Source of the DNA: Physcia stellaris
Lineage: Eukaryota > Ascomycota > Lecanoromycetes > Caliciales > Physciaceae
Direction: 5' to 3'
DNA: 64,000 nucleotides
Assembly: GCA_018902385.1 (NCBI GenBank)
Contig: JABSSW010000028.1
Location: forward strand, 248,001-312,000
Shown: positions 1 to 64,000 of the stretch, piece after piece
Layout: each line of letters starts with the position of its first letter
Position numbering within the stretch: the first letter of the stretch is position 1
Translations under genes and position numbers: made by a program
Notes under the pieces: model-generated
The model's input: only the letters and a program-made list of their open reading frames with translations
Databases searched by the model: none
Told to the model about the DNA's origin: nothing

Positions 1-613
1 GCTGATAACCATATGCCACCTTCGAGGCTTCGAGATTGCATCGAAAACCGTGCTGTTGACGACAAAGTTATGGGAAGGAAACCATGCCTACAGCTACTTA
101 CTCTCGAATCACGTCGGGGTCGTGGCTAGTTTCGACTTTGAAGGCGCAGTAATTGGTCCAAAGATCCACTGAGTTGGCAATGCTGGCAACGCCGCGCTCA
201 TAGACCTAATGGGTCCATGCTTAGCCGACACCGTCACACATGGGCGAGATAGGACATACCAATTCTGCCGCCTCGGTTCCTGCGATAGAGAATTCCAAGT
301 CTGCATATTTCTTCCAATAACCGAAGAGTAGCGGGAATTTAGCGAGGAATCGATCATAAATATCCCGAGTCGCGACGATGGATTGCGGACTCGAGTTCCG
401 ATTGAGACCACCCTCGAGAGACTCAGCAGCACGGACCAGCTTTTCCCAGTTTTCAAAGCTATCAGGATCCTCAAGCTATAATGAAGAACAAGGTCAACCA
501 TGTTTGAGTACAAACCGCAAGCTGGAGAACTGGCGATAACATACCACCTCCGCGTTCAGCTTCTTCAGCTCGGCGTTCTCCTCATCAGAGCCACCGAAGC
601 TGTAGTCAGCCAT
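1..613 (-). CDS. prp39: Pre-mRNA-splicing factor Prp39, 5' part only
   Basis: The gene runs off the left window edge. Exons read 613-545, 475-260 and 205-102, joined by introns 544-476 and 259-206 that keep frame. The start at 613 gives a protein beginning MADYSFGGSDEENAELKK. It continues through NWEKLVRAAE, GGLNRNSSP, FLAKFPLLFGYWKKYADLE and then an E..VYERGV..SVDLWTNYC stretch. These are the first HAT (half-a-TPR) repeats of Prp39, a U1 snRNP protein that helps 5' splice-site recognition in the nucleus. Exon 3 ends at a GTAAGT donor after residue 130 or so. The 100 bases beyond it do not resemble the expected next HAT repeat, so the third intron probably reaches to or past the window edge. 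The family is recognised from sequence memory; the exon joins are inferred from phase. Confidence 0.85.
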
Positions 614-1300
614 GGCGATTTTACCAGTTCCAGAATTTGAATGAGCTACTCTTGGAATCTCGACTGTTGTCCTCTAATAATGCAGAATGGGTATGAGATT
701 GAATCTTCAGAGCTAGATGCTCAAAATGAAAATTGAATGATAGTTGTCTCAGGTTCACCGGCAGAGGCACAGGTAATGTCAACAATCATTGGTCGAGAGT
801 AGGCCTGTGATACTTTACCTCTAGGGCGCTTGGCTTCAAAATTAGTACCAGTAAATTACCGGCTATCTTTGGCCAAAATACATGGAATTCAGAACACTGT
901 CAACCCCGAAATATTTACAGCTTCTTACAACCACTCGAACGAAAAAGGGCCCTACAAACTGAAAGCACTACTTGCGTGACCAGAATTATCGCTGTGAAGC
1001 TCATCTCCGGGCTTCGAAATACACTAAGTAGGGTTGAAAGTGGCTGACTTGTTCTGCTAACTGGGAAGCCTCAAGTCATGAGCAACCCTTTCAATAATAA
1101 TAACGTCGAACAGTAACCCAAGCTCTCAAATCAGGCTTGATTATGCCAAGAGCACTCCATCACGCATACTAGCTCGGCTTGAAAGGAACATGGATTGAGA
1201 AGAATTGAGAATTGCGCATGTCCAATGAGCCACACCACAATGCTCATGGAATAGCATCTGCATTTCTCCTCGACGGCAATAATACATTCTCATGCTATCG
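614..1300. other. Intergenic, no gene seen
   Basis: This stretch holds the upstream region of the Prp39 gene and the 3' flank of the CFEM gene. I see no coding pattern, RNA gene or repeat. Confidence 0.6.
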
Positions 1301-2326
1301 TTAAAACCAATTATCCTTGTCATGAGGATCTCTTGGGACTATTACAGGCTCAGGGTAATGTCCCAAAGCTTGATCCCAGGGCGGTGATTCTGAGGGTAAT
1401 TCCACCGGTCCCTTCTGATGAGGGTATAATTGACTCTTTTCCGAACGAAGGCATCTCTTCCTCTCTGGCCCCGATGGTATCTTGCTCCGAGTATCAAGAA
1501 TCCTTCGATCTGATTTCCTTCGCCGCTTGTTTCTTCGTCGCGATAAACACACACTCAGAACAATGATCATAGCGACCCCCCCGACAGCTGCACCCACAGC
1601 TAGTCCTACCTTTGCCGTTGTCGAAAGTGACAAAGGGTCTTGGCCATTTCGCGGCGGTGCCGGCGATGCTGTACTCGTCGTCGCTCTTGCCGCCATATCT
1701 CCTGTCGTCTTTGTCGTACTCGATGGCAGGGCCGAAGTAGGTACCGATTTATCTTCGGAGAGAGGGAACCCGGCACTACAATACCTTCAGTCAGTACGTC
1801 TCAATCTAATCTGTCGAGTCACTGGGAATTACCTCTTGCAAAGGCGGTAATAATGGTTTATCGTCGCTAGGGACATGTTAGATCTCTGAGATGCACGAGC
1901 CGCCCGAGGTGAAATTTGCAACGACGTACTCTGAGTGTCAGCCACTTCGCAAACATTCTTCAAGCACGGCACAGCGCCCTCTTGGATAGAGGACGAATGT
2001 GCGCAAAGGCATCTGATGTCCGTAGATTCACATGGTGTCATCAGCGTAACGTTTACCAAGCAGCCGCGCTATCATCATCAGCATGTACGTTCAATCTGCG
2101 TCAAGTGAAGTGAGCGTACGGCGCATTCAGGTATGCTTGTCAGCGTAAAGTAACATGCCGAAATGTTGGCTCCATTGACATTCTGCGAACAGTCTAAAGC
2201 GTCTGTTGCAATGGGCAAGATGGTACTCAATGTTGTCGAGGCCGTAGAGATGGTAGCTTGCGCAAGCGAGCATAGCCAAATGCTGAGGGCCAAGGTCAGC
2301 AGCATGGAGCCATTGCGACCGGCCAT
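1301..2326 (-). CDS. CFEM-domain single-pass membrane protein
   Basis: Three exons (2326-2120, 2068-1833, 1775-1301) join in phase to give 305 aa. Residues 1 to about 24 are a hydrophobic signal peptide (LLTLALSIWLCSLAQA). A CFEM eight-cysteine domain follows, with the hallmarks IPECARGCL across the first intron, then DIRCLCAH and PCLKNVC. After a Ser/Thr/Pro-rich stalk comes one membrane helix (about 204-226, VGLAVGAAVGGVAMIIVLSV). A strongly basic stop-transfer (SRRRNKRRRK) and an 80-residue cytoplasmic tail complete the protein. The known family includes cell-surface haem-binding proteins and adhesion or sensing proteins of fungi. With a membrane helix instead of a GPI site, a receptor-like role is possible but inferred. 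The start at 2326 is chosen over an in-frame ATG at 2395 because it puts the hydrophobic segment near the N-terminus. Confidence 0.8.
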
Positions 2327-3571
2327 GTTACTTGAACCAGTAGGTAAGGCCCGAGGGAACAGGAATGGGGGATGGGCAAATACATACAATCGCACCTACA
2401 TGGTAGCCTCGTACGCCAACGCCATGCTAAGGTCTGCTCCCGACCTTGCATCGTCCTCCGATGTTAAAGGAAGGCCACATATGTTATGCATCAAGCACTG
2501 TCAGACTGCTCGCAAATCGCAAGATCCACGGCCCAAGGCTAGTGTCTTTTGCCCATGCGTTTCTGCTTTTGAAACGGAACATCAGACTGGCATCGGATGC
2601 AGCGCTTAGTGAAGGCGACGAAGGCATGATTGTGATTCGTCAATTGTCATACTAGAACGTGGAAACGGCAGCTAAACAACCTATTATTGTTACTTGCCTA
2701 ATGTTTCGCGCATCTAACATTGTCAAGCTCTGCATCCACGGGCCACGGCAGCAGAAAACAATATGAGGCGCGCTTCTCCAGTCTGAGATCTAGTGATCGG
2801 CTCGACTCGAAGAATTCTTGCATATCGCCCACAAGTAGGAGCTTTCTTCCGCTTCGTCAATCCGAGCCGAAGCAGTCCCGTGCTGCATAAATGATTGAAG
2901 TCTATTCTGCTCCTCTATATGCTTATCATAAGCATAAGGTGAGGATCTGGGATTACCAGATTTACCCGACCGTATGATAAGTACCAAGCATCGCTTCTGT
3001 ACCTGACGCGGCGACTTCATGCCTGTTCCTTCGTCGTAAGGCATGAAGAACGCCTGTCGAATTGGCTTTCGAGAGGAACGGCGTTCGTAAGATATGGACC
3101 GCGCTCGTGCGCTACCAAAATAGACGGGCCGAAGATTCAATGCAGCATACCAATCTCTGAGGTCTGAGGAGCTGTGGTGTCGACGACGTAGCTGCATGGA
3201 GAAACGGCCCCCTTCAAATGGCAGAAGCAGGACGTGGTAGGTTGGGCATTCACTTCGTTTGTAGGATGACAGGTCGTACCCGCAGACTTATGGATCAGTT
3301 TTGCGAAGACAATGTATAGCGCCTGGTGCTGAAGGAGGGTGGCTAATTGAATGCGACTGGCACTGGTGTTCCTGACTGTGTTTGTACACAAGCAATGAAG
3401 TCAGCAGATGCGAACGGAGAGGTTCAATTATCGATGCTGCATGGGTACTGAAGTTGGGTTGATCGGATAAGGCTAAAGAGGACTTTACTTGATATACCAT
3501 GTTTAGCTTGAGTCTCGACATCTTAATACCCCAGCCAGGCTTCAATCTCTAGATCGCAGAAGCACCAAGTC
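2327..3571. other. Intergenic, no convincing gene
   Basis: Several minus-strand ORFs of 84-135 codons lie here, but none has a recognisable domain or an intron pattern linking it to another. I treat the stretch as the CFEM promoter plus the 3' flank of the PRP28 gene. Confidence 0.5.
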
Positions 3572-6097
3572 TCACTGCCATCCTCCTTTCCCGCCAAAGC
3601 CGGTGCTCTCTTCCATCTTCTTCTGTCCTCCGCCCCTCTGGGTTTTCTGCTGCGCAGCTTCGTGTTTTCTCAACTCTTCTGGAACCCTCGATATGTCGCT
3701 CTTCGTCAGCATCTGCTTGAGGTCGTACATAACGTCCGTATCTTCGTTCCCCAGGAATGTGATCGCGACACCACTCTTGCCCGCTCTTCCTGTTCTTCCG
3801 ATACGATGCGTATAGCTCTCGATGTTCGTCGCCATATTGAAGTTAACTACGAGGCTGACGTCCACAACGTCAATACCTCTACCTGCCAGATCCGTCGCCA
3901 CAAGTACATCCGTAGATCCGTTCCTGATAGACAATAAAGCAGCTTCTCTTTGCTCCTGTGTCTTGCTTCCATGTAAAGTAACGGACGAAAAGCCCATATG
4001 CTTGATGTCACGTGCCACAGCATCGCAATTGCGCTTAATGTTGACGAAGACGATGATCGGAGGTGCAAATTCGCGAGAGGACAGGATCTCGAGAAGACGT
4101 TTCTTACGTTTGTCTTCACCAGCCACGAATTCAACGCGCTGTTCGACGGTCTCAACCGCTTCGCCTACATTACCTATCGTCACGATGGCTGGCCTGCGGA
4201 GATACTTTCGAGCGATGCGCTCGACTGCAGAAGGCATGGTGGCTGTATACATCATGGTCTGCCTGTAACGATCTTTGCCACCAAGATGCTGGCTCATAAC
4301 CATCGAGTCTTCAGCTTCCTCGCTGTCAGGTTTCATATTTGCGACAGGGAGAGCGTCAAGGATTTTATTGACGGGCTCTTCAAAGCCAAGGTCGATCATA
4401 CGATCTGCTTCATCCATGATCACATAACAGCATTGGCCAAGGACCAGGACTCGGCGCTCGATACAATCCACCAGACGACCTGGAGTGGCGATGATGATTT
4501 CGGCGCCGTCTCGTAGATTATACGCTTGCTCTTCCAGAGAGTGTCCACCGACGATACTCACACAAGTGAAGCCAAGCGGTGTCGCGAACTTCCGAGCTTC
4601 GATCTCAATCTGTTGCGCCAGTTCTCGGGTCGGAGCTAGAATGATTGCGTAGGGGCCGTCGTTCTTTGTTAGTTCATTGAGAGCAGGGAGCTCTGAGATG
4701 TATACGAGTAAGGGCAGGAGGAAGGCTGCTGTTTTACCAGAACCTGTCACCGCAACACCAATGAGGTCTCGTGACTGTAGTGCAATTGGTATAGCTGCGC
4801 GTTGAACCGCTGAAGGCTCTGTGTAGCCGACCTGGTCCACAACGTCGAGTAGTCGTTTCGGAAGGCCAGACTCGGTCCAAGAGCGCATAGGGTTGGGTAT
4901 TGCACCGCCCTTCGTACTGATATTGAAGTCCTCTTTGAAAATCCGCCAGTCTCTCTCCCGCATGTGCTCAAGCTTCTTTTCGCTCCAGTGTTTGTCAAGT
5001 GCTCCTCTTCCACCCTCCTCTTTCCGCCTCCTCTCCATTTCTAGCATCTCCTGTGCCCTTGCGCTGCCGGATTCGTGATCTCGTTCCTCTATGGCTTTTG
5101 CGTATTTACGGGCCACATTGTCAGCAAGATCGTCAGCGAAGCCACCGAGACGTCCACGGCCATAGAAATTGGCTTCTGACCGTTCCTTGTAGATGGGATT
5201 CGAGTCCGGGCTTGTATCTTCATCTGCATTCCATTCAAAATTGAACTTTTTCTCCGTAGTCCGTCTTCGCTTCTTCTTGGCTGAGAAAGTCGATTGATTT
5301 TGGTCTGCGCCCATATACCGTTGCCTAAAAATACTTTGCTGAAGTTCTTCGACAGCAGGGCGCTTTTCCGCCTTTCCAGCTGTTGCACCTGCAGAGAAAG
5401 GCTTAGGCGGTGGCGGCGGGGCCATATCATATCCCTTGTTTGGTTGAGTCGTGCGCATAGCTGCTGGTCCGGTTGGTACCTCTCCTGTCCGTAATGCGCG
5501 AGGCCCAGTTGGGATCGCCGATCTCGAACTGTTGACTCCGTTTGTAGTTGAGTTGGCCGAACCATTAGTTGTTCGATGGGGAGCAATTCCATTGACACCA
5601 TTGGTTTGGGGTCTCTGAGCCGCCTTTTCGACTTGCAACTTCCGTTTCTGCTCTTCGACCTCCTGTGCCCGCTTTTCGAGAGCTATCTTTTCACGTTGTG
5701 CTTTGGAAAGGAACTTCGGCTGGAGCACAGGTAAGTCAGTATTCCTAGGATACCATCTAGAGAATGCTGTAAACATCGAAATTTGGCTTTCAATTATTGG
5801 TTCGCATACCTTGGCAGCGGCCTCATCGGCTTCTTTCTTCTTTCTCAGAAGCTCCTCAACGCTTAAGGGCTGGCGGTCGCGTGATGCTGCCCATCCTTGC
5901 TTTTTCTTCTTTGATGCATTCGGAGGAGGCGGATGGGGTTCTGCGTCCAAAGCAGAGGGGGGCGGCGGTGGTGGAAGGTCTTCAGGTGGAGGAGGGGGTG
6001 CTGAAGACTCCGGAGGAGGTGGAGGAGGCTCTAAAGGTTCATCAAGAGAGACTGGCGCAGGGGGTGGAGGCGGGTCATCATCAGCGTAGCCATTCAT
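3572..6097 (-). CDS. prp28: Pre-mRNA-splicing DEAD-box RNA helicase Prp28
   Basis: Prp28 displaces U1 snRNP from the 5' splice site so that U6 can pair, during spliceosome activation. The N-terminal third is poly-proline and then KE-rich (RKKKEADEAAAK, KKKRRRTTEKK), as in U5-100K/Prp28. The helicase core carries motif I AVTGSGKTAAF, Ia APTRELAQQ, TPGRL, motif II DEAD (VIMDEADRMIDLGFE), motif III as TAT (MMYTATMP), VATDLAGRGIDV and HRIGRTGRAG. The reading frame is open for 841 codons, but 5809-5720 has GTATGC and CAG ends, interrupts a block I expect to be continuous in the family (AAAK then PKFLSKAQREK) and is exactly 90 nt. I call it an intron, giving exons 6097-5810 and 5719-3572 and 811 aa. 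Confidence 0.95.
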   Translation of the reverse strand: MNGYADDDPPPPPAPVSLDEPLEPPPPPPESSAPPPPPEDLPPPPPPSALDAEPHPPPPNASKKKKQGWAASRDRQPLSVEELLRKKKEADEAAAKVCEPIIESQISMFTAFSRWYPRNTDLPVLQPKFLSKAQREKIALEKRAQEVEEQKRKLQVEKAAQRPQTNGVNGIAPHRTTNGSANSTTNGVNSSRSAIPTGPRALRTGEVPTGPAAMRTTQPNKGYDMAPPPPPKPFSAGATAGKAEKRPAVEELQQSIFRQRYMGADQNQSTFSAKKKRRRTTEKKFNFEWNADEDTSPDSNPIYKERSEANFYGRGRLGGFADDLADNVARKYAKAIEERDHESGSARAQEMLEMERRRKEEGGRGALDKHWSEKKLEHMRERDWRIFKEDFNISTKGGAIPNPMRSWTESGLPKRLLDVVDQVGYTEPSAVQRAAIPIALQSRDLIGVAVTGSGKTAAFLLPLLVYISELPALNELTKNDGPYAIILAPTRELAQQIEIEARKFATPLGFTCVSIVGGHSLEEQAYNLRDGAEIIIATPGRLVDCIERRVLVLGQCCYVIMDEADRMIDLGFEEPVNKILDALPVANMKPDSEEAEDSMVMSQHLGGKDRYRQTMMYTATMPSAVERIARKYLRRPAIVTIGNVGEAVETVEQRVEFVAGEDKRKKRLLEILSSREFAPPIIVFVNIKRNCDAVARDIKHMGFSSVTLHGSKTQEQREAALLSIRNGSTDVLVATDLAGRGIDVVDVSLVVNFNMATNIESYTHRIGRTGRAGKSGVAITFLGNEDTDVMYDLKQMLTKSDISRVPEELRKHEAAQQKTQRGGGQKKMEESTGFGGKGGWQ

Positions 6098-6289
6098 TTT
6101 GATGTTCGAAGCAGCTATCCTGGTCAGGAAGGATATGCTCTGGTTGTGTATTCTTCAAACGTGAGTTGCAGAATTCATGATTGGCAACCTGCACCGTCTG
6201 GTCTCGGCGTCACTTCGGCCCGAAACCTCCTGTGAAACTCCGCTGGATACATGTAGGTATGTCGAAAGCACAATTGAATTATCTGTATT
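6098..6289. promoter_or_regulatory. Shared divergent promoter, prp28 / mL59
   Basis: Only 192 bases separate the start codons of two head-to-head housekeeping genes, so both promoters and 5' leaders must lie here. No TATA box is obvious. Confidence 0.6.
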
Positions 6290-6895
6290 ATGGCTACAAC
6301 AGAGAATTATGTTAGGCTTGCACAATCTCTACCATCCAAGCTGCTACGGTTCTTTGCGCGATACCCTCCTGCTTCGATACAACGCCCCTCAGCAGCTACC
6401 CCGCTGTCTGCGGCACCGAACACCTCCTCTGCAGACCCCAGCGGAAATATTTCAGAGATTGATGCATCGACCGAACCGCCCAGTCCAGCGAAAGTGCTCA
6501 ATCCTTTCAAACCTCGCAAACACCCTGTTACCGGGTCATGGCATGGTCCTGTGTTCTCCTTGAGGCGACAGGCCGATCTAGTAAAGTTGGCGAGAAATCA
6601 TGGCGTTGAAGAGTTGTTGCCTTATACTGTTAAGAAGACCGAAGAACGTCTGAAGAAAAGGGAACAGCATGGGTTAAGGGTCAGAGGCACGGGCGACGGA
6701 CAAAAAGTCAAAGGCAAGGCACATGAAAGAACACTGAAGACGAGGTTAGATCGACGGAAGCAGGCCATGCTGCAGATGCCAGCAATGATCCAGCAATGGA
6801 AAGAGGTATGTTCCAACCTTTTCTGGGATTGAGACAGAAAACTAAACGCCAATTAGGCTGGACATGGACGTGGATGGAAAAAGTGGCCCAGGTGA
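6290..6895 (+). CDS. mrpl25: Mitochondrial large-subunit ribosomal protein mL59 (MRPL25 family)
   Basis: This is a structural protein of the mitochondrial ribosome. Exons 6290-6805 and 6857-6895 (intron 6806-6856, 51 nt) give 184 aa. The protein starts MATTENYVRLAQSLPSKLLR. It has the family block NPFKPRKHPVTGSWHGPVFS, then LRRQADLVKLA and a basic helix KKTEERLKKREQ, and ends QWKEAGHGRGWKKWPR. The short last exon supplies the conserved GHGRGWKKWP tail, which confirms the splice. The length is near that of other fungal members, judged from memory. Confidence 0.92.
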
Positions 6896-7404
6896 TTGCA
6901 CATCGAATCAGCATCATTAGGAGTATAGGAAACCTGTTAGTTTGGGGAAAGCGAGGCGCCGGGGTGGTAAGCTATTTCATCAAAAAAAAGAGCTGATACT
7001 GGTTTTATTGTCCTTCCACTTCTCTGGCCAGCCATACAGGATAGATCTCTTCAGGAGCAACGGTATTCCATTCAAATCTTCATGTACCAACTTTCTATGG
7101 CAATCAATCTATCGATAGTGAGACAGTTGCCTCAAACATGTGGGTTTCATTTCGCAAGTGTTCCTTGAAGAGCATAGCATAGTATATGTGATTGATAGCT
7201 ACAATACTCAAAGTATCAAGGACTGATTTGCTTGGTTGTGGAATGTTAAGTTTAGCCTCGATGAAACTCCGAATGGGTTATTTCTTAAATCCGTGTAATC
7301 CGGAGGTGGTCTTGAGACAATTACCGCTGCTTGATATTCTTGCTCTCCCGCTAGGCATTGACCGAGAAAGGTACTTGCAGCATTTAGGCGCGGGGTATTG
7401 GTCG
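6896..7404 (+). other. Upstream region of the M1 aminopeptidase gene
   Basis: There is no separate gene here. An in-frame ATG at 7192 would extend the aminopeptidase by 71 residues that do not look conserved or organised. I take the stretch as promoter and 5' leader. Confidence 0.45.
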
Positions 7405-10400
7405 ATGATTCAAGGGATTCATAGGGCAAGTCACCTTGCGTTGAGAAACGTGAAGCGAATACGCGCCTTGGACATAGACACACGTCCTCAATTGCTGCCT
7501 TCGACCTGTCCAGTCAGAAACCACTGCTCCATTTCCCAGCTCAACAGGCGTCAATTCAACAATACACGGAAATCCTTGCAAGCAAGATCGTCGCAAGTGC
7601 AACCCATAAGACTGTGTTCGCAACGAAGAGTAACGTGTAGAGCGAATGTAGATAGTGAAGCGAACATGGATGTATCGAAGGGTCGTGAAGTGCTTCCCAC
7701 TAACGTTAAGCCTCTACATTACGAATTAACGTTGGAGCCGGATTTTGCGAAATTCTCGTACGAAGGTACAGTGGTCATTGAGTAAGTGGACATTGTTCAT
7801 GGAAAAGCAGTGCGGAACTCTAGCTGACGCACCATAGTCTCGAAGTCAAAGAAGACACCACTTCCATATCACTCAACAGCCTTGAAATAGACATCCACTC
7901 GACTATTGTTACCACGGGAGATAGTCAGATTACCTCGTCGCCCAAGGTCACTTACGATGAGGACTCCCAGACTACCACCGTCTCTTTCGAGAAAGTCATA
8001 CCTGCTGGGGCGAAGGCCCAGATCACGCAGAAATTTACAGGCTATCTCAACGAGAAAATGGCAGGCTTCTATCGCTCTTCGTATAAAGATAAGGATGGAA
8101 GCACCAAATACATCGCAACGACTCAAATGGAGCCGACCGACGCTCGGAGAGCCTTTCCATGTTTTGACGAGCCCGCGCTCAAAGCTGAGTATACCATTAC
8201 TCTAATTGCGGACAAGAACCATACGTGTCTTAGCAATATGGATCAAGCTTCGGAGAAAGAAGTGGACTCGAAAATCACTGGAGGAAAAAGAAAAGCCATC
8301 ACATTCAACAAGACTCCTTTGATGTCGACATATCTGCTAGCGTTCATTGTTGGAGAACTCAATTGCATCGAAACCAACAATTTCCGTGTGCCCATCAGAG
8401 TCTTCGCAACGCCCGCTAGCGAGATCGAGCATGGCCGATTCTCCCTAGAACTGGCTGCCAGAACTTTGGACTTCTATGAGAAAACCTTCAAGAGCGACTT
8501 TCCTCTACCCAAAATGGACATGGTAGCTATTCCTGATTTCAGTGCTGGCGCCATGGAGAATTGGGGTTTGATCACATACAGAGTGGTAGACGTTTTATTC
8601 GATGAGAAGAGCAGCAGTGCTTCGACAAAGCAGAGAATAGCAGAAGTTGTCCAGCATGAATTGGCTCATCAATGGTTCGGCAATCTAGTAACCATGGACT
8701 TCTGGGATGGTTTGTGGCTAAATGAAGGTTTCGCAACGTGGATGTCATGGTATTCCTGCAACAAGTTCTACCCTGAATGGAAAGTATGGGAGAGTTATGT
8801 TACAGACACCCTTCAAGGAGCACTTTCGCTGGATTCACTGCGAAGTAGTCATCCAATCGAGGTGCCGGTAAAGCGTGCAGATGAGATCAACCAAATCTTT
8901 GATGCTATATCCTACTCTAAGGGATCTTGCGTCTTGAGGATGATTTCCAAATTCCTTGGCGAAGAGACTTTCATGGAAGGTATCCGGCGTTACCTTAAGA
9001 AGCACGCCTATGGCAACACTCAAACCGGAGATTTGTGGGCTGCATTGGCCGACGCAAGTGGTAAGCCTGTGGAAAAGGTAATGGACATTTGGACTAAGAA
9101 CATTGGCTATCCTGTCGTGACTGTGACCGAGAATGAAGGATCTAGCAGCATCAACGTTAAACAGAATCGTTTCCTACGAACGGGCGATGTCAAGCCAGAA
9201 GAGGACAAGACTTTGTTCCCGGTATTTCTGGGCCTCAGGACCAAGGATGGAGTGAACGAAGATCTAACGCTCTCGGAGCGTGAACAGACCTTCAAAGTCC
9301 CAGATACCGACTTCTTCAAGATCAACGCCGACCATGCTGGTATCTACCGAACTTCGTATACTCCAGAGCGGCTTTCAAAGCTCGGCGAGGCTGCTAAGAA
9401 TGGATTGTTGTCGGTTGAAGACCGAGCCGGTATGATCGCTGATGCAGGAGCATTGGCCGCATCTGGGTACCAGAAAACCTCTGGGATTTTGTCGCTTTTG
9501 AAGAGCTTTGGTGATGAGACCGAGTTCGTTGTATGGGACGAGATTTTGACGCGGATCTCATCAATCAGATCCGCATGGGCCTTTGAAGATGAAAAGGCAG
9601 GCTTCCTGGAGTAGAATACTATAGCTCCTATGCTAATTTTTCACTAGACTCGCGATGCACTCAAAGCGTTCCAGCGTAATCTGGTCAGCTCCAAGGCCCA
9701 TGCGAAAGGCTGGACATTCAGCGAAAACGAAGACCATATCCAGGCTCAGTTCAAAGCCTTGCTGTTCGGCACTGCAGGGTTGTCTGGAGACCAGAAGGTC
9801 ATCGAAGCCGCCCAAGCCATGTTTAAAGACTTTGCTGGTGGAAACAAGACAGCCATTCACCCCAATATTCGTGGCAGCGTGTATGCAATTGTTCTTCGCA
9901 ACGGCGGCGAGCAGGAATTTGACATTATTCTCAACGAATACCGCACTGCTGCTAATGCTGATGAGCGAAACACTGCCTTGCGCAGCCTCGGCCGCGTGAA
10001 GGGTGAGAAGCTGATTCAGCGTGCTTTGGCACTGCCGTTAAGCGATGAGGTCAAAGGGCAAGACGTGTACTTACCGATTGCTGGTCTGAGAAATGATGCA
10101 GAAGGTATCGTGGCCCTCTACAGCTGGATGAAGAAGAATTGGGAAAGCATAGAGAAGAAGTGTCCGCCTGGTCTTTCGATGCTTAGCAGCATTGTGCAGA
10201 TGTGCACCTCGGGTTTCACGTCGGAAGAGCAACTGAAAGACGTGAGAGCGTACTTTGACGGGAAGAGTACCAAGGGCTTTGACCGTGCTCTGGAGCAGAG
10301 CTCTGATGCCATACGGGCAAAAGCAGGCTGGCTGAAGAGGGATAGAGGGGATGTTGAAGCTTGGCTACAAGACAATGGATATACAAGCCAAGGCGGGAAG

Positions 10401-10406
10401 CTGTAG
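7405..10406 (+). CDS. ape2: M1-family zinc aminopeptidase (Ape2/Aap1 type)
   Basis: The enzyme removes N-terminal residues from peptides. Exons are start-7781, 7838-9596 and 9648-10406. The M1 hallmarks are GAMENWG (exopeptidase motif) and HELAHQWFGN..WLNEGFA, in which two His and one Glu bind zinc and the HExxH Glu is catalytic. An ERAP1-like C-terminal helical domain ends NGYTSQGGKL. Three starts are in frame: 7192 (1035 aa), 7405 (964 aa) and 7666 (877 aa). The last begins MDVSKGREVLPTNVKPLHY, where homology should start. The segment from 7405 is rich in Arg and poor in acid (IHRASHLALRNVKRIR), so it could be a mitochondrial presequence. I chose 7405, but the start is unsure. The second intron (9597-9647) must use a GC donor to keep frame; reading through gives a premature stop at 9614. 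Confidence 0.9.
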
Positions 10407-10624
10407 ATGTGCAGCTAAAATAAGTGGCCAAAGGACCTTCAAAAGCACGAGATCTGGTCTGACAGCCTCCTTAAATCAAGATATCCGAGATAGAGGTAGA
10501 TTCAAAGCTTGAGCAATATTGTGAATTCATTGGTCTACCAGCCGAGCCAGGGTATCAACATTTGCCCCGTTTAACCCATAGCAATCGTAAGTCTTAGCTT
10601 CTATCACTACCCAGGTAGGAAGGA

Positions 10625-11284
10625 TCACCTCATCCCAGTCCATACAAATTCTTCGTCTCTTCTCTCCTCGACCCGATGCTCTTCTTGTCTACTCTGCTGT
10701 TCTGACTGACGGCTCTCAATGGTAATCCCGATAGTGATTGCTGGTTTTTGCCCTTTTTCGACGTCTTCATCTTTCCGCCTTTCTTCCTGTCCATGCACCC
10801 TCTGCTGATGGTAAGCTGCGCCAGCATAGCCTGCCTCTACCGGTCCACTCACTGCACCGGATAGGTTTGCCGCATCCACCAAGCTCGGCTCATCCACAAG
10901 CTCGATCTCCGGGGTAGTGCCATTGCGGCTCCTGGTCTTCGGATCGAATGATGCAGCTGACGAACGTTCGTCTGGGGGTGGACCGGTTGCTACGTTATGT
11001 GTGGAGACATGGAGAATGGATCGGCGGGTCTTGAGATTTGAGGCTGACGGCCAGCGGGTTAGGCGCGGAGGTGATGATGGGAGGGGCTTTGCTTTTGGTG
11101 AGGGCTGAACGGTGGGGTAGAAGGTGATTTTCTCGGAGAGGAGGGGAAGGGAGTCGGTGGATATGGAGGTGTAGGCGTCGGATGAAGATGAGAAGCCGAA
11201 GCAGGTGCGTTCGAGGATAGAAGTCCAGATTGTCCGCCTTCGGGATCGACGATGCGGTAGAGGAGACATGGGTAATCTAGGCAA
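10625..11284 (-). CDS. Hypothetical protein, low complexity
   Basis: A single open frame of 219 codons is likely to be a real small gene, because it is clearly longer than the other orphan frames nearby. I do not recognise it. The N-terminus is Pro/Arg-rich (PHRRSRRRTIW), a short ordered-looking stretch follows (LPLLSEKITFYP), and the middle is Ser/Pro-rich. The C-terminal 50 residues are rich in Glu, Gln and Arg (QEERRKDEDVEKGQK, RQEEHRVEERRDEEFVW). There is no signal peptide or membrane segment. It converges with the aminopeptidase gene, 218 bases away. A chance ORF in a GC-richer stretch is the alternative. Confidence 0.45.
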   Translation of the reverse strand: MPRLPMSPLPHRRSRRRTIWTSILERTCFGFSSSSDAYTSISTDSLPLLSEKITFYPTVQPSPKAKPLPSSPPRLTRWPSASNLKTRRSILHVSTHNVATGPPPDERSSAASFDPKTRSRNGTTPEIELVDEPSLVDAANLSGAVSGPVEAGYAGAAYHQQRVHGQEERRKDEDVEKGQKPAITIGITIESRQSEQQSRQEEHRVEERRDEEFVWTGMR

Positions 11285-12440
11285 GGAAGAAAGAGAGTAG
11301 GAAAAATTTGAGGCACTTGATCGTAAGAATATTATTGTTGATACGTCCTCGAGTATGTTAGAGGGGTCGGGCTACGGTAGATTGAAAAAGTAGGTAGATT
11401 GAGCAAAGGGAGATGGCTAATGAAGGAGAGAATTTGACGGCGAGGGCGAGTCGAGTGGGAAGTAAGCTCTATATCATGACAGGTCGTCTTGCTAGTTGCA
11501 ACCTGGTCAGGGTTCCACTGTTGCTTCCATTTCTAAGCCTTGCGTGACCCACTCCAAAGGAATCATTCGGCCTCAGCTCTTGGCGGCTGTGCGTACTCAG
11601 CACGGCACATGAAACGAACTACAACCTTCCACTAAACTTGCCTTTATACGACCTTATGATGTGAAGATAGTAGAGAGAGATAGCGAAATATCCGATGGCG
11701 GACTGCGCAAATGTATCGTAGCGAATTAAGAGGCAGACAAGAAGATCATTCATCCGCTATGGAAGCGCGCTGCTCTGGACCGCGCGCTGAAAAGCGTGAG
11801 AGCATCCAGACCATAGAACTACTGGATCTTAACTTGGTTGACTGTCATCCCTCGCCTGAACGTTCTTGGCTGGACCTCTTCCTGACGGGATCACAGGATA
11901 ATATGTACGTATGGGCTGGGTAATGGAGCAACACGAATAGATGGTGTTCACCGGTCGCAGACTTGCTATTAGGGAAGCTTTCCATCTCAGCGATCCAAGG
12001 GTTCCGTCTTGTCTTATCCTTCACGTCGTTGAATTGGAAAGCCTTTAGGGACACTGGATTTGATCTTCTTTGGCGATGGATGGTTCTGGAGATCTAGTGG
12101 TGTTGCAGTATCAAAATGGGGCACTTCGGGGCTACGGAAGCATGTGGAAAGTGTCACTCAGCTAGAACTAGAACTAGCGATATTGGGACTAGTCTACCCG
12201 CGTTCTGGACGTAAACAAATCAACAAAACAACTGACTCGCTTTCTTTTTCTCTTCTTCATCGATCATGTTTGTAAATGGATTGCTCAGAGCATCATTTGG
12301 CTCCCAGCTCTTGTACATCATCAAATTGCTTGTAATCTCTACCTAGATTCCAGCTGCAACTTCCAGCTGCTAGCAGTCTTCAATAGCGGCCAGAACGCGC
12401 TTCAAGTAAAACAGAATCAACTCCTCGAGGAAAGCACGAC
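11285..12440. other. Intergenic, no gene seen
   Basis: This stretch lies between two divergently transcribed genes (start codons at 11284 and 12441), so it should hold both promoters. A short run of AGAACT units occurs near 12162-12178. Nothing else stands out. Confidence 0.5.
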
Positions 12441-15400
12441 ATGGCGCGGAGCTCTGGCACTACTCCGGAACAGCGCGCTCAACTACTCCGCGAGCTTTCT
12501 CAAGATCTCAATCGAACACGCAACTCATCCGCATCAACAGAATTCTCGCAGGGCACCGCGAGCCCTGACATTACCACCTCCAGCTTCGATCCGGAAAATG
12601 AAGCTCTAGTGTCTACGCACCAATTCGATCCCCCCGAACAGCATCTTCAACAGCTGCGTGTAAGCGCGGAGAACCTCAATAAGTTCAGTCGTCCTAGTCC
12701 TCGTTCTGAGCCTCGGTCAGAACCTGACTACGCGATCAATACTTCTGCGATAGGTCGAGCCTTCCCAGACTTTACTCAAGGTAGTCGCTCCTCCTCCGAT
12801 GGAAGCATGTCCATTGAAATTGGCCGGGGTCTCAAGAAGGGCAGTAGTAACACGATCGGGAAGCTGGGAAGGTCGAACCGTTCTCAGACATCGGCTATGA
12901 GCAATCGGGATGATAGCTTCGATTTCTCAGCCCCAATGATCGGCAATCACTACGTAGCAAGTACTCCACCCTTAGTCAACCCAAAGACTAGAAAACACAA
13001 TGGAACGGTATCAGGCAAGCAAGTGGCCGACAGCCAGGTTAGACAATCATCTGGTCTTCGCAATGAAGTCAGAGACACAATATCCCCACCAATTAAGACA
13101 AAAGATAATGTCTCGGATGGCAGCAGGCAAGGGAGTGGGAAACGCCAGACACTCGCCGCTATGCATGCACGTGTAAGAGACGAAAATGACGTCTCTAATA
13201 TTACTGAAGATCGACCTGCTACGATCGACCTGACCGCAAGAAGCTCTCGCTTTAGCAGTGCCAAGCACCAGGTACGCGACCAACACAACGGTTTACCAGC
13301 TAGGTTCAACTCCAAGCAGGACTTCGTACAAAAAGCTCCATCCAATGACGCTGAAACGACAGCCACCCAACGACCGTTACCGAAAGGTGTCCCAACCTCG
13401 AATCCTACAACACAGTCTGTCGTCTTACCTCAGATGCCCAATGTCTCTGAGCTCCTGTCTGGCGTCTTCGAAGACGGTACGCCGGTCTTCTCAGCAAGTG
13501 GCAAAGCCCGATCATCCCGTTTCACCTCAGGCTCTCGCAAGCAGCAACGTCAGATATCGGGCGTTGATGAGATTGACGTTCCGCAAGAGGAGCAAGATAT
13601 TTACATGTCTTTACAGATCGCCGAGGATAGGGTTGTTGACCTCGAGCGGATTCGTGCAGAAGCAGAATATGCTATTGGAGAGCTTCAAGAGAGGAACCGC
13701 ATTCTGGAGGCAGAGAAAGCAGACCGAAGGCGTAGGCAACGTAGCGATAGTGCCATAGGTCTGACCGAGAGCGGGAGTGATGCTGGTGATGAGATGAGCA
13801 GCGGTCAGCGAAAGCTACTCATCGAGAAGAACCGTAAGTCAATTGCTTTTGCTGAAAGGTGCTTTGATAGCTAACAAGACAACAGGTCTGGAGTCTTCTG
13901 TTCGGCTGCTGTCTAGTCAAGTCGGGGCATTTGAGCGTAAGGTGGCTGTTTCTGACATCACCCTGAGAAATGTCACGAAGGAGCGCGACTTAGCAACTTC
14001 CCAGCTAGGCGTTGCATATGTCACAGTTGAGCAGCTTAAGTCTGAGAACGAAAAGTTGGTCAACGAGAATCAGGAGCTCAAAGCCCAGCTTGCATCAAAT
14101 GCCATCAACCAAGGAACTGAACTTCGACATGAGAGCTACAAGGAAAATCAATCTGCTGCATCCAGTCGTCGCCAAGCGAGCAATCTCCTTAACGGAAGCC
14201 AGACGAACACAAATGATGCGCAACGTCTGGTTGAAGGGTCCACTGAGAACGAAAAGCGTCAGAGCAAGGTAGCAACAAACGACAAAAATTCAAAGTTGCG
14301 TTTCGAGGAGCGACTAGCAGCCCATGCTGCCGGCAACGCACAGTCTCGAAAGGATTTTGACGGCGTTTCCAAACCCCCGACTAGAAATGATAACAGTCGT
14401 TTCTCTCGGTGCGATGGAACTCATGTCACCGACCTGTTTCCACCAACAGAGCAGACACAGCGGTCAGTCGACTTCGCAGAGAGTGAACGTAGCGAAGACT
14501 CGGATATTGAGCAAACCCAGCATCCAAATGCTCCCAGCCGTAAGCAACAAGCGTGCTCGGAACGTGGCGATCTCACCCAGAACTCAACCAAAGACCTTAC
14601 CTACTTGAGCTTTCAAGATGTAAGCGCATTGTCTTCTCAAGGCTATCCAGCCATAGCTAACAACATCGTGCAGAGTGATGAGGTCGCAGAATTGCGACGA
14701 AGACTTGAATATGAACGCCTTGAGCGAAAGCAACAAAAGACCAGCAGGAGTCTCAATCGAAGGAGCCGTGACAACACAGTGCATAGCGAGACAATCGAGC
14801 AGCCTGAACAACCAAAACTACCTAGAAAGTTCTCACTGAAGTCCACAACTCGACGAGTCACTGATCCTGTAGATACCACGGAGCAGTCTCTTGCACTACC
14901 TGAAACCGATCCAACTCCGAAGGTTGTTGCTGAACATAATCGTCGTCATTCTGAGACTTCAGTGGACGTGAGACGGCAGCAGAGACGTAAGCAAGAAGCA
15001 GAAAACATGACATCTGCCTTTATACTTCCCGATATCACCATCCGCCAGCCTCTACCTGAGCTCTCAGCAGCTGGCGAAAAGGTTCTTGATGATCTCAAGA
15101 ACCACAAAGAACAAAATTGCATTGTTTGCCATCAGACAGTCAAATCTGGTTCGAATCATGATCACACTGGCGCTACCAAGGCGTCCATAACGATCCCCAA
15201 GCCCGTACCTGTGTCGGACCGTATGCCTGAACCTACCGAGTACAACGAAGATCCTACGATCCGCCCATCCCAACCACCAGCTTTCGCATTAGCTTTTGTC
15301 CTTAAGGGTCTTGAAGACGAACTTGCTCATCAAAAGATGCAGCTTGCTCACTATCAGAAGCTTTACACCGGTCACGATCCTGCACTTAGCAAGCGTCAAC

Positions 15401-15756
15401 GCAAGTCGGTTTACGCTAAAGTCGAGACGTTACTGAAAGACATTGACGTGAAATCCGATCAGATCTACTCTCTGTATGATGTCCTTGAAGGCCAGAAACA
15501 AGATGGCCATCAAATCACCGAGCAAGAAGTTGAGGTTACTCTGCAATCTATAGGCGTTGACGTGGCTGATCTGGGCCTTCGCGGTGGTGACATTGACAAC
15601 TCCCTTACGAATAAGCCTGCGGAACGTCATCCATGGGATCTGGACAGTAATGACGGAAGCGAAGAGGATTTGCCTTGGGAAGGGATCGAATCGACCGCTG
15701 GTACAACCAAGAGCAATCACTGTGTGAAACCCCGACGCGGTAGCTCGGCCGCTTGA
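12441..15756 (+). CDS. Cep57/Ppc89-like spindle-pole-body protein
   Basis: Exons 12441-13833 and 13886-15756 (52-nt intron) join in phase to 1087 aa. The first 380 residues are Ser/Thr-rich and probably disordered. A coiled coil spans the intron, from QEEQDIYMSLQIAEDRV through LLSSQVGAFERKV to ERDLATSQLG. A second basic, low-complexity region follows. Residues about 930-1035 form a helical block (PAFALAFVLKGLEDELAHQK, LSKRQRKSVYAKVETLLKD, DQIYSLYDVLEGQK) that matches the microtubule-binding domain of Cep57 and fungal Ppc89-type proteins. Members of this group scaffold the spindle pole body. The assignment rests on the coiled-coil and C-terminal blocks; the exact orthologue name is inferred. 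Confidence 0.75.
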
Positions 15757-16768
15757 CAACACCCATGAGACCACGTTTGCGTTCGATCGGAGTTACGGAG
15801 TCCTTGGGTCACGGTGTTCTTTTCTTCGGTAATCCTCTTGACGACATTCGCTTGTAACATTCTAATTAGCGCTTTTTCATCTTACGGCCTCCTTCCTACT
15901 CCCAACCTCAACTCGCCTACCAAGATCTACCAACGCTACTATATTCCTCGACACGAGTTCCTTTGGTGACTGACTTCGGTGTATGTCCCATAGTTGAGCG
16001 ACTGTTGTGGTTCAATAGCTTCTTGTGTCTGGAGGAAAGGAAAAGCATGACTGACTTCGGTGTATGTCTGCTGATCACTTCGCTCTTGGCCGCTTCCGTG
16101 CCCGTGGTATCATTATATTGTACATACTAGTCTTCTTTTTGTCGTCGGGTTTGGGATATGGTATAGAAGGGAACTACTGTTGTTGGATTGGTTTCACGCA
16201 TGCAAGAGCATGATGTACGGATTTTTAAGTAGAAGAATCCAAAAAGTTCAGAACGTTATCCTTGTATCCCCTGACGATCCTCATTATCACAGACCACTTC
16301 TAGTCTTTGTACGGGTGATCAATGTGCAAGCTCAACGATTAAGCAGCGTGTTGGTCATTAAATATTAAGGCGCTTGGCTCCGAGTTCTGACATTCTATCA
16401 GGAGTCGAGCGACTTAGATTCCGCCTAGAATCTTTCTTTCTTCTGATTAAGTGCTCAGTACCTTTTCAGGGGCTTACTGAATGGCCTTTCGAATATCGAC
16501 TATTCATTGCACAGCTTAGGAAGTGAAAGACTATGATATCTACTCTCTACCCTCCCGCTTTCTGCGGTTTGGAGGGCCAGCTTTTCACCGAATCCAATAC
16601 GCAACTTGGATGTCATGATGGAGTGAGCGAGACGGAAAACAGCGATTCAAGACCAAACACTTGACGATATTCCCCTGTTTCCAAAATTCTCCATGCACAG
16701 ATCCGTGAAACGCCCTTCGCTATGCAGCCCAAGCACTAAAAGTGTCATGAGTGAATACACGCTTGCTC
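15757..16768. other. Intergenic between convergent genes, contains a 21-nt direct repeat
   Basis: This is the 3' flank of the Cep57-like gene and of tfb3. The only structure I see is an exact 21-base direct repeat at 15967-15987 and 16048-16068 (core GACTTCGGTGTATG), 81 bases apart. No ORF of note. Confidence 0.55.
15967..16068. repeat. 21-nt direct repeat pair
   Basis: The same 21 bases occur at 15967-15987 and 16048-16068, offset by 81 bases, in an untranscribed or 3'-UTR region. The flanks differ. Confidence 0.7.
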
Positions 16769-17977
16769 TTATTCGGGACCTCCTGCCATTGCCGCTGCAG
16801 CGGTGGCGATCCCCGACTCCACGGCGACGTCTCTCGCTGCGATCTCATCCTCAATGAAACATCCCAGCCCCGAAAATGCCTCGAACATGGCTCTGGCACA
16901 GTACTCGCCAACATCGTAACCACCAGTCGTGATCTGAGGATCTGTCTTCGCTTTGTCCAGCCATGGATGCTCATACTGGTCCTGAAGTACATAGTACTCC
17001 CGCTGAAGTACCACCCCTCCGTAAGGATCATATGGCTGATCCGGTTCAGGCTCATTCACCTTCTTAAGCCCCTTAATCTTGTAGCCAGCGCCCGCGGAAC
17101 CATTGTCTGTCCCAAATGGATCTTTGGCCGCCCTCGCTTGCTCTTTCATCCGCTCTATATTCGCCCTTTCGCCTTTGGCCGAGCTCCGCTTGGTTTGCGC
17201 TTGTTCCATTTCTTTGACTATGGCATCTGCGTTCCCTTTCGAGCTAGCCAGGCGCTCGACCATTGTCCGTTTGCCTTCTTCTCGCTCTCTTCGCTCGTCT
17301 TCTTCTTCCCGCAAGGCCTCTGCTCGTCGTAGCCGTGCGTGTTCTCTCTGCGCTTCCGCCTCGGCGTTGATGTTGACACTTTCTTCGTGGGCGAGACTTC
17401 GGTTGCGCGAGATTGTAGAGCGGTGTTCCGCGGCGTAGGCGGCGATTTTCCTTTCCGTTTCTTCGACGTCGGTGTTATTGACGAGATTAAATGTGAGGAT
17501 TTCGACTTCTTCGAGGTAGTTGTTGTAGTCTCGGAGGGTTTCGAATTCTTCTTGCCGACGATTGAAACTAATGCGTAGTCTTAGTCACGACCTCTTTGTG
17601 ATAAAGAGGGTTACAAAGTGTATGCTACACCGCATTCACCCTCCGCCGAATGTCGACTTCACGCTCGATTCTTATGTCCTTTAGTATTTGCTTCCGAAAG
17701 CGCTGTTTCCGTAGTGTGCGCCCACAGCCAGCTACTGGACATGGGGCGGGGCCCGAGGAGAAGATGCGGTCGACGCAGGATTCACACATCTTATGATAGC
17801 ATTCTGGGTTGATCAGGAACTTCATGTTCTGATTTAGGTAGCGGGAGGATTTGCAGACTGGGCAGATGTCTGTATCTCGAGATCAGTTTTGAGACCATTG
17901 TGAAGAATAATAGGCTCACCATCATCTTCGCCAGTCCGAATGGGTATTGATCCCTTCTTCACTGGCGCGCGAGACAT
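16769..17977 (-). CDS. tfb3: TFIIH subunit Tfb3 / CDK-activating-kinase assembly factor MAT1
   Basis: The protein links the Cdk7-cyclin H kinase to core TFIIH in transcription and nucleotide-excision repair. Exons 17977-17920, 17869-17629 and 17567-16769 give 365 aa. Residues about 20-65 form the N-terminal C3HC4 RING: DICPVCK, then NPECYHKMCESCVDRIF and CPVAGCGRTLRK. This is followed by KQILKDIRIEREVDIRRR and a long central helix (NRRQEEFETLRDYNNYLEEV, then a run rich in Arg and Glu). The C-terminus has the YDPYGG..REYYVLQDQYEHPWL stretch seen in fungal members. The second splice (donor GTAGCA at 17628) was chosen because it alone restores the conserved VFNRRQEEFE junction. Confidence 0.93.
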
Positions 17978-18176
17978 GACGATGAGGGTCACGATAGCTC
18001 TCGACTGCGGGCACGCGAAGTGAGGCTTCTTGAGTCACGTCCACCCCAAGATCCCGAGAGCCCCTAGACAGGAAGAGGTCGGCACAGTTGCCATACTAGG
18101 ACTAGCGCCATCTGAGGCTTCATACCTATCTTCTGCGTTCTGACAGTTTCGTCGACAGTGACAAGCCAACGTCAAG
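17978..18176. promoter_or_regulatory. Shared divergent promoter, tfb3 / URI
   Basis: There are 199 bases between two divergent start codons. Both products serve RNA polymerase II function (TFIIH subunit and an Rpb5-binding prefoldin), so co-regulation is possible but inferred. Confidence 0.6.
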
Positions 18177-20379
18177 ATGACATCCACTAAGGACAGCCTG
18201 GCCGAGCTTGAAAGACACCGCTTGCAGCTAGAGGAAAGTGTTGCGAAGTTGAGAAGATCACTACGCCATTGGCAGACATGGGAAGCCGAATACGAAGGCA
18301 TGAAAGAGGAGATCCATCATCTAGGAGACAACCACATAGATGAGGATCTGGTGAGGACAAGCTCTTGGTACTCAATGTGCTACGTCGTCCTGACCAGTAC
18401 TGTGTCATAGGCTCGCGTTGGCCGTGAATTTGGCGGCGAACTGCTCAACGAGAAAGGTATAGGACGCAATATGTATTGGTATTGAGCATAATACTGACTT
18501 ACGACAAGAGATCAAGCTTCTCTTTTCGGATGCAAATGGCCGGCAACGAGACAGCAATCAGATTATCGGCCTCCTTTCAAGACGACTAGACTGTAAGTAG
18601 TTGGAATCGGATGACTGTCAACGAAGGCTTATCTTGGGGAGACGTCCAGGAGAACGTTAAGACTGCCTCGAAACAGCTTGAGAGTGTAGAGCAGAAACTC
18701 ACGCTTTCGGAACATGTCAGTCGCCCTGTGCCTCGAGATGAGGAAGGGTTACCGTTGATCGACATTCGAGAAGAATTGGACGAGGAGGGTAATGTCATCT
18801 GTAAGTGGCAACTGCTGGACTCTCGTTGATACTTCTAGGCTAATGAGAATGCACAGCCGGCGTTCCCATTCCCGCGTCGGATACAGCGCCTCGCATTGTT
18901 GAAGCTCTACGTAAAGCAGGCGTGAACGATTTTCCAGACACTTCAAAGCGAAAACGGCCAAACTCTGAAGAAGATTACTCAGAAGAGCATACACGGAGAG
19001 AGCCCGTCAAGAACCTCGACGATAGTGTCGGCCCGAAAGACGATACACTTGATCAATCGATTCCAGCGAAACAGCTTAGTGAAACCCGAAGCACTTCTCT
19101 AATCAGTAAACCGGTTGCAAAGGAGGGCGCTGGCTCTGTAGTGCGCAAGAAGAGTGTCAGTTTTGCAGAAGGAACTAAGACCGAAGACTCGAAAGTGTCA
19201 AGAAAACGACAGCCAAATCCACTGTTTGCCAAAGTTCGCAGTCCACCAGCAATTGCAACGGCGGATACGGTACTAGACGTTCAACAAAAGCCTCCTCATG
19301 AGCAACTGACCGCTCTACTGAATGCTGAAGCAAACCTTATGCGAACTGTCTCTAAGAATGACTCGGAAACGATAGTTACTTCACCAATCATACCCGAGGA
19401 GACTTCCGAAGACGCTGCTTTACGTCGGCAAATGCTACAGTACAATATGCAAGAGGTTGGGGCTGTGGTCGCCGAGATAGACCTGGATGAGGACGCGAAT
19501 ACACCACCATATTCCGAGGATGAGGATGAGTACAATTATGATGACGACTCGAGCGTAGAGGAAGAAGAAGATGAGCATGGGAGGGCTACAAACGTTGCGT
19601 TGAGTGATGAGTACATCAGACAGATGAAGAATCTAGAGAAACGGCTTAATGCATCGATGATACAGAACATCGGTCCCGACACCAAATCCGAGCCATCGCT
19701 GCAGAGGGAGAACGCGAATCCAGAGAAGGACGGTCGCGTGAAGTCGAGGGGATCCCCCACCAAGGGTGTTCGATTTGCTGCTAAGCTTGATGTCCAAGAA
19801 GTGCATATCGTGCAAGACAACTCCGAACAATCGCTCCTACCATCGGCTCCTACGCATGACCCAGCATCTAGTACACCGGCGCCTACGACGCCAAGAGTAT
19901 CGCGATTCAAGAGTGCTCGGAAAATGGAAGCTCAGCCGAAAGAAGGGCGCGAACAATCTCAGGCGTCTAGAGCACAGCAACCGTCTCAGCCAGTCGAACA
20001 CGACGTCGTGGAGCGTCCTACGGCAAATAATTTCGTGTTACCCGAACCGAAACTACCAGCGACGATGAGGTCGGACAATCAAGCTCTTGGTGCTCCTACA
20101 GGGCCTCCGGACCGTCCTCATGCTGACACCATCATCGAGCGACCCTTTCCCTCCCATTCCGATGTTCCGCCCCAAGAGCCTGATGAATTCGACCCGCAGC
20201 TACTGCAACAGCAAGCCAAAGTGGAATACCATCGCCAGCGCAATCGGATGATCTACCGACAAGGAGGCTTCTTACCGACAGAAGAAGACGAGGAAACCGA
20301 GGTACCCATCGATGAGCATGGCAATGAAGAGGGTAGAAGAGTCAGTCGGTTCAAAGCTGCTAGGCTAGGTAGAAAATGA
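18177..20379 (+). CDS. bud27: URI / Bud27-type unconventional prefoldin, Rpb5 interactor
   Basis: URI/Bud27 is a prefoldin-like chaperone that binds Rpb5 and helps RNA polymerase assembly. Five exons (18177-18350, 18411-18456, 18509-18592, 18642-18800, 18857-20379) join in phase to 661 aa. The N-terminal 155 residues are a prefoldin alpha-type coiled-coil hairpin: LAELERHRLQLEESVAKL, VGREFGGELLNEKEIKLLF, then LLSRRLDYVQENVKTASKQ. The rest is long, acidic and disordered. It contains KKSVSFAEGTK and KGVRFAAKLD blocks, a Glu/Asp run near EEEEDEHG, and a C-terminal VSRFKAARLGRK motif that occurs earlier as SRFKSARK. These repeated RF(K)xAR and KxVxFA motifs fit the fungal URI tail domain. The four small introns are supported by prefoldin continuity. 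Confidence 0.85.
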
Positions 20380-21121
20380 GGCTGGAATAGCAGTTGCGGC
20401 CGAAGTCGCTTGCTCGAACCCATGTCACGGTTCACTCTGCTCATGTAGGTATGGCTAAGTCTAGCACGCTGTTTCCACATTGCTCACTCTATCTCCTCCT
20501 TCCTCCAGCTCTACATCTTTCTGTTCTACCTTCCATAGCACTTCATCGGAACCACAAGGTGCGCATTCTGCCATTTGGTAGGATCTGGAGGCGGAGCTCT
20601 CACTTCTTCGTCTGCACTCCTCGCTTGCACAAGCAAAGTTCCCAGACCGATGCATCATGGAGGCTCTCTGAAGCTGTGCGGCTTGTTCTTTGGGCATGGC
20701 TATTCGTTTCACCTCCTACATTCAATTCACATCGGCTTGTGCTATTTGATGGTTTCGATGGGGTTATGGCTGAGGACGCAGCCTTGCAAGGGGTTGAGTC
20801 GATCACTGAAGATCCTTCCGATAACATGCTGTTCACCCTTTGGGTTTCATGTGGATGCGGCGCAGAATGCTTAGACGACAGTATCATGATGGTTGTTGCT
20901 GTTAGTAGTCAAGTCGAAGTCTCTATCCCTTTTACCTTTCTATCTCAGGGTTTTTCTACAGAGCTTTCAAAACAGGAAAACCCGACGCTCCGTCCCCAGG
21001 AAGAACTACGCAACTCCATACAAGTAACACACTTCTTTCTGAGAAGAAAGTTCCTATTTAATAGTATCAGAAACATTTGACCTAAGCTCTTGCATCCCAG
21101 GTTTACTTGTGTCACCGCACA
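20380..21121. other. Intergenic, no gene accepted
   Basis: This is the 3' flank of URI and the promoter of the Cys-rich gene. A 228-codon open frame on the plus strand (20394-21080) has no domain or plausible composition and is discounted. Confidence 0.5.
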
Positions 21122-21618
21122 ATGGCAGCTCCACCAGCGCCCTACTACCCTGCAGACCCAAACAACCCACAACAAATGGCGTGAGTTCCCTTTCCAACGC
21201 AATCCCAACATGTCCTACGACTTACCGTCCAAAATAGCATGGCGCCTCAACCTGGCTACGGCGCCCCGCCACCACAAGCATACGCCGTTCCATACGCTCA
21301 GTCGCAGCCTGTAAGTGTATCCTTTGATAGCTGTCCGCACTTAGAGAAGCTACCCCAGCCCCTTCTTCCGCCTGGCTCTCGATCATCGCATGTGCAGAAG
21401 CAGAAGGAGACGGGTGATGGACTAATGAGCAGAAGGTGCAATACACCGACCCTGGACCCCAAGCGCAAGAAATGAACGCCAAAGCACAGACAGGAAAGAA
21501 AGAGAGGAAGAAGAAAAGTGAGGGCTGTATGTGCGAATTCGGCGACTATGGCTGGAATTGCTGTAGCCTGAAGGGCTGGATCGCGTGCTGTTGCTGTCAG
21601 TGCTGTTGTGCGGATTAA
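21122..21618 (+). CDS. Small protein with Cys-rich C-terminus
   Basis: Exons 21122-21180, 21238-21310 and 21433-21618 join in phase to 105 aa. The N-terminal half is Pro/Tyr/Gln/Ala-rich (APYYPADPNNPQQM, GYGAPPPQAYAVPYAQSQP), like a flexible tether. A short KKERKKK basic stretch follows. The last 28 residues hold 10 cysteines, including CCSLKGW and ACCCCQCCC. The layout (Pro/Tyr/Gln-rich head, Cys-rich hydrophobic tail) is like CYSTM-type tail-anchored stress proteins or palmitoylated fungal proteins, which suggests membrane attachment. The resemblance is of architecture only; I do not recognise a named family. The basic run just before the Cys block would favour cytosolic-face membrane binding. 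Confidence 0.7.
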
Positions 21619-22920
21619 TGTCGGTGTGCTTACCGTCGGATGAGGTGATTGTATGGGGCTTAAATTCTGTGATTTTGAGAGGTTAGTATCTTAAGGTTTG
21701 GGTCTGTTGATTTACTTTGTATGCCTTTGATATCGTGTTTCTTTCTTAGAACTACTTTTCCGTTCCCATCCGCCTTCGCTACCAATATTCAATACGCTCC
21801 CTTCGGGAGAGCCGAAGCTTGTGAGGAGGGTTTTGAATCTACTAATATGAGAAGCGCAATAGATGTCGACGAGATGAGTGAGACTGACATTATGGCTCCC
21901 AGAAAAACCAGCGAAAGAGAAATTCTTATTCATATGTCCGCTTTGGAAGGGGCCAGGTGAGATTGCAAGCTCTTACGTTACCGCGTCAGACTCTGCAGCT
22001 GCAAATAAGATGGACCAACGCGATCTAGGGAACCGTGCTGGCGTAGCCGAGATCTGTCTCCCATGCGCCGGCAGAAATTGGCTCACTTTTGCTTGTCACC
22101 CCCTGAAAAGTGAGCCATGCCAGCCCATGGGATAAGCGTTTGAGAAATTACAGGATGCAGATACCGACTGCACCTGAATCGGGTAACTACCTAAAAAAGT
22201 TTAAAGAGTCCTTTATATTTCGGGTAAGCATGGTTTCGCTGAACAAAAAGAGCATATCAAAAGCGTTGCTTGGTCCTCCAAACCGTCTTAGGATGACCAA
22301 GAGAAAGACGAAATCCCAATTGCAGGCCGTTAGAATAGGCCATCGATGCCTCTTCCAACTCAGTCCGTGTTTTTGAACAGGTACGGAACCATCGTTGTAG
22401 AGAGAAAGGCTCCGCCAGCAATATATCGCGGAATTTGCCGGCGATGAAGGCCGTTGAGAGATGCAACATGAGAAACTGGGCTATGAAGCTAGAAGGCGAC
22501 TGCAAGGCGGCAAAGAGAATAGGTATGTCTTTCTCCCTAGTGACCTTTCAGTGCATCGCTCAATCCTTAGAAAATTACAGCTTGCTACGACGTGCGGGGA
22601 AGGCTGAACGCCATTCGCTCGAAGCGTGCAGCTGAAAGTGGTCCACAATAGTGGTCTGCCCATACAGATTCGCTATCGGTTGCTTCCTAACAATTATAAC
22701 TAGCAGGTACGGAGTAGGCATAATAACGCCCTAACGCCCAAGTGGGCTTCCTGCATTAGCACTACAGTTCGAACCTCTTCCGTCGCTAGTGTTGCCTGCT
22801 TGTCTTGTCAGCCTTACCGACATAGAAAAGAAAATCCTTGAGGCCCGCAAATGCCAAGTTTGTCTTGGGTGCTCCTCCCGGTCATTCCATGATCTTGAAA
22901 TCGAGCTACAGCTGGAAAGT
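21619..22920. other. Intergenic, no gene seen
   Basis: This is a long stretch before the ankyrin gene with only short scattered frames. An upstream in-frame extension of the ankyrin protein from 22789 exists, but its Cys-rich sequence does not resemble the family and is not used. Confidence 0.5.
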
Positions 22921-25900
22921 ATGGCTGAATTTGCAGCAGTCGCTAGCGGAGCTGGGCTGGCCTCCTTTGGGCTACAATGCTGTAAGGGCTTAGCTAGTTA
23001 TTACTCTTCTTACAAGGCTTACAATGAGCAAATCGGAGCAACCCACGAAGAGATAGAAATCTTGACAAGCCTATTCCAGAGACTAGAGGATTTGATGTCT
23101 CAGGTCCCCGTCGACCCAGCGCAGCCATCCTGTGTGAAGCAAGTGGAGAGTATCCTGGGCTTATGTCGAGGTAGACTTCAGACGTTGCAAGATATCCTAA
23201 TTAAATGTCAGAGCATTACGTTGTCGAACAACGCATCAGCTCGGTTGCAAAGAATCAAGTCTCAAGCAATATTTCCGTTCAAGGAGCGGACCCTGCTCAC
23301 TTTGCGTGAGAATGTGCATAGCCTCCGCGAGGATCTACAATTGGCATTGCATGTCCTTCACACGTGAGTAACAGCTTCCTGTGGTCTTAGATGCAATACC
23401 TAATGTTACTTCCGCAGTGACATGGAAATACAGCAGAAGCAGAACATTGCGAACTTGGCTGTGGTCACACGTAAAGTCGAAATGGCCTCACAGAACACAC
23501 AATCAGAAGTTCATGCGATCACTACTCCCATGCATCGTATGAACTCAAAGTTTGATCTACTGCTGCAGCAGGGAGAGGACACCAAAGCCACATTATCCAA
23601 TATACTATCCCAGACGCGGCAAAATCACGAGATCGCTCTCGAGATATCCGAACAATATCGTCAATTGTTGCAACGCGATAGAGCTTCTTCTCGTAGCCCT
23701 CAGGATGATTTTTGCACATCATTGGTCAAATTTGGTGCTGAGCAGGTGCTTCTTAGAGGTGAGATCGAAAAATCTAGCCAGAAGCGTGAAGGAGAGGCCG
23801 AAGAAATGGCAGCAAGGATGGACGTTCTAGTACGTACTTCACATTGTTGAGGTCTAGACTAAATCGTGAGGTAGGAAAGAAAGATCACGAACATTCAACT
23901 TAACGCCATCAGCCGGCCTAGTCTATTGCAATCAGCCGCTCAGGAGAATAAAGCCTTAGCAGACTACTTACCCCGGATATCTGAGCTAAACTCTGGTACT
24001 GAGCAAGGCAAAAACCCTACGCACCGAAGAAGACGTAAAAGGTGCAATTGTAGTGCCAGATTCGCCTATATGCATAGCGAGACCTTTCCAACGTCATTCT
24101 ATGTACGGGCTTTTGGCTGTCAAGGGTTGTTTCGGTCTGGCGTAACTTCAACAGGGTGGCACCATCAAAGTTGTCCAATGTACCTAAACAGTCCTACTAT
24201 CGCTACTGCTCGATTTTCGATTGGAATCTGTGGGGCATTACTAAATCGGGCGGCCGAAGCCTCGGTATCAATCATTCGTGGTGCTGGTGGATTCTCTATA
24301 AGCCCAAAGCTTCACTGTTCAAGGCGCGTGAGCCGTGAGTGCAAGGCTTTTGAACTTGTCGATTTTCGATGGTGTAACGTACCTCACATGAGCACTTTCA
24401 GATTTTGGGAGGGGTTCTTGAATCGAAAAACGCGCGAGATAGAGCGACTGTTTCGATTGGGAGAGGCGACACCTCACGACGTAGATCTAGAAGGAAACAC
24501 ACTTCTCCATGTGCGTGGCCAACAAACCTTCTCGCACTATGCTAAATTTCACAGGTGGCCGGCAGGTCATTAAAGGGCGTATATGTGTCTGACTTGGCCC
24601 GTTTGACAGGTCTATCTCACGAAGCTATTTTATATTCTTTAGTCACATTCTGTGAAAGTCTTCATAATTTAGGGGTGCCAATGAACTGGACTTCGCGTTC
24701 AGTCCATCGAGAAAGGTTTGACTTTCGGTCATTCCCACCCGGGACACTTAATCTGATCGCTCTCAGTCTCAGCCTGTTCATTCAACCGCTCATCGATGAA
24801 CCCCCTCGAGAGCTAGAACCTAGGATTCTTTCTCGTTCATTGAACCGACTCTGTGACGCTGGTCTGGAAATTATTAGCTCAACCTTAGCCTGCAGCTATC
24901 GTATAGATGCAGCGGAGAGACAGGATTATCAAGTGATTTCATCAATTCCGTTTCAAGAATCCCATAATATGATGGACGGTATGTAAGAATTGAATGAGTA
25001 AACGGTAAATATTATGAATGTCAAATGTCTAATATATGCAGGGCTTTGCAGCAACGAGATACACACGGCTATCGTCAATCGATCAGCAAGTAACTTGCAA
25101 GCAGCGCTCCAACGCTCACCCGAATCAATAGATGAGCCAAACGACGCTGGTCACACACCACTACATCTCGCCGCCAATTGGCCCCATGGACTGTCACTGT
25201 TACTGTCTCATGGGGCTGATTTGGAAAAAAAGGATCTTGGCGGCCAGAAAGCAATTGAAATGGCAATCTTACACGGTTGCACGGAAGCTGTAAAACAGCT
25301 GCTAAGTGCTGGCTGCAGCTTTGACATTTCCGAATGGCGTTGCAATAATGTTTTGACACTGGCAATTGAGTTATATCAAAATCCACACTGGAGATTTTCA
25401 AGCCCAACACTACTCAAAAATTATTTTGACGTTGTAAAGATCGTTATTGAAGAGCTTGTATCGAGAGGACGTGCACCAGTTTCAGAGGAAATTAATACTG
25501 TACCGGATGGCGCTCAGAATGTGGATCCATGCAGCGTTGGAGCCGAACACTCTCTTCAGATTAGCACTAAACCGGTGGCACCGTTGACGTATTTTCTCCA
25601 GGGTATACATACGGTGTATCACTGCCCTTTTCTCACAGTCGAGATAGCCAGTGAATTGTGGAGCGCGGGGTTTTGGGAAATAGACACGCCCGACGATCAC
25701 CATATGACCCCCCTCATGAAAATTGCATGTGGTTTCGGGTACTGGGGTGTTAAGCTCAATATCAACGACACCATCGAGTATGCATTCTGGCTTTACCAAA
25801 AAGGGGCATCGCTGTTTCGACCACACCGCGCTACGCTTCATCCAGAAAATAGCAGTGCTAGGAACAATGTGCCACCTTTCGAACCATTAGCCATCCACTT

Positions 25901-26612
25901 CGTTGCAGCAGCCTTGGAAACTTTGGTTGTCCGAGCAGCTGAACAATACGTGTCCTATGATGCCGAGAACATCAAACAATATCACAGTCTACTTGGGTAC
26001 TATAGGCTCGAGCCTCTCATCGATGACTCGAATCTGGATTGCCAGCACTTCCTGCATAAAACAATGCTGGATACTTCTCCCGACGGCTGCATATGCGCAT
26101 GCTCTAAGCATGGTTGCTTGCCAGTGACGTACTTTTTAAAGCGCGGAAAGGGTACTCGTTATTATTGTTCTTCTTACAACGATGAACAAATACAAGCACA
26201 AGAGAGGTACAATTCATTTTGGAAACTTCTTTGGCTGTCCGATAATGTACCATCAAGACGATTAGCTAACACCGTCTTTCATGCAATTGTAAGATTGATC
26301 ACATTCGAGAGGTTGGGACTTCGACACACGTGCTGTCATTACAAGTGGGGACATTTCAGTACTGTCGATGCTGAAGAAGCCGAGGAGATAAGAGACGAAG
26401 ATCGTGAAGGCATAGAGTTTCTTGAGTCACTGCTCCCGAAATTTGAGGGAAGTCTAGGTGACCGAGACATCAAAGCATGGTTCCAAGAATACTGGGAACC
26501 ACAGATGGAAGAGATCCTTGCAACACGAGACCGTGTGCCACTTGATGAGGCAGGCTTGAAAGAAGCTGGCGTCATGCTGTGCGAGGATCATGGGATTTCC
26601 CATCAAGATTGA
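22921..26612 (+). CDS. HeLo-like N-terminal / ankyrin-repeat protein without NACHT
   Basis: Five exons (22921-23363, 23418-23829, 23875-24510, 24555-24978, 25042-26612) join in phase to 1161 aa. The N-terminus (AEFAAVASGAGLASFGLQCC, YNEQIGATHEEIEIL) matches the fungal N-terminal domain of STAND proteins (HeLo-like, helical). A coiled coil follows (NIANLAVVTRKVEMASQN to MDVLERKITNIQ). Then comes a Cys-rich region (KRCNCSARF, HHQSCPMY) and a GAGGFSISP block common in Pezizomycotina ankyrin proteins. Ankyrin units are seen at about residue 490 (DVDLEGNTLLHVAGR) and 675-735 (AGHTPLHLAAN, GADLEKKDLGGQKAIEMAI, LLSAGC). No Walker A, so no NACHT or NB-ARC. HeLo-like domains in fungal NLRs act in heterokaryon incompatibility and cell death; a related recognition role here is inferred. 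It is flanked by gene-poor DNA, which fits an accessory gene. Confidence 0.75.
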
Positions 26613-28420
26613 TACTATGACTAAGACGACACTTTGACAGGTTTAGCTCTCGGATCTCGCCGTCTGATACTCGGATTGCGACATTTTACCGCATTGAGAA
26701 GTTACACTCTACTTTGGGTAACTGCTAAATTGACTTTCAAATGAACGCTTACGCTCGCTCTTTGCATACGACAATCTCGCAGCTGCGCTCCTGGAAGCTC
26801 AATCACAATTTGAGATATTCTATCATCTAGCTAGAACCATTCACGAGGCCCAGGATACGAGATTCGGCGACTAAATCTGTCAATTTATTGCTGTTGTACT
26901 GCCCGTACAGGTAACACGCTCATTTTGGGATGGGGATACACCTCAAAGCTCTAAATAGCATGATCAGGAAGCCAAGTGATTCGGGCAGCATTAATCCTTT
27001 CTGCGCCTCATAATAGCTAGAGTTAGCGGTCCCCTCTTTCCAGAATCCAGGATGCAGTGCAGATATAATATACTTCATGACGCTTTTCAGTATTGATTGA
27101 GCAATTTCCGAGCATTGGAAGCCCGCTTCTAAACCTACATATTGGGATCTTGATGCCTTCATGCAACCGCAATTCCAATGTTTAGCAAAGGGTAAACCGT
27201 GGTTCTGCGGTTTGAACGGTTTGAATCCGGTTTATGATAATCCGGGACTTGCCGTCGAAAGCGTCACGCTAAGGCCCTGCTATGTAGTGATTATGGACCA
27301 AAATTCTGGGAACAACCATGAAGAGGTGGATACATCTAACTGGCCTACCTAGGGATTGGAAAAAAGTGAGCCTTTTCAGTGGACAAGACCTTCGCAAAGC
27401 AGCTCCGATCTCACGTCTCAGGCTGGCAAAAATATGATCGCAATTACACTACCAGTTCGTGATGATAGGCTAAATTTATGATTGCAATCACACTATCAAT
27501 TGACAATGACAATGCTAATAGAACTGACGAGAAATCGTAGTAGACAGCCAACCCGATTTAAACATGACAAGACCGGGAAGACGATCGAAAACCATTCCTC
27601 ACCCAATGTCCATCTCCAAAAAGTCCAACAAACAAAATAAATTGTATTTTCAAACCCCAAAAACGAAGACCCAAGTAAGTGACCAGAGAATCCCCAAATT
27701 CTCGATCTGGAGTAGAGTCCATCATACAGTATTTACCGCCTCGATCAAGAACCACGTATGATGGCCTTGATCATGATCATCTACATACTTTCAAGGGAAT
27801 GGGCGGGGCGTGGAGTGAGTTATTCACAGATTATCCCAACGGAGAGCAAGAAAGCGTTTGTTTATGTGCGGTGACTGATGGCGAATGACTTCCTACGTAG
27901 TATGTCAAGGCCCTTTCCATGTTGTCGGTAGCAAGGGTGATGCGATATGTGAAAATGTCCTATATTCATGCAAGATATCGAGTTGAATAGCTGAAACAGC
28001 AATCATCATATGTCAAAGTTTCTACATGAGTACTTGACTCGTGATTGAAGACGCTGTTTCAGGCGCGAGGTTCAGCCCGCTAGAACTAGTGGCAAGATGG
28101 GGGCGCCTGAGGCTGAAGATAACCAGCGAGCCAGCTTATCGCGCTCTTGGCGCAGATGAGGGGTGATATGGAAAGACTCGGATCTTAGACATTGAATTCA
28201 AGGCTCCAGACTAACAAGGTAAAAACCAAGATCCAGCACCGATTTTCCAAGTGTGCTAGATACCTAATTTCCCCAAATTCCGGTTTTGGTCTGGATGTGC
28301 CCAAGAGATTCAAAGGTCCAAGATCCCTTAATATGTTCCCCGAAGCACTTCACCCTCTATCCAATCCCACCACTCGCATGCACCCTCGTAAAAGTCATCG
28401 CCGCATCGCATCGAACCCGC
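26613..28420. other. Gene-poor stretch with a small degenerate repeat
   Basis: I see no gene. Two 24-base copies that differ by four transitions lie at 27434-27457 and 27478-27501 (period 44). A few CGGTTT/GGTTTGAA motifs cluster near 27200-27235. The stretch may contain old transposon debris, but nothing is recognisable. Confidence 0.45.
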
Positions 28421-29545
28421 TTACGACGAGGTCTTGATCCGCTGTCCGCCCTCCCACGCATCGCCCGCCTCGAGGTTATTCCAAGCGCTGACGCTGCCGG
28501 CTTCGACACAGAGCATATGCTTGTACGCGTCCTCGGGCGCGAAGTCGGCCATGCCCTTCGCTTTGTCGATCCAGGGGTTCCACACCACGACGTCGGACAG
28601 CATGTCCCGGGTGATCTCGAAGAGAACATCGTCTTGATTCGAGACGGTGATTGCCTGCTCCGAGGGAGCGGTGTAGACCCGGTCCACTTCGGAGCTGATG
28701 CTGAGCCGCTCGCCGGCGGCGGCGATGTCTGCGCCGCCTTGGACTTTGTCTTTGAATGATGCTTTCTCGAGGCCGGAAACTGTGGTTTGGGTGATATCCT
28801 AGAAGCCACAAAAGTGTCAGTATAGGAATTTCAAGAAATTGCAGCAGGGAGGGAGCAACTCGTACGTCGACTTTGAGGTAAGTGTGGAACAAGGTCTGGA
28901 AATCGAAATTCGAGGTCCCCGTGTTCCGCACCACAAGAGTCGTTTCGAGATCCTTGGGGCTGAGCGTCACGGAATACGTGAGCGCGAACTGATAGGGCCA
29001 TTTGGCAGTGTCAACCATGCTGTCTGAAAGTCCGAAATCGAGCTTGACTGATGAATCGCCACTGTTGTTGGGTAGTGTCGAAGACTCCGAGGTGGTTTTG
29101 CCGAGATATTCCCAGCGCGAGTTGCGGGCGAAGCCGTGCTGAGGCAGCTGGCCGGTGGCATGGTCTTTATTAGGTGGCCCGAAGACCTGTCGAAACCGTC
29201 AGCACAATCGCCACTGAGCCCGAGCAAGGCAATGCAGCTGTTCCCCGGAGCGGCCTCGCTGAAGTATAGCGAAGCGAGAAATACGAGACTCACTGGAAAT
29301 ACAAGTGGGATGCCTCCTCTCACAGGCTTCGATCCATCGAGGTGAGCTTTGGAGCTGAGAAACAGGTTTTCCTTCCCGTTGGACGATTTCCAGGAGATGA
29401 CGGTGGCGCCATAAAGGAGAACCTCAACCCGCTCACCGGTCGGTAAACTGGCAGTGACACGAGAATTGTCATCTGAGATGGCAACTTGAGGGGTGGGCAA
29501 TAGCGGCGAGACGGGAATCGCTGCTGGTTTCTTCGAACGCTCCAT
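28421..29545 (-). CDS. Glucose-6-phosphate 1-epimerase (YMR099C type)
   Basis: The enzyme interconverts alpha and beta anomers of hexose-6-phosphates in the cytosol and belongs to the aldose-1-epimerase fold. Exons 29545-29294, 29186-28866 and 28798-28421 give 316 aa. Visible family blocks are LYGATVISWKSSNGKENLFL, KPVRGGIPLVFPVFGPP and LPQHGFARNSRWEYL (His101, likely general acid). Further on are FHTYLKV, VVWNPWIDKAKGMADFAPED and CVEAGSV (Glu290, likely general base). The length is close to the yeast enzyme as I remember it. Introns are 107 and 67 nt. Confidence 0.92.
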
Positions 29546-30180
29546 GTTTTGATAGGGCGAACTGAGGTACCTGGATGTTTTGACCTAGGACAGAATGAAG
29601 CTTGAAAAAATGAAAAAGAAGAGGGGCGCAAGCTTCGGATAGGGAGAAAAAAAAAAGGTCAAGAAAGAGAATTGAAGAGTGAGAAGTTTTGGGAGGGGTA
29701 AATGAAGATTGCAAGGTCAAGTGGGTCAGTGAATGTTGGGGAAAGAATGATGTCCTTGGATCTACAGAGGGAGTGATGACAGAGCGAGGGGTGAGGCCGA
29801 GTAGCTATGATGATGATCATCAGTCGCCCTTCACTGTCAAGCCTGAAACATCCCAAAATATGCAGGGGGTTTCCCTAGCGTTGCCGGCCACTCTTTTCCC
29901 TTTCCAGCCTTTTTCGGCCAAGTGCCCCAATCCTTCCTTGACCTTTCTGCCCACTTCTTCCAACTCTTCAACCACGTCAACTGGTCCAATTGGGATGTTA
30001 AACTTCATTGGATGACAGGATCTCGCCATGACCCGGACAGGTGAACGGAGAACAACTCATCGGTCCTTTTAGTCTTTCAATGAATATTGGATATACCTTT
30101 TCAACGCCCTAAAATGCCGCTGAAACGATGGATGGAAAGAGAGCAAGAAAACCCACCACGATGGAATCCTTCACTGATCT
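29546..30180. other. Intergenic, no gene seen
   Basis: This is the promoter of the epimerase and the 3' flank of rif1. It has purine runs near 29641-29660 (poly-A) and nothing else notable. Confidence 0.5.
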
Positions 30181-33100
30181 TCAACTCCTTTGACGCCGTC
30201 CTGCCTCGGCCACTTCTTTTACACATTCAAACAAAACCCCAACCATCGCCCGTTCCTCCTCGGCTCCCAGTGTCACCTGTTTGACCTCTTCGAGGAGCTT
30301 CTTGAATCCTTCCAAAAGGCTTGGCGATACCACTTTCGACTTCTCCACTGCTGGCTGATTGGACTCATCCTTCCCGCTTGCTTGTTGTTCTCGTTTTTCG
30401 CTTCCTTGATCCGAATGCAGTTGTCTTCCTTCGCTGCTGTTTCGGGAACTTGATCGTCTCATTGGCTCGGGCGCCTCCGATGGATCTCCCTTCGGTCCTG
30501 TTTTGGTGTTATTTGCTGCTGTTTGGACCACCTCTTGTCCACCCCGCATCGGAGCATAGATATGGTCCGCGCTGGGGTCTATTTGTCGCTGCATTCTATC
30601 CCCATCACATTGTCTCGTCCCGACGTATGGGATTTGGGTGGCCGGCGATGATGCTTCCTTATCTCCAGACGAGCTTGCCTCGGCCGACAGAGAAGACCGA
30701 TGGCTCGAAGCATTTCCTGTCAGTTCATTGAGACGTGCGGAACGTCGCTTCGATATACACTGGCTTGGTGCAACTTGCATGTCCTTGGCCGCGCTTGATT
30801 TCCGCTTTGGCCCTCCATGCGACTCAGCTGGACGACCGTTGGAGGTACGCTGGTCTAAGTGGCCATCTTTCGCTGTTTCTTTCGGGAGCGATGAAGTATT
30901 ATTGCCGGTGCCTTGAATCCCTACGGGTAAGCGCATCGTAGTCGGTGAGGGGGAGCGCTCACGTTTGACCGGTACAGACTGCTGGTTGGGGCCATCGATC
31001 GCTATCCGTGTGTCAACGATAACACACTCCTCGTCCAGATCTTGAGGTCGCTGTGACTCCACGAGGACGTGGCAATCCTGAGTGCGCGATGGGCGTCTAG
31101 CCTTTTTGGTACCTTTAGCTGGATCGCGACTAGTACGTTTACGCTTTTTGCTAGATTCTGCCAATTCCGCCTGCGAAGACGCCCTTTCCATATCAGCAGC
31201 CAGCTGGGCCGCAACCTGTTCATCGTCATTGGAGTAGATACTGGACTGACTCTGAAAAGAGTCCGTGACGCGGCTAGTAGTATCATCGTCTACTTCGAAG
31301 ATGTCTGCTGACGTAGGATCCGCTTCGGAATTCCGGAGATTCGGATTCGTCAATCGGCACTCGCCTAGTTTGGCTCTGGCAGGCGAAACAGTTGGCAGTA
31401 ATGTCGTTCCTGCCTGCATGACAACAGTTTCGACGGTCACATGGTGATTAGGTGCTTCCGCTGACGCATCCACAAAGATATCAACATCAGACGATGCAGA
31501 AGCTCCTGGGTTGGTCGGCGCACCAACGTTAGCTACTTGGGTTTCGGTACTGGTCGGTTTGTCGGTATGGTCCGTGCATCCGAGATCTCTGATGGAATCA
31601 AGGACATGGCTCTGACGAAGCGTCTCATCTTCCTGCTCCTTAGTTTCGGTAGTTTCCACCTCATATACAGGAGTTGGGACGACAGGCTTCTGTCCTACTA
31701 GTTGAGTGACGGGTGGGATGGGCGGCGAAAATTGGCCATACATGGCCTCCGAAGTCGTATTACCCTTTTTATTCGATCTTGGAGTAGGTGAAGACCCTAA
31801 GTAGCTTTCCATGGCACCATCTATTGCTGGGGATGTAAGACTGATTTGCTCATCGGGGTCGACGTCAACTTGATGGAGATGCTTGCTGTCACTCAGGACG
31901 AGTCTCGGTAAGTCACGATCTGGCCTCGGAGAGGTATGTTGAGGGCTCGAGCTGAGAGCTGGAAACATTGCAATCTCGTGGCGCTGTCTTTCTCTGATCT
32001 CTTTTTGATGGTCTGTTAGAATTTGAGACACCGTATCCTCTGGTGCAAGAGGAGATGATGATACAATAGCAGCAAATTGCACTTGGGAGTCGTCATGCCT
32101 TATTCGAGCCTTCTGTGGGGTCTTGGAGACTCGCTGCTTGGTAATCCTTGACTGCTTTACGCTCGGACTGGGCTCTAAAGACGGGCTCCTGAGACTTCTT
32201 CTATCATCCGTTAATATCTTACGTGCCATTGTAGTGACTTCCGGCGCCTTAAGTGGACTGGGAGTTAGTGGCTCGTTTCTTGGTGCCTCGGAGACTTGGG
32301 ATTCGATAAATTGAAATGGAGCAGAGGTGAGCTTTGCCTAGTCAGCGATGCACAGATTTCAAGGATGTCTCACTACTTACATCTGGATTTTCGACTTCTG
32401 GAAAAGTCGGCAAATCGATATCAGTCATAGATCTGAGCCTAAGTAGGGTTATACGCAAAGTATCCGGATATTCCAATCGATCAGTTGTACCAAATGTACG
32501 ATTCCATAGACTGATAGCATCATTGACAATGACTCTATGTCGGCTTCCCAGGCTGGAGGTCATCAATACTAGTAGTAACCTGAGGGAATCGTTATTGTAT
32601 GTCATCTGCTCGATTGCAGGCATGGTAGCGGTCCATAATCTTCTGACCTGTTGAAGGTAAGCCTTCAGCCGTCATATTTCATTACGAACTTACTGCGTCG
32701 TGAACGCGGACTAGATCGTTACTGCTGGAGGAAGGCAGTATGCCATGAGCATCCTCAACCCACATTGCTATACCACTTTGTACACGGCTCACTACTCCAA
32801 CCTTGACCTCATGGGGGCACGTAGATAACCCAATCGTCAATGCTTCGACCAAGGCGCTGATGAGCCCTCGACTGAGCTGCGCAAAGTTTTTATAGGCCAT
32901 AGCCATTACTCGATCCACCATTGTACAAAATTGATCTGACGGATCCAGAGCAGCACACTTTTGGTTCGTAAAACCATGACCCCACAGCAATCGTTTTGCT
33001 CGGTCTACGTCCGGTCCACATTTAGACCATACCTTATTGCGAATTTGTGAAATAGTGCATTCGAGCAGGAAATTATCGAGGCCACCATCTAGCTTCTTAT

Positions 33101-35702
33101 TGATGACTACAGAAACTGGTTCAGTAACCATGATGGTTACACCTCCGTCGCCAACTTCATGACGAAGAGACTCGCACATGGCTGACTGCAGATCGTTCCA
33201 AACTTTGCACGTAACTGGAATTTGGTGGTCGATGCCAACTTCAAGGATTGTGGCGGCGTCCCTGAAGTCGCGGCCGGCGGATTGGGAGTTCTCCGTCACG
33301 TTCTCCTTCGATCTGGGTTTCTTGACGGCCTCCCCAGTAGCCATGGCAATGAGCTGCCACAGCTGAGCTTTTACATTAGCATGTCCAGTAACCACCAGTG
33401 CTGTCAATGAACGAAGCATTGCAAGCTGCGTTGATCGGGATGTGATCGAACCAATGGCAACGTCTAGCAGATACTGCAAAGTATCTACGTAACCCTCTGT
33501 TGGTTCGCCGTTTTTTATCGTTGAGACCAAGAGCCTCAGTAGATGCACGGTAGGCGAGCTTAGTATTCCCTGGTGTTTTGAGGCTCGACTAGATGGCGTC
33601 CCGGCGACCTCGAAATGATTGCTTGTGCTCCATAGCAAGCGTTGCTCATTGAAGGTAATCGCCCCGATATTCTCAATTCCAACTTCGATCATGGACCGAA
33701 GCCTTCCTAGAGCGATAGAAAACTCCGCCGAAGTTGTTGTCTCGCGTTGAACGTACGCTCGGTCCCAAAATTTAGCGAGCATGTTGAGAATCTGAGCAAC
33801 AGCAGACATAATTTGGAAGGATGCCTTGACCTCTTGTTTACTAGCATCGCCTAGAGCTGCTGTGAAGTTTTTCCAAGCAAGCATAATGAGAGGTTCTCCT
33901 TTCTCGGGAGAATTCCAGTCGGCGACATCAACGAGCTTTTCGAAAATCCTGACAACTTTGGAAGCCTGGGATCGAGTCCACTTAGGATCTATGCAGGGGA
34001 GTTCGTCCGGTTTGATGAATCTGGGTGTATTTGCTCTGTTCTCGTCCCATGGCTTTGGCTTTGAAGCGTACAACAGTGCGGCAATGATACCACAGGCTTG
34101 GTTGGTGTCACGGTTTGATACCGAAAAGCTTTCCGGCAAGATTTCGTCTACATATTGCTCCCAGTAAAAATCAAGCTGATCGTGTGTGGCCGAGGGTCGA
34201 AAAGCGTAATATAAGAGATTGCAATAGCTAGAATGAGCAAGTTGCCTTGTCTGCTTGGAGAGTTTGTCTCCGCCTTTTCGATTCAGATGAGATACTACAG
34301 GCTGCCGAAGCATTTTGATCATGTGAGGCGACGTGGATGAGTCTAAGTTGATAGCAAGGACCAGTCGATTCCATGCAGTCATAGCCAAGGACTTCACCGA
34401 GGGGTCGCTAGAGTTCAAACATTTTTGTATGACCATAAGCCAGGGTTTCATGTGAGGCCATCGCTCCAGTTGATGACGCCGGTTCCTTAGGAGGAGGATC
34501 AGCACGCTCCAAATTTGTGGAACATGTAAAGTGTCTTCTTTGGAACCTATCATAGTATTGAGCCGTTTAGCCAGGAAATCCACGACCGTTTGGCCTTCAG
34601 AAGACTTTCTGCTGAACATCTCGAAACACGATTGAGACACTGAAGGATTGGTCCCCAAAACGATGCCCACATCGATACCAAAGGCAATAGCTATTGATCG
34701 TATCTCCTTTGTCGTGCTTAACATGCCAGATACCAAGTGGTCAATCCATTCAATTGCATTGGAAGCTAGCGCATGCCTCGATTGTATCAGGAGACGCCCG
34801 TATATTCTAAACCTCAGTCCAACAATACTATTGCCCTTGACTCGATCAACGATATCTTTCATAACGGAGAATATTCGATTGGCTCGCTCGCTGCTCATGT
34901 GCTTTCCGGAAAAGCTCTGCTTTGCCAGCACTTGCATGTAATGGTTGACCGCAATTTTTGGCAGCTCGATGTTTTCCAGACTTGAGATACATTTGTCGAG
35001 AATGTAATCACGGAAATCGTCCGGTAATGACTCGGCTATGACTGGCGTGCACAGGAAGATAGTAAGCAACTTGAGGGATTGGGTGGCCAACTGCGTGTCA
35101 AGTGTTTCGCTCTGGCCGGATGTTGCGACAACATCCCGACGTATATATTCTGCGAATTCTTGTAGATTTTCAACCACAATGTTGGTTTCTGGAAGGTCAT
35201 CGTAGGCACTGAGCGAGCTAAGAAGCGCCGAATACGCGTCTAATCGAGAGATTCGAGATGAACTTCGTAGGTGTGCTAGTATCGATGGTATCATTCTCGG
35301 GAAGCTGCTGTGATCGATGGATTTAAGCTCCCCCATCGGTGACGATGTGCTGATGTCGGTAGATGGCTTGAGTATAGACTTCGAGGACTTGCATGATCGA
35401 GACGGTGGAAGGGGTCGCAGCTCTCCTTCAGATGCGGGGCTGTCAACCCCAGCGTTCAGGGGCTTGTGGTATTTGGGCCATGGCGAAAATCCGACCTTCT
35501 TTGTACCCTTCTCGGAAGACCGGGCAAAGTATTCAGCTGAGGAAGAAGGCGACTCGCTGGGTGTGTCAAGTTGGATGTGATTTGTAATGTGGGCGAAGTA
35601 ACCACTGGGACTTGAAGTCTCTGTTGATTGCTCGAGATGCTCTTTAGGGGGCGTCGGAGGACGTGCGGTAAGGGTAGCCAGTCTCTGAGCGATGTCGACC
35701 AT
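30181..35702 (-). CDS. rif1: Rif1, telomere and replication-timing regulator
   Basis: Rif1 controls telomere length, replication timing and double-strand-break repair by recruiting protein phosphatase 1. Exons 35702-32694, 32647-32381 and 32337-30181 give about 1810 aa. Residues about 145-1090 are a long alpha-helical HEAT-type array typical of the Rif1 N-terminal domain (RMIPSILAHLRSSSRISRLD, AYSALLSSLSAYDDLPETN, SVKSLAMTAWNRLVLAI). Ahead of it lie two PP1-docking motifs, KVGF at 69-72 (RVxF type) and SILK at 109-112, in the order and place found in yeast Rif1. The C-terminal 700 residues are disordered, rich in Ser/Pro and basic (SKKRKRTSRD, KGTKKARRPSR). The start at 35702 (MVDIAQRLATLTARPPTPP) is preferred to an in-frame ATG ten codons upstream. 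The second acceptor could lie two codons later. Confidence 0.9.
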
Positions 35703-36463
35703 GATTAAATGAAGCTCGGGCGAAAAGTGCACTGTAGCAATCCATTAGATTAGTAATGGATCCAGTCGACACTCTCCCGGTCCGATCAATCCTTTAGATC
35801 CGGGTCCTCAAATTGAAGCCTGACTCCAACTGGCGATTCCCAAGGTACTGACATTGGACTTCAGGAGGGGTTGATGTTCCGCAGCTTTTGGAGCTGTCAC
35901 ATTTGCAGGCGCCCTGAACGCGAAACCAAAAGACTTAACGCGTGTTCGCGGCAGCGCTAAACCGTTTATGGATAAAGAGCTTGGCACCTCCCGTTCCTGG
36001 TCGAGCTGGTCTCCAGCTGACATACTCTACACTCGGTATCAAATATTATTCTCGCGGAATTCCATGTTACGATCAGAGTGAATATGGTAGTGATAACGAT
36101 GAATCACAAGAGTTTACTCCTCTCACCCTCTTGTGTAGGAGCAGAGCAGCGACGCGTCCATGGTCTCCAGCTGGGAAATGCTGAGCCCAATGCAGTTAAA
36201 CGTCACACGAGCTGGACAATTCCCTTAATTGGCTGACAATCCTGCGTCACCTGCTAGACCGACTGTTTCCACCTTTCAGCCTTCATGAATGCCTAGAGGC
36301 CCTTAGACGAGCAATCCACTGTTCAAGTCATGTTTACTAATGATTCTTCTGGTTTGATCCGTGCCCTTTCTGTGCCTACGTCAGTCGATTTTGCTTTTGG
36401 AGATCGGCGAACTGTTGTTTCAGAACCCAATCAAGAAATTTGAGTACTCGTGCAACAACAACG
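35703..36463. promoter_or_regulatory. Divergent intergenic region, rif1 / ric8
   Basis: There are 761 bases between two head-to-head genes. It must contain both promoters. A plus-strand frame at 35942-36184 has no support as a gene. Confidence 0.5.
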
Positions 36464-38207
36464 ATGGCCGCGCCTGAGATCACCGGCGCAGGTGAGCCGT
36501 CAAGGGGGAAAACAGCCTGTAGTGCTTGCTTGCTGACAATGGTTTTCAGCAAAGCGTGATGAAATCGCCAGGCTGATGGGTATCCTAGAGCTCGACTTTG
36601 AACAAAAGAATATTTTGCCACCACGTGAGAGGTTTCTGCATGCAAGATGTCTAGGGTATGCCCAACTAATATACTATGCATAGAGAGAAATGCACTTTTA
36701 CGCGAGCTGAAGACATACATACGCACTGTTGAGGACTCCGATCCACTCTTCACATTAGCCGTACGACATCATTGATCAACAAAATGCCCGAGTGCTGACT
36801 TTTGGTCCACACAGGGGGTTAGAACCTTGAGTCGGCATAGCTATGATGGAAGTTCCCTTACAACTTCTCGAGAAGCTCTAAAATGCCTTGCCAACGTCTT
36901 GCTCCTTGAAGCAAAGACACGACAAATATTCGTGGATTTAGGTTACCCCAAAAAGGCAGCAGATAGACTGAAAGTAGAAGTCTCTCTTGGTCCTACATTA
37001 CTTGAATTCTGATCGTTACTAGAACGGCAACCGTGAAGACGAGTTGCTGAACTCCCGTGTGCTCTTTCTTATGACCTACGGCACCACACTTAGCTTCCAT
37101 GACCTTTTTGACCACCACCAGCTTGCCGATAGCATAAATTCAGTACGACGACTTCCTCTAGTCAGACCGTTTACAGATAGCTCATGAGAATACCAGAACA
37201 TTGCCCGCCATTCCAAACTCTACTCAAAGTCGAATTCCAAGACGCCGCCTTCCTCAGCCGATTCTCTAGCTTTGTCGGAAACCCTCAAGCTACTGTTCAA
37301 CCTAGCACAATACTACCCACAGCAGTCACCTAATTTCGCCAAATCCGTTCCGTGTGTCCTAAAAATCCTCAATCGCATCGCGCTCCCTTCACCACCGCTA
37401 CAACCTCCAGTTACATACCTAATCAATTCTCTACTCAACCTTGATCTCGAAAGTGGTAGTAATAAGCCGCTTTTTCCAAAGTCGGACGAGAAATGCAACG
37501 TCATCCGCTTGACATCGATTCTTGACATCGCAGTCCGGACTTACAAGGAAGAGCAGCTTGAGACGCTCGCCACTCCCCTCCTGACTCTCCTGAGGAGGGT
37601 ATACGAACTTGCTCCTCCATCTGTGGCAGTGCATATGAAGACTTTACTGCTACCGTCCAACGAAGAAAGAGCGCAGCCTCTTGGTCATTCTGATACTCTT
37701 GCTGCATGGCTCCTTCGACTGTCTACATCGCCAGTGGCGCCCAATATTCGGGAAAGCATATCTAGCCTCATGTTCGAGCTATCGGATAAAGATGCGACGA
37801 GCTTTGTGCGCAATGTCGGGTATGGATTTGCATCAGGCTTTCTGATGACACACGACCTACCCGTACCAGAGAACGCTCTTGAGGGGTGGAGTACCGGTGG
37901 AAGCGGGAGCACGGGGATCGAGGATCTTGGGGAGAAAGTTACGAACGTGGATGGGAACGAAATAAATCCTGTGACAGGGCAGAGGAGAGACATGGAGCCG
38001 GAACCGCCCGGGCCTGAGATGACAGACGCCGAGAAGGAGAGGGAGGCTGAGAAGCTGTTCGTACTTTTTGAGCGGTTGGTGACATCACGATGACCCCATG
38101 GTGGAAGTTTGCTGATACTGCTTAGGCTGAAAGCTAATGGCGTAATCAATGTCGAGAATCCAGTTACGAAAGCAGTGCGAGAAGGCCGCTTCGAAGAGCT
38201 TGAATGA
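36464..38207 (+). CDS. ric8: Ric8/synembryn, chaperone and GEF for G-alpha subunits
   Basis: Ric8 folds and activates heterotrimeric G-alpha proteins, and in filamentous fungi it acts in growth and development signalling. Seven exons (36464-36491, 36550-36624, 36684-36760, 36815-36973, 37023-37142, 37197-38074, 38126-38207) join in phase to 472 aa. Conserved blocks are TTSREALKCLANVLLLE, TRQIFVDLGYPKKAADRLK, RVLFLMTYGTTL, ETLKLLFNLAQYYP, PPVTYLINSLLNLD and NPVTGQRRDMEPE. The tail is FERLKANGVINVENPVTKAV. This is an armadillo-like helical protein. The second intron uses GTGAGA at 36625 rather than the later GTATGC, which would leave an unlikely 32-nt intron. The last intron needs a GTTGGT donor at 38075 to bring in the conserved tail; reading through stops at 38093. 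Confidence 0.9.
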
Positions 38208-38711
38208 CTGCGTCCCATGAAAGCGCAGCTATGGGACTTGCGTATACTATCTAAAGAAGGGTTATAAGCCAAGATCCGGAAGCCGCTGTAACTTTATTCT
38301 CTAACGGTGTCTACCTGGCTATGATAAACCCCCCTCCCCTTCTTCCATCAAACATCGGAGGTGGAACTCTTTCATTCTGTGAGCAGGATATGTGTCTTCT
38401 GCGCCCTTTCATATCATTCGTAGACGTCCACGTTTTGACTTGCGCCCATTCTGTGAGGGGATTTCCGGGCAAGATAACTAGGTAGCTTGTATGATTCGTT
38501 CCTTCCTCGCTCTTTTGCGAAATTAGTCCCCTCTAATCGGATGGCAATATCCCGGAAGCTCATGCTGGAGCGACGTGATGCTATTTCGGTGGTATTGGAT
38601 AAAGGCTACCTCCTAATTCGCCATTTAAATGACGTCGTCTCAAACCCCTTCGAAGCTTAACAAGTGACCTGAGCCCTCTTACGTATTAGGAAGTCTCCTG
38701 AATCCGACTTA
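38208..38711. other. Intergenic between convergent genes
   Basis: These are the 3' flanks of ric8 and dph2. I see no gene or repeat. Confidence 0.55.
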
Positions 38712-40430
38712 TTAGGTCCTCGAAGCTCCATCGCGTTGCACATAACCTCTGGCTATCCCACTCCTGCCTTCTTCCACAGCGGCACCAGCTGGATCAGCAT
38801 CCTCATGCGCGATTTCGAAATCGCTGCCAAGTCCTGTCCAGGTCCTTTCTGACCGAAGATACTCTGCTGCCGGAGAGAGCTCGCCTCCGACAACGGCCAG
38901 GTCCCCTTTTGCACGCTTGATTAACGCATTGCCGACGTCCTGCCTTCTGTCGTTCCCTAAGGGCATACGATTGGCGGCAGCTAGTGAGGGCTGCATTGGT
39001 CTTGAATGAGAAACGTACCGACCTGTTCGGAGATCGAACTCTGGCGGTGCGGATTCGTCTTCTGAATCAATTTCCCCATCGTCATCTCCCCTCCCTCTGC
39101 TTGCCTCTGAAACTCCTAAACCGTTGCTACTCGTCTTTGCAGCCATGCTCGAGCCGTTCATGTCCGGACCAACCTGATCCGCAGCATCAAGGATCGCCTG
39201 AAAATCACTCCTCCATGTCCCCGTCCAAACCCTCTCGTCGTCCCGTTTCAGCGCCAAGCCAAGCTCAAAAGGCGTTATCACCGGCTTCCAAAAGTCTTTA
39301 CTTTCAACTAGCGAACTCTCCCAACATCCGATTACGACCCAAGCACCGATTTCACTGAAGTTGGCGACTTTAGCAGCGTTAATCTTGCCCACCACGAAGG
39401 TGTAGCTTTTCTTTCCAGCCGCGAGAATCTGCGACTTGACGTGTTCCACGATGTGGATGTAATTCTTGACACTTAGCGTATTGATCAGGATTCCAAATAT
39501 TGGGACAGTGCTGACGGATGTGAGAAGAGCATAGCGTCTACTCAGAGCCCGTGCCGTTGAGACAGTTATGAGCTTATTTGGTTGCTCACACGAAGAATTT
39601 GCGACCGGGTAAATGTAAATTCGAGAAACTCGAGATGAGAGCGTTAGCAACAAAGCTTCCGGGGGATTGGCAATGTGAAATAATTCCCATTCACTGAGCT
39701 TTGAGGGGTCTGCTTCTACTTCAGGAGGAACAGTACGGTTGGGCAATGCTGAAGAGGGCTCATGTATTATGTTCGTTGAAAACACTTGAGTGTAGCCTAT
39801 AACCCTCAGTCGTTCAACTATCTTAACAAGATGACTCGAATATGGAATATCAGCCATGAGGATAACTTTGCAGTCCCTCTTCAAGTAAGTTTCCAGAAAT
39901 GCTACAATGACCAAGTCAATATTTAAGTTTTGCTCTGTAAAGACGTAGATTACTGGCAGTCTTGCAGTAGGCGAAAGACACGAGCGGCCATAGTGCACCA
40001 CGACGTCTGCGCCAACGTGCTCGCTTGCTATCTCATCAACGCAACAGGATCCGTACGAGGTATCTGCCAGAATGTATGGCCGTATCTCAGTTGAACCACT
40101 GTCCCCAAAACCAATGGAGGCGACGCCCGTGTTAATCTCATGAATCGATGATGCCCTCGCATGAGATGCTCCACCTCGAAAGCCATCTCGTAAGAGTTCA
40201 AAAACCTTGGGAGCATCCGGTAGCATTTCGTCGGGAAATTGAAGGGCCACTCGTGACCATTTCCCTTTCTTTATCTCGGCTAGTGTTCGCTCAATCTCAT
40301 AGGTAATATATATCTGTTCATCGGAACGTTGACTTTTGCCATCATGGGCAACTTGGGCAAGCTCGTCACTTTCAAACAGATGTTCAGCTGGCGTTGAAAG
40401 TAGAGGGGCTGATTGGAGAGTCTCAGACAT
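38712..40430 (-). CDS. dph2: Diphthamide biosynthesis protein Dph2
   Basis: Dph1-Dph2 is an iron-sulfur radical-SAM-type heterodimer that adds the 3-amino-3-carboxypropyl group of S-adenosylmethionine to a histidine of elongation factor 2. This is a single uninterrupted exon of 572 codons. Family blocks are WSRVALQFPDEMLPDA, ILADTSYGSCCVDEIASEH (cluster-ligand Cys region), ADVVVHYGRSCLSPT and PVIYVFTE. Further on are IFGILINTLSVKNYI, SYTFVVGKINAAKVANF and VVIGCWESSLVESKDFWKP (second Cys region). The C-terminal 120 residues are less conserved. The length fits fungal Dph2 as I recall it. It converges with ric8. Confidence 0.93.
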   Translation of the reverse strand: MSETLQSAPLLSTPAEHLFESDELAQVAHDGKSQRSDEQIYITYEIERTLAEIKKGKWSRVALQFPDEMLPDAPKVFELLRDGFRGGASHARASSIHEINTGVASIGFGDSGSTEIRPYILADTSYGSCCVDEIASEHVGADVVVHYGRSCLSPTARLPVIYVFTEQNLNIDLVIVAFLETYLKRDCKVILMADIPYSSHLVKIVERLRVIGYTQVFSTNIIHEPSSALPNRTVPPEVEADPSKLSEWELFHIANPPEALLLTLSSRVSRIYIYPVANSSCEQPNKLITVSTARALSRRYALLTSVSTVPIFGILINTLSVKNYIHIVEHVKSQILAAGKKSYTFVVGKINAAKVANFSEIGAWVVIGCWESSLVESKDFWKPVITPFELGLALKRDDERVWTGTWRSDFQAILDAADQVGPDMNGSSMAAKTSSNGLGVSEASRGRGDDDGEIDSEDESAPPEFDLRTGRYVSHSRPMQPSLAAANRMPLGNDRRQDVGNALIKRAKGDLAVVGGELSPAAEYLRSERTWTGLGSDFEIAHEDADPAGAAVEEGRSGIARGYVQRDGASRT

Positions 40431-41903
40431 TGCTCCTCAGAATCTACGATGATGGCCGAGTCAGGAAAGTCAATTCTCCAGCCTATGTTCAAGGTGACGA
40501 AGACTCATTTAGAATACCAAATCTAAGTCCCTTAGCGCGCTACCTAACCACGTCCGATTACCCGGCAGTCAGCCCCGAATAGTTAATGGCCGTCACCTCC
40601 ACCTTTCTAAGTTTTTCCTCTTCATACTTACCTTGTTGGAGCAACCGTGATCAAAAAGACGGTCTGCTATGATTCGAGCCCTGCATTGCACATCGCGGAG
40701 GCAAGAGTTATCGAATTACCTTCGGGTACTTCGCTGGCGCAATTTTTGATGGTCCGCCCTCATTTTCGAGGCAGTTTTCATCATTGACGTTGCTACATGC
40801 AATGCTTTGAAGAAGACATCGACACAAAGCAGAAGGCGCTGCGGATGTTCACGGTCAAGCTTTTAGATCAATCGACTAGGCAACCTCGTGTTCCTTGCTG
40901 CTAAGGTACTCGTATCAGATTTGAAAGCCTGTATGAAGGGATATGGGCATGAAGTAGAAGCACCGATGCTGTACCGAGAGTACTCTAGGATGTTAAAGAG
41001 CACACAGCTTGACAGGAACCATTACACCTCAACAGTTTTACCACAATTGACGTACCACTTCATATTACTATTTAGCAGTATCGTAATTCCCAACATTATC
41101 CCTGCCAGGCATTGATGCTACATATCTAGAATAAGGGCACAAGCTTTGGAACAAGCCTCAATAGTGGAAACGATTTCAAGCTGTTTGCGAACATTATGAT
41201 GGTAGGTTGAGAAGAGCATGTTCCATCCCTCGTCACCCCTAAGCACATGTATTTTGATTCGCCCCACCGGGAACTCAGTCCGTGCCTCTGTACCTCGTAC
41301 CTCCGTATGGATTACCTTCTTACCCTCGCGCTTCTTCACCCTGCATCAAAACACAGTGCTTATTCAACCCGAAGACAGAAACCAATCCAAACATCATACC
41401 CCTACATGAAAACGTATCCCCAGCAAGAGGAGAACATGCAAACCATGATCGGAGAGATGCAAATGCAGATGCGTGCCACCCAAATTTGACGAGAAACAAG
41501 CATTTCCTTGGCTCTCCCTGAGCTTGGCAGCGTCATCAGGGACGCATGTGGTACGAGTACAGATATCAGAACGAAGAAACCCCGGGCGTCTCAGTATGTG
41601 TCTTTCCTTTGCGCCATGTTGTCCCAACCAAAAATGCCTTTCATGTTCATTCTAGTCCGCCAATGTTTCTACTTCCTGTCGCTCTCAGCGCAGTCGTTCC
41701 AGCCAGCCACACCCTAGCATCCCGAGTCTCATGGCATTGTTGCCATCATCTTGCAAGAGGCGCGTTTCTCGATGATGTCCTACTTCGCACTCTTCTTTTC
41801 GATAGTACAGACTACTAACCATCCCCCGGAAGATCAAGTGGTCCGGCATTGAATACAGGCTGTCCAATGACCGAACGTTGATGCTTCGTGGGGATCTGAG
41901 ACC
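40431..41903. other. Divergent intergenic region, dph2 / palF
   Basis: This 1.47 kb stretch has only short frames, none with a domain. It should carry the dph2 promoter and a long palF upstream region. I found no clear PacC-type cluster (GCCAAG) by eye, but my scan was not exhaustive. Confidence 0.45.
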
Positions 41904-44368
41904 ATGAAATCCACAGCAGCAGCCACCAATGCCACCCAGACACCTTCTAGGCCGGCAAAACTACTCTCTAGAGTCACTACGCATTTCGCTTCACGAAAAC
42001 GATCTCATGCCGAATTCTACATCCAGACCGACGAGCCATACCGGCAATACTCTCCAGGCGATAGAATTAAAGGATGTGTTAACATGAAAGTTGACAAGGC
42101 CGTCAACATTACTCACTTAATCGTCTGCCTACATGGATTTGTCAAAGTCTTCAACAATGCTAGACTGCCTGGTCAATATGTGCCACGTGACGGAGCGCCG
42201 CTGGGAACGGGTAACGGGAGTAGCAAGAAAGGAGCGGAGTATTTTGGGAACGGGTTTGCTTCGCTGTTTGAGGATGAAGTTGTGCTTTGCGGTCAAGGTC
42301 GGCTGCTTCCTTCGGCATACCAATTCAAGTTTGAGCTTGAGCTCCCCTTAGAAGGACTGCCGAGTAGCATCGATGTAAGACCGTTCCTCAATCTGGCTCG
42401 CTCTGACACGCACTCACAATTGGATTAGTTCGAACGTGGAACGATATCTTATATGCTCACTTCAACATTGACCAAGCCAACCACGATCTCACCCAAGAGT
42501 AGTTGCCACTGGAAGATCAAAGTTGTGGAAGGCATTGACGTCGCTTGGTCGCAGCAGCCGAAACCTAAAGTGGTGTCGTTAGAGCCGGTCTCCAAGGGAA
42601 ACAAAGGCAAAGGTAGTGCAAAACGAATGGATCCCATCGGCACTGCTCATCAGGGCTTCAAACCTACTGCAGACTCGGCTGAGGTGCGGTCCTCTGGCGA
42701 TCCGCCCCAAAGTCCAGCTCGTAGTGACACAAGTTCTGTCAGCGCGACAAGCAGTAATGGCTTCAGTTGGCAGATCCGCTCCTCGACTTCGACCGGGAAA
42801 CATTCAAGTGAAGAGACAGAACCTAGAAACTTTGGCGGTATAAACGCGACGATTGAGGTTCTGCGTGGTGGATGTCTGCCCGGCGACTCATTACCCATCC
42901 AGGTTTCAGTCAACCACACTAAAGCAGTTAAAAGCTTACAAGGCATCATTGTCACACTCTATCGTCTAGCACGTGTGGACACCCATCCCGCCATACCACT
43001 CGGCCCGAGGACAGGAGACAAGAAACCAGAGTATGAAGACTACTACCCCAAATCTCGGACCGGACTAGGCGGACTTTCATTAACATCAGCAGGCTCAAGT
43101 CGGGCCTTTCGGCAGGATCTAAATCAGACTTTTGCGCCACTAATTGTAGATCCACGGTCCTTGACGGCCGTCGTCAAAACCTCTCTGCAAGTGCCTGAGG
43201 ATCTCTTTCCGACTATCAGCAATGTACCTGGGCAGATGATCAGTTTCAGATATTATGTCGAAATTGTCGTTGACTTGCGCGGTAAACTTGCAAACCAAAA
43301 CCGGGTTCGATCTCAACTTGCATTCGTCAATGGAGCCGGAGGCTACGGCCATGGCGATCCGCAGGTTAATGGCGTGGATGGATCAAGCGGTCTAGTCTTC
43401 CCTTTGGCTTCTGGGTTTGGCTGTCTAGATACCTCCCAAATTCGGAGAGAGAAGAGCGTTGTGTCTTGGCCATTCGAGGTAGTTGTTGGTACCAAAGACA
43501 GCGACCGAAAGCGATGCAAGACAAGTGAGAACCCTTTAACACCAGATACTGATTCAGCACAACAAACAACTCCGTTAGCGGGAAGTGGTAGAGAGGGATT
43601 TAATGCGACGGGGGCCAAACACTGCATACAACGCTGTCTAGCCCTCATCGTGTGGAGCCGGACGGCTATTTTGAGGTTCCTCAACACCTAGTCTCGTCGC
43701 CCCAGTATACTGAGGCAGCGCAAACTGTTAGTACTCAAAACCCTATCGCTCCGTCTCCCTAGAAGTAAAATTGATCATCTTCAAATCCTTTATTCCAGCA
43801 AGATTATGTACAGATAACTCCTAATTAGAAAGCAAGATTGCTAATTGAGGCCAAATTCTAGGCTATCATCCCACCACCTGAAGAAGAGACGGACGAGGGC
43901 GACGAGAAAAGTCGACTTAGGAGGGCCGAACAACGGCTACTCCCCAGTGAGCCTCTACTTGACGGTGAACAAGTATCATCAAGCATCATGCAGCCTTCTG
44001 CCCCCGAAGCAATCGACGATGAAGACTTTGTCAGTAGATATAGGATCCATAAGCCCGTAGCTCAAGGACATTGTACGACGCGGAGAGGGACCATAATACC
44101 AAGCTCAAGTCATGGTAGAGCAACCGACGCTGGATCCATGCCCATATTTGCTCCTGGCGCATCTGCACCCAATGATGATAAGCAAGAACATGAAATGCGA
44201 CGTCTGCAAGAAGGAGCCTCTTCACCAGAGCTTTCTACAGACCCCGCCGTTTCCTCAGAGCCTACAGCTCCCATCCTTGACGAAAGTTCTTTCCACGAAG
44301 TTCCTAGCACACCGACGACCACTCACGAATGGCCTGAGAGCGAGCACTTACCCATGTATAGGAAATAA
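41904..44368 (+). CDS. palF: Arrestin-like pH-response regulator PalF/Rim8
   Basis: PalF binds the 7-TM pH sensor PalH and passes the ambient-alkaline signal to ESCRT and PacC. Exons 41904-42374, 42429-43573, 43642-43726 and 43862-44368 give 735 aa. The arrestin N-domain shows FYIQTDEPYRQYSPGDRIKG, ITHLIVCLHGFVKVFNN, YQFKFELELPLEGLPSSIDF and RGTISYMLTSTL. The arrestin C-domain shows INATIEVLRGGCLPGDSLPI, LQGIIVTLYRLARVD and SFRYYVEIVVDLRGKL. The tail has DGYFEVPQ and a conserved-looking RLRRAEQRLLPSEP. The splice at 43574-43641 uses a GTTAGC donor. It is inferred because the frame otherwise ends at 43691 and loses DGYFEVPQ; a sequence error or frameshift is the alternative. The next intron (43727-43861) has a clear CTAAT branch site. 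Confidence 0.85.
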
Positions 44369-44574
44369 ATGTTTTTGGAACACCTTGCCCGCACTGGCAA
44401 TAGTACCCAACGCTTTCATGACTTCGAGAGACATATAGTTATTGCTGTTCAAGCACGCATACGGTTTTGGAGTTGAACTGGACTAAAACGGTCACACTGG
44501 ATATACCCCATGGCTGGCGGCTTATTTAACTTTAGTATCTAGTCGGATAATCTTCCGCGTGTCTGGAAAACCAT

Positions 44575-45235
44575 TCAATCAGGCAGTTGGAGGCCTCTCT
44601 CGGTATTTTCCACCCAAGTCTTTCCCCCTCCTAATTTTCTATCCGTTACCCCTTTGATTGCATTTCTGAAGAAATAGTTCCCATGCGCCGGATAACATAT
44701 ATCCTTTCCTACGTCTCCTTCACTCTGCAGCACCTCATCCCAGACACCTTCTCTGGTTAAGTCCTCGCTCTTAACCCTTTCCGTTCGATCTCCAATCAGC
44801 CATTTCTCATCTATACTTCCTACCAGTATCTCGATCTCGGTAGGAAATTCATCATGTCTCCAGCTTACGGCACTCCCGCATTTGCTACAGAAGCTACGGC
44901 GACCATGAGTGGACGAATGGAACTCGCTGAGCTCTGGAGGGAAGTTTGGCGTTTGAGTGCCGTCTGGTGCTGACCAGGTCACGTTCTTTGGTTCAACGGT
45001 AAGGAAAGGTGCGATCAGTGCGCCTGTCTGTTTCCTGCACTGAGTGCACTGGCAAGTGTGAGACTGCAAGGCCACAGCGTTCCCATTAGTTCTAGCTTTG
45101 ATTAACGTGACACTTGAATGTTGGGTTCACCTGTGGAGGCCATGAATTGGCAGTGGGGAAGTCAACGGTGTAGCGAATCTTGCCGCAAAGGCAGCCCCCG
45201 GTGATACTCTCATGTGCATAGCTTGAAGCCGCCAT
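44575..45235 (-). CDS. GFA / CENP-V-type zinc protein
   Basis: Exons 45235-45131 and 45063-44575 (67-nt intron) give 197 aa. It carries the zinc-binding cysteines of the glutathione-dependent formaldehyde-activating enzyme fold: GGCLCGKIRY, then CQCTQCRKQTG, then FCSKCGSAVSW. Family members bind zinc at two sites, but most fungal ones have no proven formaldehyde activity, so a substrate cannot be named. No targeting signal is seen. It sits head-to-head with ram2, with 421 bases between starts. Confidence 0.9.
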
Positions 45236-45656
45236 TTTGTAGTTATGATAGCCAGTTGCAGAGGATCTGTTGTACTGAGAATCCGTCTGGTCTTTGTATG
45301 GCTTGCCTTGTATTATGGCTTGCCTTGTATGAACCTTGGCCGATGAGTCAGGTCCGCTAGCTGCTGCTACTGCAAGGGACGTACGAGCACCGTGAATCAT
45401 TTCAGCTTCATTGCTTTAGCCTCTAGAAAGCTTCGCTAATCAATTTAACCCATTGGCTCACGGAGGTTGACCCCAACAGGCCCCCGCTTAGCCTCTCTCA
45501 AGCCCTATGACTTAGCCCTTATCGCTAGCGGCCGGGCTTGTTATCTTAGCATTGTCTAAAGTAAAACGTGGGGAAGATGTGCAGAGTGCAGACTGTTCGC
45601 TGCGATTATCAGGAGCCTCTGACCACAATCATTCTCCCGGTATCGACAGTGCGGTC
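45236..45656. promoter_or_regulatory. Divergent promoter, GFA-type gene / ram2
   Basis: There are 421 bases between divergent start codons. It contains a tandem duplication of GCTTGCCTTGTAT near 45301 and 45319, in what would be the upstream region of the GFA-type gene. Confidence 0.5.
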
Positions 45657-46742
45657 ATGGGTAAATACTCCGATTCCGATCAATGGCAGGACATTGTCCC
45701 AATCCCCCAGGACGATGGGGGACCGAATCCTCTTGCGGCCATTGCATACACGGAGGAGTACAGCGAAGCCATGTCATACCTCCGAGCTATCATGGCCGAG
45801 ACTGAAAAGTCCGAGCGAGCGCTGGCTCTTACCGAGGATATCATCCGTATGAACCCGGCACATTATACCGTGTGGTATGTCAACGGGAGCACCCAAAGGT
45901 TTTCACTAGCTAAATCATAAACCTCAGGCTCTACAGGGCGGAGGTCGTCTTCGCGCTAAAGAAAGACCTACTGCAGGAGCTCGAATGGCTCAATAAGATC
46001 TCCTTGAAATACCTGAAGAACTACCAAATATGGTTCGTCAATATCCGTTCCCTCCAACCTTCCCACCTCAGACCCCCAATAGATAGTCCTGACATTCCCT
46101 CCATACAGGCACCACCGCCAAGTAATCATGACCCCAATCCCCACCATCCCCGCCAACGAGCTCTCCTTCCTCAGCCTCATGTTCGAAAAGGATAGCAAAA
46201 ATTACCACGTCTGGTCCTACCGGCAATGGCTCGTCCGGCACTTTTCCATCTGGGATGAGGAGCTCCCTTACATCGAATCGCTCCTCGAGGAAGACGTCCG
46301 CAACAACAGTGTCTGGAACCACCGCTGGTTCGTCGTCTTCTCGCGGTATACGGATCCTACGACGGGCACCGGCGCGGACGCCGCTGCTGTCAAGGCGGAG
46401 CCGGAGATCGTGGAGCGGGAACTGGAGTTCGCGAAGGAGAAGATACGGCTGGCGCCGCAGAATCAGTCGCCGTGGAATTATTTGAGGGGGGTGGTGAGGA
46501 AGAGAGAGGGCGGGATCGCAGTATTGAAGGGCTTTGCGGAGGAATTTGCGGATCTGGGGAGGGAAGATGAGGTCCGGAGTAGTCATGCGTTGGATCTGCT
46601 GGCGGATGTGTATGCAGAAGAGCAGGAGAAGGAGCGGGCGGGGAAGGCGCTGGAATTGCTGGCGAAGAAGTACGATCCCATCAGGAAGAATTATTGGAAT
46701 TATAGGAGAGGGTTGTTGGGGTTGAAGATGGTGGAGGTGTAG
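45657..46742 (+). CDS. ram2: Protein farnesyl/geranylgeranyl transferase type-1 alpha subunit
   Basis: Ram2 is the shared alpha subunit of CaaX farnesyltransferase and geranylgeranyltransferase I, which lipidate Ras and Rho-type proteins. Exons 45657-45874, 45928-46032 and 46109-46742 give 318 aa. Prenyltransferase-alpha repeats are visible in order as HYTVWLYR, NYQIWHHRQ, NYHVWSYRQWL, NNSVWNHRWFV, NQSPWNYLRGV and KNYWNYRRGLL. The first two repeats are each created by a splice inside the Trp codon, which supports both introns; the second uses a GTTCGT donor. The start MGKYSDSDQW is preferred over the longer open frame upstream, which has no ATG. Confidence 0.93.
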
Positions 46743-47904
46743 TGGTTGCAGATCCTGTATTGCGAGTGTTTGTGAAGGCAAGGTAGATACCCAGCATTGG
46801 CCATTCATAGGCGTTCCAGGTAACGGGGAGCATGCTCATCTATCCTGTACGTGCAGCGTTCCATTACTACAAACCCATTCTCACGAATATCGATAGTCAG
46901 CCGCTCGTTAACAGACCGGCAGGTTTACCCATCTTCTCCAGGGTTCGGCGCCACGGTACGGTACCTTAAGGTTGAAAGCCCAACAAGCCCTTGACGTGGG
47001 ATAGACGTTTGAGAATATACTCAATATAGGCTCCATGTGACTTCAGTCGCAGATACAGCATAACAGGCCCCAAAATCCCAGCCCTAAACCCGTCCCCAAC
47101 GAAGCCTAAACTCTAGCCTCTTCACTTTCCCAAAGTGTTCAAAAGGATGGTTTCTCCTTCTTCGGAGACGTGAGCTTCATTGCATCCCTGGACGGTTCTT
47201 TTCAAATTTCATCCCTGTACATGTAGGGCGGTCCGAAAGTTGGTAGCTTTGGTAACTTTTCATAACCATATTTTGGTTTTTGGCTTTTCCCAGTCTCTTT
47301 TCGTGCTGTGCTCGTGGGGCAACGTGGCTCGACCCAGTTGGCTGTTCTCGCGTGTTCTCCCTCTGGATCTCTAATTATGGACGATGGGTCGAGCGTCCGG
47401 GATTGGATGGGAGATATGAGGATTGCTTGAGCGTCTTTTGATTGAGATTGCTTTTCCGAATGGTTTTTTTGAGGGGTTGACTGGGTTGATGCTCTGGGTT
47501 TCATATGGATTATTTTGAGCCGTTCCTTCTTGATGGAAAGAAAAAGAGAGAGAGAGAGAGACGGGGGGGGAGGGAGCCCACGTATCGCAGGTAGGGCCCT
47601 AGAAAAATTCATGAATGGCCCAAATTTGGATCCGTATATACATATTGAACACCTCCTGTATCACAACCGTCTTGGCCAGGGGAGGAAACCCCCGTGAATT
47701 ACTGTAGTCGCCGCCCTCTCGCAACAGACTGTCTTACGGGTGTATGTAACCTCGTAGGATCAAGACGACCATTTGCCAGTGGTGGGAATCTCATGAGTTG
47801 ATACTTGACGGTTGATGAGGTTGTTGGATCCTTTGACGTTCTAAAGACTGCGAGACTCAAGCATAAAGCATTGGAACCTGCTTTAGATTCTTCTCCAACT
47901 TCTT
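46743..47904. other. Intergenic between convergent genes, with an AG microsatellite
   Basis: An (AG)n tract at about 47545-47560 is followed by a run of eight G at 47563-47570. Minus-strand frames here mirror low-complexity sequence and are not supported. Confidence 0.5.
47545..47570. repeat. AG microsatellite plus G run
   Basis: An (AG)n tract of about 16 bases is followed by AC and eight G. It is a simple repeat, probably length-polymorphic. Confidence 0.75.
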
Positions 47905-49029
47905 TCAGTCTCCTCTCGCAGTGACCGTACTCGGCACTTGCCTGTCGTTTGTTGTCTGCTGTTCAATCCAGCCATACTCTTGCTTCCAGCCCATAAGCAA
48001 CTCCAGAGTGATGCCCACGCCGCCGCAAACCACGATTACCACCTTGCTCTCTTGTCTGAGCTGGGGCAACAACTTCTTTAGCCGACCATCGTAGCATACA
48101 GCAAGACTGACTCCACATGCCGGCTCCACCAACATCCGCTCATCATCTGCAAAACGCCAACAGCCCATCGCAGCTTCGGCATCGCTAAGGACAACACTCT
48201 TGACCGTATCCTTCTTGGACATCTCGAAAGCCTTCTCACAGACCCTCTTCGCACCCAAGGTCTTAGCTATGCTCGTAATCTCGTCCAGGCTGACAAGCTT
48301 CCCTGCCTTGACGCTTTCATTCAAGCTTTGAGCCCCGTCGGTCTCCATGGCAAGCACTTGCACATTTCCCCAACCCTCCCTTTCCAAGCCCATCATAATC
48401 CCCGAGAAGAGTCCTCCGCCACCAACACTGCAGACGATAGCATCCGGCGTCCCGGCACGCTTCTGTTCCATCTGATGCTTGACCTCCGTGACTAGCGTGC
48501 TGTGCCCCTCCCATACCATCTCCGCATCGAACGGAGGCACATAAACACCATCGGGGTCCTCAGCCAGAATCCTCTCCCGCAAATGGGTATCGGCTTCTTT
48601 CCAGCTGTCTCCATGCTGTATAACGTCGCTAGCGCCCGCGGCTCGGATTTTGGCTATTATGTACTCGGACGTCGTCCGCGGAACAACAATCGTAGAAGGG
48701 CAGCCAAGGAGCGAAGCGGAGGTGACGCAGGCGAGCCCGGCGTTGCCGCCTGAGGAGCAGTAGAAATGGGACTTGGAAGGTGGAGGGTGGGCTTCGAGGT
48801 GGGTGCGTTGGTAATTGCCTATTCCGCGCGATTTGAAGGAGCCGGAGGGCTGGAGGTTCTCGAGCTTGAGGAATATCCGGCTGTCGGGTTGTTAGTATAG
48901 GTAGTGGAAGAGGTGGCTTGTGATTTACCAGCCAGCGGCCTTGGATAGAGCTGCGGATTCGATCAGTGGAGTCTCTACCCATGGTATGGGAAGCCCATGT
49001 CGACCCCTCTGAACCGTCGTGGTGGTCAT
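47905..49029 (-). CDS. L-serine/L-threonine dehydratase (PLP-dependent)
   Basis: The enzyme deaminates L-serine to pyruvate and ammonia (and threonine to 2-oxobutanoate). Exons 49029-48929 and 48880-47905 (48-nt intron) give 358 aa. This is fold-type II PLP enzyme sequence: WVETPLIES at the N-terminus, LQPSGSFKSRGIG with the PLP-binding Lys, SSGGNAGLA (substrate Ser/Asn loop), and SVGGGGLFSGIMMGL (phosphate-binding glycine loop). Further on are EPACGVSLA and VVCGGVGITL (Cys/Ser near the pyridine nitrogen). It most resembles Cha1/SDS-type serine dehydratases. The start at 49029 (MTTTTVQRGRHG) is the first ATG in the spliced frame. It lies 731 bases downstream of the PAL gene on the same strand. 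Confidence 0.9.
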
Positions 49030-49760
49030 CCTGACTTATTGCTGAACGCGTTCATGAAGCAAAGGAGAAAGATGGACTTGGAAGGCGACCAAGGAAAGGA
49101 AGCAGAAAGGCAATGGAATGATTTTCGAAATACTCCATATTTGGAGTGCTTCTTACACTGCTCTGATCAAGAGTGTTTTCAAGCGGCGAATCAGGGCCTT
49201 GCCATAGTCTGGTCGATGAAAATGTGATCAATTAATGGGTAGAACCGTGGCGAGAGGGGATCTACTAAGGAGCACGTCCACGTCGTTGTCGACTTACCAA
49301 CATCGAGCAGTGTGTCTTTGTGCTTGCTACAGGTTTCACGACTGATAGCGCCAAAACAATGTCACCACTAAATGTTGGAGGAGCAAGAGAAGAATGCAAT
49401 ATCCAAGACATGAGCACGAGCGACAAATCTCCATATTATTAATAGCGCGAGTCAGGATATCTTGAACCAGTGAACATGCGTGCACGTATTGCCAGCATAT
49501 CATGAGACAGTAAAGGTCCAGACACCAGCGTGCGACTCCCAATATTCTAGACCGTCTAAAAAGCCGTAGTTGAGGATCTATTGTATCTGTACAAAAAGGC
49601 AGCAAGTGACCTTATTGCAAGCTCTACCCAATGAAAACCATAATGCTCGCTAGGCCGTTAGTGCTTGGACACCTATCGAGGTCCTTAAGACCGCACCAAA
49701 ACAGTTCTCCTTTTCCGATGATTCATTTCTCCAGGTGGAAAGGAGTGTCTTCGCCCGGCC
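49030..49760. other. Intergenic between PAL and the serine dehydratase
   Basis: This is the PAL 3' flank and the dehydratase promoter. I see no gene. Confidence 0.5.
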
Positions 49761-52521
49761 TCAAACAACGGATGGCTTGTTCGGCAAGCTACGCCCCACA
49801 TTACCGTCAATGGTACTTGCTTCAAACCCACTTTTGCTCTGGAGAAAGTCTTGATGGTCCGTCTCATCGGTAACCACGCCATTGGTGTGCCCGTTGTGCC
49901 CCGTGCCATTGATATAACCATTCTGCCCTGTGCTGTTAGTACCATTGACAGCTCTGTACGACTTAGTAGTAATTATTTTATCGGTCAGGCAATCCATCAG
50001 TGGCTCGTGGAGCTTTCCACTCCGTAGAGCCTCGTAGATTATCGCAATGTTGGAGCCAATCGTCCGCTTCCTCGAGCCGTCTGTTGCGAATACATCATTT
50101 GGTCCGGGGTGATCCTTCAACCCTTGGTGAAGCGGTATCCCGAGTACGTCGCGCACATAGGTGTATATCTTACGTGAGCCCAGTCCCAAGAATTCAGGCG
50201 TATCCTGCTTCTCGAAGAATCTAGCGCGGACCGACGAAAATGTTTCTGCAATGGCTTTTCGCGATGAGATTTTCCATTGAGTGATGGTCGCAAGAGTGGG
50301 GAGTGGCATTGAAGAAGTCGCCGCTTCTGGTGTGGCAAGCAGGAACTCGACGATGACACCAACGGTAAGATCCACGACACGATCATAACGGTCCTCGCTG
50401 TCTTTGTTCGTAGTCGTAAGCCAAGTTCCTTGCACTGATTCCCAGACGCGAAGATGAAGCTTATCAACATCTAGGTAGGAGAGAAACTGGCCGAAGACTT
50501 GACGACTGACAGCGTATAAGGCAGGTTCTAGTTCTTGGAAGAACGATATTTGTAGCACCCTTAAGTCGAGAGCTTGACAGACAGTGTAAATGTAAGAAGC
50601 GCTCATTAAGGACGCTAGTTCCACAGCAGCAAGGGTGTATCGTCCAGATATCAGGGCAAGAGAATTGATGGCTTGATTATGCATCTCTGCTGATCTGTAA
50701 CGAATACTTATTAGAAGAGAGTTCAAAAGTAACATTGGCGGTACTGATTTCCTAGAACAAGCCAACTGCGAGCTTAAATGGACACGGAAATTAAAGCAAT
50801 AAAAAAGGAAGCGGCTCGTGTAAGTTGTGCAACAGAGACTTGTCTGTTTGAATTGCATGAAGGATAATGGAGTTGACTTACTGGACATGACTGCTGACAG
50901 GATTGGCCAGGAATGCGAGTTCAGACATGTAAGATGCCATGCCAATGTCGACGCCTTTCATAGTGAATGACAGACTTGGCTCATCGGCAGCAAGGTTTGG
51001 AGGAAGCCCATTGTTCAGCATTGGGTTGATGAGCTCGGAAGATTGGGCGAAGAGCATTTTTCCAACCATCTGAAGACCTGACCGGGCCTTTTCCATTGCC
51101 GATGTGATTGACGCAGCCTGAAAATTGCCACCATGATGAGTTCTCCAATTCGAAACATCAAACAGAGGGTTGTCAGTGGTCGAATTCAGCTCGACTGTCA
51201 CTTGCTATTTGGAAATCTTGAGTCAGCATCATCGTCTTCCACGATCATTGAGCGACAGAGTATGTCTTTGATCAGTAAAATGCTTTAATGATGTTTGGAG
51301 AGGGGAATTGTTCGAATTAGATTATAATGTTTACCTCGTGTGCCAGTAGAAGATCTTCGAGCTGAGGCCCAATCCACTGTGGAGATGTCCTCAGCGCGTA
51401 GCGATCCTGATAGAGTGAGACTGAAGACTTTGTATCTCTTTCCTGATCGAGACCCCGAACAAGTCTAGAGCCCTGTAAGAAGTGACCAATGTTCCTCGAT
51501 GCCTCTACCTGTCCGCGATGGGGCCGAACTCCGGCGATAAAAGAGTCAAAACTGTCTGCAGTGCCAAGAAGAGCTTCGGATGCCATTGCAGTCAAGACCT
51601 GAGAAAGAACCATGATATGGTGTGTTTCGTACAGTGCAAGACTACCAACTGCTGCCGAGGTGGCAGTGCCGTTCATCAGCCCTAGGCCTTCTTTTGGCCC
51701 AAGGGTAATAGGAGCAATGCTGTTACGCTCAAGGGCCTCCTTGGCCGAGACAATACCGGAGGGTGTCTTGACCCAGATATCTGGATTTCCCGTGACAATG
51801 CCGGCGACGTATGAAAGAGGCGAGAGGTCTCCCGATGCAGAAATACTTCCTCTGAGGGGGATAATCGGCGTCAAATTCTCACGCAACACTGCAACGATTT
51901 TTTCGATTACCTGCAATGACACGGCGGAATGACCACGTGCGATCGTGTTGCTTCTCACGAGCATAGTTCCCCTGACCCAGTTTTCCGGCATAGCAGTGGA
52001 TTGAACGAATGTCTTCGTAGCTGAAGGAAGCCCACGGTCTGCTTTAGTGAGAACACCGAAATGGTGATGCTGGAGCAGAGCGGATTGCAGTGCCTCGTTC
52101 TGACTTGAACGAGTATCGGCGCTGCCTCCGAAACCCGTGTTGACCCCTGTTGAAAATAAGGACCGCACCCACAGTCAAGTCCACTCGAATGCTTACCATA
52201 TATAGTCCTTCCTTCTGCTATCAAGCCAGACAATAGGGCCACACTGTCGTCAATACACTTGATAAACGCCGGAGCTCTGCTGAGCGATGGTTGAACATCG
52301 TGGCTGATACGACAGCCTCGTCAGATTCGCTGTCAAGTCATTAGAGATTCTACGCACCAAGAGACAGCAACAACTGTGGGAACATCGAGGGATTCTCCGT
52401 TTATCTCGACATTTCCATCTCTTCGGATGTCTTGTAATTTTGTGTAGATCTGATGGGTAAGTAACGAATGTGTGGACGCAGTATTCACGTTGACAGATCT
52501 GTTCTCTTGAAGCGGAGACAT
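49761..52521 (-). CDS. pal: Phenylalanine ammonia-lyase (MIO enzyme)
   Basis: PAL converts L-phenylalanine to trans-cinnamate and ammonia. Exons 52521-52358, 52303-52197, 52146-51335, 51204-50882 and 50694-49761 join in phase to 779 aa. Diagnostic parts are GVNTGFGGSADTR, the MIO-forming Ala-Ser-Gly at about 194-196 in GSISASGDLSPLSYVAG, and GLMNGTATSAA. Further on are VELNSTTDNPLFD, THHGGNFQA and SAEMHNQAINSLALIS. The last 55 residues carry a Gly/Asn/Thr-rich tract (NGTNSTGQNGYINGTGHNG) that looks like repeat expansion. The first junction reads VAVSCHDVQPSL after a 54-nt intron ending at 52304, matching the ungapped family pattern. Whether it prefers Phe, Tyr or His is not settled by reading; the length and GFGGSADTR favour fungal PAL over bacterial HAL. 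Confidence 0.93.
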
Positions 52522-52835
52522 GCTGGACAGTCACTCAATTTCCCTAATTGTGACGAAGAACGCTACAGGTGGTCAAGTATGTCTCGAATAAGTCTGATCA
52601 ACGAGGAAGTTGTGGTTCATGAAGTATTGGCATGTTTAATCTGTCGAAAAGACAAGCTAAGATGATGCTCAATCTAGTTGGAAAGCCATCGATGGTGAAT
52701 GTGCCAGCCGTAAAAAGCAGGCTTACGATTTACAAATTGAAAGAGTCCACAATAATATCCAATTCATATAAAGACATAAAAGAAATATACGCAACATTTT
52801 TATACTAAGATCTTGAAATTTGAGGGGGGGGGAAC
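52522..52835. other. PAL upstream region
   Basis: There are 314 bases between the PAL start and the stop of the small gene upstream, so the PAL promoter is short or overlaps that gene. A run of nine G lies near 52824-52832. Confidence 0.5.
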
Positions 52836-53022
52836 TTATCGTTTGGCTTCGACAATAGCTTTAGCGCCGTTCTTGTTTCGAGGGCGAGTAAGCCTCGAGG
52901 CAGAAGCTGATGTAGATAGAAGTGATGAAATGGCGATCGTAATTTCAGTAGAGTTGGTAGAGAGCAACGCACCTACCTAGTAAGCCTTCTAGGCCCTGAG
53001 TGAAGTATCTTGTGGAAGTCAT
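52836..53022 (-). CDS. 38-aa spliced microprotein
   Basis: This gene is too short for ordinary ORF calling. Exon 1 (53022-52977) encodes MTSTRYFTQGLEGLL. A 70-nt intron (52976-52907) with GTAGGT donor and CAG acceptor follows, and exon 2 (52906-52836) encodes ASASRLTRPRNKNGAKAIVEAKR and stop (TAA). The total is 38 aa, basic, with no signal peptide. Evidence is an ATG, good splice signals, preserved frame and a sensible C-terminal composition. I do not recognise the family. It could be chance, since short spliced frames are easy to find; conservation would decide it. Confidence 0.5.
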
Positions 53023-54247
53023 GATGAAGGGTCCAGATCAACTTGTGCGGTGAGATTGATCGAGCAACAAAGAAGCTGCATCCAGCAAGTTCCTTGGACT
53101 AGAGAAGTTTTGGCCACCCTGCTTAAGGAGATGTGGACCTGAGAGATGTAAAGAGATTGATCGATGTGCATGAGATAGCATGCATGATCGATGGATAACC
53201 ACCCCTATCAAAGGTTTGACACGAGAACAGGGTCTTGACATAGTAGCCTACTTGAATACACCAACGATGTGGCTTCCAGAGATGGACGACCGAACATGTC
53301 CAATTTATTATTTTGATTGAGGTGCGGTTGAAAATTCGACTGATTTTATTTAAAGTAGTTTAGCTTGACTCTCACATAACCTCTAAAGTGCAACCTTATT
53401 GGAGGGCAGCATTCAAGCAGGCCAATCAGGGCCTGCTTATGTAAGTACCCTCTGGCTTGGCATTAGTCTTCTGCAAATATCCCCTTTTCTCTTATCTTGA
53501 GGTACCCCGGTACCTAGGTAGATCCCCGAACTCACGAAAGGCGAACGCGCCTATGTTCTGTCGATATGGCACAAAGGCGAGATCACACCGTACCATGACG
53601 ACGCCCCACAGACAAGCTATTCGGACTTAGTGGTTCCCTCAAGTTTGAGCGGCCGAGGCAAGTTAATCTCGAACCTTCTACCGAGTATTTGATTGCGGGC
53701 CATAGATGTTTGTGTACTCCGTACTCTACAGAGAAAAGGAACAATAATACGCGTTTGCGAGACCACCAATTGAGGCTGTATGCGTAGAGACAAGGGGGCT
53801 GGCCATGTACTATAGATCTCCTGGGGCTTCACGCTAAACGTAGAGTCATATCGCTTGCATCGAAGTGAGACAGACGAGTCATTTAGCAGAAGTGGTTGTG
53901 TCCAATTGCACTTACCACATGGGAAAAGACCGACGAAATACTACTATTTCCTTCAGGTTCTTGTACAATGACATCTCTGTTTACTATTCTGACAGAGGCG
54001 AGGTTTACTACCTTGTTCTAAGATCCCTTTCGTAATTCATAGGAAATTCTGATGGGTCGATCAGCTTCTTAGAAACGCTTTCCTTCCATGGCAAAATGGG
54101 TCAAATCCGCGGGACTTACTCGGTATGATAGAGTACCAATCATTACCAAGCACTACCGGTAACGTCCTTTCTTGGTGTGACAAATGCATATTCCCTTACA
54201 AGCCACCGTAAATTTTTACGTTGAAGTACATCCCTCTCGTGGAAAAC
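53023..54247. other. Gene-poor stretch
   Basis: No gene found. The sequence GGTACC occurs twice, two bases apart, at 53501-53514. The rest shows only short frames. Confidence 0.5.
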
Positions 54248-54531
54248 ATGCTCGCAAGCACTATTTCCGATCAGTAAAGTCAATCTAATTGATCTGGAAG
54301 GGTGGAACACATGCTGTCTCGCATAGCAGAGATTGTATAATAAAGACGGGCTTGAGTATCGTCTAAATTATCAGAGTATTAACATTCAGGGGTCAAAACG
54401 ATAAGGAAAGGGATGGAGCGCTCGGAGAAGCAGTGACGGATGCTGTTGGGCTCATGTGTTTGGAGGTTGGGAAGATGTGGCAGAAGACACCGGGTGAAGA
54501 GGATATTATGGAGGCAAGGTTGAAAAGCTAA
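54248..54531 (+). CDS. Possible 55-aa spliced gene or orphan terminal exon
   Basis: A 141-base open stretch (54391-54531) translates as a sensible amphipathic sequence ending VGKMWQKTPGEEDIMEARLKS and stop. It is preceded by a TTCAG acceptor at 54389. An upstream ATG at 54248 (MLASTISD) followed by a GTAAAG donor at 54274 joins to it in phase (116-nt intron). The product would be 55 aa. It may equally be the last exon of a decayed gene. I do not recognise the family. Confidence 0.3.
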
Positions 54532-54877
54532 CAAGCCCGACTGCTCACTTTCTCCTAAGCCGTGTTATAGTAGACCTCGCCGGATCAGAATTTTGCTTGC
54601 AAAATTGGTGAACTCGAAGACGTCTGAAAAGCTTGAGAAGTATTTTGTAGGTGTCCCCATTGAAGCTCCCACTTTGACTTATACATGAGATAAAGGTCTG
54701 GTGCTATGGTCACAGATTGTGTGCCAGTCCTGTATTAAGCTGGATATTGGTGGATTAGTACCTGAGTCTATAGTTGGTGGTGGTATCGACTTACGCTTCT
54801 TATTCAGACCGGTTTGCAATCTTTTAGCCCCTCTCAATAAATAGTCACCTCCTATATACTCCAGGCAGCAAGACTAA

Positions 54878-55570
54878 TTATAACTCAGCCAAACCCTCGC
54901 CTTCAACGTATTCCGTGCCGTAACACTCCCTTCTCAGTCCATCCATCCCTTCCGTATTCCCGTTCAAGAGCTTGCTCATGTATCCTTCAACCAACATCAC
55001 ATTGTCCGTCCATCGTTCAGCCTTGGCCTTAATTCCTTCAACTTGCTTTATCTTCCTTTCCACATCCTCTAGATCATTGTCGGCATAGCCAGCCAGCTCC
55101 TTCCTCAAAGCCTTGACTTCTTCGGACAGAACCTCTTCCTTAGTAATCAGCATCTCCCTCTCGCCCTCCTCTTCTCCATCAGCTCTTTGCGCCCTGGCCG
55201 CTGCTACCTTCTCCTCAAGCTCGCTGACAGCTTTCGTAGCACCCTCCAACTCGGCCTTTAGTTTCGCTAGCTCAGATGTGCGAAGAGCGGTTTCTTCAGA
55301 AGCGAACGACCAGTACCAGTTGCCGCTGCCGATTTTTTCGACATGGATTTTTCCATCATCGGACAGGGCTTGCAGATACTCTTTCACTTGCATGCCGTTG
55401 ATCGAGGCAACAGAAGGGAGGGATTTTTCGAGATCCTTGAGTGTGTGCGCTGTGAGTGAATCGCGCAGGTAGGAGAGGACGAGGGCTTGTTTTGCTGATG
55501 GTGGGAGTGATTTTGGTGCCTATGATACAATCAGAAAGAAAGACAGGGCACATGGCCATCAACGTACCAT
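54878..55570 (-). CDS. mnd1: Meiotic recombination protein Mnd1
   Basis: Mnd1 with Hop2 stimulates Dmc1/Rad51 strand invasion in meiosis. Exon 1 is the ATG alone (55570-55568). After a 48-nt intron, exon 2 (55519-54878) gives a total of 214 aa. The N-terminal winged-helix region reads APKSLPPSAKQALVLSYLRD, KDLEKSLPSVASINGMQVKE and DDGKIHVEKIGSGNWYWSF, which are typical of Mnd1. The rest is a leucine-zipper-type coiled coil (ELAKLKAELEGATKAVSELE, DLEDVERKIKQVEGIKAKAE) and the DNVMLVEGYMSKL tail. The length fits the family. The ATG-only first exon is inferred from the conserved MAPK start across GTACGT..TAG. Confidence 0.9.
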
Positions 55571-56182
55571 GGCTGGCAATTAGCTACCATTGGCTTGCCT
55601 TTCAGGAGCCTTACTAGATCTGTTCAATAATGGTTTCTCGGTGGATAGATTGAGATGACAAAATGGATTTAGGGTTAAGCGAGACGAATTATTTCACGAA
55701 GCCGAGAGGTTCAGGATGAGTAAAGCAGCTTTCCGATCACGGTTCTTTCGAGCAAGAAGATGCGAGCCGAGAAAATACGAATGGGAACAACGGTTTATTG
55801 AAACCATGAGATCATCAAGGAGATAGGACTCTGTTTCCATCGCCTATTGCGCTCTTCGACAACAATAACCGACTTACCGTACGATGTGATTCCTTTGACC
55901 AGTTGTCTCGGAAACTTTATGACAGGAAGCCGAAGCCACCTTGTCGGTAGGATGACCTTCGAGAACCCTTGGCGCTGTTGGGTTATTAGAATCCTTCTCT
56001 GCCGGACGAGAGTAAGATATACGAGCTTTGTCGCTAGAGTACATATACTTGTCAATCCCGGCTCTTCGGATTGGCATCAAAAAAGCCATACGTCAAGTAA
56101 ATAGGATAGTTACATTCCCCTCCTCAGGAAGCGACTCAATCAGGCTACGGTTAAAGGGTAATGAATTGACGTGGCACGTCGA
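55571..56182. other. Intergenic, no gene seen
   Basis: This is the mnd1 promoter side. Minus-strand frames of 71-86 codons overlap each other and have no support. Confidence 0.5.
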
Positions 56183-56865
56183 TCACTTAGGTGGGTGACG
56201 AATCTTCCTTTTCTTGTGTCTTCTTGTGTCTTTTGATTCGTTATCAGTTGATGGCTCTGCTTCCTCGGGTTCTTGAGCAGGGTCCAACAAGCCGAGCCTT
56301 TGAACGTCCGGTTCACCATCATGGTCCGAGATCTCCTCGCCTTCGACGAAGGCTAGGTCACCTGTTTCGCCAAGAATGTGTTCTGCAGCTTCTTCGAGCA
56401 AGATGCCGACAGCCAATAGTGCTGTTTCGTCCATGCTCCCAAAGCTGACATCTCCCTGAGCACCGAGGGCACTTTCGTAATACTCGGAAGCGTATATATG
56501 CACAGCTTTCAGCAAGTCAGTGTCAGGTAGTATCTGATCCTGTTTCAGATGTCTATGAGCCCAATATATATCATCCTCTTCATATCGGACAGGTGCGCGG
56601 CGACGTCGAAACAAAACTTCATCGGGCGGGACAGGAAGAGAGCTTGATGTAGCTATGTCGCGGGTCGTAGATGTGTATGGGGCATCAGGTATAAAGCGCT
56701 GAGTTGAGACGCGCCCTTGTATTGTCAGGTTGGTAGTCAATCGAACAGTCATGGTCCATCAAGCTCACCGGCAACTGCATCGTAGACGGTGGCGTTGCGC
56801 TTGCTAGAGCCGACAATAGTCTGGCCATTTTCGGCTAGGAACTCGCCTTCTTTAGAAGAGGACAT
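56183..56865 (-). CDS. Conserved-looking fungal protein, function unknown
   Basis: Exons 56865-56769 and 56715-56183 (53-nt intron) give 209 aa. It starts MSSSSKEGEFLAENGQTI style (Ser-rich, then GQTIVGSSKRNATVYDAVAG). The central part is ordered: FRRRRAPVRYEEDDIYWAHR, LLKAVHIYASEYYE, then DETALLAVGILLEEAAEHIL and GETGDLAFVEG. A disordered acidic region and a basic tail (RRHKKRKIRHPPK), probably a nuclear localisation signal, follow. The clear helical core with a DETALLA-type motif suggests a conserved nuclear protein, perhaps of the transcription machinery, but I cannot name the family. Confidence 0.75.
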
Positions 56866-57059
56866 GATGCTGTAGATTTGCTACAATTGTCATTTGATCA
56901 ATGAACCTTTGAATTGTCAGTAGAAACCACTGCAAATGAGAAGCTCGGACTTTACGGTTTTAAGTCTTCACCTAGAAACCTCAAGCTCTCCCCAAGAGCT
57001 CGATCTGCATTGTCAAAGTCGCTCGTAACGGAAGCACTAAAGCGCAAAGTATCTGATGT
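56866..57059. promoter_or_regulatory. Shared divergent promoter
   Basis: There are 194 bases between the start codons of the unknown nuclear protein and the CSA-like gene. Confidence 0.55.
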
Positions 57060-58523
57060 ATGAATTCATATCTCTTTGGGCGCGCGCTGGGTACTGTCAG
57101 TTCCCAATCGCTGCAGCGCGCCCATTGCACTGGACTTCTACATGCAATTCAACCGGCACCGGCAATTCGATTCGATTGCAGCGATGGCCAACACCACCAT
57201 GGTAGTCTCGAAAAGGATACTGTCTTGGCTCACAAGGCTGGCGTAAACTGCATCACCATCGACAAGTTCGAAGGAAGATAGTATGGGCTTCGCATAGCCA
57301 AATCCAAGTTGCAAGCTGACGTTACCAGTCTGCTTTCTGGAGGGGCTGAATCTTCAATTAGCCTATGGGACCTCGAGACCATCAGGAATGGTTCGAAGCA
57401 GGGTATCTATCATCCTATGGGTTCTGTTGAGAGGTACCTATGTGAATCCAGTTTAAATCGTTGTCTGCGCTTATCCGTGTACAGATCCAAGTCGACTCAT
57501 CAATTCGGGATAACCCATCTCTCCTTCTACCCTTTCGACTCCCTTGCATTCCTCTCCTCCTCGTACGACCACTCATTGAAGATTTACGACAGCCAGACTC
57601 TCGGTCCTTCAGCCTCCTTCGACCTACATTCCGTGGTATACTCCCATGCGCTCTCCCCTATAGCGGATCACTTGCTAGTCGCTTGCGCTACGCAGCATCC
57701 TGCGGTCAGGTTGGTGGACTTACGAACTGGTGCAGCCGCACACTCGCTATCTGGCCATCAAGGCGCGGTTCTTTCGGTGGCTTGGAGTCCGGAGCATGAC
57801 CATATCCTGGCTAGTGGAGGGTCTGACGGAACTGTAAGACTTTGGGATATTCGGCGCAGCGCAGGCTGCCTGGGTGTGCTCGATATGGAAGATTCTGTGG
57901 GAGTCTTGGGAGAGGATGGACTTGGAACGAAAGCACGACCACTGGGACAGGGTAAAGCGCACGTCGGAACTTGCAATGGCGTGGTCTGGACTGAGGACGG
58001 AAAGCACCTTGTTACTACCGGTCACGACGAACGAGTGAGGGTATGGCATACTGATAGTGGCGCAAACGCTCTATCTCATTTTGGTCCAATCATCAAGAAC
58101 ACAAACTCATCCACTCTTCTTCCTCTGATCGCGCCCGGATATGCCTCATCTCCTGGAGCTCATATCATGTTCTATCCCAATGAGAAAGAAATCTTAACTT
58201 TTGATCTTTTCGAAGGAACACTGCTCAAGCGGCTCCGTGACCCCAACGCTGCCTATTCCCATGGTAGTGGCAGTGCTGGACAGCGAAATGTACGAAATAG
58301 AATAACCTCATTGGCCTGGAGAGCCGCTGGTGATGTTGAGATGTACTCTGCCCATTCCGATGGGGTCATCCGAGCGTGGAAGCCTCGAACAGCAGAAGAG
58401 GTTGAAGCCGATAATGAGGAGGCGGAAGGCGCACAGGAAGAGAGTGAGAGTAGAAAGAGGAAAAGAGAAGCGCTTAATGACGTCTTCCGAGATTTGACAA
58501 AACAGAAGATCACGTTCACTTAG
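57060..58523 (+). CDS. CSA/ERCC8-like WD40 protein (Rad28 type)
   Basis: This is a WD40 propeller of the Cockayne-syndrome-A group, a substrate receptor for the Cul4-Ddb1 ubiquitin ligase in transcription-coupled repair. Exons 57060-57280, 57329-57433 and 57485-58523 give 454 aa. WD repeats read HKAGVNCITIDKFEGRYLLS with SISLWDLE, then SYDHSLKIYDSQTL and VRLVDLRTGA. Next come GHQGAVLSVAWSPEHDHILA with GTVRLWDIR, then TTGHDERVRVWH and HSDGVIRAWKP. The N-terminal segment FGRALGTVSSQSLQRAH fits the family start. The second intron (57434-57484, 51 nt) has no in-frame stop and length divisible by three; it is called because it interrupts the repeat between GSVE and KSTHQFGITHLSFYP. A basic tail ends SRKRKREALNDVF. 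Confidence 0.88.
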
Positions 58524-58547
58524 GCATCTTTGGCGGAAAAACTCCAT

Positions 58548-59681
58548 TCACATGATCTGCTCTATTCGCAGCAAGCCTTCGCAGGAACCAGCTTCTGCTT
58601 CAATCTGGCCTCCAGACTCGATTCGATTCTTCCACTTCCGAGCCTCGCCTCTGGCCAGGATTATGGTCATCCGCAAGATGGGTAAATGCGTTTCAGACTC
58701 TCGGAGTTGCACCGTTGAGCCATTCACATAGGAAAGAGAGGCCGTTCCCATTGGCGTGAAGTTCCATCGTCCGAAGGCCCAGTTGAGTATATAGTCAGCA
58801 GTCGTCTGTCCCTGACGCACCATCGCCGCCTCAGCGTTTCCTCCAGAGGAGGCTGGGGGACGAGAAGCCGCAACAATTGCTTTGATACGGTAAATCTCAT
58901 CCTTTGGAGCGGACAACAGGAAAGTCTCTAGCGTTTCAAGGTTTACTGCTGACGTTTTGCCTCCTTTAGATGATAGCGTGACGGAGAGTACTTCCACTTC
59001 GCTCTGGTGATCGGCCTTGTGTTTATGGCTATGCGCTTCTTGTACATCAAGTGGTGCCTGCAAAGTTATGTCTTTCGCCAAGGTGCTGTCGAGACCCAGT
59101 AGGAGACTCATATCAACACGTCCATGATCAGACTTAACATTAGCAATCTGAAGCTCGAGGTCTCCGACACGATCCAAGCAATCTTCGTATCTCCTCTCAT
59201 CAACATGCTCCCACTTGTTGAAAACAATCAGGTCTGTGTACCTGGCTTGCATTTTAGCTGTATAGCTCGTATCCTCATATCCCTTCCAATTCTCCACATC
59301 AATAACAACAATCACACCGTCGAGCGAATAACAACCTGTCTCCCTCCCCAGTCTATTAACCTCCATAGCCAAAGTCGCCGGAAAAGCACTTCCGCTGGTC
59401 TCAATGATGATGCGAGCTGGCTTGACATCGTTGCGGAGCGTCTCAAGGGCATCTCCAAGCTGACCAACGAGGTTGCAGCAGATACAACCGTTCAGGAGCT
59501 CTTTGACACCAGAGATTGATGACGAGGAAGCAAGCTGGGAGTCGATAGCTACATCACCGAACTCGTTCTTCAGAAGAGCGAGTCGGTAGTCCTTGGGCAG
59601 TTGCGGTATCAAATTCAGTATCAATGTGGTTTTACCCGAACCCAGAAAGCCTGTGATTATGGTGATTGGTATTGAAGTCAT
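58548..59681 (-). CDS. CobW/COG0523-family GTPase metallochaperone
   Basis: This is a single exon of 377 aa from the ATG at 59681. It has Walker A GFLGSGKTT, the metal-binding CxCC motif in LNGCICCNLVG, ETSGSAFPATLA (switch II region), FNKWEHVD (guanine-specificity, NKxD-like), a His-rich insert AHSHKHKADHQ, and a CobW C-terminal domain (RIKAIVAAS..NWAFGRWNFTP). The family delivers metals, chiefly zinc, to target proteins. It resembles Zng1, the activator of methionine aminopeptidase. However, the protein begins right at the Walker A region (MTSIPITIITGFLG) and lacks the N-terminal CPELVPI-like motif I expect of Zng1, so the partner is left open. The frame extends 40 codons upstream without resembling the family. 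It converges with the CSA-like gene, with 24 bases between stops. Confidence 0.88.
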   Translation of the reverse strand: MTSIPITIITGFLGSGKTTLILNLIPQLPKDYRLALLKNEFGDVAIDSQLASSSSISGVKELLNGCICCNLVGQLGDALETLRNDVKPARIIIETSGSAFPATLAMEVNRLGRETGCYSLDGVIVVIDVENWKGYEDTSYTAKMQARYTDLIVFNKWEHVDERRYEDCLDRVGDLELQIANVKSDHGRVDMSLLLGLDSTLAKDITLQAPLDVQEAHSHKHKADHQSEVEVLSVTLSSKGGKTSAVNLETLETFLLSAPKDEIYRIKAIVAASRPPASSGGNAEAAMVRQGQTTADYILNWAFGRWNFTPMGTASLSYVNGSTVQLRESETHLPILRMTIILARGEARKWKNRIESGGQIEAEAGSCEGLLRIEQIM

Positions 59682-59959
59682 TTTCTCAGTAAATTGATTC
59701 TCAGCGGTTTCGATTTCTGAATTTGCTCGGTATTTTTTTCTCGCTATTTCATAATTCAGATCTTCATTTTGTTTTTTTGTCGAGCTTAATCTGTCGAGCA
59801 ATACAGATAGAATTTACGAGCACAATGAAGTTTAGTCTCAGTTGGCTCTCAGCTTCTCACGCTTATTCCGATATTCCTTTGCCCGCTGACTCTGCAGCCA
59901 GTTCTGGGGTTAGGGTTCTATAATTTTTAGTGCGCGGGAAGCAAAGCTTGGCATTATTC

Positions 59960-62900
59960 TGATCAATAGAATCGCTGAATTTCTTGTTTTCGAATTGATT
60001 TATTAACATACATCGATTCGAAAATTTCAAAAATCGCATTTTTGATTTTCTAGATTTTCACATTTTTTTCGTTTTCATTGTCAGACATTTCATGAAGCTT
60101 TTTTCAACATGCATCGATATTGCAAATCGTCGTTTCGCATTTTAAACATGCAAAACTGATTTGAAAAAGACGAAAACGAATTCATTTGATTTTTTTATCA
60201 TTGAAATTTATTTCGATCAATGTTTTTCGTTTCGAAGTGACATTTTCATTTTGCTTGCAAAGTTCGCAATACTTTTTCTCGTTTATTTTTTTGATATGAT
60301 GATTAAATTTTTTAAACATTTTTTTCGTGTACATGATCATGTAATCGAACGTGTAAAAAAATGTTTTTTTCAACGAAACAAATGAATTTCGTCGATCAAC
60401 AGAATTTTCGAACAATTTGATTGCAATTGTGCGTTGAAAATCGAAATGAATCATAATGATTTTCGAATTCAAAAGTTTGTAAAATAAATAGAAATTGACT
60501 ACAGAAATCATTAAAAAATTGATTCATGATTTTCATCAAAATTTTCGATTTCTAATGACAATAAAAAAATAAATCGTTTTCATTTGTGCATTGTTGTCGA
60601 TATCATTCATGTGTTTGTTGTATTGTCGTATAAATTTTGAAAAAAAAAAAATTCGAAATATATATTTTTCGATGAAATATTCTTTCGTTTTATCGGATTT
60701 TTGTAAAATTTATCGTCGAAATCTTGAAAAATATGAATCGTAATGAAATATTGAATCGTGAAATTGTTCTGAAAAACAACACAAAACATTTGATTTTTTT
60801 GTGATCAACGTTTGCATTTGATTTTTTTAAAATTTGTTGTTGTAAATATTAACGTATTTCAATCAATTTTTTTCGTAAAAATGTTTCGAAATTTCAACAA
60901 CGATGTTGAATAATCGTTTCGAGCTTGAATCGTATCGATTATATCGTGATCGCGTTGTTTCAATTCGATGATCAATTTGACGCTGTTGAAAAAATTGTTC
61001 AAAATCAAAATGTAATTTTCGACGTTTTGATGAAAAATATTTTCGATTAATTGAGTAATCACGCGAGCAAAATCGAAAAATTGATTTTTTTTGAATACAA
61101 ATATGTTTAATTCTTGATTGATTTTCAAATTTGCAACGTCAAATTTCTTGAAAATGTAAAAAAAGTTCAGCAAATAACTATCGTCTGTTATATTATAATA
61201 TTTGTGATTTTTTTTATCGATTTTCACATTCAACTTCAAAATGTGTACATTACGAATTTTACACATGTTCAACGTTTCGTCAACAACAAATCAATTAGAC
61301 GAAATTCAATATTTCAAATTAGCGAAACAGAAATCGCTGTAAAAAAAATCGAATTTTCGATATCATTGAGAATTTTTGTCGTCGATATCATCGTTTGAAT
61401 TGTTGATTTTCAAATAACGTTTAATATTTTCGAATCGATTCAAAAACATAGCGTTTTTGACGATTTGTATGACAAATTGATCGTTATGAAAATTTCAATA
61501 CGTTTCATGACGTTTACAGTCGCAAAAATTCATAATTAACAAAACGTCAATAAAAACGCACATTTTCTGTTTTTCGTTGACGTTTTTTCAAAATCGTTGA
61601 ATTTGATTTTCATTTAATTTTTGAATTTTCGTTTCACGTCGAAAAATTGCATTGCGATTTGTATGTTTGATTAACAACTCGATGTTGATCATGTTGAAAT
61701 AAAAATTGAACAATTCATAAAAATCGTCTCGTATAGTTTCGGACACGAAATCAAATTTAACGAATTTTTTTGCAATTTGCAATAATGTATAATCGTTTGA
61801 AAAAAAGAATAAATCATGCAAAATTTGACGCAAAATTTTTTTCGAATCGATTTTTTTTTTCAGATTTTTATTGAATTTTCGAATTTCGAAAAATTTATTG
61901 CTTTTTTTTTTTCAGAAATTTCGCGTTCGTCAATTTCATTTTAATCAAATATGTTAATTATTATGATTACAAAATCGTCAAATATGCAAAAAATAAATAA
62001 ATAAAATGTAATGTGCAAAAATATCGAAATGAAAAATGTGAAAAAATCAAAAAAACAAACAAACAGTTTCATTTACATGTGTCAAGAACAATGTGTGAAA
62101 GAATGTAAAAAACTTGATTGTTAATTTTTCGAAAAAGTTTCGAAATATATATTGTAAAATTATGTGACAAATGATTTGTTTTTCAACGACAAGCACGTTT
62201 TTATTTCAGATTTCGTCATTGACAATCGTCAAACAGATTTTCGTCTCATAGTCGACAAGCTAGTTTGCAAATTTCTAACAATTTGTTTCAATCAAAATAA
62301 ACGACATCGTTTCGATGTCATGCTTTTTAATCATGTCAAACAATATTCGTGTTGATATTTTTAATTTTTTTTTTAATTATTGAAGTCGATGAAATCGTCG
62401 TATCAAAATATCAATTGCAACGACTGATGACGTGACTGAAAATGTGATCAATTCGACTGTGATTGACTTTCGAATCAAAGCAAATGATTCGATGTCAAAA
62501 ATTAACGAAAATGTCGTGTTCGATTTACGTAAAATGACAATTGCGAATCGTTGATTTGTTGATGATTGATTGACAAACGTCGACGTCGATATTGTGAAAA
62601 GTTTTCTAATCAATGAAATAACGACGAAAAATTTTGACGAAATGACAATTTTGATTAACGAAATGACAAAAGATTTTTGCAAACAATTTGACAAAAAAAT
62701 CGTAAAACGTAAAACGTTTTCGTAATTTTGTACAAAATTTTGAACGTCGTCGAATTTTGATAAATTTCGTCATTTATCGTATTGTGATTTTCAATTTTTT
62801 TATTTGACAAAATATTCATCGTCACGACGTTTGATTTGACGTTTGTTGATAAATTTTTCAATTTTTCATGATTTGATTCGATTCGTGTTTTTTTCAACGA

Positions 62901-64000
62901 AAACAAAATCTGATTGATTTGAACGTGAACGATTGAAAAAATCGTTTATTGATGAAAAAACAAATTTCAATTGAATTATGAATAAAACGAAATGTATACG
63001 TCAATGATTCGAAAATTTCAATCGATATGTCAGATTGTCAATTTTTTCAAAAATTTTGAAAAAATCGATATATTGTTGATTCAACTTTTTATCGAAAATT
63101 TCAGTTGTCGATATGTTGTAATCATGATGCAATTTAATCAATGCATAATCGTCAATTTTCATGAACAAAAATTGATGTTTGCGATCATAATAATATTTGT
63201 TGATCATTTGAACGAATGCAATGACATCAATCACTTCAAAACGAACACGAGTAATTGCATTGAAAAAAATTTTTGCGAAAAATTTTCGATTGTCAGTTGC
63301 GAAAGATTTTTTCAAATCGTCGATAAAATCAAATGTAACGAATTGACGAAACATGTTCAAAAATTGCAACGAAATGAATTCGTAAAATGTTTCATTGAAT
63401 GTTTTGTAAATAATGACAAAATGAAAATTGTTGAAATGACGTTGCAATTTGATCAATATTTTAAATCATTCAATTGAATTTTTCATTGTAATCAAATAAA
63501 ATCGAAAAACAATTTCAATTATTTGATTAATTCGCTCGAATTGATCGTCAATCTGAAAATAATATGCAATTGAATAAAGCAAACGAATTTCGAATTGTTT
63601 GAAAATTGTTGTTCACATATCAAACAGAAATTTGCGATCTCGATTCGAAATTATGATTTTCGATATATTTCAATCAACAACATTTAATTTGTCGATTAAC
63701 GCGATTTTTCATTCAACGACAAATCAAGTTTTTTTGTCGACAATGAATATGAATCGTTTCGTGAATTTGCAAATGACAAATATCGTGATATTCAATTCGT
63801 CACGAGAAACAAATAAAGTCAAAATGAAATTAATGATGATTGTATGAAATGAAATCGACGAAATTAATATAAATTGTAACGAATCATACGATGCGTGTTT
63901 TTTGATTTAATATATTTAACATTTCGAACAATGTTTCAAATAGTCACGCAAATAACGAAACAAATCGCGAATATAATATGAAACGAACATTTTTTCGAAA
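59960..64000. repeat. AT-rich, mutated repeat block
   Basis: Base composition changes abruptly about 280 bases upstream of the COG0523 start: the sequence becomes strongly AT-rich with long A and T runs and no intact gene. In five 60-base rows (starting 60001, 60421, 61441, 62821, 63661) I counted CC 0, GG 0, CT 1, AG 3, but CA 21 and CG 18, with TA 14 against AT 39. This is not what simple AT drift would give. Apart from the gypsy remnant at its right end, the contents are not recognisable. The open frames here are by-products of the composition. Confidence 0.85.
62720..64000 (-). mobile_element. Decayed Ty3/gypsy retrotransposon: integrase core to chromodomain
   Basis: Reading the minus strand from the right edge to about 62720, one frame keeps the shape of a chromovirus polyprotein. 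It has the integrase core (an SxRDRKFL block near 63650), then a degenerated AY..Q.D.Q.ER.NQ block near 63560. The HFNN and TFNE blocks follow near 63440-63390, and ISTTEIFDKKLNQQY near 63100. Next is the QSDFVFVE region near 62890 and a C-terminal chromodomain (RRDDEYFVK, then NLSKFDDVQNFVQ) ending near 62720. Expected Trp codons are stops, and Pro, Gly, Thr and Ser positions are often Phe, Asp/Glu/Lys, Ile and Phe. The element is dead and truncated by the window edge. Upstream reverse transcriptase and LTRs are not in view. Confidence 0.8.

Follow-up and report, generated by a model that had tools for sequence, protein, structure and literature searches.

Repeated DNA of the lichen-forming fungus Physcia stellaris is depleted of CpC and CpT, very likely by a RIP-like process

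The right-hand end of the stretch of Physcia stellaris DNA considered here (the window; 64,000 bases, C28:248001-312000) raises the question of how fungal DNA can turn abruptly AT-rich while losing some of its cytosine dinucleotides and keeping others. Working from the letters of the window's end, an earlier note had proposed a repeat-directed C-to-T process with a preference for C before a pyrimidine (CpY) in place of the CpA preference of classical RIP. We examined this proposal in the assembled genome, of which 43.97 Mb in 147 contigs were searched; the published genome, obtained from an axenic ascospore culture, comprises 46.57 Mb at 43.32% GC (PMC7513301). The features of the window are collected in Table 1.

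Table 1. Coordinates of the mutated block, its flank and the repeats of which it is composed.
Feature	Position in window	Strand	Remarks
Unmutated flank	1..59983		GC about 0.49; baseline for dinucleotide frequencies
Mutated block	59984..64000		GC about 0.26; almost devoid of CpC/GpG and low in CpT/ApG, with CpA/TpG/CpG as frequent as in the flank
Repeat unit A, about 2.2 kb	59872..62079		other copy L040, on C24
LTR-like repeat, begins TGTCAAGAAC	62080..62290		right boundary approximate
Gypsy-like LTR element, about 7.7 kb, part only	62080..64000	-	runs off the window

The density of CpY and its complement RpG falls from 0.251 in the 3 kb before position 59984, the best change point (log-likelihood gain 454), to 0.023 after it. 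On the plus strand the block retains 0 CC, 2 GG, 39 CT and 50 AG, against 62, 77, 187 and 201 expected from its base composition alone, so that the loss first noticed in 300 bases extends over the whole block, as do the abundance of CA (245, with 180 expected) and CG (214, with 69 expected) and the shortage of TA (206) relative to AT (532); TG stands at 289. When both strands of the flank (1-59900) and of the block (60061-64000) are compared per kb, CC is almost eliminated (55.7 to 0.3) and CT much reduced (68.6 to 11.0), whereas CA passes from 67.6 to 66.8, CG from 54.4 to 53.3 and TA from 44.3 to 51.3. The CpG excess claimed earlier is therefore real with respect to the block's new base composition but absent in absolute terms, since the frequencies of CpG and CpA have hardly changed. 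If every CpY of the flank is replaced by TpY in silico, a composition close to that of the block results: GC becomes 0.244 (0.263 in the real block) and AT 135.0 per kb (132.3), with CA, CG and TA keeping their flank values. Across the block's four 1-kb rows TpA/ApT is 0.34-0.46 and (CpA+TpG)/(ApC+GpT) is 1.22-1.85, values that are the opposite of classical RIP.

The block is assembled from repeats. The copy of repeat unit A on C24 has unmutated DNA on either side, and in the window the first ~110 bases inside the edge of this unit are unmutated. Thirteen long matches begin at most 14 bases from position 62080, the start of the LTR-like repeat, and 12 short solitary matches span 176-228 bases; the estimated length of the Gypsy-like element comes from five pairs of LTR-like matches, found among the block's matches, that lie 7.47-7.51 kb apart. 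Its reverse transcriptase (RT) and RNase H, with 6 stops within the matched stretches, lie just outside the window (L035 5617-6996, minus strand; window coordinates 64117-65496), and when six Gypsy reading frames served as tblastn queries, nothing within the window matched at E 1e-4. The DNA past the window end, represented by L035 (to C28:313500) and L039 (C28:314942-319869), is of the same kind as the block. A sharp border and a low GC content would also suit AT-rich foreign DNA, organelle DNA or a satellite that had undergone no mutation process, but this explanation has next to no chance of being correct: the block has at least 42 matches in the assembly, itself included (40 of 133 candidates scored), and mutated copies align directly with normal ones of the same element. 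Searches of viral contigs with a Gypsy protein and of a plasmid collection with the window block returned nothing.

Such direct alignments define the substitution spectrum. As reference we used the Gypsy copy L005 (on C52). Its composition is normal (GC 0.51) and it contains RVT, RNase H and integrase zinc domains, but it need not be intact, as open stretches in different reading frames overlap one another. Over 3477 columns (13 gapped), the copy L022 (on C55) differs from it by 910 C>T changes (G>A included), a single T>C and a single transversion, with change at 434/436 CpC, 450/461 CpT, 26/442 CpA and 0/409 CpG. Both strands are affected equally (CpC 182/182 and 256/261; CpT 191/196 and 261/272). 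Several of the apparently retained CpY in this alignment lie at alignment gaps. Pooling 11 copies (L011-L015, L017, L018, L022, L023, L026 and L029; L009 was left out as a weaker, partial match of 650 columns at 60.6%) gave 8721 C>T, 276 T>C and 227 transversions, with losses at 4264/4378 CpC, 3992/4635 CpT, 321/4419 CpA and 144/4091 CpG. The rule of the 3' neighbour is thus CpC > CpT >> CpA > CpG, and the predicted C-to-T process with a CpY preference is supported by the very tabulation that had been named beforehand as its possible refutation, in which CpA proved not to be the main target. The strong excess of C:G to T:A over all other changes is that of RIP in the broad sense, whereas RIP of the classical Neurospora type, with CpA as its preferred target, is rejected by these counts, and the near absence of CpG-to-TpG change likewise rejects decay of methylated CpG.

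A further possibility, that repeats were methylated and then lost cytosines slowly by spontaneous deamination, with no active mutagenesis, could draw on the observation that the mutated copies differ in their degree of mutation. We regard it as very improbable, given that the 910 changes in L022 are accompanied by one transversion and one T>C, so that the burst occupied almost no neutral time, and that CpG, the usual hot spot, is untouched there. A slower loss of CpG does exist as well, to judge from the window copy L035 and from L036, between which 49 sites are TpG in the former and CpG in the latter and only 8 show the reverse.

The wider sequence context bears on the type of enzyme. The base on the 5' side has a small effect (CpC 0.956-0.983 and CpT 0.825-0.898 across the four 5' bases), and the rare CpA changes, tabulated in 10 copies, depend on the following base (CpAC 0.151, CpAT 0.090, CpAA 0.045, CpAG 0.030). 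CCR sites, likewise counted in 10 copies, end as TCR in 1723 of 1852 cases and as CTR in 7, from which it follows that the 5' C of the pair is the one hit. Of 205 CCCR sites 14 keep their first C, and all 14 read CTC, the second C having already become T, indicating that the context of a cytosine shifts as the process advances. Our reckoning of longer C runs suggested such a re-reading of the changing context for CCC and fitted CCT more poorly; we make claims from the raw counts alone. Enzymes of the APOBEC/AID type, acting on single-stranded DNA, would also be expected to produce C-to-T changes on both strands. These enzymes read the 5' base, however, and the trinucleotide table and the CCR outcomes fail to display a 5'-neighbour preference, so we reject such mutagenesis as exceedingly improbable; an APOBEC_N (PF08210) profile matched nowhere in the genome, nor did the control of that search. 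The 3'-neighbour rule and the slight 5' effect agree better with a methyltransferase-type enzyme.

The same spectrum recurs in other families. In a second Gypsy family (L006/L007 versus L046, L056 and L058) the fractions changed are 0.90-0.98 for CpC, 0.82-0.90 for CpT, 0.05-0.12 for CpA and 0.03-0.12 for CpG; in a third, more diverged family (L019 versus five copies) they are 0.75-0.82, 0.62-0.72, 0.19-0.24 and 0.12-0.22. A host gene is affected too: L088 (on C41; GC 0.31) is a truncated copy of the divergent RID-like gene on C6 described below, together with sequence upstream of that gene, and differs from it at 87/101 CpC, 72/130 CpT, 18/123 CpA and 24/82 CpG, alongside 30 transversions and 20 reverse transitions. 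By sequence comparison, L088 is best described as a host-gene duplicate hit by the process that acted on the repeats, while another fragment of this gene, on C19, has no such mutation over 133 columns. The higher CpA and CpG losses in the L019 comparisons, which carry 184-321 transversions, and in L088 are in part ordinary divergence. The process thus approaches saturation in some copies, operates on both strands, and extends over several Gypsy families and one duplicated host gene. Some similar sequences have nevertheless been spared. The similar Gypsy copies L006 and L007 are both unmutated (75 C>T, 58 T>C and 42 transversions in 3477 columns), as is the window flank, of which C101 and C118 carry 1.5 kb at high identity; either repeats can escape or these are alternative haplotypes. 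Set against C101 and C118, the window gives too mixed a picture for the mutation to be dated.

How widespread such DNA is was estimated from 584 windows of 500 bases taken from the window and from fetched loci, which were chosen as repeats or RT matches and so are not a random sample (seven loci that overlap others or the window were left out). GC is below 0.35 in 365 of the 584, and only 3 of these 365 keep more than 10 CpC per kb. The classical RIP test (TpA/ApT >= 0.89 and (CpA+TpG)/(ApC+GpT) <= 1.03) is passed by none of the AT-rich windows and by 7 of the 185 windows at 0.45-0.60 GC. CpC stays below 3 per kb over the whole length of 46 of the 56 loci L009-L064. Of 20 random places of 300 bases, drawn from 33 contigs with known lengths, five have GC below 0.35, all with at most 3 CpC per kb, although one of them (L084) still holds 55 CpT per kb. 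AT-rich DNA lacking the depletion, a finding that would have counted against the earlier note, is accordingly rare in these samples, and AT-rich, CpC-depleted DNA makes up roughly a quarter of the genome.

At the level of codons the process leaves a distinctive trace. Among 150 scored RVT_1 matches (of 527 candidates), 140 contain a stop, and the stops number 250 TGA, 33 TAA and 3 TAG. This predominance of TGA is what CpY conversion of a Gypsy reading frame predicts: in silico, the L007 frame acquires 10 TGA and no TAA or TAG, with loss of Pro, Gly and Trp, whereas CpA conversion creates 17 TAA and 29 TAG, with loss of Gln, His and Trp. The CpY-converted L007 frame, which comes from outside the window, also shows the codon pattern that the earlier note had described for the remnant in the block.

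To identify candidate enzymes, the genome was searched with the PF00145 profile, which gave four matches at three places, and the homologues that the earlier note had suggested looking for were found: a DIM-2-type gene (C3), a canonical RID (C5) and a second, divergent RID-like gene (C6). The 1118-aa open frame of the C3 gene has as its closest solved structures 9bap (E 4.6e-188) and 9baq (E ~5e-188), deposited as 'DNA (cytosine-5-)-methyltransferase', which we take to be DIM-2; the similarity is long (best stretch, residues 329-1014) and places the gene in the DIM-2 family. The C5 gene carries the motifs PCQ and EQT and corresponds to a 932-aa annotated protein (G7Y79_00005g016670). The C6 gene has a PF00145 catalytic domain with PCQ as motif IV and EET as motif VI, its later motifs being readable after two intron-like gaps. 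EQT and EET are the triads described for RID/Masc1 proteins (PMC6709928), so that RID-family genes, as expected of RIP in the broad sense, are present. A quick tree with SH-aLRT values (no bootstrap) was built from 57 rows, made up of the three genes and 54 of 240 listed proteins. The C5 gene groups there with Usnea, Dirinaria and Heterodermia in a 20-row clade of ordinary RID proteins (SH-aLRT 100) and the C6 gene within a separate clade of 23 rows that includes Heterodermia (SH-aLRT 99), long branches being present elsewhere in the tree. A Pre-SET profile had one match, on C37, and a chromo-shadow profile had none, the controls of both searches having matched nowhere.

Taken together, we put at about 0.82 the probability that the block consists of repeats on which a RIP-like C-to-T process targeting CpY on either strand has acted, with a RID-family enzyme as the inferred agent; within this reading the CpY specificity is directly observed and the RIP-likeness of the process is very likely. 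Such an enzyme, methyltransferase-like, would act when repeats pair before meiosis, as in Neurospora, probably over several rounds. In the alignments C before a pyrimidine on either strand is turned into T, CpC faster than CpT; CpA is affected rarely and mostly as CpApY, and CpG is essentially spared in the youngest copy. The putative agent is the C6 gene, with the C5 and C3 genes as possible alternatives. That canonical RID has itself shifted from CpA to CpY, the C6 gene being unrelated to the process, is unlikely but deserves serious consideration: the C5 protein has the motifs of its family, and a re-analysis of N. crassa crosses without rid reported no k-mer shift (PMC12543289), yet C5 sits among ordinary RID proteins and the odd part of the tree is the divergent clade. 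That DIM-2 drives the mutation we consider distinctly unlikely; the gene has a long open frame and DIM-2 is reported to prefer CpT in methylation, but it is also described as acting on all CpN contexts (PMC13297926), and here mutation is faster at CpC than at CpT and almost absent at CpA. With respect to the C6 gene, Botrytis RID carries the EET triad (PMC6709928) and Botrytis is among the fungi with CpT mutation (PMC4352252), a coincidence that offers only a lead.

A broader scenario, which we advance tentatively and at somewhat less than even odds, is that in a lineage of lichen fungi a divergent RID of the C6 type (EET), with CpY as its target, took over RIP from a CpA-specific enzyme, wiping out CpC and CpT and leaving almost only TGA as stops, that the C6 gene was duplicated and one copy mutated, and that several related genomes share the trait. 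A protein database search with a mutated RT reading frame recovered 79 proteins, a set biased by the low Pro+Gly content of the query itself. In 61 of them Pro+Gly does not exceed 2% (mean 0.14%) and Gln+His+Arg stays at 8.2%; the remaining 18 average 9.6% Pro+Gly. As identities are mostly 40-84%, such sequences occur outside the P. stellaris assembly, and these RT peptides free of Pro and Gly suggest that the trait is common to other genomes. Several low-Pro/Gly proteins, including P0243, P0253, P0261 and P0273, contain 1.5-2.7% Trp, perhaps through TGA having been read as Trp by the gene caller. An artefact of this kind is to be expected, since gene callers confronted with Pro/Gly-free peptides broken almost only by TGA could infer a code in which TGA specifies Trp.

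The case is a nearly complete counter-example, the classical indices being negative in 365 of 365 AT-rich windows. Standard tests miss the process because cytosines followed by A or G, among them those in the usual RIP target CpA, are mostly untouched, and surveys of RIP by index may therefore have missed whole lineages. The presence of a canonical and a divergent RID within one genome offers a natural comparison for studying RIP context and RID action. Among the open-access papers listed in our literature searches, no report of a CpC-led, CpA-sparing and saturating RIP was found. In the accessible text of the Physcia genome paper 'RIP' and 'repeat-induced' are absent as whole words (PMC7513301), and in that of the Cladonia rangiformis paper 'CpA', 'CpC' and 'dinucleotide' are absent (PMC12542154).

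Among known systems, the process in P. stellaris resembles RIP of Neurospora crassa and most Pezizomycotina in producing C:G to T:A changes in repeats, on both strands and with sharp borders, in a genome with RID and DIM-2 homologues. It departs from N. crassa RIP, in which CpA is the target, TpA/ApT rises and CpA falls, in that CpA and TpA are nearly unchanged and CpC and CpT exhausted, and the usual indices consequently read no RIP. Among lichen-forming ascomycetes, strong repeat mutation is shared with Cladonia rangiformis, which also has sharp borders, RID and DIM-2 but whose mutated DNA peaks at ~16% GC (PMC12542154), under the ~24% floor of conversion at CpY only, and with Endocarpon pusillum, whose repeats, unlike those of P. 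stellaris, have classical indices of 1.47 and 0.70 (PMC3897900). The C-to-T hypermutation of Tuber, Microbotryum and Rhizoctonia is RIP-like but biased to CpG, which in L022 is spared; in Rhizoctonia solani AG8 they take the form of heterozygous SNPs and affect genes as well as repeats, and a table gives CpC the highest density of mutated dinucleotides (one per 214 bp) where the text speaks of a CpG bias (PMC4014442). Apart from this first place of CpC in the Rhizoctonia table, what is already in print is RIP that is led by CpT or includes it: CpT predominates in Magnaporthe and in one strain of Botrytis, CpA taking second place (PMC4352252); it overshadowed CpA in N. crassa Tad1 alignments and is mutated with no CpA component in the short rDNA repeats of Stagonospora (PMC2621366); it dominated when RIP-capable fungi were analysed by alignment (PMC7882544); and it accompanies CpA in Anisogramma (PMC10998396). 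The CpC-to-TpT double changes of Monilinia stand within classical CpA RIP. In P. stellaris, by contrast with the CpT-bearing reports and as measured against a parent copy of normal composition, CpC leads, CpT comes second and CpA is nearly spared.

Two similar Gypsy copies, L006 and L007, are unmutated even though mutated relatives exist, a state that reflects either escape from the mutation process or recent arrival; they differ by 75 C>T, 58 T>C and 42 transversions across 3477 columns.

Gypsy copies compared, with positions in the P. stellaris assembly
Locus	Position	State
L006	C5:1165021-1168497	unmutated
L007	C12:58812-62288	unmutated

The unmutated flank adjoining the mutated block (window 58501-59983) has high-identity copies on two small contigs, L036 on C101 and L037 on C118, with 9 and 33 substitutions, respectively, over about 1,490 aligned bases, and these are either escaped duplicates or haplotypes. 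Repeat unit A is unmutated at its edge here, and this edge carries a telomere-like motif, GGGGTTAGGGTT, at window 59906-59917. Between the mutated copies of the block in L035 and L036, CpG-to-TpG differences are one-way (49 sites are TpG in L035 and CpG in L036, 8 the reverse), an asymmetry suggesting that old blocks undergo a separate, slower loss of CpG.

Four RT-like database proteins (P0243, P0253, P0261 and P0273) contain Trp while lacking Pro and Gly. The Trp probably results from gene callers reading TGA as Trp on CpY-mutated DNA, and proteins of this type could be mistaken for evidence of a recoded genome.

CpY mutation is also present in the truncated duplicate of the RID-like C6 gene (L088, C41:14300-16100, compared with L065 1261-2182), a situation resembling that of dim2 in Zymoseptoria tritici, which is reported to be amplified and mutated (PMC8016269).
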